This document shows, in pieces, positions 1 to 41,075 of a DNA stretch of 41,075 nt. The DNA is from Acidobacteriota bacterium (lineage in GTDB: Bacteria > Acidobacteriota > UBA6911): contig JAFGAO010000057.1 of the NCBI GenBank assembly GCA_016933615.1, forward strand, positions 1-41,075. The letters run 5' to 3'. A program made the translations under genes and the position numbers. The number at the start of each line of letters is the position of its first letter. Within the stretch, counting starts at the first letter, position 1. The notes under the pieces are model-generated. The model was not told the origin of the DNA. It made no database searches and was given only the letters and a program-made list of their open reading frames with translations.

Positions 1-8
1 CTCTTTTT

Positions 9-125
9 TCAATCGAGAACCTGAATACGGACCGTTACTATCCCCTCCCGTATCATGTCCAGCTTTTCGGCCGCACTGCGGGAAAGATCGATGATTCTTC
101 CCTCCATCATTCATCTTGTAATCGG
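9..125 (-). pseudogene. RlpA C-terminal remnant (double-psi beta-barrel tail)
   Basis: On the minus strand a 33-codon frame from about 110 to a TGA at 9-11 encodes the characteristic end of the RlpA double-psi beta-barrel domain: GRIIDLSRSAAEKL, then a tail ending VRIQVLD. In intact RlpA proteins this block is preceded by an NDRGPF-type motif. Here the frame is interrupted upstream by TGA at 111-113, and only an AATGAT-like trace of that motif remains, as if a short stretch was deleted. No lipoprotein signal or SPOR domain is visible. The match to the family is by eye but distinctive. I read it as a decayed fragment rather than a working septal-ring protein. Confidence 0.6.
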
Positions 126-285
126 CGGGACGAATTCCTTAGAATGACACCAGAAAAATTGCAGGATCCGTTCCCCAATCTGTTTCCGATACACGGGCCG
201 CCCGAGAACGACCGCGCGCCCGCATGCGGCAAACGATAGGCGGACCGGAACCGTCGAGAGTGCACATAGATGGGAGAATACGCGC

Positions 286-834
286 ATGTTCCCGAGTCAG
301 TGGTCTTTCCTTGATTTTGTGTTCATCGTCATTATCCTGGTTTCCATTTTTTTCGCCCTGTTGAAAGGGCTGGCGCGCGAACTCATCAGCCTGACGGCGC
401 TCATCGGCGGGTTTATTCTGGCCGTTTTTTTCTACCGTCTGCCCGCAGCCCTGGTCAAGGAATTCAGCAGGACGGAGACGATCGCCAATCTCATAGGATT
501 CATCTTCATTTTCTTCGGCTGCCTCCTGGCCGGGGCGGTGGCGGCCTTCCTGATAAACCGGTTCATAAAAGCGGCGTCGCTGAAATGGGTTGACCGGCTG
601 ATGGGAGGAATATTCGGGCTCCTCAGGGGATGGGCGGTCGCTTCGATCCTGGTTGTGGCCTTGATAGCCTTTCCCGTCCGGAACGATTTCATGGCAAGGT
701 CTGTAATGGCCCCTTATCTGCTCGCCGGAGCCCGGATCGCGGTTTACTGCGTTCCCCAGAAATTAAAGGATCAGTTCAACGAGCAGTACCTGAAGGTGGT
801 TGCAGCCTGGAATCGGAACAGGAGTGCGCAATGA
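286..834 (+). CDS. cvpA: CvpA family membrane protein
   Basis: This 182-residue integral membrane protein has four hydrophobic segments (about 10-27, 30-50, 65-88 and 105-127). The conserved CvpA features are visible: an N-terminal D-F/V-I hydrophobic stretch, a KGLARELISL loop after the first helix, and a WVDRLMGGIFGLLRG block before the last helix. CvpA proteins sit in the inner membrane and are linked to colicin V production and envelope homeostasis; the biochemical role is poorly defined. GGGAG lies about 9 nt before the ATG. The stop overlaps the start of the next gene (ATGA at 831-834), so the two are probably translationally coupled. Confidence 0.85.
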   Translation: MFPSQWSFLDFVFIVIILVSIFFALLKGLARELISLTALIGGFILAVFFYRLPAALVKEFSRTETIANLIGFIFIFFGCLLAGAVAAFLINRFIKAASLKWVDRLMGGIFGLLRGWAVASILVVALIAFPVRNDFMARSVMAPYLLAGARIAVYCVPQKLKDQFNEQYLKVVAAWNRNRSAQ

Positions 835-1070
835 CAAACGCCGGCAATCCGCCCAGGCCCAGGCTTAAGGAGAGGGTTGAAGCCCTGTGCCGGGAAATGT
901 TTGAAAATGGGATCCTGTTTTCCGAAGCTATGGAGTATTTTGAAGTCAGCTTCATCACCGAAGTGCTTCAGAGAAACGGGGGCAATTTAAAACGCGCGGC
1001 CGCCGATCTCGGCATTCACAGGAACACCCTGTCCAAGAAGGTGAACCGTAGGAATCATTCTAAATCCTGA
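831..1070 (+). CDS. Small Fis-type helix-turn-helix protein
   Basis: This 79-residue protein starts at the ATG that overlaps the cvpA stop. Residues about 45-75 form a Fis/HTH_8 motif: FITEVLQRNGGNLKRAAADL followed by GIHRNTLSKKV. This is the DNA-binding module found at the end of NtrC-type activators, here as a free-standing protein like Fis. The N-terminal 40 residues (RLKERVEALCREMFENGILF) are helical and could dimerise. A nucleoid-associated or local regulatory role is likely. Nothing in the sequence identifies its targets. Confidence 0.8.
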   Translation: MTNAGNPPRPRLKERVEALCREMFENGILFSEAMEYFEVSFITEVLQRNGGNLKRAAADLGIHRNTLSKKVNRRNHSKS

Positions 1071-1158
1071 CGGCGTCTTTTTTGCTCTGCAAGGCGGGAT
1101 TTCGCCGCATTGTTCCTCAAGGTGCATTTCCCGGCGGGCCCGCGGGCAAACCGCCGCC

Positions 1159-1182
1159 GGATCCGTTCCGTGATACGGATCC
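1159..1182. repeat. Perfect inverted repeat upstream of phoB-like gene
   Basis: GGATCCGT (1159-1166) and ACGGATCC (1175-1182) form a perfect 8-bp stem around an 8-nt loop, 43 nt before the response-regulator start at 1225. No T-run follows on either strand, so it is not a typical Rho-independent terminator. It could be an operator or an mRNA leader hairpin. Function unknown. Confidence 0.45.
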
Positions 1183-1224
1183 CGCAAACAGGCAATATGC
1201 CTGAAAACAACGGAGAACCCATCC

Positions 1225-1923
1225 ATGGCAAAAGGCCGAATCCTGGTGATTGACGACGAGGCGGATTTAATAGAACTGGTGCGCTACAACCTGGAACAGG
1301 AGGGGTTCAAGGTGCGAAGCGCGTCCGACGGGGAATCGGGATTGAGCATCGCCATACAGGAAATGCCCGAACTCGTCCTCATCGACCTCATGCTGCCCGG
1401 CATGGACGGCCTGGAGGTATGCCGCTCGCTGCGCGCCGACAGCAGAACCTCCTCCATCCCGATAATTATGCTGACCGCAAAATCGGCGGAATCCGACCGT
1501 ATTGTGGGCCTTGAACTGGGGGCGGACGACTACGTGATCAAGCCTTTCAGCCCGCGCGAGCTGGCGGCGAGGGTGAAAGCCGTGCTTCGCCGGTCACTGC
1601 CTCCGCGCTCCCAATCGCGCGTGATCCACCGCGGAGGCCTGTCGATCGACACCGCACGCCGGGAAGTGAATTTGAACGGAACTCCGGTAGAACTGACAGC
1701 CACGGAATTCAGGCTGCTGCAGTTCTTCGCCGAACATCCCGGGCGCGTCTTTTCCCGCTCCGAGCTTATCGACGCCGCTCTGGGGAGGGAGGTTTCGGTG
1801 GTCGACCGGACCATCGATGTCCACATCACGGGGTTGAGAAAAAAACTGGCGGGCTACAGCGCTTGGATTGAAACGGTGCGTGGATTCGGATATCGATTCC
1901 GGGAAGAGAACGATTTCGAATAG
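1225..1923 (+). CDS. phoB: PhoB-like OmpR-family response regulator (copy 1)
   Basis: This 232-residue two-domain regulator has an N-terminal receiver with acidic pocket D10-D11-E12, phospho-acceptor D54 in LIDLMLPGMDG, the conserved T in MLTAK and K in VIKPFSPRELAAR. The C-terminal winged helix covers about residues 130-228, with LTATEFRLLQFFAEHPGRVF and VDRTIDVHITGLRKKL. This is the standard PhoB layout and length. By family knowledge it is phosphorylated by PhoR under phosphate limitation and binds 11-bp direct repeats. It converges on the kinase gene, with 11 nt between the stops, instead of sharing an operon with it. A paralogue lies at 38769-39467; the two agree at roughly 60% of positions by eye. 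Confidence 0.9.
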   Translation: MAKGRILVIDDEADLIELVRYNLEQEGFKVRSASDGESGLSIAIQEMPELVLIDLMLPGMDGLEVCRSLRADSRTSSIPIIMLTAKSAESDRIVGLELGADDYVIKPFSPRELAARVKAVLRRSLPPRSQSRVIHRGGLSIDTARREVNLNGTPVELTATEFRLLQFFAEHPGRVFSRSELIDAALGREVSVVDRTIDVHITGLRKKLAGYSAWIETVRGFGYRFREENDFE

Positions 1924-1934
1924 GTTTCCGAAGC

Positions 1935-3707
1935 TCAAAAAAGCGGGCTGTTTTCTTTCCTGATGGGCAGGATTACGTTGAATGTGGATCCGCTTCCGAC
2001 CTCGCTTTCGACCGTTATCCTGCCTCCCTGCGCCTCCACGAGATGCTTGACGATGGAAAGTCCGAGGCCGGTCCCGCCGGATTCTCGCGAGCGGGCCGCG
2101 TCGGCGCGATAGAACCTTTCAAAGATCCGGTCCTGCTCCACTTTGGGAATGCCGATCCCGTTGTCGGACACCGACAGGACGATCTCGTTTCCCCTGACGG
2201 CCGCGCGCACCTTGACGACTCCGCCGTCGGACGTGTACCGCACCGCGTTGTCCAGCAGGTTTTCAAGGATCTCCTGGTAGGAATGAAGGTCTCCGAAAAG
2301 GAGGGGCAGATCGTCCGGAAAATCCGCCTTCATCACCAGGTTCTTTCTCTCCGCACGGACCCTGGCCGTATCCAGGCACGGATTCACGATTTCGGCAACA
2401 CTTATGCATCGGGCGTCGCAGGGGAGCTGCCCGGCTTCAATCTGGGCCAGCTTCAGCAGGTCCTCCGTCAGACGGCTCAGCCGCAGCGCATGGTCCCGGA
2501 TGATTTCCAGGAACCGCTTCCGGTTTTTCGTGTCCTCCATGGCTCCGCCCAGGAGCGTTTCCGCGAACCCCTGAATAGCTGTCAGGGGAGTTTTGAACTC
2601 GTGCGAGATGTTGGCGATGAAATCGCGCCTCGCGCGCTCCAGCCTCCGTATTTCGCTGATGTCGTGCAGCACCAGCACCGCGCCGGTCGTGGAGCCCTCC
2701 GAGCGCACCGGGGCCGCGGTAACGGCGAAACTCCGCGTCTTGACCGAACCGACGACCACTTCGCTGCGAATCGCCCCATCAACCGTCAAAACTTTCTTAA
2801 TGAAAGCAATCAGGTCGGGATAGCGCACCAGCTCCATAACCGGCCTCCCGCTCCATCCGTTGTCGGCGGCGTCCATCGCCTTGCAGAAGGCCCGGTTGCA
2901 GTAAATAATGCACTGGTCCCTCCCGACGACGGCGACTCCCTCCTCCATCCCGGCCAGCACGGCCGCGGACTGATTCCGTTCCTCGGTCAGGGTGCGTATG
3001 GTAACGTCCAGTTCTTTGGCGGTCCGATTCAGGCTGGCGGACAGGTCCGACAGCTCATCCCCGTGCCGGTCCCGGGGAAGGGGGCGGAAATCGCCTTCGG
3101 CGACCCTGTGGGAAAATTCCTTCAGGCTCTTGATGCGCCCCGAAATGGTCCGGAAATACAGGAGAGATGCGCCCCCGGCCAGGATCATGATAAAGAGCGA
3201 AATAATCCCGAGGCGGTCCCGGAAAGTGCGCAGCGTCTCGTCGAGGTGGTAGAGCGGTACAGAAAACCGCACGACCAGGGATTTCTCGCTGTCGTAATCG
3301 TACCGCTTGGCCAGATACACCAGGTTGCGCCCCAGAGTGGCGCTATAGCGCTCGGCGCGTCCGGAGCCGTTTAAGAAAGCCTCCCTTATTTCCGGTCTCG
3401 ACGCGTGGTTTTCCATTTTTGCCGGATCCTCCTTCGTGTCTGCGAGCACAATGCCGTCCGAAGAGATGAGCGTAATGCGGACGCCGCTTTGCGCCAGGAT
3501 GTCCGCCCATTGCTGCACGGCGGGAGTGTCGGACGAGGGAGGAAGCCACGCCAGGGCGACCCGGGATAAAGATTCCAGCTGGGTATAGGCCGTATCCAGG
3601 GACTCCTGTCTCAGGGCACGGACGACATACAGGCCAAGAGCCCCTATCACCAGCAGCAGCATCAGGAGGTAAATGATGCCTAATTTCCAAAAAAGTTTGT
3701 TCTTCAT
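1935..3707 (-). CDS. phoR: PhoR-like membrane sensor histidine kinase
   Basis: This 590-residue kinase has TM1 at about 7-30, an extracytoplasmic domain at about 31-165, TM2 at about 166-186 and a HAMP linker to about 240. A PAS domain covers about 245-355 and HisKA carries the phospho-accepting H369 in ANISHEFKTPLTAIQGF. The HATPase domain has its N box in LENLLDNAVRYT, G1 as DNGIGIPK and G2 as GGTGLGLSI. PhoR kinases in many phyla share this TM-sensor-TM-HAMP-PAS-kinase order. Convergence with the PhoB gene and the Pst/PhoU genes in the window support a phosphate-signalling role. As the only histidine kinase here, it may serve both PhoB paralogues. The ligand of the periplasmic sensor is unknown. 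Confidence 0.88.
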   Translation of the reverse strand: MKNKLFWKLGIIYLLMLLLVIGALGLYVVRALRQESLDTAYTQLESLSRVALAWLPPSSDTPAVQQWADILAQSGVRITLISSDGIVLADTKEDPAKMENHASRPEIREAFLNGSGRAERYSATLGRNLVYLAKRYDYDSEKSLVVRFSVPLYHLDETLRTFRDRLGIISLFIMILAGGASLLYFRTISGRIKSLKEFSHRVAEGDFRPLPRDRHGDELSDLSASLNRTAKELDVTIRTLTEERNQSAAVLAGMEEGVAVVGRDQCIIYCNRAFCKAMDAADNGWSGRPVMELVRYPDLIAFIKKVLTVDGAIRSEVVVGSVKTRSFAVTAAPVRSEGSTTGAVLVLHDISEIRRLERARRDFIANISHEFKTPLTAIQGFAETLLGGAMEDTKNRKRFLEIIRDHALRLSRLTEDLLKLAQIEAGQLPCDARCISVAEIVNPCLDTARVRAERKNLVMKADFPDDLPLLFGDLHSYQEILENLLDNAVRYTSDGGVVKVRAAVRGNEIVLSVSDNGIGIPKVEQDRIFERFYRADAARSRESGGTGLGLSIVKHLVEAQGGRITVESEVGSGSTFNVILPIRKENSPLF

Positions 3708-3838
3708 AAACCGGCTGTGAGCACAATATACAATAGTTATCCTTCAAACACATACGCAGTTTTTCTTTTAGGGGCCGGTTCGGCCGCCCCCATGGAATAT
3801 ACACCCCCGGAGTTCGCGTGGAATATAATTTTCAATGT

Positions 3839-3866
3839 TTTAGCGGGAATTTAACGTAGAATTCAC
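3839..3866 (+). promoter_or_regulatory. Candidate Pho box before the PlcP-like gene
   Basis: Three six-base half-sites occur at exact 11-bp spacing: TTTAGC (3839-3844), TTTAAC (3850-3855) and ATTCAC (3861-3866). They are oriented toward the gene at 3892, and the last ends 25 nt before its ATG. The pattern matches the four-fold box before pstS. No good -10 hexamer is seen at the expected 10-nt distance, so the promoter itself is less certain than the box. Confidence 0.6.
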
Positions 3867-3891
3867 AAAGCTGCAACATCTCGCCTTTAGA

Positions 3892-4665
3892 ATGTCAGCT
3901 ATGGAAGTGGATTCTTACGATGTGTTGATCCTCTCGGACCTGCATTTGGGATCCAAGATCTCCAGGGCAAACGATGCGCTGCATGTTCTGAAAGAATTAG
4001 ATTATCGGCGCCTGATATTGTTGGGGGACATTTTCTGCGATCTCAATTTCAGGCGCCTGGACAAAGAACACTGGAGGTTCCTTTCCTACATCCGCAAGCT
4101 TTCAAACCCGAAACGGAGCGTTGAGGTCGTCTGGATCGAAGGCAATCACGATTTCGGTTTGTCGGATGTCATGTCCCACCTGGTAGGGATCCCCGTGTAC
4201 CAGGAGTACCTCTGGGAATCGAGCGGAATCCGCAACCTGGCGATTCACGGGCACCAGTTCGACAGGCTTATTTTCAGGAACAATTCGATGCTGAACCGGT
4301 TTATCAGCAACCTGTACCTGAACATTCAAAAAATCGAGCCCAAAAAGGTGTACCTGACGCGGATTTTGGACAGACTGGGGGCGCGCTGGCAACGCCTGAC
4401 CCCCAGGATCGCAAAAAGAGCGGTCCTGTATGGGCAGGCCCATGGGGCCTCACGCGTGTTTTGCGGCCACACACATGAACCGACCCGTGTTGTAAGGGAC
4501 GGATCGGAGTATTACAATTCCGGTTCATGGACCGGTGACCGGCCAACATTCATTACGCTGCGCGACCGGGAGGTCGAAATTCATGAATATAGCGAGCGAA
4601 TTGACGGTAGTGATTCCGGCGAAGAACGAGGAGACGCTGCTGCCCCGGCTGTTGGCTTCGCTTAG
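3892..4665 (+). CDS. PlcP/LpxH-like metallophosphoesterase
   Basis: This 257-residue calcineurin-fold phosphoesterase has every metal motif in order: SDLHLG (15-20), GDIFCD (45-50), GNHD (84-87), HGHQFD (119-124) and GHTH (192-195). True LpxH (UDP-2,3-diacylglucosamine hydrolase) usually carries GNRD. GNHD together with the long helical insert at about 130-185 and the NSGSW stretch near the end fits the PlcP-like branch better. PlcP strips phosphate head groups from phospholipids during phosphate starvation so that diacylglycerol can be glycosylated. A Pho-type box lies just upstream and an overlapping glycosyltransferase gene follows, the classic PlcP partner. LpxH activity in lipid A synthesis remains the alternative. 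Start could be 3892 or 3901; neither has a strong RBS. Confidence 0.75.
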   Translation: MSAMEVDSYDVLILSDLHLGSKISRANDALHVLKELDYRRLILLGDIFCDLNFRRLDKEHWRFLSYIRKLSNPKRSVEVVWIEGNHDFGLSDVMSHLVGIPVYQEYLWESSGIRNLAIHGHQFDRLIFRNNSMLNRFISNLYLNIQKIEPKKVYLTRILDRLGARWQRLTPRIAKRAVLYGQAHGASRVFCGHTHEPTRVVRDGSEYYNSGSWTGDRPTFITLRDREVEIHEYSERIDGSDSGEERGDAAAPAVGFA

Positions 4666-5311
4666 AGTACAGGATTACCCGCTGATGCCGGAGACAAAAA
4701 TTTTGCTGGCCGACGCCGGCTCGACGGACGGCACGGTGGAAATCGCCTTCCGATTCCGGCCGGATCTGGATATTGAAATCATTAAAGGGGGCCTGCCCTC
4801 CATCGGCCGGAACAACGGGGCGCGGCATTCACAGAGCCGTTACCTGCTGTTCATCGACGCCGACATCGAGATCGCGGAAACCACGCTGCTGAGAAGGGCC
4901 GTGGATCGAATGAACCGGGAAGGCCTTCATTGTGTTACGACCGATATCCTTTGCCGGGACGGCAAATTCCTGGATCGCCTTCTTTTCGCGATGAACAATG
5001 CCGCGCAGCGTCTTTCGCGTTTTCATAAACCGTTCGCCACCGGGATGTTCATGATGGTGCAGAAGGCGCGATTTGAAAGCATCGGCGGATTCGACGAAAA
5101 AGCCCTTTACGCGGAAGATTATCAGTTCACACAACAAATAGAGCGAAAACGCTTCCGGGTCATCCGCGGGGGCGTGTACAGCACCAACCGCAGGTTTGTA
5201 AAAATGGGGCACGGGAAAATCGTGCGATCCTTTCTGGCGACCGCAGTGCACCACCGCCATTCGGAATACTTTCGCAACAAAGCCCACATGCGGTATTGGG
5301 AGCCTTATTAG
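4583..5311 (+). CDS. Family 2 glycosyltransferase
   Basis: This 242-residue GT-A fold transferase has the nucleotide-sugar site near VVIPAKNEE and ADAGSTDGT, the metal-binding DxD as FIDADIEI, a GGFDE acceptor-loop motif and the catalytic acidic pair in AEDYQFTQQI. There is no clear membrane helix, so it is probably cytoplasmic or peripheral. The start at 4583 is chosen because GGGAGG lies about 8 nt upstream and the GT2 fold begins directly after it; in-frame codons further upstream lack support. It overlaps the phosphoesterase gene by 83 nt, which implies tight co-expression. From that context I infer a lipid acceptor such as diacylglycerol. The sugar donor cannot be read from the sequence. 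Confidence 0.8.
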   Translation: MNIASELTVVIPAKNEETLLPRLLASLRVQDYPLMPETKILLADAGSTDGTVEIAFRFRPDLDIEIIKGGLPSIGRNNGARHSQSRYLLFIDADIEIAETTLLRRAVDRMNREGLHCVTTDILCRDGKFLDRLLFAMNNAAQRLSRFHKPFATGMFMMVQKARFESIGGFDEKALYAEDYQFTQQIERKRFRVIRGGVYSTNRRFVKMGHGKIVRSFLATAVHHRHSEYFRNKAHMRYWEPY

Positions 5312-5395
5312 AATAAGAAATTCGTTGCATTTGACCCGGATGCGGAAACAGCGACGGGAATATTCCCGCAACAGGGAACGAAGGATATGGATGCC

Positions 5396-5551
5396 ATGAA
5401 CGATACGGATACAAAAACATGCCGCGTCGATGCGGAATTCCCCGGCGTGGAGAGAAAACGGCAGAGGAGCAGGGCATCCGAAAGAGCCCAGCGCGGCAGG
5501 CGGTCGCGGACCCGCCGGCGCAGCATAAAGAAGATGAGGAAAGCGGCTTAA
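5396..5551 (+). CDS. Possible small Arg/Lys-rich protein
   Basis: This is a 51-codon frame (in-frame ATG also at 5387) with AAGGA at 5381-5385, about 10 nt before the ATG at 5396. The product is strikingly basic from residue 17 on (RKRQRSRASERAQRGRRSR, then a TRRRSIKKMRKAA end). Its last codons fall in a direct repeat shared with 9865-9918. Removing one T near 5549 would extend the frame with AKVFEKSVSGVQ, which resembles AKFFEESVSGV encoded in the second copy, so a frameshift is possible. It may be a small nucleic-acid-binding protein, a decayed gene or chance. Confidence 0.25.
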   Translation: MNDTDTKTCRVDAEFPGVERKRQRSRASERAQRGRRSRTRRRSIKKMRKAA

Positions 5552-5582
5552 AGTTTTCGAAAAGAGCGTTTCCGGAGTTCAA
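5531..5582 (+). repeat. Direct repeat, copy 1 (left of phytase/TonB-receptor pair)
   Basis: This segment of about 52 bp resembles 9865-9918 in the same orientation. The 27-nt cores 5554-5580 and 9890-9916 differ at only two positions. Similarity continues to the left with small indels (AAGATGA start, GCGGCT versus GCAGCT). The repeats bracket the phytase-like and TonB-receptor genes. Confidence 0.65.
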
Positions 5583-5619
5583 TAACGCGGGCAATTCTTG
5601 AGAGGGGCCCGATGCCGGC

Positions 5620-6735
5620 CTAATTTCCGCAGCGCAGCCCAAGTCCGTCGAATATTTTCTCCAGATCGAATGCGCTGACGGCCGCATCGTCGTCGATCGC
5701 GAAAAACGCCCCGCCGGGAAACGACGGAAAGGCTGCCTGGGTCAGGGCAACCCCGTCTGTGTTTGCCGTCGAACAGCCCGTAAAAGTTCCAATATAGTTC
5801 AGGGAGTCCCGGTCGAAGACCCGGAAACAGCTCAGGCTTGCCTCCTGGTCGCACGCGATCCAGTAGCCCTTGCCCCCGCAGCGGACCAGTGCGGCCCCTT
5901 CCGGCTCGTAGCGGAAAATGCCCTCTCCCATCACCTCGCCGCGGAACCTGCCTTCGAGAGTGTAGGCGTTGAATTTATTATTCCGTTCGTCAGCCACAAG
6001 GAGGCGGTTCTTCTCCGGATCGGCCGCGATGGTTTCCACCTTCCACAGAATTCCCGGTCCATCCGTATTCCCGAATCGCGACATCATTTTGGACGCTAGG
6101 GAATTGGGGCCTTCCGGCGTGAATGAGAAGCGCTTGATCCTGCGGTCCAGGGTTGCCGCTAGGCCTTCGGTCTGCCCGGCAGCCGATTCCGGGGCATCGT
6201 AGTTGTCCGTGACGTAGGCCTGCATCCCGGGCACAAGCGCGATGCCGTAAGGCCTTTGAAGTTCACCGGCGGCCGTTGTACCCAACGGCTGAAAATCAGG
6301 CAGCCGCAGCGCCTGAAGGCGCTGATTGTCCCGCTCCACCACGAAAAGGAAATTTCCCGATACGGCAATGCCGTTGGGACGCGAGAACTCTCCCGGCTTG
6401 TTGCCCGGATTCCCGACGTGCCGGACAAAAGCGCCGGTCGAGGCATCGAAAACCAGCAGACGGTCCTTCGCTTTCGAGGTGACGATCAGCCGGTTCGCGT
6501 TCCCGTCGCCGTGCCAGACGGCGACGGAGTCCAGGTCGTCGCCGGCATATTTCTCGGTCGTGTAGCTTTCCCGGATTCTGACGGCAGGAACTTCTTCCTG
6601 TCCCGAAGGTGCAACCCGATTATATTGAGCCGCATCTTCCGTCTTCGGGTCGCTGCATCCGATCCAGGAAAGGATTGCCGCGAAAACAAGAACGGACGAA
6701 AGCAGCCGGCGGCGATTCTGCGTCGTCGTCATCAT
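5620..6735 (-). CDS. Beta-propeller phytase-like lipoprotein
   Basis: This 371-residue exported protein has a basic N-terminus, a hydrophobic stretch and a lipobox-like WIGC with C27 as the probable lipidated residue. The mature part resembles beta-propeller phytases: AGDDLDSVAVWHGDGNANR (about 64-82) parallels their DADDPAIW start, followed by repeated blades with FVVERDNQRLQAL and DGVALTQ near the end. These enzymes use calcium-bound acidic clusters to release phosphate from phytate (inositol hexakisphosphate) in the periplasm or outside the cell. The neighbouring minus-strand TonB receptor ends up as its upstream gene (176-nt gap), a pairing known for phytate use. I did not confirm every calcium ligand, so another propeller esterase is possible. 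Confidence 0.75.
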   Translation of the reverse strand: MMTTTQNRRRLLSSVLVFAAILSWIGCSDPKTEDAAQYNRVAPSGQEEVPAVRIRESYTTEKYAGDDLDSVAVWHGDGNANRLIVTSKAKDRLLVFDASTGAFVRHVGNPGNKPGEFSRPNGIAVSGNFLFVVERDNQRLQALRLPDFQPLGTTAAGELQRPYGIALVPGMQAYVTDNYDAPESAAGQTEGLAATLDRRIKRFSFTPEGPNSLASKMMSRFGNTDGPGILWKVETIAADPEKNRLLVADERNNKFNAYTLEGRFRGEVMGEGIFRYEPEGAALVRCGGKGYWIACDQEASLSCFRVFDRDSLNYIGTFTGCSTANTDGVALTQAAFPSFPGGAFFAIDDDAAVSAFDLEKIFDGLGLRCGN

Positions 6736-6910
6736 ATGAATAATAAGCGCTCCCTTATCTTCAGAGACTTTCCGGCTTGATGCCTTGAAACGGCGGCACG
6801 CCTGACGCCGGGACCGATTTCGGTGAATGCCGTCCCGCTTTCATCCGGGATTCAGGCTGCCGAAGCCGCACCCCTTTGATTGTACGAATTTCAGGGGCAA
6901 CGAATATCGG

Positions 6911-9589
6911 CTAGAAGTCGCACTTTACACCGAAGGTTCCCCACCACGAATAGTACTCTTCCTGGACGGGCCGGTCACGCTCGCCGATATAAAGCCGCCA
7001 GGGCTCGTTGTTCAGGTTGATGAATTCCGCGAAAACGCGCCAGTTTTGGACGATTTTCTGGCTCAGGGACAGATCGATCTGGAAATGCCTGTCGATATAG
7101 ACGTCGCCTTCGGGGCCGTCCAAATCCACTTCGGACAGATAGGAAGAATGGTAGTTCATCGACAGACGGCCCGAAAAGCCGTACTTTTCGTAGCTGACGG
7201 CGAAATTGCCCAGGCTTTCCGCCTGGCCGGGAAGGCGGTTGTCGAGATCCTCACGGCCGAAAAGGTCCCCGCCGGAGTCCGCGACCGTCCAGTTGAAATA
7301 GACTCCCAGGCCGTCCATCGGAGAAGGCAGGAAACGGAAGGTGTTCTGGTATGCGAATTCCCCTCCGAGGATATGGCCTCCCCGGAGGTTCCGCGGCTCG
7401 GTCACCTCGTAGGTCCCTTCCTCGCGCTCGATTTCGGTGCGGGTCACGAAAATATTGTCGGACGTTCTTTTATAGAAAAAGCCTCCCGAAACGACTCCGA
7501 CCGAGCTGCCGAAGTAGTGTTCCCCCATCAGGTCGAAGTTCCAGGAGGAAGTCGGTTTCAGATCGGGATTGCCGCGCTCGATCTCGCCGTCTTCCTCGTT
7601 GATCAGAGTCGTGGGGACAATCCACTCAAAGTCGGGCCGCGAGTAGCTGCGCGTCATTGCCCAGCGGAGGTTCGTGTTCCTGGCGATTTCATAGCGGAAG
7701 TGGACCATGGGCAGGAAGAAGTCGTAATCCCGGGAAGCGGTGACGGGATCGATGGAAAGAATATCCCCCTCTTCGTCGAGGGTGAGTTCCTTGCTGGTGA
7801 ACTCCGCATCCACGTATTCGTAGCGCGCGCCTGCGAGTACCGTGGCTTTTTCGGTCGGCTTGAGTTCAAGCTGGCCGTAGGATGCATACGTGTTTTCCGT
7901 GCCGTCATAATCGGCGAGGTCTTCCTCCAGGTCGGCCTCGCCCTCCATGTCGGAGCGGAGGTCCCGCCCCGTCCGGTCCCCGATAAACCATGGATTGAAG
8001 GCGTAGCGGCCGTCCAGGAGGCTCCTCTTGTTGTAGCTCCCGTCCAGAAGGTCGGCCAGATAGAGATCGTCTTCCCAGTCGTACCCGGTCACGGTGTTGT
8101 CGCGCCGCTTCTTCCTGAACTTGAGTTTGGCCCCGACCTTACCCTCGCCCTGCTTGAAGAAACGGCTGAGATTGACGCCGGCCGTGGTCATTCGATCGTC
8201 GGTCCAATTGCTTTCGCTCGACAGGTCGTCGAGCAGGAACTCGTCGAGATCCTCCCCGGAAGGGTTGCTCTGGATGTTGTCGGGATCTATAAAATCCGGC
8301 GTGACGTTCGGATCGAAAGAGACGTCTTCCTGAAGGAATGTCGTATACACCGCTCTCGGTTCGTTTTCCTCGGCAAAGGAGTGGGTCACGCGCCAGTCCA
8401 GCCGGAGCAGGTCGGCAAGGCCGTGGTCGGCGCCGGCCGTAAACGAATAAATGCTTTGAGTTTCATATCGGTCCTTCAGTTCCCGCTCTATCTCATCGTC
8501 GCCGACCTTGTCCACGCGGCGCCGCCTTCGTTCGTCGTCGTCGTATTTGTTGTAAATTCCTTTGACATAAAAATAAGAACTTTCTCCGAAGGAGCGGTCG
8601 AATGAAGCCATGACGCCGAAACGTTCGCGATGAACCCGGTAATCCCTGAGCTGCAGTTCCTCCAGTTCTCCGTCGTCGTATTCGACTTCGAAGTTCTCCG
8701 ATCCGCGGTGGGTGTTGAGGTAGCTGGTGGACACCAGAAACCCCATGCGCCCGTCCCCGTTGCGGTGGGAAAAACTGCCGTTGAAAGTCTGCAATGAGTC
8801 CTCGACGATGTCGTTGTAGCCCAGCCCGGCCGTGAAAGAGGCCCGGGTTCCGGCGGTCGCCTGCTTGGTGACGAGATCCACGGTTCCGCCGATGGCGTCT
8901 CCGTCCATTTCCGGGGTGAGCGCCTTCGTGACTTCGATGGACGACAGGAGATCGGCGGGGACGACGTCCAGGGCCACATACCGGATATCGCCCTCAGGGG
9001 CAGGAATCTGCTCGCCGTTTATGGAGATGGAGGTGAAGCGCGGTTCCGTTCCGCGGACCAGGACAAAGCGGCCTTCCCCCTGGTCCCTCTGAAGGGTTAC
9101 GCCCGGTATGCGCTGGGCCGCCTCCGCGGAATTGGGATCGGGGAAACGACCGATCTGGTCGGCGCTGATGATGTTTCGGATGTTGACGGCGTTTTTCTGC
9201 TTGTTGAGCGCCCGCTCCTGGCTCTGCAGAAAAGGCTCTTCCGTAACGGTGATGGAAGTGCTGGGGCTTTGTTCGGGCGCCATCAGGATTTCCAGATCCG
9301 CGGTGCCGTCCGCGCGGACATCCACTTCGGCCGTCGTTGGGAAATACCCCAGATAGTCGACGATGATTTTTTGAGGGCCTGCGGGAACGGGGGCGACGCG
9401 GAAAGAGCCCTTGTAGTCGGTCGTGGATTCCAGCAGCGTTCCGAAAACGCGAACCCGGGCATTGGCCAGCGGGTTTTCCCCCTCGGAATCCAGAACCATC
9501 CCCTGGACGGTACCGTATTGGGCCAGGACCGGAGCGGCAAGCGCCGCCTGGCTGATCAGGGAAAATAACAGGATTCCATAAACGCGCAT
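6911..9589 (-). CDS. TonB-dependent outer-membrane receptor
   Basis: This 892-residue protein has a signal peptide at about 1-23 and a carboxypeptidase-regulatory-like beta-sandwich at about 27-105. A TonB-box-like SITVTEEP follows (112-119), then a plug domain at about 130-250 with SADQIGRFPDPNSAEAAQRI and RDQGEGRFVLVRG, and a 22-strand-type barrel ending in the aromatic terminus VKCDF. The plug signature is that of the Xanthomonas/Caulobacter-type receptor family. Such receptors import large scarce substrates across the outer membrane with energy from TonB-ExbBD. The adjacent phytase-like gene and the Pho-type box upstream suggest the cargo is phytate or another organophosphate. GGAGG precedes the ATG. 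Confidence 0.9.
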   Translation of the reverse strand: MRVYGILLFSLISQAALAAPVLAQYGTVQGMVLDSEGENPLANARVRVFGTLLESTTDYKGSFRVAPVPAGPQKIIVDYLGYFPTTAEVDVRADGTADLEILMAPEQSPSTSITVTEEPFLQSQERALNKQKNAVNIRNIISADQIGRFPDPNSAEAAQRIPGVTLQRDQGEGRFVLVRGTEPRFTSISINGEQIPAPEGDIRYVALDVVPADLLSSIEVTKALTPEMDGDAIGGTVDLVTKQATAGTRASFTAGLGYNDIVEDSLQTFNGSFSHRNGDGRMGFLVSTSYLNTHRGSENFEVEYDDGELEELQLRDYRVHRERFGVMASFDRSFGESSYFYVKGIYNKYDDDERRRRRVDKVGDDEIERELKDRYETQSIYSFTAGADHGLADLLRLDWRVTHSFAEENEPRAVYTTFLQEDVSFDPNVTPDFIDPDNIQSNPSGEDLDEFLLDDLSSESNWTDDRMTTAGVNLSRFFKQGEGKVGAKLKFRKKRRDNTVTGYDWEDDLYLADLLDGSYNKRSLLDGRYAFNPWFIGDRTGRDLRSDMEGEADLEEDLADYDGTENTYASYGQLELKPTEKATVLAGARYEYVDAEFTSKELTLDEEGDILSIDPVTASRDYDFFLPMVHFRYEIARNTNLRWAMTRSYSRPDFEWIVPTTLINEEDGEIERGNPDLKPTSSWNFDLMGEHYFGSSVGVVSGGFFYKRTSDNIFVTRTEIEREEGTYEVTEPRNLRGGHILGGEFAYQNTFRFLPSPMDGLGVYFNWTVADSGGDLFGREDLDNRLPGQAESLGNFAVSYEKYGFSGRLSMNYHSSYLSEVDLDGPEGDVYIDRHFQIDLSLSQKIVQNWRVFAEFINLNNEPWRLYIGERDRPVQEEYYSWWGTFGVKCDF

Positions 9590-9654
9590 AAGAACCTCCG
9601 GGAAGAAAAATTGATTGTGTTTTCAAAGCCTTCGGACTGCGGAAATCGCGGCAC

Positions 9655-9698
9655 ATTAAACATCAGAAATGTGAAATTTGGATTAAGGTGAAATTAAT
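9655..9698 (-). promoter_or_regulatory. Candidate Pho box and -10 for the TonB receptor
   Basis: Read on the minus strand, half-sites ATTAAT (9698-9693), CTTAAT (9687-9682) and TTTCAC (9676-9671) are spaced exactly 11 bp. After a 10-nt gap comes TTTAAT (9660-9655), a good -10 hexamer. This is the same geometry as the pstS promoter. The receptor ATG at 9589 is 66 nt further on. Confidence 0.7.
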
Positions 9699-9864
9699 TA
9701 TTGATTTTGTTGAGGGTTCCCCTGGAAGGGAAGAGACCCGGCCGAAATCATAAGAAGCGATCGGAGCCGGATATAATATAAAAAATGGGATGCCGGGAGA
9801 GGGGTACTGGTTGCGGTGGAAGCAGGCGCAACCCTCAGTCCCGCCTCCCCCAAAAGAAATAGAA

Positions 9865-9918
9865 AAGATGATGGCGGATGCAGCTAAATTTTTCGAAGAG
9901 AGCGTTTCCGGTGTTCGA
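9865..9918 (+). repeat. Direct repeat, copy 2 (right of phytase/TonB-receptor pair)
   Basis: This is the partner of 5531-5582. Part of it codes on the minus strand for the last residues of the PHP protein (HRKRSLRKI then stop). The equivalent minus-strand frame in copy 1 reads LRKRSFRKL then stop, so copy 1 may be a relic of a PHP-gene 3' end. Similarity also extends about 20 nt past the stop codon, which argues for DNA duplication rather than protein constraint alone. Confidence 0.6.
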
Positions 9919-10696
9919 AGCAAGCAGTCTCGCCGTATCCGGCCGTCCGGGCCAATTCGCGCGCCCGGGAAAAATAGCGATCGATGCTATCCTTCTCGTG
10001 CGCGTCCGCACTGATGACGAGCGGAATACCGCGCCGTTTCGCCTCCCGAAGATAAAACAGCGACGGGTAAGCTTCCCGAGCGGGTTTATCCCAGCCGGAA
10101 GTGTTTATTTCAATGGCCGCGCCCGAGCGAACAATGGCGTCCAGGGTTTTTAGAGCTTCCGCGGTCAAATCGGAGGATGGATAGCATGCGAATTTTTTGG
10201 GGAGATCAAAGTGCCCGATGATGTCGAAAAACCCGGTCTCCGCCGCCGCACGCAACCGCTGCCAGTACAAGAGCCATATCCGGTCCCTTCGTTCCGGCGC
10301 AAGCGCCGACCAGGACCCGGAGTCGACATCGACCTGGAAACCGTCGACGCAGTGAACGGATCCGATTATGTAGTCGAATGAATACAACTGCAGCAGCGCG
10401 ACGGACGCCTCGAACGTTTCCTCGAAATAGTCCACTTCCAGGCCCAGGCGAATTTCCATATCGGGCACGGCGCATCCGGCGCGCTCCACGTCCTGCACGT
10501 AATCCCCAAGGGATTCCGGGGCGACCGCACAAACGGAACCCGAATTGTATGGGCTGAGACAAAAGTGGTCCGAAACGCCGAATTCACGGATACCGGCGCC
10601 TCGTGCGGCGCGGATCATGTCCGCCGGCGACGCGCTGCCGTCGCTCCATGTCGTGTGGTTGTGATAGCTGGCAAAGAGTGCGGCATGCTGCGACAT
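9884..10696 (-). CDS. PHP-domain phosphoesterase, histidinol-phosphatase-like
   Basis: This 270-residue PHP-family metalloenzyme has the metal-binding HNH (H12, H14) followed by SDGSASPADM, then DH at 43-44 in GVSDHF. Further motifs are the internal VHCVDGF, IGHFDLPKKF, EINTSGW and the closing SADAHEKDSIDRYF, which together complete the trinuclear site. Length and order fit histidinol-phosphate phosphatase (HisJ/HisK type). In a window without any other his gene and full of phosphate genes, a broader phosphomonoesterase role is just as likely. There is no signal peptide, so it should be cytoplasmic. Its 3' end lies in a repeat shared with 5531-5582. Confidence 0.8.
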   Translation of the reverse strand: MSQHAALFASYHNHTTWSDGSASPADMIRAARGAGIREFGVSDHFCLSPYNSGSVCAVAPESLGDYVQDVERAGCAVPDMEIRLGLEVDYFEETFEASVALLQLYSFDYIIGSVHCVDGFQVDVDSGSWSALAPERRDRIWLLYWQRLRAAAETGFFDIIGHFDLPKKFACYPSSDLTAEALKTLDAIVRSGAAIEINTSGWDKPAREAYPSLFYLREAKRRGIPLVISADAHEKDSIDRYFSRARELARTAGYGETACFEHRKRSLRKI

Positions 10697-10798
10697 ATTG
10701 GGACCCGTATCGCAAGGATTGTTCTCAAAGTCCGGATTGGCTCGATGGAATATTCACGGAACCGGGATAAACGAAGGCTCTCTTCTGAAAAGCTACTG

Positions 10799-11371
10799 TC
10801 AGAGGGTATCCGAACAGCCCGGGTTTTCCGGGCAGGCAGCGGATCGGAAGCGGCTTGCGGACCGGTTCGCATGTTCGACTACCGGTATCAGGAGATCGCA
10901 CCGGACGCGGGTTTTCCAACGGGACAGATAGAGAATTATTTCCGGATACTCACCCGAATCCCGGCAGTAGGCTCCCAATTGATCATCGGAATCTTCGCCG
11001 CCGATCCATTCCAGGCATCGATAGCCGAGATCCCGCAGAATGAACTTTGCAGGATCCGTAAATTTTGAAACCGCCTGGAAAACTATGCTGCAGTGAACCC
11101 ACCGGAGAGGCGAAAACGCGAAAAATGATTCCAGCCCCTTCATTTTCGCTTTCTCCGTGATCTCCACTTGAACGGATTCTTCGGGTTGGCTCGCCGCCAC
11201 TGCGCCCGAAAGAAACCTTTTCATCATCTGTTCGAGGTCGTTGCCTTTGCACCGGAACCCGGAAATATCGGCCGGGATCGACAACTGGACGGACGGCTTC
11301 GCATCCCGCCCGGAATTGTTCATTTCCATAACGACCTCGGACACACATACGGACAGATCTATATGTCTCAT
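10799..11371 (-). CDS. Uncharacterised 190-residue protein
   Basis: I do not recognise this family. The protein is soluble, without signal peptide or membrane helices, and has two Trp and five Cys residues. The N-terminal third (LSVCVSEVVMEMNNSGRDAK, then a VQLSIPADI strand) and the middle (FTDPAKFILRDLGYRCLEWI) look like genuine alpha/beta coding sequence. The last 30 residues are low in hydrophobicity and Ser/Arg-rich. GGTGGAG lies just before the ATG. It is 102 nt upstream of the PHP gene on the same strand, so the two may be co-transcribed. Function cannot be assigned. Confidence 0.55.
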   Translation of the reverse strand: MRHIDLSVCVSEVVMEMNNSGRDAKPSVQLSIPADISGFRCKGNDLEQMMKRFLSGAVAASQPEESVQVEITEKAKMKGLESFFAFSPLRWVHCSIVFQAVSKFTDPAKFILRDLGYRCLEWIGGEDSDDQLGAYCRDSGEYPEIILYLSRWKTRVRCDLLIPVVEHANRSASRFRSAACPENPGCSDTL

Positions 11372-11788
11372 TTCTCCACCTTGCGCCAGCCTATTGTCCT
11401 TTCATTAAAGCAATATAGCGGATGCATAAAATTTCCATGAAGGTTTTGCCTTGGACTAAAGACTCGCTCCGGTGCGCCGATGCGGGCTGGGGAGCTTCCT
11501 CGCATGCAACTGAGGATGCCCGGGCGACATCGAAACAGCCCCGCTTTTGAAAGCGGGGGTGGAAACCGGCCTCCCTTTCACCGACAGCAACGGAGAAAAC
11601 AGGGAGTTGCGGGAAATGTGAAGGGTACTTAATTCCTTTTTTATAAATTCTTATTATTTACTGAAAAGTCCGCTTCTTTCGGACCATAGAATTTTTATTA
11701 TTAACGGTATTTTCGTCTTAGCATCAAATATTCATCACAATTTTCTACTACAATTTCTCCCTATTGGTAAGCGCGACAGGAGAAAAGG
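11372..11788. other. 417-bp intergenic region with structured and AT-rich halves
   Basis: The left half (about 11440-11600) is GC-rich and holds the palindrome at 11539-11558 plus weaker complementarity such as CCTC/GAGG around 11501-11515. The right half (about 11628-11760) is AT-rich and probably contains the promoter of the PHP gene at 11789. CTTAAT (11628), TTTTAT (11639) and CTTATT (11650) are 11 bp apart but lack a suitable -10. No open frame longer than about 50 codons looks coding. Confidence 0.4.
11539..11558. repeat. Strong GC palindrome in intergenic region
   Basis: CCCCGCTT (11539-11546) and AAGCGGGG (11551-11558) form a perfect 8-bp stem with loop TTGA, flanked by GAAACAG on the left and GTGGAAACC on the right. 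No T-run follows. The shape recalls end hairpins of IS200/IS605 elements or an RNA leader, but no transposase gene is near. Confidence 0.5.
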
Positions 11789-12928
11789 ATGAAAAAATCG
11801 TCGACAGAGCACCACTCGTTCGCGGATTCCACGGCCCTTCTGAAATGCTGCCAAAGCGCCGTATCGCTTCACGGCCACACTCTGTACTCCCGGGAAAGCA
11901 TTCACTTCTTATTATCGCTTTCCGGGCGCAGCCCCACGCTTTCCCGCCTGATCGAGAGGAAGATCCTCGACCACTGGAATGAGACCGGCGAGAGGATCGA
12001 TTTCAACCGCGTTCACTGGACCCCGCCCGTTCTGCCCTCCACCCTGTTCGTCCAGGAAGCAAACCAGATCACGCAAAATCTGGGGCTGAATCCCCTGGTT
12101 TCCATCACGGACCACGATTGCACCGATGGATGCATCGAATTGAACCGGCCGGGATCCGGGCTCAAAGTCCCCGTATCCCTGGAATGGACGGTCCCCTTTG
12201 AAGGCGGACGTTTTCACATAGGAATCCACAATATTCCGGAAAACCGCGAAAAAGACTGGTCCCGGGAATTCCGCGAATACACGGAAAATCCCGTTCCAAA
12301 CCACCTCAAGGAAATTCTCGCGGGATTGAACTCCCTTCCGCAGACCCTGCTGGTACTGAACCACCCTCTCTGGGACATCGCCGATGTCGGGCAGAAGCAG
12401 CATGAGTGCATTCTCGAAAACTTCTGGAATGAATGCGGATCCCGGATCCACGCCATTGAATTCAACGGATTCCGCTCGCCCGAGGAAAACAAGAAGGTGC
12501 TGGCCATGGGCCGGGAACTGGACGTCCCCGTGGTCTCCGGGGGGGACCGCCACGGCCGGCAGGCAAACACGGTGTTGAATCTAACACGGGCCGAAACATT
12601 CTCCGATTTCGTCCGGGAGATCCGGGATCGGCGTCACAGCGCTCTTTTCACGATGCCGTCTCATCATGAACCCCTTCTGGCAAGAACCATTGAAACAGCG
12701 GAGGAGGCCATCCGCAAATATCCGAAATCCTGCGGCAATCCACGGGTATGGACGGACCGCGTATTTGTCGAAACGGAGCTTAAAGGGGTACAACCTCTTT
12801 CCACCTACTGGCGCAGCGGGGGGCCCTGGTGGCTGCGCAGCGCCATGTCCATCGTCCGGCTGATCGGATGTCCTCAAATCCGCCCCGCGCTGCGCTGGGC
12901 CCTGGCCGGAAAGGACAACACAACATGA
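11789..12928 (+). CDS. PHP-domain phosphoesterase, first gene of a glycosyltransferase operon
   Basis: This 379-residue protein carries PHP-type motifs: SLHGHTLYS (about 28-36) as the first metal site, SITDHDCTDG (about 105-114), SLEWTVPFEGGRFHIGIH (about 130-148), VLNHPLWD, FNGF and finally VVSGGDRHGR. The family cleaves phosphate esters with two or three metal ions. The first motif is HGHT rather than the common HxHT with Asp following, and the spacing is wider than in histidinol phosphatases, so this is a distinct branch. AGGAG precedes the ATG by about 7 nt. The stop overlaps the next gene (ATGA), so it is coupled to a GT4 glycosyltransferase. A substrate linked to glycolipid or glycan turnover is inferred. 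Confidence 0.75.
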   Translation: MKKSSTEHHSFADSTALLKCCQSAVSLHGHTLYSRESIHFLLSLSGRSPTLSRLIERKILDHWNETGERIDFNRVHWTPPVLPSTLFVQEANQITQNLGLNPLVSITDHDCTDGCIELNRPGSGLKVPVSLEWTVPFEGGRFHIGIHNIPENREKDWSREFREYTENPVPNHLKEILAGLNSLPQTLLVLNHPLWDIADVGQKQHECILENFWNECGSRIHAIEFNGFRSPEENKKVLAMGRELDVPVVSGGDRHGRQANTVLNLTRAETFSDFVREIRDRRHSALFTMPSHHEPLLARTIETAEEAIRKYPKSCGNPRVWTDRVFVETELKGVQPLSTYWRSGGPWWLRSAMSIVRLIGCPQIRPALRWALAGKDNTT

Positions 12929-14211
12929 GTTCCAAACCTCGGATCGCCTTTTTCACCGATTCCTACCATGACCTGAACGGGGTCTCCCGCACCAGCCGGC
13001 AGTTTGTAAAGTTCGCCGGGAAACATAGCATCCCCTTCCTGTCGGTCCGCGCGGGAGAAAAAACCGCCCGCTTTTCGGACGGATCCGTATCGATCCTGGA
13101 GCTCAAACGCTCCCGGCTCTCCATAGCGCTGGACGATGACCTCAAGTTCGATCCCGTATTGCAGCGCTACTGGCGCTTGGTGAAAACGGCCGTGGAAACG
13201 TTCCGGACGGACCTGATCCACGTCACCAGCCCGGGGGACATCGGGATTCTCGGCACCCGGATCGCAAGGAACCTGCATATTCCCTTGGTGGCCGCCTGGC
13301 AGACGAACATCCACGAATTCGCAGCCAGAAGGCTGGACAAAACGCTCGGGTTCATTCCCGCGTCGTGGCGAAAACCGGGAGTCCGCCTTGCAGAGGAACG
13401 CATTCTGGATCTGGTTCTTTTTTTTTACAAAATGGCGCGCATCATCCTGGTTCCGAACCGTGAACTCATGGACATGGTCGGGGAGCGAACGGGCAAACAC
13501 TGCTTCCTTATGCGGCGGGGCATCGACACCGAACAATTCTCGCCATCCTTCCGGAATCGGAAAAACCAGGTGTTCCGGATAGGCTATGTCGGCCGGCTGC
13601 GTCCGGAAAAGGACGTGCGCATGCTTTGGGAGCTGGAGCGGGCGCTCCTGGCCGAGGGCGCCGGCTATTTTCAGTTTCTGATCGTGGGAGACGGCAGCGA
13701 ACGCCGCTGGCTGGAGCGGAACATGTCCCATGCCGATTTCACCGGAGCTCTGACGGGGGAACCGCTTTCACGCGCCTACGCCGACATGGATGTCTTTGTT
13801 TTCCCCTCCCGCACCGACACATTCGGCAATGTCGTCCTCGAAGCGATGGCCTCGGGGCTGCCCGCCGTCGTGACGGACTGCGGAGGGCCCAAATCCATCG
13901 TTTCCGACGGAGAAACCGGATTCATCGTCTCCGACGTTCGGGGATTCTGCAGCGCCGTACTTTCTTTGATGAAAAACCCAAACCTGCGCAATCAAATGTC
14001 CCTCAACGCGCGCAGCCATGCCTGCGCCGCTTCCTGGGAAGGCATTTTCAATAATGTATTAAAGGCGTACGACACATTGTGGGATGCCCCTGCGGATATC
14101 CCTTATCGCCGCGCGCTCGGATCTTCTTCCAACGGCAATGCCGCGCGCATCCCTCCGGATATGCCGGAAGAATCGAAAAAATTATGGCCCGATACCTACC
14201 AATCCTACTGA
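12925..14211 (+). CDS. GT4-family glycosyltransferase
   Basis: This 428-residue GT-B retaining transferase has an N-terminal acceptor domain opening with IAFFTDSYHDLNGVSRTSRQ and containing HVTSPGDIGILGTRIAR and WQTNIHEFAARRL. The C-terminal nucleotide-sugar domain has GYVGRLRPEKDVRML, IVGDGSERRWLE and the EX7E block FPSRTDTFGNVVLEAMASGLP. The start at 12925 is the ATG overlapping the PHP stop; the Rossmann-like fold begins immediately after it. Close relatives by motif include lipid-modifying transferases of the SqdX/PimA type, consistent with a glycolipid product under phosphate stress. That is inference from context. Confidence 0.85.
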   Translation: MSSKPRIAFFTDSYHDLNGVSRTSRQFVKFAGKHSIPFLSVRAGEKTARFSDGSVSILELKRSRLSIALDDDLKFDPVLQRYWRLVKTAVETFRTDLIHVTSPGDIGILGTRIARNLHIPLVAAWQTNIHEFAARRLDKTLGFIPASWRKPGVRLAEERILDLVLFFYKMARIILVPNRELMDMVGERTGKHCFLMRRGIDTEQFSPSFRNRKNQVFRIGYVGRLRPEKDVRMLWELERALLAEGAGYFQFLIVGDGSERRWLERNMSHADFTGALTGEPLSRAYADMDVFVFPSRTDTFGNVVLEAMASGLPAVVTDCGGPKSIVSDGETGFIVSDVRGFCSAVLSLMKNPNLRNQMSLNARSHACAASWEGIFNNVLKAYDTLWDAPADIPYRRALGSSSNGNAARIPPDMPEESKKLWPDTYQSY

Positions 14212-15257
14212 TCGCGGTCCTTGCCGCGCTCCTCATCCCGTCGGCGCATCTCTCATCCGCGGGAAAGCTTGAAAACCCATCAGACGCCGGCGGCGCGCTT
14301 CCCGATATTCTGAATGCCGTCGCCGGCATTCGCGGGCATCCTTCCGTTTCCGCCAGATACGACTACGTTGTCACTGCCGGAGTGCGGATCCTCCTGTTCT
14401 GGTATTCGCGGGACGATGTCGGCGAAGGATACATACGGGTGGGGCATGCGGCCGGAGACGAAAACGCCGAGTTCATCCAACTCGTGATGGGATCCGATCC
14501 CGCGAAAGCCCCGCGCGGCATCAACCGGTGGGGAGCCGCGATGGAGACATTCCACGGTCGGACCCGGACCGGGTATTTTTTCGGTTTCATGAAGAAGTCC
14601 GGGGGAAATAATGTGTCGGAGATGGAAGGCGAACTGGAGCGCGAAAAGTCGGACCGGGAATTTTACTTCGAATCGATCGTTAGCCGCGCTACGGAATCCG
14701 GCATGCATTCCGTCACCGTCCCGATCCATTCATCCTTGGACCTGAGCCTGCACCAGCTGCCCGAAGCGGAAAACATGGTGCATCAAAGGATGTCCGCGAC
14801 CCGAAACCCTTCAAGATTCCTCGATAAAAATTCGATGGATTCGTGCGGCCATACCCACGGCATGCTGTTTACGCTGCGCGAGATGTCCTTATCGCTTCTC
14901 GACCGCGAAGAAGCACCCGAGGAGCGTTGCTATGCCTACAATTCAAAACCCTATCTGCTGAGCCTCAGAAAATTCAAGCCTGTTGATGAAAGACTTGTTT
15001 CCTTCAGGCGCAAAGACAGCGCGGAGAAAACGGAAGCGGCTTACAGGAACCTGATATCCGCCGATTTCCTGATCAGAAGCGCGGAAAACGGCGACGAAAC
15101 GAAATTCAGCATGCTCATCGGATCGGAAGGGAAACTCAGGGGCGTCCCGGTACAGATCCGGTACCAACCCAACTGGTGGTTCCGGGTTGTCCTGAACCTG
15201 GACCCCGAAAATATTCAATCCGAATTTCAAGAAGAGAGGCAGCCGCTTCCCGAGTAA
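14184..15257 (+). CDS. Uncharacterised secreted protein
   Basis: This 357-residue product has a clear signal peptide (MARYLPILLIAVLAALLIPS, then AHLSSA). I do not recognise the family. The mature part contains a beta-rich segment (VTAGVRILLFWYSRDDVGEGY), GRTRTGYFFGFMKKSGG, a central HTH-like CGHTHGMLFTLREM block and a C-terminal strand region ending WWFRVVLNLDPE. The start at 14184 is chosen for the signal peptide and lies 28 nt inside the preceding transferase gene; an earlier in-frame ATG at 14079 would bury the signal. Its place between two glycosyltransferase genes suggests a periplasmic or envelope role. Confidence 0.65.
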   Translation: MARYLPILLIAVLAALLIPSAHLSSAGKLENPSDAGGALPDILNAVAGIRGHPSVSARYDYVVTAGVRILLFWYSRDDVGEGYIRVGHAAGDENAEFIQLVMGSDPAKAPRGINRWGAAMETFHGRTRTGYFFGFMKKSGGNNVSEMEGELEREKSDREFYFESIVSRATESGMHSVTVPIHSSLDLSLHQLPEAENMVHQRMSATRNPSRFLDKNSMDSCGHTHGMLFTLREMSLSLLDREEAPEERCYAYNSKPYLLSLRKFKPVDERLVSFRRKDSAEKTEAAYRNLISADFLIRSAENGDETKFSMLIGSEGKLRGVPVQIRYQPNWWFRVVLNLDPENIQSEFQEERQPLPE

Positions 15258-15384
15258 TTGCCGGAATTGAACCGGCGAAGGAATCCCCGCAAGACGATTG
15301 CATGGCCTGGAATGAACGATCCGGATGCCGATCGGCGCCGCGTTTCGATTCCTTCGTTTGAAACGATCCGATCGTACTGATACC

Positions 15385-16008
15385 ATGACCGAACCGACCC
15401 ATAACTCGATTTCCACCGGAGCCGGCCCGGCGCGGCCGCAGCGGGCAACCACCATCGCGGGCGTCTTCCGACACCTGGCCCGCCGCCCCGGGCAATGCTT
15501 CATTCAGCGCTGGAACTGGAAATCCGCCCTGATGAGCTCTCTGGCCCGAGGACTCATCTTCTTTGCGGTCAATGTCGGCGTAAGCCTGGACGCGGCCGCG
15601 GCCGCGATGGCGACCGAGGTGGCCTACCGCATCGTGGCGGCCGGCCTGTACGGATCCTGCACCCAGGCGTTCCGTCACGTGGAGCCTTTCTGGAAGGCGA
15701 TCGTCTGCACGATGATCCTTCTGCCCATGGTAAGCCATACCGCGGAATTCATCCTGCACTTCTATCGGGGGACGGAAAGGCTGGGATGGAGCCTGCTGTT
15801 TTCGGTCTGCTTCACGGCAGTCACCACTACTTTCAATCTTTTCGCCATGCGGCGCGGCTTGCTGGTCGTAGGGGAGTCCGGGTCCACCCTTCTGGATGAC
15901 CTCCGCGCCATGCCCGCGGCCATCCTCGCCTACCTTCATTGCCTGGCGGCGCCGCTGAGGCAGTGGATCGGGTTTTTGTGGACCCGATCGGAGCAGTCCT
16001 GCAAATGA
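15385..16008 (+). CDS. Uncharacterised inner-membrane protein
   Basis: This 207-residue protein has an N-terminal cytoplasmic tail of about 50 residues, then hydrophobic segments at about 48-66, 74-92, 105-122 and 135-155, followed by a cytoplasmic end (LRQWIGFLWTRSEQSCK). The ATG at 15385 is used because upstream in-frame codons encode an Arg-rich unlikely leader. No family is recognised and no catalytic motif is seen. It sits 127 nt after the secreted protein and 30 nt before a GT4 gene on the same strand, so it is probably part of that operon and may be a membrane partner of the glycosyltransferases. Confidence 0.6.
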   Translation: MTEPTHNSISTGAGPARPQRATTIAGVFRHLARRPGQCFIQRWNWKSALMSSLARGLIFFAVNVGVSLDAAAAAMATEVAYRIVAAGLYGSCTQAFRHVEPFWKAIVCTMILLPMVSHTAEFILHFYRGTERLGWSLLFSVCFTAVTTTFNLFAMRRGLLVVGESGSTLLDDLRAMPAAILAYLHCLAAPLRQWIGFLWTRSEQSCK

Positions 16009-16038
16009 TGCCGGAGCACCTCGGAGGATCTATAGCGC

Positions 16039-17325
16039 ATGCTTCAAACCCAAACCGCTTCCCGAATAAAGACGCTTCATTTGACCAACTGTTTTCACTC
16101 GACCTCGGGGGGCATAAAAACTTTCTACAACAAGATGCTGGAAAGCGCGGAAAATATGGGCCGGAGGATGATCCTGATCGTGCCCGGGACGGAGAACGGG
16201 CTGGCAAGCGCCGCCGAATTTACGAAGATATACACCGTTCGGGCCCCGAGATCGCCCCTGGCCGACGGCCGCTACCGGATCATTTTGCCCTCGAACTACC
16301 TGCTTCCCTGGGCCGGAGCCGTGAACAGGATCCTGCGGGAAGAACAACCGGACCTGATTGAAATCTGCGACAAATACACCCTGAACTGGATGGGCGGGCT
16401 CTTCAGGAAAGGCTTTACCCGGGGAATTCGCAGGCCGGTCCTTGTCGGCCTGACCATGGAAAGGATGGACGACAACGTGTCCACCTTCATCCATTCGGGA
16501 AGCTCGGCCCGCCGATTCTGCCGCTTCTACCTTCGCTACCACTACATTCCCATGTTCGACCACCACATCGCGATATCCCACTATACGGCTGAAGAACTCA
16601 ACACAGCCATGATCGGGAAGCACCGCAGGCCGGTCTGGATCCGGCCTCTGGGAGTGGACACGATCCCGTCCGCCGGCATTCCCCGGGCAAATGGGTTCAG
16701 GGAGAAGCTCGTCCGGGAACTCGGGCTGGCAGGCTCCCCCAGGCTTCTGCTGTATGCGGGAAGGGTGTCCCACGAAAAAAACATGCCCCTGCTGCTGGAT
16801 ATGATGAAGGAACTGGCCCGATCCGCATGCGGCAACTACTGCCTGGTCATAGCGGGGGAAGGTCCCCTGATGCCGATGATGCAAAAGGAAAGCGAACACG
16901 GGACGCCGGGACGGGTCAAGTTTCTGGGGCACGTAAATGATAAATCCTATCTGGTGTCATTGTACACCCATTGCGACGCATTCGTGCACCCCAATCCCCG
17001 GGAACCGTTCGGCATCGCGCCGCTCGAGGCGATGGGATACGGACTGCCGCTGGTTCTTCCGAACGCGGGGGGGGTCCTGACCTACGCCGCCCCGGACAAC
17101 TCCTGGATCGCCGAACCCGACGGGAAATCCTTTGCGGCGGCGGTCCTGTCGATATTCGGGAACCCGGAGTTGCGCCAGGATAAAATAGGACGGGCGCGGC
17201 GGGTTGCGGAGAACTACCGCTGGCCCGGCATCACCCGGGATATTTTCGATCTGTACGACCGCCTCCATAATCAGCAGATTACGGCGCCGCGCTTTTTCAC
17301 GGAATCTTCTTTATTCAATCATTAA
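16039..17325 (+). CDS. GT4-family glycosyltransferase (second copy)
   Basis: This is another 428-residue GT-B transferase, clearly diverged from 12925-14211. It opens with LHLTNCFHSTSGGIKTFYNK (glycine-rich acceptor loop) and has YAGRVSHEKNMPLLLDMM and IAGEGPLMPMM. The EX7E block reads HPNPREPFGIAPLEAMGYGL, followed by PLVLPNAGG. Family members transfer a sugar from an NDP donor to lipid or glycan acceptors at the inner membrane. GGAGG lies about 11 nt upstream of the ATG. Two GT4 enzymes in one operon suggest successive addition of sugars, as in diglycosyl lipid or short glycan synthesis. The donor and acceptor are not evident. Confidence 0.85.
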   Translation: MLQTQTASRIKTLHLTNCFHSTSGGIKTFYNKMLESAENMGRRMILIVPGTENGLASAAEFTKIYTVRAPRSPLADGRYRIILPSNYLLPWAGAVNRILREEQPDLIEICDKYTLNWMGGLFRKGFTRGIRRPVLVGLTMERMDDNVSTFIHSGSSARRFCRFYLRYHYIPMFDHHIAISHYTAEELNTAMIGKHRRPVWIRPLGVDTIPSAGIPRANGFREKLVRELGLAGSPRLLLYAGRVSHEKNMPLLLDMMKELARSACGNYCLVIAGEGPLMPMMQKESEHGTPGRVKFLGHVNDKSYLVSLYTHCDAFVHPNPREPFGIAPLEAMGYGLPLVLPNAGGVLTYAAPDNSWIAEPDGKSFAAAVLSIFGNPELRQDKIGRARRVAENYRWPGITRDIFDLYDRLHNQQITAPRFFTESSLFNH

Positions 17326-17338
17326 ACGAAAACAAAAT
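17295..17338 (+). promoter_or_regulatory. Weak candidate Pho box before alkaline phosphatase
   Basis: TTTCAC (17295-17300), CTTCTT (17306-17311) and AATCAT (17317-17322) are spaced 11 bp, and CAAAAT (17333-17338) follows 10 nt later as a possible -10. Only the first half-site is a good match to the set seen elsewhere, and the box overlaps the 3' end of the preceding gene. It is listed because the downstream gene is a classic Pho-regulon member. Confidence 0.3.
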
Positions 17339-17568
17339 ACGTATAACATTTTCCTCGCCGCAAGCGAAGCACGAAAGCCTGAATGGATTCCATCGGGAGT
17401 AAGCAAGCGTTTTCCGGCGCCGCCCGGCTCACAGGAAAACCTGATGCTTCAATGAAGAAGCCATAAGGCTTCATACAGGCGAAGTGCGCCTTGCGCAAAA
17501 AAACAATGAACACAGAACCAATAACGGCAGAAAAACCACTCGAAATCAAACAAGGGAGAGACTGTAAA

Positions 17569-19128
17569 ATGGCAAAAAAACTGAGCATAAGCATCGCAGT
17601 CCTGCTGGCGGCCGCCTTGATGGCGTCCCCGCTCGCAGCGGACGGCCGGGGATTCGGCGACCGCATGCCGAAATATATATTCTTTTTCCTGGGCGACGGA
17701 ATGTCCAGCAGCCAGATCCAGGCGACGGAAGCCTATCTGACCACGATCAACGGCGGTTCCGCCATGGTGGCCAAGGACCTTCTAAAGCCGGAAAACCGCC
17801 TGAACATGAGCAAGCTCCACATCACGGGCATTCAGACCACCTACGACGCATTCGCCCTGATGACGGATTCCGCCTCCTCCGCGACGGCTTTCGCCGGCGG
17901 CCTCAAGACCAAAAGCGGCACGATCGGCATGGATGAAACCGCGACCAACAACTACAAAAACATCGCCCAGCTGGCCCACGAAGCGGGCCGGTACACCGCG
18001 GTTATGACCAGCGTGTCCCTCGACCACGCGACGCCGGCGGCCTATTACGCCAGCGTGCCGAATCGCGGCTACATGAACAGCATCGCCACCCAGCTCGCAG
18101 AAAGCGGCTACGAATTCTTCGGCGGCGGCGGTCTTGTATGCCCGGACGCAGCCTGCCGTGCAGGCGACACGTCCAACGACGTCTGGGCCCTGCTGGCGGC
18201 AAAAGGCTACGCGGTATTGAACAGCAAGGCGGATATCGAGGACCTCAAGAACAACCCGATGGACAAGGTCGTCTGCATCAACGAGATTCTGGACGGCTCC
18301 CAAGCCATGCCCTACGACATCGACCGGCCGGGGGAAAACCTGTCGCTCGCCGAAATGCTGGAAGTGGCCATCGCCAACTATACCGGACAGTTCAAAAACA
18401 GGGGGCAGATGAGGCGCGACCGCGGGGCTTTCTTCATGATTGAGGGCGGCAAGATCGACTGGGCCTGCCACGCGAACGATGCCATGGCCACAATCGGCGA
18501 CATGCTCGACTTCGACGACGCCGTCGGCGTCGCCCTCGAGTTCTACAAAAAGCATCCGCTGGAAACCCTGATCGTCGTCACCGGCGACCATGAAACGGGC
18601 GGCATGACCATCGGGCACGCGACCACCGCCTATAAAGCGTACTACGAGAAGCTGCTCGGGCAGACCAACAGCTACGAGCACTTCGAGGCCAACCAGTGGG
18701 CCGACCACAAGGCTTTTCATGCGGGTTCCGTGTGCCCGAACGTGGCCGATCCCGACAACCTGGCGACAAGCGCGGACATGCTGAGCCTCATCGAGACTCA
18801 TTTCGGTCTTAAATGGGATGACTTCAACGACTATCAGAAGGAAAAACTCGAAGACGCCTACGACAAATCCCTCTGCGGCGCAAACAACAACAGCAACGAC
18901 GAGAACAAGCTGCTTTACGGCGGCTACAATCCCATCATCGTCACCCTTACTCATATCCTGAATGAGAAAGCCAGCATCGGCTGGACTTCCTATTCGCACA
19001 CCGGCGTGCCGGTGCCCGTTTTCGCCCACGGCCGGGAAGCGTGGCGCTTTGCCGGCTTCTACGACAACACCGATATCGCCAAACGGCTGGCGGAGGCTAT
19101 CGGCCAGATGCTGCCGGCCCTGAAGTAA
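17569..19128 (+). CDS. phoA: PhoA-type alkaline phosphatase
   Basis: This 519-residue exported enzyme of the PF00245 family has a signal peptide at about 1-24 (MAKKLSISIAVLLAAALMAS, cleaved after PLAA). The first metal motif is FFLGDGMSSSQ (about 39-49), the catalytic Ser is S101 in TDSASSATA, and the later metal ligands are SLDHATPAAY, EGGKIDWACHANDA and VTGDHETGGMTIGHATT. It hydrolyses phosphomonoesters in the periplasm to supply phosphate. The ATG at 17569 is preferred over in-frame ATGs at 17506 and before because it begins the signal peptide and has AAGGGAGAG upstream. The 243-nt gap before it and the strong terminator after it suggest its own transcript. Confidence 0.93.
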   Translation: MAKKLSISIAVLLAAALMASPLAADGRGFGDRMPKYIFFFLGDGMSSSQIQATEAYLTTINGGSAMVAKDLLKPENRLNMSKLHITGIQTTYDAFALMTDSASSATAFAGGLKTKSGTIGMDETATNNYKNIAQLAHEAGRYTAVMTSVSLDHATPAAYYASVPNRGYMNSIATQLAESGYEFFGGGGLVCPDAACRAGDTSNDVWALLAAKGYAVLNSKADIEDLKNNPMDKVVCINEILDGSQAMPYDIDRPGENLSLAEMLEVAIANYTGQFKNRGQMRRDRGAFFMIEGGKIDWACHANDAMATIGDMLDFDDAVGVALEFYKKHPLETLIVVTGDHETGGMTIGHATTAYKAYYEKLLGQTNSYEHFEANQWADHKAFHAGSVCPNVADPDNLATSADMLSLIETHFGLKWDDFNDYQKEKLEDAYDKSLCGANNNSNDENKLLYGGYNPIIVTLTHILNEKASIGWTSYSHTGVPVPVFAHGREAWRFAGFYDNTDIAKRLAEAIGQMLPALK

Positions 19129-19159
19129 GGCTTTATCCGGAACCGAAACATGATCCCGA

Positions 19160-19190
19160 GGCGCCCCTGACCGCAGGGGCGCCTTTTTTT
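19160..19190 (+). terminator. Rho-independent terminator of the alkaline phosphatase gene
   Basis: GGCGCCCCTG (19160-19169) and CAGGGGCGCC (19174-19183) form a perfect 10-bp GC-rich stem with loop ACCG, followed by seven T residues (19184-19190). It lies 31 nt after the phosphatase stop. Confidence 0.93.
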
Positions 19191-19210
19191 CAACAGCAAC
19201 CGGAGGTTTT

Positions 19211-20350
19211 ATGGCATACCGGAACCGCGGATGGATTTTTATACTCGCGATCGCCGCGGCTTGTGCGGGCATCACCCTGCTGGACCTGGCGGACACGCCG
19301 CGGGCCGCCGCGGGCATTCACGCCCGCGCCCTGGTCACGGAGACGGACAACAGCCACGTGCGGCAGAACCTGATCGTCAAAACCGAAGCCCAGTATCTTA
19401 CCGTGAAGCTGCTGGACGGGCCGCACAGGGGGCAGGAACTTTCGATCGTGAACATGCTGACCGGGAAGATGGAACTGGACGAGTTCTATGAAACCGGGAG
19501 CACGATCCTGGTGGAATACGACCTCGCCGGGGGGAAGCCAGCCAACGGAGTGGCGCGCGGGCATTACCGCCTGCGGCTGCAGTTGATCCTGATCGGCCTT
19601 TTCGCCCTTCTACTGGTATGCGTCGCCGGCGCGACCGGTCTCAAGGCCATGCTCTCCTTCCTCTTTGCGGCCCTCGTTTTATGGAAGATATTCTTCCCTC
19701 TTCTGCTGAAGGGATTCCCTCCCATCCCGACAGGACTGGCAATCGTGGCGCTTCTTACCGCGATCATCACCTTTTCGGTCGGCGGGCTGAACCGCCGCGG
19801 GCTTGCCACTTTCGCCGGATCCATGATGGGCGTGCTGCTCACCTGCGGCCTCGCCGTCGGATTCGCCCGGGCTTTCCATCTGCACGGGGCCTTGCGCCCT
19901 TTCGCGGAAACGCTGCTTTACTCCGGATATACCCACCTGGATCTGACCGGCATCTTCATCGCAAGCGTCTTTATCGCATCCTCGGGCGCGGTTATGGACC
20001 TCGCCATGGATATCGCCGCAAGCATGGACGAAATCAAGCGCAAACAGCCGCTCATCGGCTTCTTCGAGCACCTGGGCAGCGGCCTGAGAATCGGCCGGGC
20101 CGTCATCGGCACCATGACAACGACCCTGCTTCTGGCCTACTCCAGCAGCCATATCAGCATGTTTCTGTTGTTCATGGCGAAGGGGCTGCCCGCCGGAAAC
20201 ATTCTCAACGCCCCTTTTGTTACTGCTGAAATTCTTAATATTCTGGTCGGGAGTTTCGGATTGGTCGCCGTTGCACCGTTCACGGCATTCATTTCCGGCC
20301 TGCTTTACCGGGAGGGGAAAAGAAAAAGGCGGCCGGATTTGTTCGCCTAG
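19211..20350 (+). CDS. YibE/F-like membrane protein
   Basis: This 379-residue protein has a signal-anchor at about 7-27 and an exported beta-rich domain at about 35-115 (ARALVTETDN, VKLLDGPHRGQELSIVNML). Seven or so membrane helices follow from about 120 to 365, including ATGLKAMLSFLFAALVLWKI, TFSVGGLNRRGLATFAG and SGAVMDLAMDIAASMDEI. This is the architecture and length of the YibE/YibF family, whose function is unknown. CCGGAGG lies about 6 nt before the ATG. It is separated from alkaline phosphatase by a strong terminator, so it needs its own promoter or read-through. Confidence 0.8.
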   Translation: MAYRNRGWIFILAIAAACAGITLLDLADTPRAAAGIHARALVTETDNSHVRQNLIVKTEAQYLTVKLLDGPHRGQELSIVNMLTGKMELDEFYETGSTILVEYDLAGGKPANGVARGHYRLRLQLILIGLFALLLVCVAGATGLKAMLSFLFAALVLWKIFFPLLLKGFPPIPTGLAIVALLTAIITFSVGGLNRRGLATFAGSMMGVLLTCGLAVGFARAFHLHGALRPFAETLLYSGYTHLDLTGIFIASVFIASSGAVMDLAMDIAASMDEIKRKQPLIGFFEHLGSGLRIGRAVIGTMTTTLLLAYSSSHISMFLLFMAKGLPAGNILNAPFVTAEILNILVGSFGLVAVAPFTAFISGLLYREGKRKRRPDLFA

Positions 20351-20368
20351 ATCCGTTATCCGGCCGCC
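20318..20368 (-). terminator. Rho-independent terminator for the SpoIIE-type phosphatase transcript
   Basis: ATCCGGCCGCC at 20358-20368 pairs with GGCGGCCGGAT at 20328-20338 in an 11-bp stem with a 19-nt loop. Read on the minus strand it is followed by TTTTTCTTTT (20327-20318). It therefore fits termination of the minus-strand gene ending at 20495. The stem straddles the stop codon of the convergent YibE/F-like gene. Confidence 0.7.
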
Positions 20369-20494
20369 GGCAGGAGTTGTTACATGGAAGAACTGTAGCA
20401 GACCCGTTTGAATTTACCGTGAAGGCGGAATGAAGGAGCGGTAAATTATTGAAGGCGTCGGCACGTCCGGCCTTGGGGAGGGCGATGACCCGGG

Positions 20495-21508
20495 TCAGCT
20501 GCGCTTGATCACGACGAGGCTGATGTCGTCTTTCTGCTCTTCCATCTTATTCCTTGCATCCAGAACCGTGGAGCAGATTTCCCGGGCGCTGCCGTCGCGG
20601 GCGCTTGAGACGGCCCTTTCAAATTGATCCTTGGTAAAGCCCGAGAAGGAATCGGTGAGGCCGTCCGTGAACAAAAACAGGATGTCCCCGCGACCCATCA
20701 GATTGAGATCGTTCACCGTGTACCTCTTTTTATACCCCAGCGCCCTTTCGTAATGCCGGGCGTCGGCATGATCCTCGCCCGGCTGCAGCCCGATCGGCGG
20801 GTAGCTGATCAGCCGGTCCGGGGTGATTTCCACGAACCGGTCGTATTCCCGCGAAAAAACCAGCGGGGCCGGATGCCCCGCGCTGACGAAATGAAATCGC
20901 CCCGTGTGCGAGATCTCGCCGTAGATGAGGGTTATATACGAGGCCGAATCCCTTTCCTCGGAGGGCGTACGCAGGGTCCTGGATTTCAGGAAGCGGGTGT
21001 TGACCTGCTCGAATAAACGCACCGTGATCTCCCCGTTGAGATCCATTTCGTACAGCGCCGCGGTATGGAAAGCCTGGTGCAGCATCAGGGCCCGCATCGC
21101 GTCGATAAATTCGTGCCCGGCGACGTCGGCGACCAGGATGCCGCCGGTATTGCGAAGCTTCTGCAGAGCCTGGACCATGTCCTCCCGCCCTGCAGCCGCG
21201 GCGTGCGCTATGCGGACATCGAGATCGAAACGCTCCTGGAAATTCACGTAGGTAATGAGGTCCCCTCCCGCGACCCCGTTCAATGGAACTGTCATTCCAT
21301 AAATATCGATTCCCGGTATGCGGGGGACGGCGCCGGGCGAGGGAATCAGATGCATCGCGGTATATTCCGCTCCGATATGCAATTCCTTATCCAGCTCGCT
21401 ATTGGAAATTTTGAGCACGACTTCCTCGTCCATGGAACCGCCCCTCGGAGAGACTTGGGGCACGGGTTTGCCGCTATCCGCTTCGCGGGACTCCTCATTG
21501 TTCGTCAT
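20495..21508 (-). CDS. SpoIIE/RsbU-type PP2C serine phosphatase
   Basis: From 21508 this is a 337-residue product. A short helical lead-in (SELDKELHIGAEYTAMHLIP) is typical for RsbU-like enzymes. The catalytic domain has YGMTVPLNGVAGGD with the metal-binding GGD, VADVAGHEFIDAMRA, SAGHPAPLVF, FLFTDGLTDSFSG and the final EEQKDDISLVVIKR with the DD ligands. Such phosphatases dephosphorylate anti-sigma-factor antagonists in partner-switching pathways; no such partner is in the window. An ATG at 21556 would leave almost no leader after the predicted -10 at 21562, so I prefer 21508. An ATG at 21433 has the best RBS (GAGGGG, 7 nt away) and is a real alternative. Confidence 0.82.
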   Translation of the reverse strand: MTNNEESREADSGKPVPQVSPRGGSMDEEVVLKISNSELDKELHIGAEYTAMHLIPSPGAVPRIPGIDIYGMTVPLNGVAGGDLITYVNFQERFDLDVRIAHAAAAGREDMVQALQKLRNTGGILVADVAGHEFIDAMRALMLHQAFHTAALYEMDLNGEITVRLFEQVNTRFLKSRTLRTPSEERDSASYITLIYGEISHTGRFHFVSAGHPAPLVFSREYDRFVEITPDRLISYPPIGLQPGEDHADARHYERALGYKKRYTVNDLNLMGRGDILFLFTDGLTDSFSGFTKDQFERAVSSARDGSAREICSTVLDARNKMEEQKDDISLVVIKRS

Positions 21509-21561
21509 ATTGGATCCAAACGCGGAATTACTCGGAATTCCTCGACAAAACTTCATTTCCT

Positions 21562-21605
21562 TATATACACCATCCGTGTGAACGTATTATTAGGAAAAGG
21601 TAACG
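21562..21605 (-). promoter_or_regulatory. Candidate Pho box and -10 for the SpoIIE-type phosphatase
   Basis: On the minus strand, CGTTAC (21605-21600), CCTAAT (21594-21589) and GTTCAC (21583-21578) are spaced 11 bp. After 10 nt comes TATATA (21567-21562), a strong -10. The geometry equals that of pstS. The predicted transcript would begin near 21555, downstream of the first possible ATG. Confidence 0.55.
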
Positions 21606-21704
21606 TGCGAAAGAAGCCTAAAATTTAGCATATTGGAAGGATTTTGCAACCCATCAATGCCGTCAACCGGAGCAGGCCCGCATTCATAAATTTGGGGAAG
21701 TTTG

Positions 21705-21757
21705 GAGAGAGCCCCGATGCCGGGGAGACGGATTTGTTTATCCGTGGGGCGCGCGGC
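21705..21757. repeat. Tandem hairpins with a 19-nt motif also present at 5600-5618
   Basis: CCCC/GGGG around 21712-21725 and ACGGAT/ATCCGT around 21727-21745 form two adjacent small hairpins in the 288-bp gap downstream of ppx. The segment 21705-21723 (GAGAG, then CCCGATGCCGG) matches 5600-5618 at 17 of 19 positions. Neither hairpin is followed by a T-run. The rest of this gap shows no coding potential. Confidence 0.35.
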
Positions 21758-21844
21758 CGCAGGCGCAAGCAAACCACTTTTCTGTCTGCGCGTGCGTGCC
21801 GGAATATTTTCTGAATGTCTCGCGATGCGAGGTTCGTAGCGGAT

Positions 21845-22741
21845 TTACAGGTCGATATGCTTGGATTTAACCTTTTGGTAGAGCACATGGATCAGCCCGT
21901 CGGACAAACCCATGATGGGCACGAAAATTTTCTTTACGCCGGACTGCTGCATGACGGTCAGATAGATATCCGCGGCTTCCACGATGACGTCGGCGCGGTC
22001 CGGCCGGAGCCCCAGCACCTTGATACGCTCCTCAACGCTGAAGGACTCCAGGTAATCCCGGAGTTCCTTTATCCGCTTGACCGAGATCGGCTTGCCTTCC
22101 TTCTTGCGCGAGAGCCGGAAAATATTGTTGATGCTGCCGCCGGTGCCCACGGCCGCAAAAGGGCGGAAGGGAGCGACTTTTGCCTTAAGCCAGGTTTTGA
22201 GCCGGGCGAGCTCTTCTTTGGAACGGCCTTTTTTGAGGAAGCGCACCCCGCCGATTTTAAAGGAGCCGGACTCGACGATTCCGTTGCGGGACAGCAGGGT
22301 CACTTCCGCGCTCCCTCCGCCGACATCGATATAAAGCATCGGTTTGTCGGCGCGGAAGGCCCGGCTGATGTGGCTGGAGTAGATGATGGCCGCCTCGCGC
22401 CTGCCCTCGATTATTTCGATATCGACCCCGATTTCCCTGCGAATCCTGTCCGCAATCTCTTTGCCGTTTCGCGCCTCGCGCATGGCCGACGTTGCGCAGG
22501 CTATGGAATCCTGGGCTTTGTAGGCTTTTATAATCAGGCTGAACGCCCTGATGACCGTCGCCAGCTGATCCGCTTTTGCCGACGTGATGCGCTGGTGGGT
22601 GAAAACATCCTCCCCCAGTCGAATCGGCACACGCACCAGAGATTCCTTTACATAGACGGTTTCTCCGTTATTGTCATAAACACTTGAAAGCATTAATCTT
22701 ACGGCGTTTGAGCCGATGTCTATGGCCGCCAGCTTTATCAT
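21845..22741 (-). CDS. ppx: Ppx/GppA-family exopolyphosphatase
   Basis: This 298-residue ASKHA-fold phosphatase has AAIDIGSNAVRLML (5-18) as the first phosphate-binding loop, the conserved ATSAMREARNG (about 93-103), IIEGRREAAIIY, the second loop DVGGGSAEVTLL (about 149-160) and VGTGGSINNIFRLS (about 209-222). It removes terminal phosphate from polyphosphate or the gamma-phosphate from pppGpp. The short form without an HD domain is typical of bacterial Ppx-type enzymes. A Pho-type box lies about 55 nt upstream, and a CHAD polyphosphate-binding protein is encoded 10 kb away, which favours polyphosphate as substrate. Confidence 0.88.
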   Translation of the reverse strand: MIKLAAIDIGSNAVRLMLSSVYDNNGETVYVKESLVRVPIRLGEDVFTHQRITSAKADQLATVIRAFSLIIKAYKAQDSIACATSAMREARNGKEIADRIRREIGVDIEIIEGRREAAIIYSSHISRAFRADKPMLYIDVGGGSAEVTLLSRNGIVESGSFKIGGVRFLKKGRSKEELARLKTWLKAKVAPFRPFAAVGTGGSINNIFRLSRKKEGKPISVKRIKELRDYLESFSVEERIKVLGLRPDRADVIVEAADIYLTVMQQSGVKKIFVPIMGLSDGLIHVLYQKVKSKHIDL

Positions 22742-22793
22742 AAGCCCTCGTTAAATGACTTTCATAAAAATTCTGATGATCCCGGCTCGTTCC

Positions 22794-22821
22794 GGTCAAG
22801 TCAAGTTAGGGTAAAGTTAAG
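22794..22821 (-). promoter_or_regulatory. Candidate Pho box before ppx
   Basis: On the minus strand, CTTAAC (22821-22816) and CCTAAC (22810-22805) are excellent half-sites 11 bp apart, with a degenerate TTGACC (22799-22794) in the same phase. The ppx ATG is at 22741. No convincing -10 occurs at the usual 10-nt distance, so exact promoter placement is open. Confidence 0.5.
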
Positions 22822-22842
22822 AATCCATAAAAGCAGGCAATG

Positions 22843-23343
22843 CTAGAACGGCCAGAAATTGCTGTCGTTCCAGACCTGTTCCTTCAGATCCTCGTTGAGT
22901 TTGTACAGCAGGCGGTGGTGGGTTCGTTCCCAGTCGGCCAATGACTGATACATCTCTTTTTCATTGGGATCCGTGGCTTCATCCGCCCTCTTCTGGTAGA
23001 CCTCGATGGCGCGGTTTTCGAAATCGATTGCGGCCGATATGGCTGCGGCCTCGAAACCCGCGGCCGAGATTTCATTTTTTACCTGCTCGCTCAGGATCAT
23101 TGCGGCCTCGGTGTCGTCTACCGAATGTGGGAGTTCGCCTTTGGCGAATTTGCCGTTTTTTTCGAACTCGGCGAACTGCCTGGAGAGGAACTCTACGTGT
23201 GCCGCCTCTTCCCCGGCCATGATCGTGAATATCTCGCGCACGGCATCGCTGCCGGCCTGGCGGGCTGCCGCGGTGTAAAAAGCGTTTCCCCTGCGTTCAA
23301 GCAGGATAGCGGTTTTCAGGATATCTTCCGCTGTTTTTGTCAT
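22843..23343 (-). CDS. Ferritin-like / rubrerythrin-type di-iron protein
   Basis: This 166-residue four-helix protein has ligand patterns typical of ferritin-like domains: LERRGNAFYTAAA (E and Y in helix 1), GEEAAHVEFLSRQF (ExxH in helix 2), FENRAIEVYQKRADE (helix 3) and WERTHHRLLYKLNEDL (helix 4). There is no rubredoxin Cys4 domain, so it is a rubrerythrin-like protein lacking electron-transfer iron, probably for peroxide reduction or iron handling. The ATG at 23343 is used; a TTG four codons upstream is possible. It has no obvious link to phosphate beyond position. Confidence 0.8.
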   Translation of the reverse strand: MTKTAEDILKTAILLERRGNAFYTAAARQAGSDAVREIFTIMAGEEAAHVEFLSRQFAEFEKNGKFAKGELPHSVDDTEAAMILSEQVKNEISAAGFEAAAISAAIDFENRAIEVYQKRADEATDPNEKEMYQSLADWERTHHRLLYKLNEDLKEQVWNDSNFWPF

Positions 23344-23397
23344 GATGCCCCCCAAACTTTCCTAATAAAAATGTCTGATTATCCGGACCGGGCGCGA

Positions 23398-25005
23398 TCA
23401 CACCTTCCGTTTTTTATCCGGGGTTTCCACATCAATGGGCACTTCCGGGATGGTCAATATGAGCAGAAAAGCCGCCAGCGCGCAGACGGCGTTTATTATA
23501 AATACGGTTCTGAGGCTTGCTTTCAGGGAATCGCGCAGCGCCCGCACCGTCCGTTCAAAAAGCTCCCCGGCCCTTTCCCCGGCCGGCGCCATGGCCCGCT
23601 CGAGCGCCTCCATCGCTTCCTGCGATAGCAGGACCCGGGAATCCACCAGGGGCCCCAGGGCGGCTTCATCCGCGATCCGCTTCAATTCGGCAGGCAATCT
23701 GGTCTCGAGGGCCCTTTCATAGGACGCGTTCATGGCCGACCCCAGGATCGCGGGCCCTATCGCGCCTCCCATGAACACAAAAAAGAACATGGCGCCCACG
23801 GCCACCCCCAGCAGGCGTTTGGGAACGGAAAACTGAGCCACCAGGGTGTTCATCGTGGGAATCGATCCCAGGCCGAAACCCGCCAGGGACGTGATCAGGA
23901 CTCCGAGCCACGCGGGGGTATCGGCATCGAACGGGATCATGGCGAACATGGCCGAGGCCAGGATGCCGTAGCCGGTAATGTACATCCATTTGTACCTTTT
24001 GGTTCTGGCCAGCACGTATCCGGTCGGCACGCCGATGAAGGCCATCAGGATCCCGAAAGGAGTGATGATCTGCCCGCTCAGGGTCGCGCTGGTTTCCTGC
24101 ACGCCCTGCAGAAAAAGAGGGTAATACCGCAGCACACCCAGAAAACCGAAATAGGATATGAATCCGGCCAGCGCTGCCGTCAGAAATCTGCGGTTTCGGA
24201 AAACCTGAGGGTCCAGCATGGGCTCTTCCTTCCGGTTTTCCAACCGGAGGAAGGCGGCCCAGAAAGCCAAAGAGACCGCAAACAATCCGATAATTCTCGC
24301 GGAAGTCCATGCGTATTCGCTTCCGGCCCAGGAGAAACCGATAATCAATGTTCCCGAGGCTGCCGCCAGCAGAAGGGAGCCGGGCAGATCGAAGCGATGA
24401 TCCGACTTCTTTGAGACCCTGGGGATCGTCCAGAGCATAAGCAGCCCGCTCGTCAGGGCCATCAGCACGGAAATCCAGAAGAAATACCGCCAGCTGAGGC
24501 TGTCCGTTATCATTCCCACCAGGGTTGGGATCGTGAGGGCCGCAATACCGGCTGGGATCTGAAGCAGGCCGCTCCACCGGCTCCTTTCGGCAGGAGCGTA
24601 GAGATCCCCGATTACCGAGAAACACAACGGAGTCAGGGCCGCCTGCCCCGAAGAAAGGACGACGCTGGCGGCGATGAAAAACACGTAGTCCCGGCTCAGG
24701 CCCGCCATAACGGCGCCGGCCATGTAGAGAACGATGGCCGTCAGAAGCAGTCTCCGCCTGCCGTGCATGTCGGACAGTTTTCCGAACACCAGGGTGGCGA
24801 TGGCGGCAGCCAGGGAGGGCAGTGAAATCGCCCAGGAGAACAGGGCCATGCCGTCGAGATCCGCCGCGATCTTGGGCGCGGTCACGCTGGAGCCGCGGAA
24901 AAAGTAAATGGATGCGAAATAGGTGCAGAATATCGTTACCAAGCCTAGGGTGGCGTGGGTCGTCCTGCCGGGCACTTTGGAATCCGCGCTTTCGTAAATT
25001 GGCAT
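23398..25005 (-). CDS. MFS drug/proton antiporter, DHA2 (14-helix) type
   Basis: This 535-residue transporter has about 14 membrane helices. The family motif A is visible as GKLSDMHGRRRLLLTA (about 74-89), and the LYAPAERSRWSG loop and proline/glycine-rich helix 5 (PAGIAALTIPTLVGMITDS) fit the DHA2/EmrB group. A charged loop of about 70 residues before the last helix (ETRLPAELKRIADEAALGP onward) is also typical. It exports drugs or toxic compounds with proton exchange. The ATG at 25005 has CGGAG 6 nt upstream and removes 23 Ala/Gly-rich leader residues. No link to the phosphate genes is evident. Confidence 0.82.
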   Translation of the reverse strand: MPIYESADSKVPGRTTHATLGLVTIFCTYFASIYFFRGSSVTAPKIAADLDGMALFSWAISLPSLAAAIATLVFGKLSDMHGRRRLLLTAIVLYMAGAVMAGLSRDYVFFIAASVVLSSGQAALTPLCFSVIGDLYAPAERSRWSGLLQIPAGIAALTIPTLVGMITDSLSWRYFFWISVLMALTSGLLMLWTIPRVSKKSDHRFDLPGSLLLAAASGTLIIGFSWAGSEYAWTSARIIGLFAVSLAFWAAFLRLENRKEEPMLDPQVFRNRRFLTAALAGFISYFGFLGVLRYYPLFLQGVQETSATLSGQIITPFGILMAFIGVPTGYVLARTKRYKWMYITGYGILASAMFAMIPFDADTPAWLGVLITSLAGFGLGSIPTMNTLVAQFSVPKRLLGVAVGAMFFFVFMGGAIGPAILGSAMNASYERALETRLPAELKRIADEAALGPLVDSRVLLSQEAMEALERAMAPAGERAGELFERTVRALRDSLKASLRTVFIINAVCALAAFLLILTIPEVPIDVETPDKKRKV

Positions 25006-25267
25006 GGAGGCTCCGATTGGGCTGCGTGCCGCCCCCGTTCCCGGGGCGCATACCGCAGCGGTATCCGTCCGCATTCCGAAGGAAGCGAGCTTCCTCCCGT
25101 TCTCTTGCGAGCCTACAGTATAAACGCAGCCGGCGAACGAACCTCGACCTATTTTTCAATTGCGTCCTTTTTTATCGACCATCAACATTGGAATTGAGCA
25201 ACAATGCCCCGTACCGCCGGAGGAAGGCCTCCCCGGGAGAGGGAACAAGCGAAACAAACGGAGCTCC

Positions 25268-26140
25268 CTATCCGAAGCGTCCGGTGATGTAGTCTTCCGT
25301 CTGCTTGTTCGATGGGTTGGTGAAAAAGCGGCTGGTGAGATCATACTCGATCAGTTCGCCGAGGCAGAAGAAGGCGGTGTGCTCGCTGACGCGTGCGGCC
25401 TGCTGCATATTGTGGGTTACGATTACGATGGTGTAGCGGTTCCTGAGCTGGGCGATCAATTCCTCGATGCGGGCGGTGGCTATGGGATCGAGCGCCGAAC
25501 AGGGTTCGTCCATGAGAAGGGCCCTGGGCTGGGTCGCCAGCGCGCGCGCGATGCAGAGGCGCTGCTGCTGTCCCCCGGAAAGCGCCAGCGCCGATTTCCG
25601 AAGATCGTCTTTGACCTCGTCCCACAGAAACGCCGAATGCAGGCATTCTTCAACAATGGAATCCAGTTCGGAACGGCTGTGCACTCCCTGCAGGCGCGGA
25701 CCGTAGGCGACGTTGTCGTAGATGCTTTTGGCGAAGGGATTGGGTTTCTGAAACACCATCCCGACCTGCTGCCGCAGGTTGACGAGGTTGACGCGTTTGT
25801 CGTACACATTCTGCCCGTTTACGGTGAGAAAGCCTTCGGTGCGGATGTTGGGGATCAGATCGTTCATGCGGTTGATGCTGCGCAGAAAAGTGCTCTTTCC
25901 GCACCCGCTGGGGCCGATGATCGCGGTTACGGTGCGGGCGTAGATATCCATCGTAATATCTTTCACACCGATGGTTTTTCCGTAAAAGAGAGTGAAATCC
26001 TTGGACCGGATCACGCTGCCGGCTTCCCCGGATTCGGCCGTGGTATCTCGTGCGGCATTCTCCACGGCGCGGGCCGGTCTCCGAAGAAACGAGGCGTCCG
26101 CTCCATCCAGGCTCAGTTCCTGACTTTGATATTCTGTCAT
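25268..26140 (-). CDS. pstB: Phosphate ABC transporter ATPase PstB
   Basis: This 290-residue ABC ATPase has Walker [11 protein letters not shown]-loop [19 protein letters not shown] (a PstB hallmark), signature [16 protein letters not shown], Walker [14 protein letters not shown] and H-loop [18 protein letters not shown]. It drives phosphate import through PstC/PstA. About 45 residues precede the ABC domain (starting at [12 protein letters not shown]), longer than in most PstB. The ATG at 26140 is used, with GTG at 26146 as an alternative. It is the last gene of pstSCAB, 22 nt after pstA. PhoU does not follow here but lies at 39503-40177. Confidence 0.95.
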
Positions 26141-26162
26141 AACCACTCATCCGTTCTTTAGA

Positions 26163-27842
26163 TTACAACCCGCGCAGCTTCCGGCTGGACCGGGAACGAA
26201 TCCAGATCGCTATTATATTAAGGGTCAGGACCAGTGCAACCAGCGTCATGACCATACCGTACTGCTTGTGGGGAACGAGCATGGCCAGCCGGTCTCCGAC
26301 CGCTATGTCGTAACTGCCGTAGGAGAGAGCCCGTGTCGGCTCCAGTATGGAATCGGGAACGGGCCCGAAGGCGATGGCCCCGGTAAAAAGAATTGGAGCC
26401 GTTTCGCCCGCGGCGCGGCTGAGGCTCAGTATGATGCCGGTAAAAATGCCCGGCGCGGCCGCCGGCAGAATCACCGTCATGAAAGACCGGAACTGGCCTG
26501 CCCCGAGAGCAAGCGCCGCTTCTTTATAGTTGATAGGAACGGCCCGGATCGCCTCTTCGCTGGCCCGGATAATCACCGGAAGAACGAGCAGGCCCAGCGT
26601 TAAGGAAGCGGCCAGTATGTTGGGCTTCGTCAGTTTGTCCGCGGCTTCGGCGGAAAAGATGCCGAGCGTGCCGTGGCCGAATTCGCCGATGACGGGGAAA
26701 AGGAACAGGACGAAGAAGGCCATGCCGAAAAGGCCGAAAACGATGCTGGGGACTCCCGCAAGCGTGTTGATGCAGGTCCGGATAACGCGGACGGCGATGT
26801 TGTCGCCCGTACATTCAACGAGAAAGGCGGCGGATATGATTCCCAGAGGAATTGCGAAAAGCATCGAGAAAAATGTCAGGGCCAGCGTCCCCAGAATTTC
26901 GGGTCCGCAGCCGCCGAAATAATGGCCGTCGGTGCTCCCGTCCATAAAATAGCGCCAGTAGAAGGTGAACCGGGGTTGAAAAAGCTTTTCCAGATTCGTT
27001 TCCACATAATCGAAGACCGGCTCCAGCTCCGTACCGGCGAAAAATTCCCTTCGCGCCCTCGTCTCTTTGACCATCGGGCGGCCGGGCTCGGTCTCGACCC
27101 AATCTTCGCTCCAGAGGAGTCTGTGAAGCTCTCTTTCAACGGCATCCCAGCGGGTGGCGCCGTACTGGTCCATCGTCAGCGCCGGCGCCGGCTCCCCGGG
27201 GCCGGGCCCGAACAGCTTATGCAGCGCTTCCCGGACTTCGCCGAAGGCTTCGGCATACTGTTCCCGTCTGGAAAGATCGACGGATGCGGCAATCCGCGAG
27301 TAGCTTTCGGCCGTTTCGAAGTAGGCCTCGATGGGGGTGCCGCCGAAATCAGGATCGGCCCGCGATTGAAGCACGCATTGCAATCTGCTTTGAACGTACT
27401 CCTTGTCCCGGCTTTCGAATGCATCGAGCAGGGCATCCCGGAGGTCCTTCGCCCTGGCGCGCTGCGCCGAATAGCGTTCGCCCGAGATGCCCGCGGCCCT
27501 CAGGTAGCTGCCGTAGTCGCGATAGGCGCCCCGAACCTCGTCGGCAAGGTGCTCGGTGTCTATGCCCCGGCGGAACCGGTTTGCAGCTTCGTAAACGAAG
27601 GCGCGGGCTTCTTCAATTTCCCCGTTTTCTCTCTGAATCCTTTCGGCGTCGCCGTGCCCGAAAACGACCAGCTGCATTTCCCTGAATTCATTGGTCCCTT
27701 GGAAGAAGACGGCTTTTAACCCTCGAGCCATCATGGGGAACAGAACCACGACAAGGATAAAAACCATCAGGCACACCGAGAACATGCAGGAGGCCGTGAA
27801 GCACTTGTCGCGGAATTCCCTGGGGAAAATGCGGAATTTCAT
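26163..27842 (-). CDS. pstA: Phosphate ABC permease PstA with large periplasmic insert
   Basis: The C-terminal part (about 313-555) is a normal PstA permease. It has ILGTLALTFFSMLFAIPLGI, then NTLAGVPSIVFGLFGMAFFV, the coupling-loop region SEEAIRAVPINYKEAALALG, ILPAAAPGIFTGIILSLSRA and GETAPILFTGA. The protein is 559 residues, whereas PstA is commonly about 280-300. The extra length is a largely hydrophilic segment from about 45 to 310 between TM1 (about 18-38) and TM2. It is rich in Glu, Arg and predicted helices (DLRDALLDAFESRDKEYVQS, then REQYAEAFGEVREAL) and should face the periplasm. The insert is in frame, with base composition like its neighbours. It starts 1 nt after the pstC stop. 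Confidence 0.9.
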   Translation of the reverse strand: MKFRIFPREFRDKCFTASCMFSVCLMVFILVVVLFPMMARGLKAVFFQGTNEFREMQLVVFGHGDAERIQRENGEIEEARAFVYEAANRFRRGIDTEHLADEVRGAYRDYGSYLRAAGISGERYSAQRARAKDLRDALLDAFESRDKEYVQSRLQCVLQSRADPDFGGTPIEAYFETAESYSRIAASVDLSRREQYAEAFGEVREALHKLFGPGPGEPAPALTMDQYGATRWDAVERELHRLLWSEDWVETEPGRPMVKETRARREFFAGTELEPVFDYVETNLEKLFQPRFTFYWRYFMDGSTDGHYFGGCGPEILGTLALTFFSMLFAIPLGIISAAFLVECTGDNIAVRVIRTCINTLAGVPSIVFGLFGMAFFVLFLFPVIGEFGHGTLGIFSAEAADKLTKPNILAASLTLGLLVLPVIIRASEEAIRAVPINYKEAALALGAGQFRSFMTVILPAAAPGIFTGIILSLSRAAGETAPILFTGAIAFGPVPDSILEPTRALSYGSYDIAVGDRLAMLVPHKQYGMVMTLVALVLTLNIIAIWIRSRSSRKLRGL

Positions 27843-27843
27843 A

Positions 27844-28806
27844 TCAGGCCTCTTTTTTTCTACGGACTCTCGCGAGCAGGTGTTCGCTGATCAGGTTCAG
27901 TCCGAATGTAAAAACCAGGAGAAGAATCCCGATGGAAAAAAGAGCCTGATAATGGACGGAACCCTGCACCGTTTCTCCCATATCCCCCGCGATTGTGGCG
28001 GTCATGGTGCGTACCGACTTGGATAAATCCCACCACGGGGAGGGAATCTGGGTGGCGTTTCCGGAGGCCATCCACACAACCATGGTTTCGCCGACCGCAC
28101 GCATGACGCCCAGGATAACCGCCGCGATGATTCCGCTGTGCGCCGCCGGGATAACGACCCGGATCATGGCTTCCGCACGGGTGGACCCGAGCCCGTAAGC
28201 GGCTTCGCGAATCTCCATGCCGACCGCGGACATGGAATCCTCGGCAACGCTGATGATCGTCGGAAGAGCCATTACGGCCAGAATTACCCCGGCGTTCAGG
28301 ATGTTGGTCCCGGTATCGAAACCGAAGCGGGTCTGCATCCAGGGAGCCAGAACCAGGACGGCAAAAAAACCGAAAGCCACCGAGGGAATGGCGGCAAGAA
28401 TTTCTATCACCGGCTTTATGATCTGGCGCACCCTGAACGAAGCCACATCGCTTAGCCAGACGGCCGAGAACAGGCCGACGGGCACGGCGACCAGCATGGC
28501 CACCAGCGTAACGTAGGCCGAACCGCCCAGGATGGCCAGAACCCCGTATTCCGGGTGTTCGCGGGATTCCGGATACCAGTGGGTACTGGAAAAAAACTGT
28601 TTGACGTAGGGTCCGGCCAGAAATCCCGAGGCCTCGCGGATGATGAAGAAAAATATAAGCAGCACCGCGACGACGGAAAGGAAGGTGATGAAGAACAGAA
28701 AAGAGCGGCCGAGCCTGTCGAATACGTATCCCCGCAAATCCTGTCCCGGGGAAAGAAGAAGCGGCCGGTTGAATCCGGCCGCTTCCTGCGGTCTTGAGGA
28801 ATGCAT
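27844..28806 (-). CDS. pstC: Phosphate ABC permease PstC
   Basis: This 320-residue integral membrane permease has about six helices. Family landmarks are the periplasmic WYPESREHPEYGVLAILGGS, the helix AYVTLVAMLVAVPVGLFSAV, the conserved EILAAIPSVAFGFFAVLVLA, the coupling loop SAVGMEIREAAYGLGSTRAE, VIPAAHSGIIAAVILGVMRA and GETMVVWMASG. With PstA it forms the membrane channel of the high-affinity phosphate importer. The ATG at 28806 is chosen (GGAG 10 nt upstream); TTG at 28812 is possible. It lies 73 nt after pstS. Confidence 0.94.
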   Translation of the reverse strand: MHSSRPQEAAGFNRPLLLSPGQDLRGYVFDRLGRSFLFFITFLSVVAVLLIFFFIIREASGFLAGPYVKQFFSSTHWYPESREHPEYGVLAILGGSAYVTLVAMLVAVPVGLFSAVWLSDVASFRVRQIIKPVIEILAAIPSVAFGFFAVLVLAPWMQTRFGFDTGTNILNAGVILAVMALPTIISVAEDSMSAVGMEIREAAYGLGSTRAEAMIRVVIPAAHSGIIAAVILGVMRAVGETMVVWMASGNATQIPSPWWDLSKSVRTMTATIAGDMGETVQGSVHYQALFSIGILLLVFTFGLNLISEHLLARVRRKKEA

Positions 28807-28879
28807 CGGCAACTCACTCCGGACGGCACCTACAATCCGTAGGCTTCAGCGTCATCATTGGGGGGGGCGAATCCCTGCA

Positions 28880-29716
28880 CTAGTAGGCCGTCACAGGAAC
28901 AAACCCCTTGGCTTCTATTATTTCCTGGCCTTCTTCGGTCAGGTAGAACGTGCAGAACTCGTGCACCAGGGTGCCGAGTTCGGGATATCCGTTGGTGAAC
29001 AGAAAAAGCGGACGGCTGATCGGATAGACGCCTTTGGCGATTGAAGACCGGGTCGGCATTATTTTGTCGATCTCGAGAGCCTTGACGCTGCTGTCCAGAA
29101 AGCCGAGGCCGACATAGCCGATGGCTCCCGTAGTGGATTTCACCCTGGAGTGCGCCTGGGGATTTGAGTTCACATATTCCACGTTCGCGGCCATTTTTTC
29201 ACCATTCATGACCAGGCCTTCGAAAGTTTCATATGTTCCCGAGGAGGTGTCCCGGCTGATAGGAACGATAGCCTGGCTGGGCCCGCCGAGATCCTTCCAG
29301 TTTTTGATCTTGCCGGTATATATGCCTCGAACCTGTTCTCGGGTCAAAGCCTTTACCGGATTGGAAGGGTAGACGATGACGCAGACGCCGTCCATGGCAA
29401 TGGCGTGCGCAACCGGAAGAAAAGGTTTCGCACCTGTAACTGCGGTCTTGTATTCCTTGTCCTTCATGAATCGGCTCATCATGGCAATGTCGCATCGCCC
29501 GTCGACCAGGGCCGCAGCGCCGTTGCCGCTGCCGGTTTTGTTTACCGTGATGGAAACCTTGGGGTACATCTTCTGGAAAGCTTCAGCAAAGGCATCCGAG
29601 ATCGGGCCTACCGTCGTGGATCCTTCCAGAAGCAGCGTTCCCTCGCGAGGCGCCGCTACCACGAAAACCAGGGAGATCAGCAACACCACGATTCCTGCAG
29701 ACAATAGCTTTTTCAT
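28880..29716 (-). CDS. pstS: Phosphate-binding periplasmic protein PstS
   Basis: This 278-residue protein has a signal peptide at about 1-22 (MKKLLSAGIVVLLISLVFVV). The mature fold carries phosphate-contact motifs LLEGSTTVGPISDAF (about 29-43), NKTGSGNGAAALVDGRCDIA (about 59-78), SRDTSSGTYETFEGL and TTGAIGYVGLGF. It captures phosphate in the periplasm for PstCAB. It is the first gene of the operon, preceded by a four-half-site Pho box with a fitting -10, and CCGGAGAA lies 6 nt before the ATG. Confidence 0.95.
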   Translation of the reverse strand: MKKLLSAGIVVLLISLVFVVAAPREGTLLLEGSTTVGPISDAFAEAFQKMYPKVSITVNKTGSGNGAAALVDGRCDIAMMSRFMKDKEYKTAVTGAKPFLPVAHAIAMDGVCVIVYPSNPVKALTREQVRGIYTGKIKNWKDLGGPSQAIVPISRDTSSGTYETFEGLVMNGEKMAANVEYVNSNPQAHSRVKSTTGAIGYVGLGFLDSSVKALEIDKIMPTRSSIAKGVYPISRPLFLFTNGYPELGTLVHEFCTFYLTEEGQEIIEAKGFVPVTAY

Positions 29717-29744
29717 ATTATTCTCCGGATAATGAATGGTTTTG

Positions 29745-29799
29745 ATTATTCAGCACTGAAGTTAAGAATAGGTTAACGAAGTGTTAAGAATCCGTTAAC
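29745..29799 (-). promoter_or_regulatory. Four-half-site Pho box and -10 of pstSCAB
   Basis: On the plus strand GTTAA begins at 29761, 29772, 29783 and 29794, exactly 11 bp apart. Read toward pstS this is four copies of TTAAC with 6-nt spacers. After the last copy a 10-nt gap leads to AATAAT (29750-29745), a good -10. This is the arrangement known for PhoB/PhoP-activated promoters and is the clearest regulatory element in the window. Confidence 0.88.
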
Positions 29800-29891
29800 C
29801 TATTAAATTATTGTAAGAAATACACTTACAATAGGCTACCAACTGTTCTACGCCTATTTTGACTTTGAAACATGCTGCAGAACCCATTTTC

Positions 29892-30977
29892 TTAGAACTT
29901 GAAGGCGACGTCGAGCTGCACCCGGTTGTAATTCGGCGTATCGTACTCCGAGTCCCGTTCGTTGAGGAAGTAGGACATACTGGCCGTCCAGGCCTTGGCT
30001 ACCTGAACGTCGAAACCGAATTCGCTTCCACGACCGTCCGTCCCCCCTCCGATGAAATCGGAATCGGTGAAGATTCCCAGAACAGCGTCCGCTTCAATGA
30101 CCCTGTAATTGTAGCGGAATGCCCAGGAGCCGGGATCTTTGGTTTTTCCAACAGTCGCTCCGACCAGCCAGCCGGTATCCCATTTCACATTTTCAGCAAC
30201 ATTTCTTACATAGTCGAAAAAGAAGCTGAGCGGTATATCCCCGGCTTTGAATCCAAGCTCGGCGAATAATTCCATGATCTTGTAGTCGTAGAGGTAACCG
30301 TCTTCGCCGAGGGTGTTTCCGAAGGAATCCTCGTCGTCAAAGATCGGATCGTAGCCCCTGAGGTTGCCGTAGTGATAGTAGCTGAAGCCTCCGACCATGT
30401 TGGCATTATCCGAGATCTTTATATCCACACCAGCCTGTCCGCCGAAAAGCCAGGTATCACAATCGGAGCTTCTTTCTTCAACCCAGAAACCGCCGACATT
30501 GGTAAAAAATTCAACGCTGTCGTTCGACACGGCGTAGGTCAACGCAGCGCCTTCCGGGTTCAGATCCCCGTCCCAGATCAGTTCGGTGCCGCCGGGCATA
30601 TGGAAGGGATTCTTTATCTTTCCGGCTACGATATTGAGTCCGGGCGCCTTGTCCGAGTGCAGATCCAAGTAAGCCAGATCGAGCCGGATGTCCTTGGTTG
30701 AAAATCCGCTGTCGAGGCTTTGGTTCGTGGAAATCGGGTCGTCCGACCCGCTCGCAAGCTGAAATCCGAGTTTTATGTTGTCTGTCGGCTTCGCTTCCAC
30801 GCCTATCCGGGCCCGGATGCGGTGCCGGTTTCGGGCATCCTGATCCTCTACCTTGATAGTCTCGTGGCGATAGCGCAGGTCGCCCTTGATCTTGACGACT
30901 TCCCACCAGTCAGCCGCACCGACTATACCGGGCAAAAGTAAAAAAACAAGGCATACTCCAATAATTACCTTCTTCAT
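29892..30977 (-). CDS. Putative phosphate-responsive outer-membrane porin
   Basis: This 361-residue barrel has a signal peptide MKKVIIGVCLVFLLLPGIVG then AADWWE. The mature part alternates amphipathic strands and acidic turns (IKGDLRYRHETIKVEDQDAR, AGKIKNPFHMPGGTELIWDG, FNSFSYYHYGN-like strands) and ends in the Phe-terminated strand VQLDVAFKF required by BAM. It resembles the putative-porin family related to OprO/OprP. Its position directly upstream of pstS on the same strand, and its own Pho-type box, support a role in anion or phosphate passage through the outer membrane. CAGGAGGA precedes the ATG. Confidence 0.8.
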   Translation of the reverse strand: MKKVIIGVCLVFLLLPGIVGAADWWEVVKIKGDLRYRHETIKVEDQDARNRHRIRARIGVEAKPTDNIKLGFQLASGSDDPISTNQSLDSGFSTKDIRLDLAYLDLHSDKAPGLNIVAGKIKNPFHMPGGTELIWDGDLNPEGAALTYAVSNDSVEFFTNVGGFWVEERSSDCDTWLFGGQAGVDIKISDNANMVGGFSYYHYGNLRGYDPIFDDEDSFGNTLGEDGYLYDYKIMELFAELGFKAGDIPLSFFFDYVRNVAENVKWDTGWLVGATVGKTKDPGSWAFRYNYRVIEADAVLGIFTDSDFIGGGTDGRGSEFGFDVQVAKAWTASMSYFLNERDSEYDTPNYNRVQLDVAFKF

Positions 30978-31145
30978 GCAACATCCTCCTGTATGTGTTT
31001 AAATGAGCTTCCTGCACACTCCTTGGTGCTTGGGGCAGATCAGCATGCGCCCGAAAGCATTTCAGAGCAGACTTAACGGCGATGCTCCCATGCCCGCCCA
31101 TCTCAGCAGCGAAATTCAGTAATGAGCGCGACCCGACAAGCGCGA

Positions 31146-31189
31146 AAATTACAGGGGATTTATTAAGAAGAAATTAAGGCGGCATAAAT
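31146..31189 (-). promoter_or_regulatory. Candidate Pho box and -10 for the porin
   Basis: On the minus strand ATTTAT (31189-31184), CTTAAT (31178-31173) and CTTAAT (31167-31162) are 11 bp apart, followed after 10 nt by TAATTT (31151-31146). The geometry equals pstS. It implies a leader of about 160 nt before the porin ATG at 30977. The remainder of the 431-bp gap up to 31408 is AT-rich and should also hold the promoter of the divergent barrel gene, which I could not pinpoint. Confidence 0.65.
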
Positions 31190-31408
31190 ATACGGATAAT
31201 TATAGTATCAGCGCCACAGGCGACAAAACCGGCTTGAATGCCTCTGGTAAAATTACCTAAATTCCCTTATTACAACAGATATGTTGCAGCCTGTACGATG
31301 GGGCTTTGTGCTATTATAAATTTCTTTTAACAGTTAAACCTTTTGAGCGCTTCTTGCGGACAGGCAAGGGCGCAGGAAAACAACAATCCTGTTCTTGATG
31401 CATTTTCA

Positions 31409-32740
31409 ATGACGTTCGAACCTCCTTATAAGCGCCCCTGCCTCCTGTTTTTGCTCCTTTTTTTATTTCCCGCAGCCCCGGCATTCGCCCAACGGGACAG
31501 GGGTACAAAGACTCCCTCCTGGCTTCACCTGTCCTTCGAGCAGCGCACCCGTTACGAACATCTCACCAACTCCTTCCGTCCGAACATATCCGGAACCGAA
31601 AAGCATTTCCCCCTCCGGACGAGGCTGAGAACGGAAATCGGAGAAGCCGGCAGGCCGGCCCGTTTCCTTATAGAGCTTCAGGATTCACGAACTCTTTACG
31701 AAAAAGAAAACCTGTTCTCAGCCCGCGCGAACATCAACGAGCTCGATTTGCTGCAGGGCCAGCTGCAGTTCAATCTGGACAATCTCCCCCTGAGAGGCAT
31801 AAAAAGCCGGATCGTTCTCGGTCGGTTCACTATGGATCTGGGCCATCGCCGCCTGGTGGCCCGCAACAACATGCGCAACACCACAAATGCTTTTGACGGC
31901 GTATCCTGGACTCTGGCGGGAGACTGGGACTGGGAGATACGAATGTTTCTCACACGCCCGGTCACGATCGACCCCTACCGTCCGGACTCCGGCAGCCGGC
32001 GATATCTCTGGGGCGCTTACCTTGAATCCGCGCGATTCCACCGGCTGATGCTGGACGCGTATTATCTCGGTTTCCACGACACGGAAAACCCCGCCTCGAG
32101 GCAAAGGCATTCGACTGTGGGAGGACGTCTTTACAGGATGCCGGCGCCCGGCACGATGGACTATGAAATGGAATCCGCCTGGCAGTTCGGCAAAAACGGG
32201 ACGCAGGATCATTTCGCCCATTTCCAGCATGGAGAACTGGGCTTCAGTTTCAATTTGACATGGGAACCGAGACTGTCCGTGCAATACGACTACGCAAGCG
32301 GAGACGGCAGTCCGGAGGACGGCAGATCCGGACGGTTCGATTCTCTTTACGGGGCCAGGTCTTTTGAATACCCGCCCACAGGTATTTACGGCCCCATATA
32401 CCGTTCCAACATAACTGCGCCCGGAATCCGCATCGAGGCGAACCCGGCCGGCAATCTGCGTATAGCGACCGCATACAGGGCGTTGCGGCTGGCCAGCGCC
32501 AGGGACGCCTGGGCGGGGTCGGGGTTTCAGGATTCAACAGGAAGAGCGGGAAAATACCTGGGGCAGAATTTGGAAGTTCGGCTGCAGTGGCAGGCAAACC
32601 GCATAGTGTCTCTGGAATCGGGCTATGCGCGCTTCTTCAAAGGCTCCTATCCCGAACTTGTCCCGGGCAGCCCGGATCCGGAAGATTCCCATTACTTTTA
32701 TATCGCAACGGAGCTGAAAGCCGGATTGCTGCCCCATTGA
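31409..32740 (+). CDS. Alginate-export-like outer-membrane barrel protein
   Basis: This 443-residue protein has a signal peptide MTFEPPYKRPCLLFLLLFLF then PAAPAFA. The mature part matches the alginate_exp (AlgE-like) pattern: an early LSFEQRTRYEHLTNSF strand, LRTRLRTEIGEAG, LIELQDSRTL, the signature GRFTMDLGHRRLVARNNMRN (about 160-180) and DGVSWTLAG. Many later strands contain Tyr, Arg and Asp. In other bacteria this fold exports or admits anionic polymers or small anions. Here it is divergent from the porin, so passage of a charged phosphorus compound is conceivable but unproven. The start at 31409 is chosen for the signal peptide; the frame is open from a TTG at 31343. Confidence 0.72.
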   Translation: MTFEPPYKRPCLLFLLLFLFPAAPAFAQRDRGTKTPSWLHLSFEQRTRYEHLTNSFRPNISGTEKHFPLRTRLRTEIGEAGRPARFLIELQDSRTLYEKENLFSARANINELDLLQGQLQFNLDNLPLRGIKSRIVLGRFTMDLGHRRLVARNNMRNTTNAFDGVSWTLAGDWDWEIRMFLTRPVTIDPYRPDSGSRRYLWGAYLESARFHRLMLDAYYLGFHDTENPASRQRHSTVGGRLYRMPAPGTMDYEMESAWQFGKNGTQDHFAHFQHGELGFSFNLTWEPRLSVQYDYASGDGSPEDGRSGRFDSLYGARSFEYPPTGIYGPIYRSNITAPGIRIEANPAGNLRIATAYRALRLASARDAWAGSGFQDSTGRAGKYLGQNLEVRLQWQANRIVSLESGYARFFKGSYPELVPGSPDPEDSHYFYIATELKAGLLPH

Positions 32741-32848
32741 GCGGGTGCGTTAAAGCCTTGGCTCTTCTGCGCCGATGCAGTACCATCATAGAATAAAAGG
32801 ACATCCTAAGGTATACCGGGTGCTGAACAGGCGGCCCGATGCCGGAAA

Positions 32849-34414
32849 ATGGAAAATATTCGCGATAAAAAAGAAAACGGGGATGCGACCGACATTATAA
32901 AGCCTGAAGCTGGTCCGAATTGCGGCCGAAGCAAAGAGCTCAAGAATGCCGATCCAATGCTCCGCCGTCTGCGCCCCATTCTACCGGAGGGGTGGAATGT
33001 GATTTGGGTGGGAAAAGAGACGCGCCCCTTCAACGTCCTGGACAGCTACGACGGCTCGTTGCTGCAGTCCGGATCTTTGCTGCTGGAATTTCCGGAGAAA
33101 GAGGCGACGGCCGAACTCCTGCCGAAAAGGATTGAGGCGAGACTCGATGGCCCGCTTCCCCGAAACGTGTTCGAAACCGATTTTTTACCCGACGGTGCAT
33201 TGAGAAAAATCGTGCAGGGTCGCGCCGGCGCCTGGAGGCTTCGAGTGTGCGCCCGGGGAATGGAGACGGCCGAACGGTACAGGATTGAGAATGAGGATCG
33301 GAAGGGCGTCGCGCGTTTGCAGCTCCGCAGATTAAAGTGCAGGAACAGCCCGGCCGTCATTGACGTCCGGTTGGGCCCTTACCGCGGTTACGGCCGGGAT
33401 ACGGCGCCTATCCGGGCGCTTCTCGAGGAAATAGCTCCGTTCCCTGAAGCGACAGCGCTGTTCCGGAGCTCGCTGCCCGCTTCGATGCGAAGCCTGATGA
33501 AACCCCCTCCCGAAGTCCGGCCGGACCAGGGAGACCGCACGGCGGTTTCGGACCTGGCGCGATACATTCTCGACCGGGTTCGACATTTCGAGCCGGGAGT
33601 GGTCGAAGACGAGGATCCGGAAATTCTGCATCAGTATCGGGTTTCTCTCCGGCGCATGCGGTCTCTGACGGCGCTGCTGAAACAGGTTTTCACCGGCCAG
33701 GAACGGGAGACGATCCGGGTCTGTTTGAAACAGGCCATGCAGATTACCAACCGCCTCCGCGATCTGGACGTGCAGATCAACGAGGTACGAGCGCTTGGCC
33801 CGTCCATCCCCGATGCGCTGCAAACGGGTCTCGATCAAATCATGCAGCGACTGAGAGGGGAACGGGAACTGGAGTTTCAATCGGTGCGCAAGAGACTGGA
33901 GGCGGCGGAATTCGAGGCGCGTTTCGGGCCGGTGTCCGCGATTCTGGACGAAAACAAAGGCCCTGTTCCCAAAAAAATCTCAGACCTTCTCGCACCAGCC
34001 ATCCTAAAGCGGTACCAAAAGATCGCGCAGGATACGGCCAAAATCGAAGGGGAGATCAAACCGAATCAGCTGCACGGGTTGCGGGTATCCTTCAAGAAGC
34101 TCCGCTATCTGGTGGATTTCTTCCCTCAACTCCTCTGCCGGGATCCCGTCAAGCCGTTACTGAAAGACCTGAAGAAACTGCAGACCCTGTTGGGCCGATA
34201 CAACGATCTCTGCGTGCTGGAGGCGCTCCTTCTGGGCCAGGCGCGGCAGCACCCGGGAGACAGCGCCGCGCTTATGACGCTAGGCGCCATCATCATGCAG
34301 GCGCATCAAAAGCGGGACAGGCTTGCAGGAAAAAGCATCGCGGCCGTGCGTGATTTCTGTTCGGAAGAACGGGGCGATTTATTGCCAAACCTGCTGGGAG
34401 GAAGCGAAGATTGA
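32849..34414 (+). CDS. CYTH-like/CHAD polyphosphate-binding protein
   Basis: This 521-residue cytoplasmic protein has two parts. Residues about 45-195 look like a degenerate CYTH (triphosphate tunnel) domain: NVLDSYDGSLLQSGSLLLEF parallels the YYDT..RL...G..LR motif, and ERYRIEN and VIDVRLG strands follow. Residues about 235-500 are a CHAD domain with ILHQYRVSLRRMRSLTALLK, LRDLDVQINEV, the second half LHGLRVSFKKLRYLVDFFPQ and LQTLLGRYNDLCVLEALLL. CHAD helices carry paired His/Arg/Lys that bind polyphosphate, and CHAD proteins attach to polyphosphate granules. The CYTH part seems to lack many catalytic Glu residues, so it may only bind. The stop overlaps the TTG start of a ParA gene. Confidence 0.85.
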   Translation: MENIRDKKENGDATDIIKPEAGPNCGRSKELKNADPMLRRLRPILPEGWNVIWVGKETRPFNVLDSYDGSLLQSGSLLLEFPEKEATAELLPKRIEARLDGPLPRNVFETDFLPDGALRKIVQGRAGAWRLRVCARGMETAERYRIENEDRKGVARLQLRRLKCRNSPAVIDVRLGPYRGYGRDTAPIRALLEEIAPFPEATALFRSSLPASMRSLMKPPPEVRPDQGDRTAVSDLARYILDRVRHFEPGVVEDEDPEILHQYRVSLRRMRSLTALLKQVFTGQERETIRVCLKQAMQITNRLRDLDVQINEVRALGPSIPDALQTGLDQIMQRLRGERELEFQSVRKRLEAAEFEARFGPVSAILDENKGPVPKKISDLLAPAILKRYQKIAQDTAKIEGEIKPNQLHGLRVSFKKLRYLVDFFPQLLCRDPVKPLLKDLKKLQTLLGRYNDLCVLEALLLGQARQHPGDSAALMTLGAIIMQAHQKRDRLAGKSIAAVRDFCSEERGDLLPNLLGGSED

Positions 34415-35157
34415 AAATCGTATCCCTGTTCAGCGTCAAGGGCGGGGTTGGGAAAACCGCGGCCGCGGTCAACCTCGCGTTTTTCGCCTCCAGACGCGGG
34501 CACAGGACTCTGCTGGTGGATCTCGACCCGCAAAGCTCGGCCGGATACTATTTCCGGGTTCGCCCCTCTCCGGAGGCCCGGGGGAAATCTCTCCTGAAAG
34601 GAGAAAAAACAGTAGCAGACCTGATCCGAGAAAGCGACTTCGACGGGCTGGATATCCTTCCCGCACCGTTGGGATTGCGCAACATCGACCGCCATCTCGC
34701 AGGGGAGGACCGCAAGCGGCAGCGGCTCATGCCCGTTTTCGAATCTTTCAAAGATGCGTACGACCGCGTCATCGTCGACTGCCCGCCCCATTTCGGCCTG
34801 CTGAGCGAAAACGTATTCCATTTCAGCCACACCCTGCTGGTTCCGGTCGTTCCTTCGGTTCTATCCATGAGGACATTGAGGCAGCTCCACGATTTTTTCA
34901 TGCAGCGAGAATATGCAGCCCAAAAGATCCGCGCATTCTTCTCTATGGTGGATATGCGCAAGCGCCTTCACTGGGAGACGGTCCAGTCGGCCGACCGCAA
35001 AAAGTACGCTTTCCTCGACACGTCCATTCCCAATGCGTCGGAGGTCGAGCGCATGGGGCTGGAGAGGAAACCGCTGCTCGCCTACAACGCGCGCTCGAAA
35101 GCCGGCATGGCTTTTATCCACCTGGGGCACGAACTTGAAGTCCGGGGATGTTTATAA
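34411..35157 (+). CDS. ParA/MinD-type ATPase coupled to the CHAD gene
   Basis: This 248-residue ATPase has the deviant Walker A KGGVGKT (10-16, with signature Lys10), switch I LVDLDPQSSAGYYF, Walker B VIVDCPPHFGLLSENVF and a later SIPNASEVERMGLERKPLLA with the usual P-loop partner spacing. Such enzymes dimerise on ATP, bind DNA or membrane and position plasmids, chromosomes, chemoreceptor arrays or carboxysomes. The start is TTG at 34411, overlapping the CHAD stop (TTGA) with GGGAGG about 8 nt upstream, so translation is coupled. There is no parB or parS-like repeat nearby. The cargo is probably what CHAD binds, i.e. polyphosphate. Confidence 0.85.
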   Translation: MKIVSLFSVKGGVGKTAAAVNLAFFASRRGHRTLLVDLDPQSSAGYYFRVRPSPEARGKSLLKGEKTVADLIRESDFDGLDILPAPLGLRNIDRHLAGEDRKRQRLMPVFESFKDAYDRVIVDCPPHFGLLSENVFHFSHTLLVPVVPSVLSMRTLRQLHDFFMQREYAAQKIRAFFSMVDMRKRLHWETVQSADRKKYAFLDTSIPNASEVERMGLERKPLLAYNARSKAGMAFIHLGHELEVRGCL

Positions 35158-35282
35158 CGGAATGGGCCCAAAGATCGGAGCGCCAGCGGCGCATCTGCCG
35201 GCCCGATGAAGCGGCGGAACTGCTCCTTGACGCCGGATTCGTCCAGGCGTTGCGATTCACGATGGAGAAACTGAAGAATTAA
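35148..35282 (+). CDS. 44-residue protein overlapping parA-like gene
   Basis: This small frame starts at the ATG 10 nt before the ParA stop and ends with TAA at 35280-35282, touching the convergent phoH stop. The product starts MFITEWAQRSERQRRICRPD and continues with EAAELLLDAGFVQALRFTME, then KLKN. It predicts a basic N-terminal segment and one amphipathic helix. It lies in the same operon as CHAD and ParA, with overlap suggesting coupling. Small adaptor proteins that stimulate a ParA ATPase typically have such a basic segment, but this is analogy only. The RBS is modest (GAAG about 7 nt upstream). Confidence 0.55.
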   Translation: MFITEWAQRSERQRRICRPDEAAELLLDAGFVQALRFTMEKLKN

Positions 35283-36604
35283 AGCAGATTGCTGGCAAGC
35301 TCCGCCAGTTCCGACCTTTCGCCCTTGTTCAAATTAATGTGGCCGTACTGGCTCTGCCCCTTGAAACGGTCGATCAGGTAGGTAAGTCCGTTGGACTGGG
35401 CGTCGAGATAGGGGTGATCTATCTGCCATATGTCGCCCGTAATGGCTATTTTCACTCCGTCGCCCGCGCGCGTGATGATGGTTTTAATCTCGTGCGGGGT
35501 CAGGTTCTGAGCTTCGTCGACGATAAAAAAGATCTTCTGAAGGCTCCGCCCCCGAATGTAGCTCAACGGCTCAATCACCAGTTTGTTGTTCTGAATCATC
35601 TGGTCGATCTGCTGGTATGCCCGGTCGTCTTCGGGATACTGGTTCTGGATGATCTTGAGGTTATCCCAGAGAGGCCGCATGTACGGGGACAGTTTGCTTT
35701 CGATGTCGCCGGGAAGGTAACCCATATCCTTATTGCTCAGGGGCACGACCGGCCTTGCAACATATATCTGCCGGTATTCCCTCTTCACGGAGATGGCGCT
35801 GGCCAGCGCCAGCAGCGTCTTGCCGGTCCCGGCTTTCCCGGTAAGAGTGACTAAGGGGATATTGGGCCGGGTTAAAATGTCTATGGCGAAGATCTGTTCG
35901 ACGTTGCGCGGCTTAATGCCGGAAACAGGCGCTTTTTCGACCCTTCGGAGCATTCCCGCATGGGCATCGTAGTAGGCGAGGACCGATCGGTTGGGATTGC
36001 GCAACACAAAATATTTATTCGGCACCAGTTCGCACTCATGAAAGCGGGCGAGTTCCTCTCCCGGCAGGCCGGCGGGCTCCTGGTACAGAGCGCTTATGGT
36101 CTCGCTGTTTACTTCCTCTATTATTTCCTTGCCGCTGTACAGCGCGTCGATACTGTGCACCCTGTCGGTGGTGTAATCCTCGGCCGGAATCCCCAGCGCC
36201 TTGGCTTTCATCCGCATGTTTACGTCTTTGGTAACCAGCGCGACCGGCTGATTGCGGGCCTGGGATTTGTGCAGATCGTAAGCCATGCTGAGAATCCGGT
36301 GGTCGGAATTGTCTTCGCAGAAGATTTCACGGATTTCCGGGCTCAACCCTTTCGTCAGGGCTATGCGCACAAGGCCTTTGCCCGGTCCGAGGGAAACACC
36401 TCCGTTGAAGAGGCCGTTGCCGGTAAGAGAGTCGAGGGTCCGGGCGAATTCGCGGGCGTTTAAATTGATGACCTGGCCGCCCCGTTTGAAACGGTCGATC
36501 TCCTCTATGACCGCGAGCGGGATTACGATGTCGTTTTCCTGAAACTGGTGAATACAGGTCGCGTCATGCAGGATGACATTCGTATCCAGGACGATTGTTT
36601 TCAT
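35279..36604 (-). CDS. phoH: PhoH-family PIN-ATPase protein
   Basis: This 441-residue protein has an N-terminal PIN nuclease domain (about 1-150: IVLDTNVILHD with D7, the acidic VIEEIDRFKRGG, TKDVNMRMKAKALGI). A linker and a C-terminal PhoH ATPase domain (about 235-441) follow, with Walker A TGKAGTGKTLLAL, Walker B FFIVDEAQNLTPHEIKTII and ITGDIWQIDHPY. This is the PhoH2 (YlaK-like) type, which couples helicase-like ATP hydrolysis to RNA cleavage. PhoH itself was first found as a Pho-regulon ATPase. A Pho-type box lies directly upstream, so phosphate control probably applies here too. Confidence 0.92.
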   Translation of the reverse strand: MKTIVLDTNVILHDATCIHQFQENDIVIPLAVIEEIDRFKRGGQVINLNAREFARTLDSLTGNGLFNGGVSLGPGKGLVRIALTKGLSPEIREIFCEDNSDHRILSMAYDLHKSQARNQPVALVTKDVNMRMKAKALGIPAEDYTTDRVHSIDALYSGKEIIEEVNSETISALYQEPAGLPGEELARFHECELVPNKYFVLRNPNRSVLAYYDAHAGMLRRVEKAPVSGIKPRNVEQIFAIDILTRPNIPLVTLTGKAGTGKTLLALASAISVKREYRQIYVARPVVPLSNKDMGYLPGDIESKLSPYMRPLWDNLKIIQNQYPEDDRAYQQIDQMIQNNKLVIEPLSYIRGRSLQKIFFIVDEAQNLTPHEIKTIITRAGDGVKIAITGDIWQIDHPYLDAQSNGLTYLIDRFKGQSQYGHINLNKGERSELAELASNLL

Positions 36605-36614
36605 AGACGGCTAC

Positions 36615-36658
36615 ACCGTAATGAAAAAATGTGAAAATCTATTGAGGATTGTGTGAAA
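36615..36658 (-). promoter_or_regulatory. Candidate Pho box before phoH
   Basis: On the minus strand TTTCAC (36658-36653), the weak CCTCAA (36647-36642) and TTTCAC (36636-36631) are 11 bp apart. After 10 nt comes TACGGT (36620-36615), a poor but possible -10. The ATG at 36604 is 10 nt beyond that, so the leader would be very short. Confidence 0.45.
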
Positions 36659-36730
36659 ACTTTAAAAAGAAGCAGAAAAACAGCCTGTTCTTTGTAAGCC
36701 CCTACAGCGCAATCTTTAAAAATCGAAGGA

Positions 36731-36747
36731 AGCCGGCTTCGCCGGCT
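36731..36747. repeat. Short perfect hairpin between divergent phoH and acyltransferase genes
   Basis: AGCCGGC (36731-36737), loop TTC, GCCGGCT (36741-36747). The 259-bp divergent intergenic region otherwise holds one Pho-type box on each side. No T-run adjoins the stem, so a spacer or insulating role is as likely as termination. Confidence 0.45.
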
Positions 36748-36769
36748 GCGGAATACACGATCATTAAGC

Positions 36770-36824
36770 ATTCTTAAAAAATTAACCGGTCTTTCATCAT
36801 TGCCTAATCCGGGAAGTCTAAATT
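36770..36824 (+). promoter_or_regulatory. Candidate Pho box and -10 for the OlsF-like gene
   Basis: ATTCTT (36770-36775, weak), ATTAAC (36781-36786), TTTCAT (36792-36797) and CCTAAT (36803-36808) are spaced exactly 11 bp. After 10 nt comes TAAATT (36819-36824), a fair -10. The ATG at 36864 is 39 nt further. This is one of the best matches after pstS. Confidence 0.7.
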
Positions 36825-36863
36825 GTTCCCGAATGCGCGTGTGCAGTTCGAATACAAACACCC

Positions 36864-38738
36864 ATGACCGGAACGCAAATGAACATCCCCGACACAGAAA
36901 TGCCCCTGCAGGACAAGGGCAAGCTTGAAGTCATGATGGCCCCCCTGACGAGCCGGATGCCCAGGTTCATACGGGGATTGCTTGGTAAAATACTCAATGT
37001 CGAAGAGCTTGATTATCTTTACCGGCATATCAGCTCTCAATCCAACCCGCAGAAGGCTCCCGAAACCCTGCTGGAGCTTCTGGGCATTTCCTATGAAATC
37101 AGCAGCGAGGATCTCAAGCGCCTCCCGAAAACCGGTCCGCTTATCGTCACAGCCAACCATCCCTTCGGGATTATCGAGGGGCTGGTTTTGGCATCGGTGC
37201 TCCGTTCGGTGAGACGGGACGTAAAAATCCTGGCGAACTCCATTCTGGAACCCGTCGAAGAATTGAGGGATTTATTTATTTATGTGGATGCCTTCGGGGG
37301 GCTGGACGCGGCGCACAGGAATTACCGGCCGGTCCGGGAAGCCATTCGTTGGCTGGAGGGGGGCAGAGTGCTGGCTGCATTCCCGGCCGGGGAAGTGGCG
37401 CACGTGCAGTTCAACAGGGCGTCCGTAACCGACCCGAAATGGAAGGATACCGTCGCCCGCCTCGCCCGGAAAATCGGGATCCCGGTGCTCCCGGTCTATT
37501 TTTGCGGGACGAACAGCCTGGTTTTCCACATACTGGGATTGATGCACCCAAGAGTGCGCACAGCCCTGCTCGCGCGCGAGATGCTGAACAAACGCAATCG
37601 AATCCTCGAGGTCCGCACCGGTAGAGTCATCAGTTTAAAACGTCTGAGAGATTTCGGCACGGACAGGGAGGCTACAGAATACCTAAGGAAAAGAACTTAT
37701 CTTCTGTCGCATAGATTCCATGCAGGCCTGCCCCCCTCAGGCGGAAAGAATACCAAGAATCAGAAAAAATACTGCAAAGTTCCCACAGACCCGGCATCGG
37801 ATCCGGAGGATCTCGAAGCGGAAATCATGAAGCTGGAACGCACAAATTTTCTGATAGAAAGAGGCGGCATGCTCCTGGCGTATGCCGACGCGTGCGAAAT
37901 ACCCCTGACTTTATACGAAATCGGGAGGTTGAGGGAGTGCACGTTCAGGAGTGTGGGAGAAGGTTCCGGGAAAGAGATCGATCTCGACGTTTTCGACCGG
38001 CAATACCAGCACCTGTTCCTCTGGGACCTGCAGAAAAAAAGAATCGCCGGAGCTTACCGCTTGGGCCGCACCGATCGAATTCTAGCCCGTTCGGGTTTCA
38101 ACGGCCTGTACGTCAATACGCTTTTCCGACTGGGCAGGTCGTTTTTCACGAAGCTGGGGCCGGCCCTGGAGCTCGGGCGCTCCTTCATCCGGTTGGAAAA
38201 CCAGAGGGACAGCCGATCGCTCCCGATGCTCTGGGCCGGTATCGCACGGTTTGTTGCCCGGCACCCTCAATACCGCTACCTTTATGGTCCCGTCAGTATC
38301 AGCGGCGATTACCGGCCTATATCCAGGGAACTGATCGCCTGGTACCTGCGCCTGAATCATCCGGAGGAGGCGCTCAAATTCAAAATTAATCCGATGACCC
38401 CTCCGTCCTTCAACAGATTCAAGACCCGCGCCGCCCGCAACTACTGCAAGAGCGTCCGGGATCTGGATGAGCTGAGCGACCTGATCTCCGATATAGAGCC
38501 GGATTCCAAGGGCGTCCCCGTCCTTTTGCGTCACTACATCCGTCTTGGAGCAAAAACGCTTGCGTTCAACCTGGATCCTGAATTCGGAAACTGCCTGGAT
38601 GCTCTCGTCATCATCGATCTGGCGCACTTGAATCCCGCGATCCTGGAACGAATGATGGGGAAAACGGCCTCGGAGAACTTCCGCCGGCACCATCATGTCC
38701 CGGATGGAAAAGCGCCAGGTTTTCTGTGTCGAAATTGA
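36864..38738 (+). CDS. OlsF-like bifunctional acyltransferase (PlsC-like plus OlsB-like)
   Basis: This 624-residue protein has two domains. Residues about 55-285 form a PlsC/LPLAT-type acyltransferase with NHPFGIIEGL (N98 to L107) replacing the usual NHxxxxD block, and FPAGEVAH (173-180). Residues about 320-590 resemble the GNAT-like N-acyltransferase OlsB (putative hemolysin family) with AGAYRLGRTDRIL, GLYVNTLFRLGRSF, ELGRSFIRLENQRDSR and LYGPVSISGDY. The same fusion order occurs in OlsF, which makes ornithine lipid, a phosphorus-free membrane lipid, by N- then O-acylation. The Pho-type box upstream fits synthesis under phosphate starvation. The amino acid head group cannot be deduced. ATG at 36879 is an alternative start. 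Confidence 0.75.
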   Translation: MTGTQMNIPDTEMPLQDKGKLEVMMAPLTSRMPRFIRGLLGKILNVEELDYLYRHISSQSNPQKAPETLLELLGISYEISSEDLKRLPKTGPLIVTANHPFGIIEGLVLASVLRSVRRDVKILANSILEPVEELRDLFIYVDAFGGLDAAHRNYRPVREAIRWLEGGRVLAAFPAGEVAHVQFNRASVTDPKWKDTVARLARKIGIPVLPVYFCGTNSLVFHILGLMHPRVRTALLAREMLNKRNRILEVRTGRVISLKRLRDFGTDREATEYLRKRTYLLSHRFHAGLPPSGGKNTKNQKKYCKVPTDPASDPEDLEAEIMKLERTNFLIERGGMLLAYADACEIPLTLYEIGRLRECTFRSVGEGSGKEIDLDVFDRQYQHLFLWDLQKKRIAGAYRLGRTDRILARSGFNGLYVNTLFRLGRSFFTKLGPALELGRSFIRLENQRDSRSLPMLWAGIARFVARHPQYRYLYGPVSISGDYRPISRELIAWYLRLNHPEEALKFKINPMTPPSFNRFKTRAARNYCKSVRDLDELSDLISDIEPDSKGVPVLLRHYIRLGAKTLAFNLDPEFGNCLDALVIIDLAHLNPAILERMMGKTASENFRRHHHVPDGKAPGFLCRN

Positions 38739-38768
38739 TAGGTGGGAAACGCGGATGCGGGGGAACTT

Positions 38769-39467
38769 CTATTCAAGCGCGTTTTCGTCCCGGAATTTAT
38801 AGCCGAATCCGCGGATGGTTTCTATCCACTTGTTGCAGGCTCCGAGCTTTCTCCGCAATGCCATAATATGGACGTCGATGGTCCGGTCCAGAACGGTTAC
38901 GTCTCTTCCGAGCACTCCCTCGATGATCGCATTGCGCGAAAAGACATGCCCCGGGTGGGACGCCATGAACTGCAGCAGGCGGTATTCCGTGGCCGTCAGT
39001 TCCACCACATCCCCGTTGCAGGAAACTTCGTGGCTGTTCAAATCGATGGAAAGATCCCCCCGCCGTATCACGGATATATTCCGCTGGAATCCGCGCGTGC
39101 GCCGCAGCAGGGCTTTGATGCGCGCGGCGAGTTCCCTGGGACTGAACGGTTTGGTGATGTAGTCGTCGGCCCCGAGCTCCAGGCCGACAACGCGGTCGGA
39201 TTCGGAAGCCCTGGCGGTCAGCATGATTATGGGAATGTGAGCCGTCTCGGCCCTGGACCTCAAGGAGCGGCAGACTTCGAATCCGTCGATGCCGGGAAGC
39301 ATCAAATCGATAATGATCACATCGGGCTTTTTCTGTATGGCCCGGGACAGGCCCGATTCCCCGTCGCAGGCGCTTATGACTTCAAAGCCTTCTTTGCCGA
39401 GGTTATAGCGGACCAGCTCGATCAGGTCTTCTTCGTCGTCAATCGCTAAAACCATGCCTTTGGACAT
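38769..39467 (-). CDS. phoB: PhoB-like response regulator (copy 2)
   Basis: This 232-residue protein has the same length and domain plan as 1225-1923: receiver with D10-D11-E12, D54 in IIDLMLPGIDG, MLTAR and ITKPFSPRELAAR, then a winged helix with LTATEYRLLQFMASHPGHVF and VLDRTIDVHIMALRRKL. All phosphorylation residues are intact. It lies 35 nt downstream of phoU on the same strand and is probably co-transcribed with it. No histidine kinase gene accompanies it. The recognition helix region is nearly the same as in copy 1, so both may read the same 11-bp boxes. Confidence 0.9.
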   Translation of the reverse strand: MSKGMVLAIDDEEDLIELVRYNLGKEGFEVISACDGESGLSRAIQKKPDVIIIDLMLPGIDGFEVCRSLRSRAETAHIPIIMLTARASESDRVVGLELGADDYITKPFSPRELAARIKALLRRTRGFQRNISVIRRGDLSIDLNSHEVSCNGDVVELTATEYRLLQFMASHPGHVFSRNAIIEGVLGRDVTVLDRTIDVHIMALRRKLGACNKWIETIRGFGYKFRDENALE

Positions 39468-39502
39468 AATCGCCTTCTGCCGTTTGTATCGGATTTTAGG
39501 GA

Positions 39503-40177
39503 TTAATGAACGCCTCTCAGGTCGCTTTCCTGCTGATGACGCACTTCCCGGCCCTCTACCAGGTAGATGACCTCTTCCGCAATATTGGTTGCATGATCCC
39601 CTACCCGCTCCAGGTGCCGCGAGATCAGGATCAATGCCAGGCTGCGCTCTATGGTCCCGGGATCCGCCATCATGTAAGTCAAAAGGACCCGGAAAATTTT
39701 GTCCCTGAAAGCGTCTACCTTATCTTCCTGTTCCATAACGCGATTCGCCAGGGAGCAGTCCCTGTTCACCAGCGCTTCGAGACTGTCCCGAACCATTTTT
39801 TCGGCGATTTCCCCCATCATCGGCAGATCCACCAGGGGCCGCAGCGACGGGGACTTCAATATAGGGGAGGCCTTTTGAATGATGCTGACCGCCTGATCCC
39901 CGATCCGTTCCAGTTCCGAAGCGATACGGGAGGCCATGAAAAGAAACCGGACATCGGTACCCATGGGCTGCTGCAATGCGGTCAATTTAACGGCGCTGTC
40001 GTCGATTTCAATCTGCAGCTCGTTGACCTCCTTCTCCTTTTTTACGACCATTTCTCCGAGGGATTCATCCCTTTCTATCAGGACCCGCAGCGCCGTCTGG
40101 ACCATGGACTCCGACAGCCGGCCCATCAGGAGCAGTTTTTGGAGCAATTCCTGGATTTTTTCTTCAAAGTTGCGCAT
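39503..40177 (-). CDS. phoU: Phosphate-signalling protein PhoU
   Basis: This 224-residue all-helical protein has two PhoU repeats. The first has LLLMGRLSESMVQTALRVL and MGTDVRFLFMASRIASELER, followed by IGDQAVSI. The second has MVRDSLEALVNRDCSLANRV and ALILISRHLERVGDHATNIA, followed by EEVIYLVEG. The E/D..ER(I/V)GD(Q/H)A motifs are the metal-cluster ligands typical of PhoU. It mediates the inhibitory signal from the PstSCAB transporter to PhoR and controls phosphate uptake. In many bacteria it ends the pst operon; here it is 13 kb away and leads phoB copy 2. Confidence 0.93.
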   Translation of the reverse strand: MRNFEEKIQELLQKLLLMGRLSESMVQTALRVLIERDESLGEMVVKKEKEVNELQIEIDDSAVKLTALQQPMGTDVRFLFMASRIASELERIGDQAVSIIQKASPILKSPSLRPLVDLPMMGEIAEKMVRDSLEALVNRDCSLANRVMEQEDKVDAFRDKIFRVLLTYMMADPGTIERSLALILISRHLERVGDHATNIAEEVIYLVEGREVRHQQESDLRGVH

Positions 40178-40390
40178 GATTCAATCCCTCCCGGATGCAC
40201 CGCGGATCTGTTCCGGTATCCGAAAAATGTACAAAACTCAAGCGAATGGATACAGTCAGCGGTCGTCTCGGGCTCCGGTCCCTGGAGCCGTCAGTACCGA
40301 ATGATATGCTTATTCAATCCATTTCTCAAATCCGGCAGGAGACTCCATTCTATCCGGGAAATGGTTTTCCTCCGGTTTTACCCGCCACAA

Positions 40391-40445
40391 GATTTACAAC
40401 ATATCTGTGAAAAAGTCGCAAGGGATCTGATAAGATTTGATTAAT
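40391..40445 (-). promoter_or_regulatory. Weak candidate Pho box upstream of phoU-phoB2
   Basis: On the minus strand ATTAAT (40445-40440), CTTATC (40434-40429), a poor CCTTGC (40423-40418) and TTTCAC (40412-40407) are in 11-bp phase, with TAAATC (40396-40391) 10 nt after the last. It would give a leader of more than 200 nt before phoU at 40177. The rest of the gap (40178-40590) shows no coding frame or clear hairpin. Confidence 0.35.
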
Positions 40446-40592
40446 CAGGGTTCGATTCAGGCGCACGGTTCAGGCAAGTTAAATATAAGTCATTGATTTA
40501 ATTATACATATGTTTTTCCCTGCTCCTGTGCTCCAGCAGAAAATAAAAACGCGGCCGGGATCATCGAAATCAAAAGTTTGCCCCTCCTGAAG

Positions 40593-40620
40593 TTGACAAC
40601 CGGCGAATCGCTCTTATATT
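40593..40620 (+). promoter_or_regulatory. Sigma-70 promoter of groESL
   Basis: TTGACA (40593-40598) matches the -35 consensus exactly. A 16-nt spacer leads to TATATT (40615-40620) as -10. The start site would fall inside the CIRCE element just downstream. Confidence 0.85.
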
Positions 40621-40621
40621 A

Positions 40622-40648
40622 TTAGCACTCGCCTTGGGTGAGTGCCAA
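40622..40648 (+). promoter_or_regulatory. CIRCE operator (HrcA binding site)
   Basis: TTAGCACTC (40622-40630), a 9-nt spacer and GAGTGCCAA (40640-40648) match the CIRCE inverted repeat with one deviation in the right arm. HrcA binds it to repress chaperonin genes, and GroEL maintains active HrcA. It overlaps the expected transcription start of groESL. Confidence 0.94.
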
Positions 40649-40713
40649 GCGAAGCGGGTTGCAAACCATTGGAGTTGACCTTATAAGCTACCCATTTAAA
40701 AAGGAGATCTTGT

Positions 40714-41001
40714 ATGAACGTTAGGCCTTTACACGATAGGGTTCTTGTAAAGCGTGTTGAAGAAAAAGAAACCGTAAAGGGCGGCATCATTATTCCGGAT
40801 ACCGCCAAAGAAAAGCCGATGGAAGGCGAAGTCATAGCTGTCGGCTCTGGAAAAGTCATGGATGACGGCAAGCGCGCCGCGATGGACGTCAAAACCGGCG
40901 ACCGCATCCTTTTCGGAAAATATTCCGGCACCGAGATCAAGATCGACGATCAGGATTATCTCATTATGCGGGAGGATGAAATCCTGGCAGTTCTTGGATA
41001 A
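40714..41001 (+). CDS. groES: Co-chaperonin GroES
   Basis: This 95-residue protein is the usual length and sequence: [20 protein letters not shown], the mobile loop [13 protein letters not shown] that contacts GroEL, the [11 protein letters not shown] roof region and the closing EDEILAVLG. It caps the GroEL chamber as a heptamer. AAGGAG lies 8 nt before the ATG. Heat-shock control by HrcA is expected from the CIRCE element upstream. It is not related to the phosphate genes. Confidence 0.97.
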
Positions 41002-41043
41002 ACCGAGCAGAATCAATAGATTGAGACAAGGAGCAATAAAACT

Positions 41044-41075
41044 ATGGCTAAGGAAATTATTCATGGCGAACAATC
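41044..41075 (+). CDS. groEL: Chaperonin GroEL, 5' end only
   Basis: Ten codons are visible before the window ends (MAKEIIHGEQ), 42 nt after groES with AAGGAG about 9 nt before the ATG. The start and position are those of groEL in the groESL operon. Confidence 0.85.
   Translation, partial: MAKEIIHGEQ

Follow-up and report, generated by a model that had tools for sequence, protein, structure and literature searches.

The window, by which we mean the whole stretch of DNA analysed (41,075 nucleotides of an Acidobacteriota bacterium), carries on its minus strand, in this order, genes for a porin (29892..30977, PF16930), PstS (28880..29716, 278 aa, PF12849; a lipobox-like motif was not seen), PstC (27844..28812, 322 aa, TIGR02138 at 272.2 bits), PstA (26163..27842) and PstB (25268..26146, 292 aa, PF00005), with pstS-pstC-pstA-pstB contiguous. 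The window also encodes PhoU (39503..40177, minus strand, 224 aa), a response regulator (38769..39467, minus strand), an OmpR/PhoB-type response regulator (1225..1923, plus strand, PF00072 and PF00486) and a histidine kinase with HAMP and PAS domains (1935..3707, minus strand). Divergent from the porin gene lies an alginate-export type outer-membrane protein (31343-32740, plus strand, PF13372; 71% identity in G008, the second insert-bearing genome of the family), and a CHAD-domain protein (32849-34414, plus strand, PF05235) also lies near the phosphate genes. On the other side, pstB is followed by an MFS transporter and rubrerythrin both in the window (21845-25074) and in G008 (L031:10854-15656), beyond which stands Ppx/GppA in the window and a PHO4 phosphate transporter in G008.

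As the first-pass annotation had proposed, pstA is a single reading frame, running on the minus strand from an ATG at 27842 to 26163 through 559 codons with no stop inside. Its product passed TIGR00974, the NCBIfam PstA equivalog (203.1 bits against a cut-off of 193.45, residues 293-551), and scored 147.2 bits with the NCBIfam PstC model, below the cut-off of 196.45. TM1 occupies residues ~17-35 by hydropathy (27738..27794; helix 5-42 in the model), the next hydrophobic segment is at residues 324-342, and the permease core spans residues 302-559 (26166..26939, PF00528 at 330-557). The window PstA shares the permease core fold and the pstS-pstC-pstA-pstB neighbourhood with E. coli PstA (PDB 9k3s, 9k3x, 9k3y; TIGR00974), onto which the model superposes with Z 21.7 and rmsd 5.5 over 273 aligned residues (9k3x_A), but the E. 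coli protein lacks the ~259 residues that the window PstA has between TM1 and core. Because residue 310 of the window PstA aligns with E. coli residue 77, the insert was sized at ~259 residues (43-301; 26940..27716, minus strand), delimited by alignment with relatives, so that the extra segment proposed earlier is indeed present and is followed by an ordinary core. The expectation that a usual PstA is about half as long also held, E. coli PstA having 296 aa and nine ordinary control PstA of relatives 285-320 aa. Pseudomonas PstA and PstC are likewise long. The window PstSCAB is predicted to import phosphate.

The insert is hydrophilic (mean hydropathy -0.69, 35 K/R, 48 D/E). Since the N-terminus is positive, with 5 K/R and 2 D/E in 16 residues, the loop after TM1 probably faces the periplasm, as PstA homology would also predict, and we therefore treat the insert as a putative extracytoplasmic domain. 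The earlier remark that it shows no compositional break was roughly borne out, with GC3 staying at 0.67-0.76 across five segments while total GC ranged over 0.50-0.64.

AlphaFold2, run on full-length PstA with 76 sequences, gave a mean pLDDT of 91.1 with most insert blocks at 92-98, and the insert folded alone reached a mean pLDDT of 95.0 and a pTM of 0.85. Prediction of the insert alone thus returned an ordered domain, where disorder had been considered beforehand. The description "helix-rich" was right but incomplete, as the model is a helical domain that also has four short strands in its base (46-49, 244-249, 258-263, 291-294). None of the 342 PDB matches that Foldseek listed for the insert up to E 10 had E <=0.001, profile comparison of the insert with the sequences of PDB chains reached a best, unconvincing E of 0.05, and a fold search with full-length PstA matched the core only. 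VIA-align 2 returned bundle-type matches to the tip of the domain only, with Z up to 9.8. The tip superposes on the four-helix bundles of the periplasmic sensor domains of McpS (2yfb, Z 9.8, rmsd 2.6, 97 residues), PilJ (7zjr, Z 7.6) and TorS (3o1h, Z 7.0), a likeness that lacks sequence support and is equalled in score by copper-storage proteins and pectin methylesterase inhibitors; Z below ~13 is common among helical bundles in this comparison and may reflect only a common arrangement. A known fold for the insert is neither shown nor excluded by Foldseek and VIA-align 2.

In a scan of named genomes 129 stretches gave a match, of which 109 were confirmed as relatives and 80 kept, and the insert is accordingly far from being peculiar to this genome, the alternative that the first-pass annotation had allowed for. 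The 80 kept relatives, nearly all from metagenome assemblies, bear 13 phylum names (the label is missing from some rows), chiefly Planctomycetota, Kiritimatiellota, Verrucomicrobiota, Lentisphaerota, Acidobacteriota and Aminicenantota. All 76 aligned relatives contain the insert, and its length is strongly conserved. In a short form, found in 35 of the 76, the insert has 167-169 residues, and 33 of these have exactly 168; a long form has 259-271 residues (32 of 76) and intermediates have 222-241 (9 of 76). The difference between long and short forms falls at a single site, residues 98-188 of the window PstA (27279..27551, minus strand), where the short form has a 91-column alignment gap. The window PstA is thus a long form, in which a helical bundle of 91 residues (model helices 96-116, 121-143, 147-162 and 172-187) is nested as a tip in a conserved base of ~168 residues. 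In most short-form loci (e.g. L032:1985-3127) PstC reaches ~375-400 aa and carries additional hydrophobic residues near 155-219; long-form operons encode a PstC of ~325 aa.

The base is common to all relatives seen and adjoins the transport core, and it holds most of the invariant and near-invariant residues of the insert. These include the YGATRWD motif (residues 227-233; 27144..27164, minus strand), in which Y227, G228, T230, R231, W232 and D233 are invariant or at least 90% conserved in the 76 sequences, and a further conserved, membrane-proximal stretch covers residues 290-311 (26910..26975, minus strand; P-x-x-T-F-Y-W ... H-x-F-G-G). Across 30 long forms mean identity was 72% in the core, against 48% and 51% in the two parts of the base and 33% in the tip, which is the least conserved part, 4 of its 91 columns reaching 90%. 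For the window compared with G008, which is 74% identical to it over the insert, dN/dS (Nei-Gojobori) was 0.147 for residues 44-304, 0.187 for residues 98-188 and 0.021 for the core, ratios that are rough as dS was 0.9-2.0 and the first 43 residues were saturated. The insert evolves faster than the core, yet is under purifying selection; it is less fixed than the core but does not vary freely, as had also been considered.

Lentisphaeria-type and Pontiellaceae PstA carry additions at the same site as the long-form tip. Homology of these tip expansions was considered and rejected, hhalign giving E 0.049 and a probability of 1.1% for the long-form against the Lentisphaeria-type tip, and E 0.34, no relation, for the long-form against the Pontiellaceae tip; profile comparison showed no relation between the latter two tips either. 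By sequence comparison, the tip is a hot spot, at which two other lineages place unrelated sequence. Two further proteins (L072 and L078) carry the long-form tip (hhalign E 1.6e-21) on PstA cores that fall in the short-form group, suggesting that tips are exchanged or lost. As unrelated additions share the site and L072/L078 carry the long-form tip, the base appears to be old and the tip to have been exchanged or lost.

An extra domain after TM1, at the same place in PstA, is already known as DUF3333 (PF11812), and the insert might be a divergent member of that family. PF11812 was matched at E <=0.01 by 34 of 76 members, the best match having E 1.1e-7; the cut-off was exceeded in one of ten examined (L079). 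The window PstA scored 12.1 bits against a gathering score of 26.5, over residues 8-46 only. Among nine examined matches, those of the window and six relatives went no further than TM1 and its border (ending at profile position 43-47), one (L096) reached profile position 64 and one (L089, residues 2-100) profile position 98. With hhalign, DUF3333-type PstA aligned in the core only, so that at the profile level, for the four DUF3333 sequences of one genus that were compared, the two inserts showed no relation in sequence. That the insert is a divergent DUF3333 is very improbable, though the two may be remotely akin. The genome itself carries a second pst operon on another contig (C88; L030:809-5517) with a DUF3333-type PstA of 442 aa, a 462-aa PstC and a 347-aa PstS. 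No Pfam family covers the insert domain and no description of it was found in the open-licence PMC literature, which was covered in part. Taken together, the insert is a real, widespread and undescribed domain, without a named family, on a known transporter.

Within the window's own phylum the domain was found in 7 of 297 sampled genomes by protein search and 7 of 294 by profile; in the window's family it occurs in 2 of 15, the window's own genome and G008, whereas other genomes of the genus have an ordinary PstA without the insert. The five insert-bearing genomes of the phylum outside the genus encode a 448-aa PstA with a shorter insert. The identities of neighbouring genes to congeners divide the locus in two. 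In their aligned parts, PstS, PstC, PstA and PstB were 34-57% identical to six genus or family genomes other than G008 (PstB was found in 5 of the 6 genus or family genomes compared) and 55-80% identical to the three best Planctomycetota loci each; for PstC the values were 36-42% against 66-72%. PhoU, in contrast, was 88% identical to G008, 75-79% to five congener or family genomes and 39% to the best Planctomycetota locus. The regulators were 63-74% and the kinase 56-63% (three genomes) identical to genus or family genomes, and the porin 63-64% to congeners (three genomes) against 48-50% to Planctomycetota; for all of these genes identity to Planctomycetota loci was at most 52%. Congeners carry an ordinary pst operon among the same neighbour genes.

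In a core-column tree, a quick one that gave long-branch warnings, 77 insert-bearing PstA grouped together (SH-aLRT 97), apart from 11 controls that all came from the window's phylum, and the long-form group of 31 rows comprised 29 Planctomycetota, the window and G008 (L042 in the tree). A more careful tree of PstS, PstC, PstA core and PstB joined (25 rows) placed the window pair beside a Sedimentisphaerales locus (L052; 95/95), inside Planctomycetota, and a tree constrained to unite the 21 planctomycete rows to the exclusion of this pair was rejected (p-AU 0.0088). An assembly error or mis-binning was considered and rejected, as two separate assemblies of the genus share the gene order and the flanking genes match congeners. 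These data show that the window lineage acquired its whole pstSCAB from a donor resembling Planctomycetota: as pstSCAB is foreign and PhoU, the regulators and the kinase are native, the lineage's own operon was exchanged where it stood and the control genes were kept. In the searched part of the genome (an assembly ~82% complete), no ordinary pst operon was found beyond the DUF3333-type one on C88.

Because pstSCAB is foreign as a unit, unlike the native genes for PhoU, regulators, kinase and porin, the partners of the domain are most simply sought in PstS and PstC. The first-pass annotation had named PstS, the outer membrane and a sensor such as PhoR as possible contacts; PstS is now the best guess, PhoR has become unlikely and contact with the outer membrane is weakened, though some chance of it persists. 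We propose that the domain may act within PstSCAB by holding or orienting PstS over the PstC/PstA gate, the likeliest reading, though one that we judge evenly balanced between right and wrong and that draws on analogy. The base would sit next to the transport core, with the loop on the side where PstS docks, and the domain would hold or orient soluble PstS above the gate, which could aid the handover of phosphate and link docking with the cycle of transport. The partner PstS proteins look soluble, a loose, uncurated lipobox-like match being present in 5 of 58 complete proteins, and such a holder would therefore increase their local concentration at the gate. A precedent is offered by the maltose system, in which the MalF P2 and MalG P1 loops contact the binding protein, going by the titles of two studies cited in PMC3150292 (its references 89 and 98). 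MalF P2 is itself a sizeable folded insert that projects into the periplasm from a type I importer permease (PMC3150292). MalF P2 is, however, a different loop (MalF residues 91-271), presumably unrelated to the insert, and it was not seen in the fold searches with the insert. The tip cannot be a strict docking surface, as it is the least conserved part. Whole-operon transfer would also fit a domain that makes no contact with PstS, since the components of one complex are often transferred jointly, and other members of the genus thrive with a PstA that lacks the insert; both points count against this reading.

A rival is a structural role, in which the domain would stabilise or assemble the PstA-PstC pair and its outer gate and leave PstS untouched. 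The best-conserved residues are those in the base and near the membrane, the tip is variable or missing, and the foreign pstC travelled with pstA, as such a brace would predict. Ordinary PstA nevertheless assemble without such a domain, even within the genus, and a brace alone leaves the repeated tip expansions unexplained, and we consider it a distinctly less probable role than the docking of PstS.

It is more doubtful still that the domain forms a bridge to the outer membrane, a porin or the cell wall that channels phosphate from porin to PstS. Among loci with at least 1.5 kb upstream, a porin gene does immediately precede pstS in 14 of 21 with the long form and in 13 of the 26 others (27 of 47 in total), and the window shows the same order. 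The porin of the window lineage is native, however, and hence was not transferred along with the domain, porins are absent from many short-form operons, and it is hard to picture how a 168-residue base could span the whole periplasm. Least probable of these roles is a contact with the periplasmic part of a PhoR-type kinase: a kinase, two response regulators and PhoU do share the region with the pst genes, but all are native and common to congeners whose PstA lacks the insert. Because kinase and porin are native and pstSCAB was acquired, a dedicated partner of either kind is argued against. In E. coli the Pho signal is passed on by PstB and PhoU on the cytoplasmic side, and PhoR lacks a significant periplasmic domain (PMC5775613).

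The docking of PstS could also be one half of a bolder, improbable scheme, in which the insert would represent a new family of extracytoplasmic modules, borne by PstA in a dozen or more phyla. Its conserved base would gate the docking of PstS, its exchangeable tip would be a helical bundle that senses a ligand or a state, and the importer would be a self-contained cassette with its own periplasmic sensor, transferable to another organism's Pho network.

The Pst system is among the best-studied importers, mainly in bacteria with a short PstA. A conserved PstA domain of 168-270 residues, present in many phyla that have no laboratory models, would mean that the docking or control of PstS differs there. 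The combination of a foreign pstSCAB with native PhoU, kinase and regulators constitutes a natural experiment for mapping the contacts through which the phosphate signal passes.

Follow-up and report, generated by a model that had tools for sequence, protein, structure and literature searches.

Here, we show that a CHAD-domain protein and a ParA-type ATPase form a real, conserved and under-recognised module that is encoded as a unit across bacterial phyla, and we lean towards the view that the two make up a conserved two-part system by which polyphosphate granules are positioned. We give the name ParA* to the clade of the ATPase, and the pair described here lies in the window, by which we mean the whole 41,075-nt stretch of DNA that was analysed. 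An earlier note on this DNA had proposed that CHAD is the link to polyphosphate, that ParA is the ATPase, working without ParB or parS, and that a small protein of 44 residues stimulates the ATPase as a third part. The first two elements are supported by the conserved pair, by the co-occurrence of the two genes even when unlinked and by the structure of a CHAD protein from Chlorobium tepidum (CtCHAD), whereas the third part is not.

In the ORF listing of the window the three frames are found exactly where the note had placed them, all on the forward strand. The first (32849..34414) encodes the CHAD protein of 521 aa (Pfam CHAD, 3.5e-44), the proposed polyphosphate-binding cargo adaptor, and the second (34411..35157) encodes the ParA* ATPase of 248 aa (Pfam AAA_31/ParA, 4.3e-33). 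As the note had claimed, the two genes overlap; the overlap is 4 nt long (ATTGA, 34411..34414 on the forward strand), and the TTG start of ParA* sits within the TGA stop of CHAD, an arrangement that would couple their translation. Homologues of the CHAD protein begin near residue 30-37, so its true start may lie downstream. The third frame (35148..35282), of 44 aa, overlaps the ParA* stop. No sigma-70-like site that might serve as an operon promoter was seen on the coding strand of the scanned stretch.

ParA* is a distinct clade of ATPases. Among 60 relatives, homologues of about 40% identity were found in six genomes besides the window's own, all other ParAs being at or below about 34%, and a scan of named genomes added 80 further ParA* proteins (the 80 closest loci). 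When 110 sequences were placed in a maximum-likelihood tree, ParA* formed an 87-protein branch with a support of 100/100, apart from the Soj-type ParA. A profile built from 52 members and run on 396 genomes of the window's phylum gave a clear gap, with 20 genomes, falling in 13 families, at 261-376 bits and the rest at no more than 168. No NCBIfam model names ParA* above its cut-off. The note's statement that ParB and parS are absent was also correct, as no ParB gene was found in the neighbourhood of the pair, parS-like sites near it show no excess over chance, and no notable repeats were seen there. A separate soj-parB pair is located elsewhere in the window's genome (G000:C34). The presence of that pair and the chance level of parS-like sites together argue that ParA* is not the chromosome-partition ParA, and a role in chromosome partition was rejected.

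Of the 80 closest ParA* loci in named genomes, 43 have a CHAD gene directly upstream and on the same strand. Among these 43, a 4-nt overlap is the commonest arrangement of the two genes (26/43, taking the point where the ParA* match begins as the gene start). CHAD-paired ParA* occurs in at least ten phyla, the paired loci coming from Pseudomonadota, Thermodesulfobacteriota, Myxococcota, Chlorobiota, Acidobacteriota, Actinomycetota, Planctomycetota, Lentisphaerota, Calditrichota, Dormiibacterota and KSB1, many of them metagenome bins. Within Gammaproteobacteria, ParA* is present in 44 of 274 genomes, and of its 30 best loci there 26 have CHAD upstream; in Chlorobiaceae, CHAD is adjacent in 26 of the 30 best ParA* loci. 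All 20 ParA* genomes of the window's phylum carry CHAD, compared with 223 of the 396 genomes overall (hypergeometric 7e-6, uncorrected for kinship), and in 16 of the 20 it adjoins ParA* on the upstream side. The earlier note had made its reading depend on the conservation of CHAD-ParA adjacency, and this adjacency is kept across phyla.

The pairing also extends to the type of CHAD protein involved. With a full-length profile built from the CHAD proteins that are paired with ParA*, 15 genomes exceed 400 bits, and ParA* is present in every one of them; in two of these associations (G092 and G367) the genes lie far apart, so that paired-type CHAD and ParA* co-occur even when unlinked. The CHAD proteins of ParA*-free genomes reach at most 332 bits with this profile, and the ParA*-adjacent CHADs of G040, G215 and G371, at only 242-258 bits, fall inside that range; the paired type is therefore imperfectly separated. 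The distance matrices of ParA* and CHAD are correlated (r = 0.80, Mantel 0.001), a value that shared descent alone could also give. Some members of the clade have no CHAD neighbour, and no CHAD-ParA* gene fusion was seen among the loci examined. In two Halomonas genomes CHAD is convergent and follows right after ParA* instead of preceding it, and in a Marinobacter locus without CHAD a convergent PPK1 gene is found next to ParA*. The window's closest relatives, of the same genus and family, do not carry the pair. Since these relatives are without ParA* and PPK1 presence varies among genomes of the same genus, the pair is patchy in the window's family, where it may have been gained or lost.

These distributions bear directly on the alternative that ParA* is a common partition ParA, of chromosome or plasmid, which merely happens to be a neighbour of CHAD. 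Its ParA fold would fit such a protein, and the parA gene of an Acidithiobacillus cluster is annotated as a plasmid partition protein (PMC10892726), but ParA* is a separate clade whose pairing with CHAD is conserved across phyla; neither ParB nor parS is found next to it, and a canonical soj-parB pair lies elsewhere in the genome. We regard a chance neighbour as close to refuted.

The window ATPase has the hallmarks of the ParA/MinD superfamily, namely a KGGxxKT motif with the signature lysine, the Walker A' and Walker B aspartates and a Pfam AAA_31 match. Across 52 ParA* sequences the residues K10, K15, T16, D37, D39, Q41 and D123 are invariant; in the window protein they belong to the deviant Walker A motif KGGVGKT (K10, K15), the Walker A' motif DLDPQ (D39, Q41) and Walker B (D123). 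Judged from these residues, the active site of ParA* is that of a working ParA. The AlphaFold2 model of the window protein (pLDDT 89) has no C-terminal extension past the last helix, and its top Foldseek matches are Soj/ParA structures (TM about 0.85), with McdA and BcsRQ structures also among the matches. ParA* is nearest to Soj/ParA in both sequence and fold, and a PDB search places it closer to Soj than to McdA. We take R189 and R218 to be the DNA-binding arginines of Soj; in the alignment, the equivalent of R189 is kept in ParA* (R183 in the window protein) and that of R218 is not, and nucleoid binding by ParA* is uncertain because of this loss.

The same features can be used to weigh a second alternative, in which ParA* is a nucleotide switch that binds CHAD and regulates or assembles the polyphosphate machinery, controlling access to polyphosphate, PPK or an exopolyphosphatase, much like BcsQ, which acts in cellulose secretion complexes. 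The loss of one Soj DNA-binding arginine and the BcsRQ structures among the fold matches would agree with such a switch, and the genes found beside some pairs (PPK1, PPK2, a SixA-like phosphatase, NUDIX and CYTH) fit a metabolic module equally well. However, ParA* is nearest to Soj/ParA and keeps the whole ParA active site, signature lysine included, without variation; CHAD is its only conserved companion, the pair having no enzyme that regularly goes with it. We consider a switch unlikely, though it is the likeliest of the alternatives.

The link between the granule-positioning reading and polyphosphate comes from the CHAD protein. In its AlphaFold2 model (pLDDT 84), a disordered tail (residues 1-33) is followed by a beta-rich N-terminal domain (starting at about residue 36 or 50 and running to about 180) and the CHAD domain (about 230-510). 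The best structural match in Foldseek is CtCHAD with polyphosphate (PDB 6qva, 2.2e-12). According to the CtCHAD paper (PMC6537752), this protein was crystallised with bound polyphosphate as a fragment, residues 208-522 of a 522-residue protein, and binding is weakened by mutations at H253, R256, R260, R296, R418 and Y419. All six contacts are kept in the window protein, as H261, R264, R268, R304, R419 and Y420, and the full C. tepidum protein shares its architecture. Genome G412 matches CtCHAD at 100% identity and carries ParA* (364 bits) directly after its CHAD gene. There is therefore a ParA*-paired protein whose binding to polyphosphate has been measured, and the passages of that paper (PMC6537752) on which we draw do not mention a ParA neighbour. 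With its CHAD domain and conserved contacts, the window CHAD is a predicted polyphosphate binder of the phosin kind. Deletions of CHAD genes in Ralstonia, whose products may or may not be of the paired type, are described in the same paper as having no apparent phenotype (PMC6537752).

The distribution of polyphosphate kinases is consistent with this cargo in most but not all genomes. Of the phylum's 20 ParA* genomes, 18 have PPK1, and in six genomes (G092, G120, G271, G335, G355 and G367) the gene is no more than about 5 kb away from the paired CHAD; it is found in 9 of the 80 closest named ParA* loci. Genome searches found neither PPK1 nor PPK2 in the window's genome (G000, 82% complete) or in G040 (98% complete). 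This absence, and the heparin binding by CHAD that is discussed in the CtCHAD paper (PMC6537752), would suit a pair that serves some other polyanionic cargo, e.g. nucleic acid or a phosphorylated polymer, at least where polyphosphate kinases are absent. Against such a cargo stand the PPK1 genes in 18 of the 20 genomes, the polyphosphate contacts kept in the window CHAD, and the Ppx-like gene and full Pst/Pho set in the same window, and we consider it improbable.

The earlier note had also given the CHAD protein the label CYTH/CHAD; AlphaFold2 and Foldseek point to a TTM/CYTH-like fold for its N-terminal domain, but the CYTH profile and the catalytic motif are missing. Foldseek links the domain to YgiF (5a60, 1.1e-6, across both domains) and weakly to thiamine triphosphatases. 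The Pfam CYTH model finds no match in any of 26 proteins (the window CHAD and 25 partners). Of 40 proteins compared, 38 lack the catalytic ExExK motif, which was not found in the window protein either. The domain is best read as a diverged and probably inactive TTM-like fold; our guess is that it docks ParA*. Partners of ParA proteins commonly have a positively charged disordered N-terminus (PMC10241942). The window CHAD has a disordered tail of 33 residues that may be of this kind but is short or absent in most relatives, and a conserved N-terminal ParA-activating motif was not found in CHAD, the tails varying among relatives.

The small third gene fared less well. Ranked by codon usage, the 44-aa frame falls at the 50th percentile among real genes and at the 99th among off-frame windows, and it may be translated, possibly as a lineage-specific protein. 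It has no Pfam match, a convincing relative was found neither in 20 related genomes nor in the ParA* loci examined, and the genes downstream of ParA* differ from locus to locus; these two results place it outside the conserved system. A three-part system with the 44-aa protein as the ATPase activator could appeal to the coding-like codon usage and to the overlap with the ParA* stop, but the search for a small third gene at other CHAD-ParA loci gave nothing convincing, and neither near relatives nor any other ParA* neighbourhood holds an equivalent. Despite its codon usage, the frame was rejected as a third component, and we consider a three-part system highly improbable.

In the two-part system that we favour, CHAD would coat or bind polyphosphate via its basic helical domain, and the nucleotide-bound ParA* dimer would bind the nucleoid non-specifically. 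Granule-bound CHAD may then contact ParA*, perhaps via its inactive TTM-like N-terminal domain, and this contact could trigger ATP hydrolysis and the release of ParA*. Granules would track the resulting ParA* gradients, space out and be shared at division, as carboxysomes are with McdA/McdB. The ATPase gene stands next to that of a cargo-binding partner across lineages, as is characteristic of cargo-positioning systems, and by analogy with these the CHAD-ParA* unit probably spaces granules or shares them at division. The chances seem to us evenly balanced that the pair is a dedicated ATP-driven granule positioner in at least ten phyla, of which the adaptor, CtCHAD, was crystallised while the motor went unnoticed, and in which the dead TTM-like domain is a ParA-docking module.

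Such a system could be compared with the wider family of ParA/MinD proteins that position cargo (ParC/PpfA, FlhG, MinD), and above all with McdA/McdB, where a stand-alone ParA-type ATPase is likewise encoded beside its cargo partner without ParB. It differs from McdA/McdB in that the cargo is a polymer, polyphosphate, in that a structured CHAD protein takes the place of McdB as partner, and in that ParA* is a separate clade, closer to Soj. AlgP of Pseudomonas aeruginosa has the same proposed job, the even spacing of polyphosphate granules, which are tied to the nucleoid (PMC9239181, PMC13052382), but AlgP, a DNA-binding protein that resembles histone H1, has no ATPase; a 2025 review names it as the only polyphosphate positioning factor and gives the need for ATP or energy as unknown (PMC13052382). 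The phosins, among them the granule CHAD proteins of Ralstonia and CtCHAD, share the CHAD domain and the polyphosphate contacts, and CtCHAD is itself ParA*-paired. The earlier note's statement that no system of this composition had been described is nearly right. Conserved adjacency of a folD-ppk1-parA-CHAD cluster has been reported in Acidithiobacillus in the context of copper resistance (PMC10892726), a cluster likened to ours by its reported gene neighbourhood and presented without partner analysis, clade or positioning hypothesis. Our literature search, in which preprints and most subscription papers were outside the scope, found no ParA system proposed for polyphosphate granules.

For the spacing and inheritance of granules in bacteria, CHAD-ParA* offers a concrete two-gene candidate. 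The pair occurs in the culturable Chlorobaculum tepidum and Sedimenticola selenatireducens, and the structure of the adaptor with its cargo has been solved, making the positioning of polyphosphate directly testable. If the proposal is true, ParA positioning extends to a storage polymer and the ParA-linked CHAD proteins gain a cellular role; should the inferred step hold, the pair would add a new form of ParA positioning.

The setting of the pair is, as the earlier note had it, dedicated to phosphate. The window encodes PstS, PstC, PstA, PstB, PhoU, PhoH-PIN, a PhoB-type regulator, an alkaline phosphatase and a Ppx-like protein, the last scoring under its curated cut-off. The window's genome, in which the searches turned up neither PPK1 nor PPK2, thus contains CHAD, a Ppx-like gene and the complete Pst set. 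Two closely similar PhoB-like response regulators of 232 aa each flank the phosphate region (1225-1923 and 38769-39467), the Pfam-checked one being that at 38769-39467. In the stretch from 3892 to 17325 a metallophosphoesterase is encoded together with three glycosyltransferases; these could take part in remodelling lipids or the envelope when phosphate is scarce. A YibE/F-like membrane protein (19211-20350) comes immediately after the alkaline phosphatase. Finally, porins of two families, Porin_5 and Alginate_exp, are encoded on opposite strands between pstS and the CHAD gene (29892-30977 and 31343-32740), and one or other of them may be a phosphate porin.
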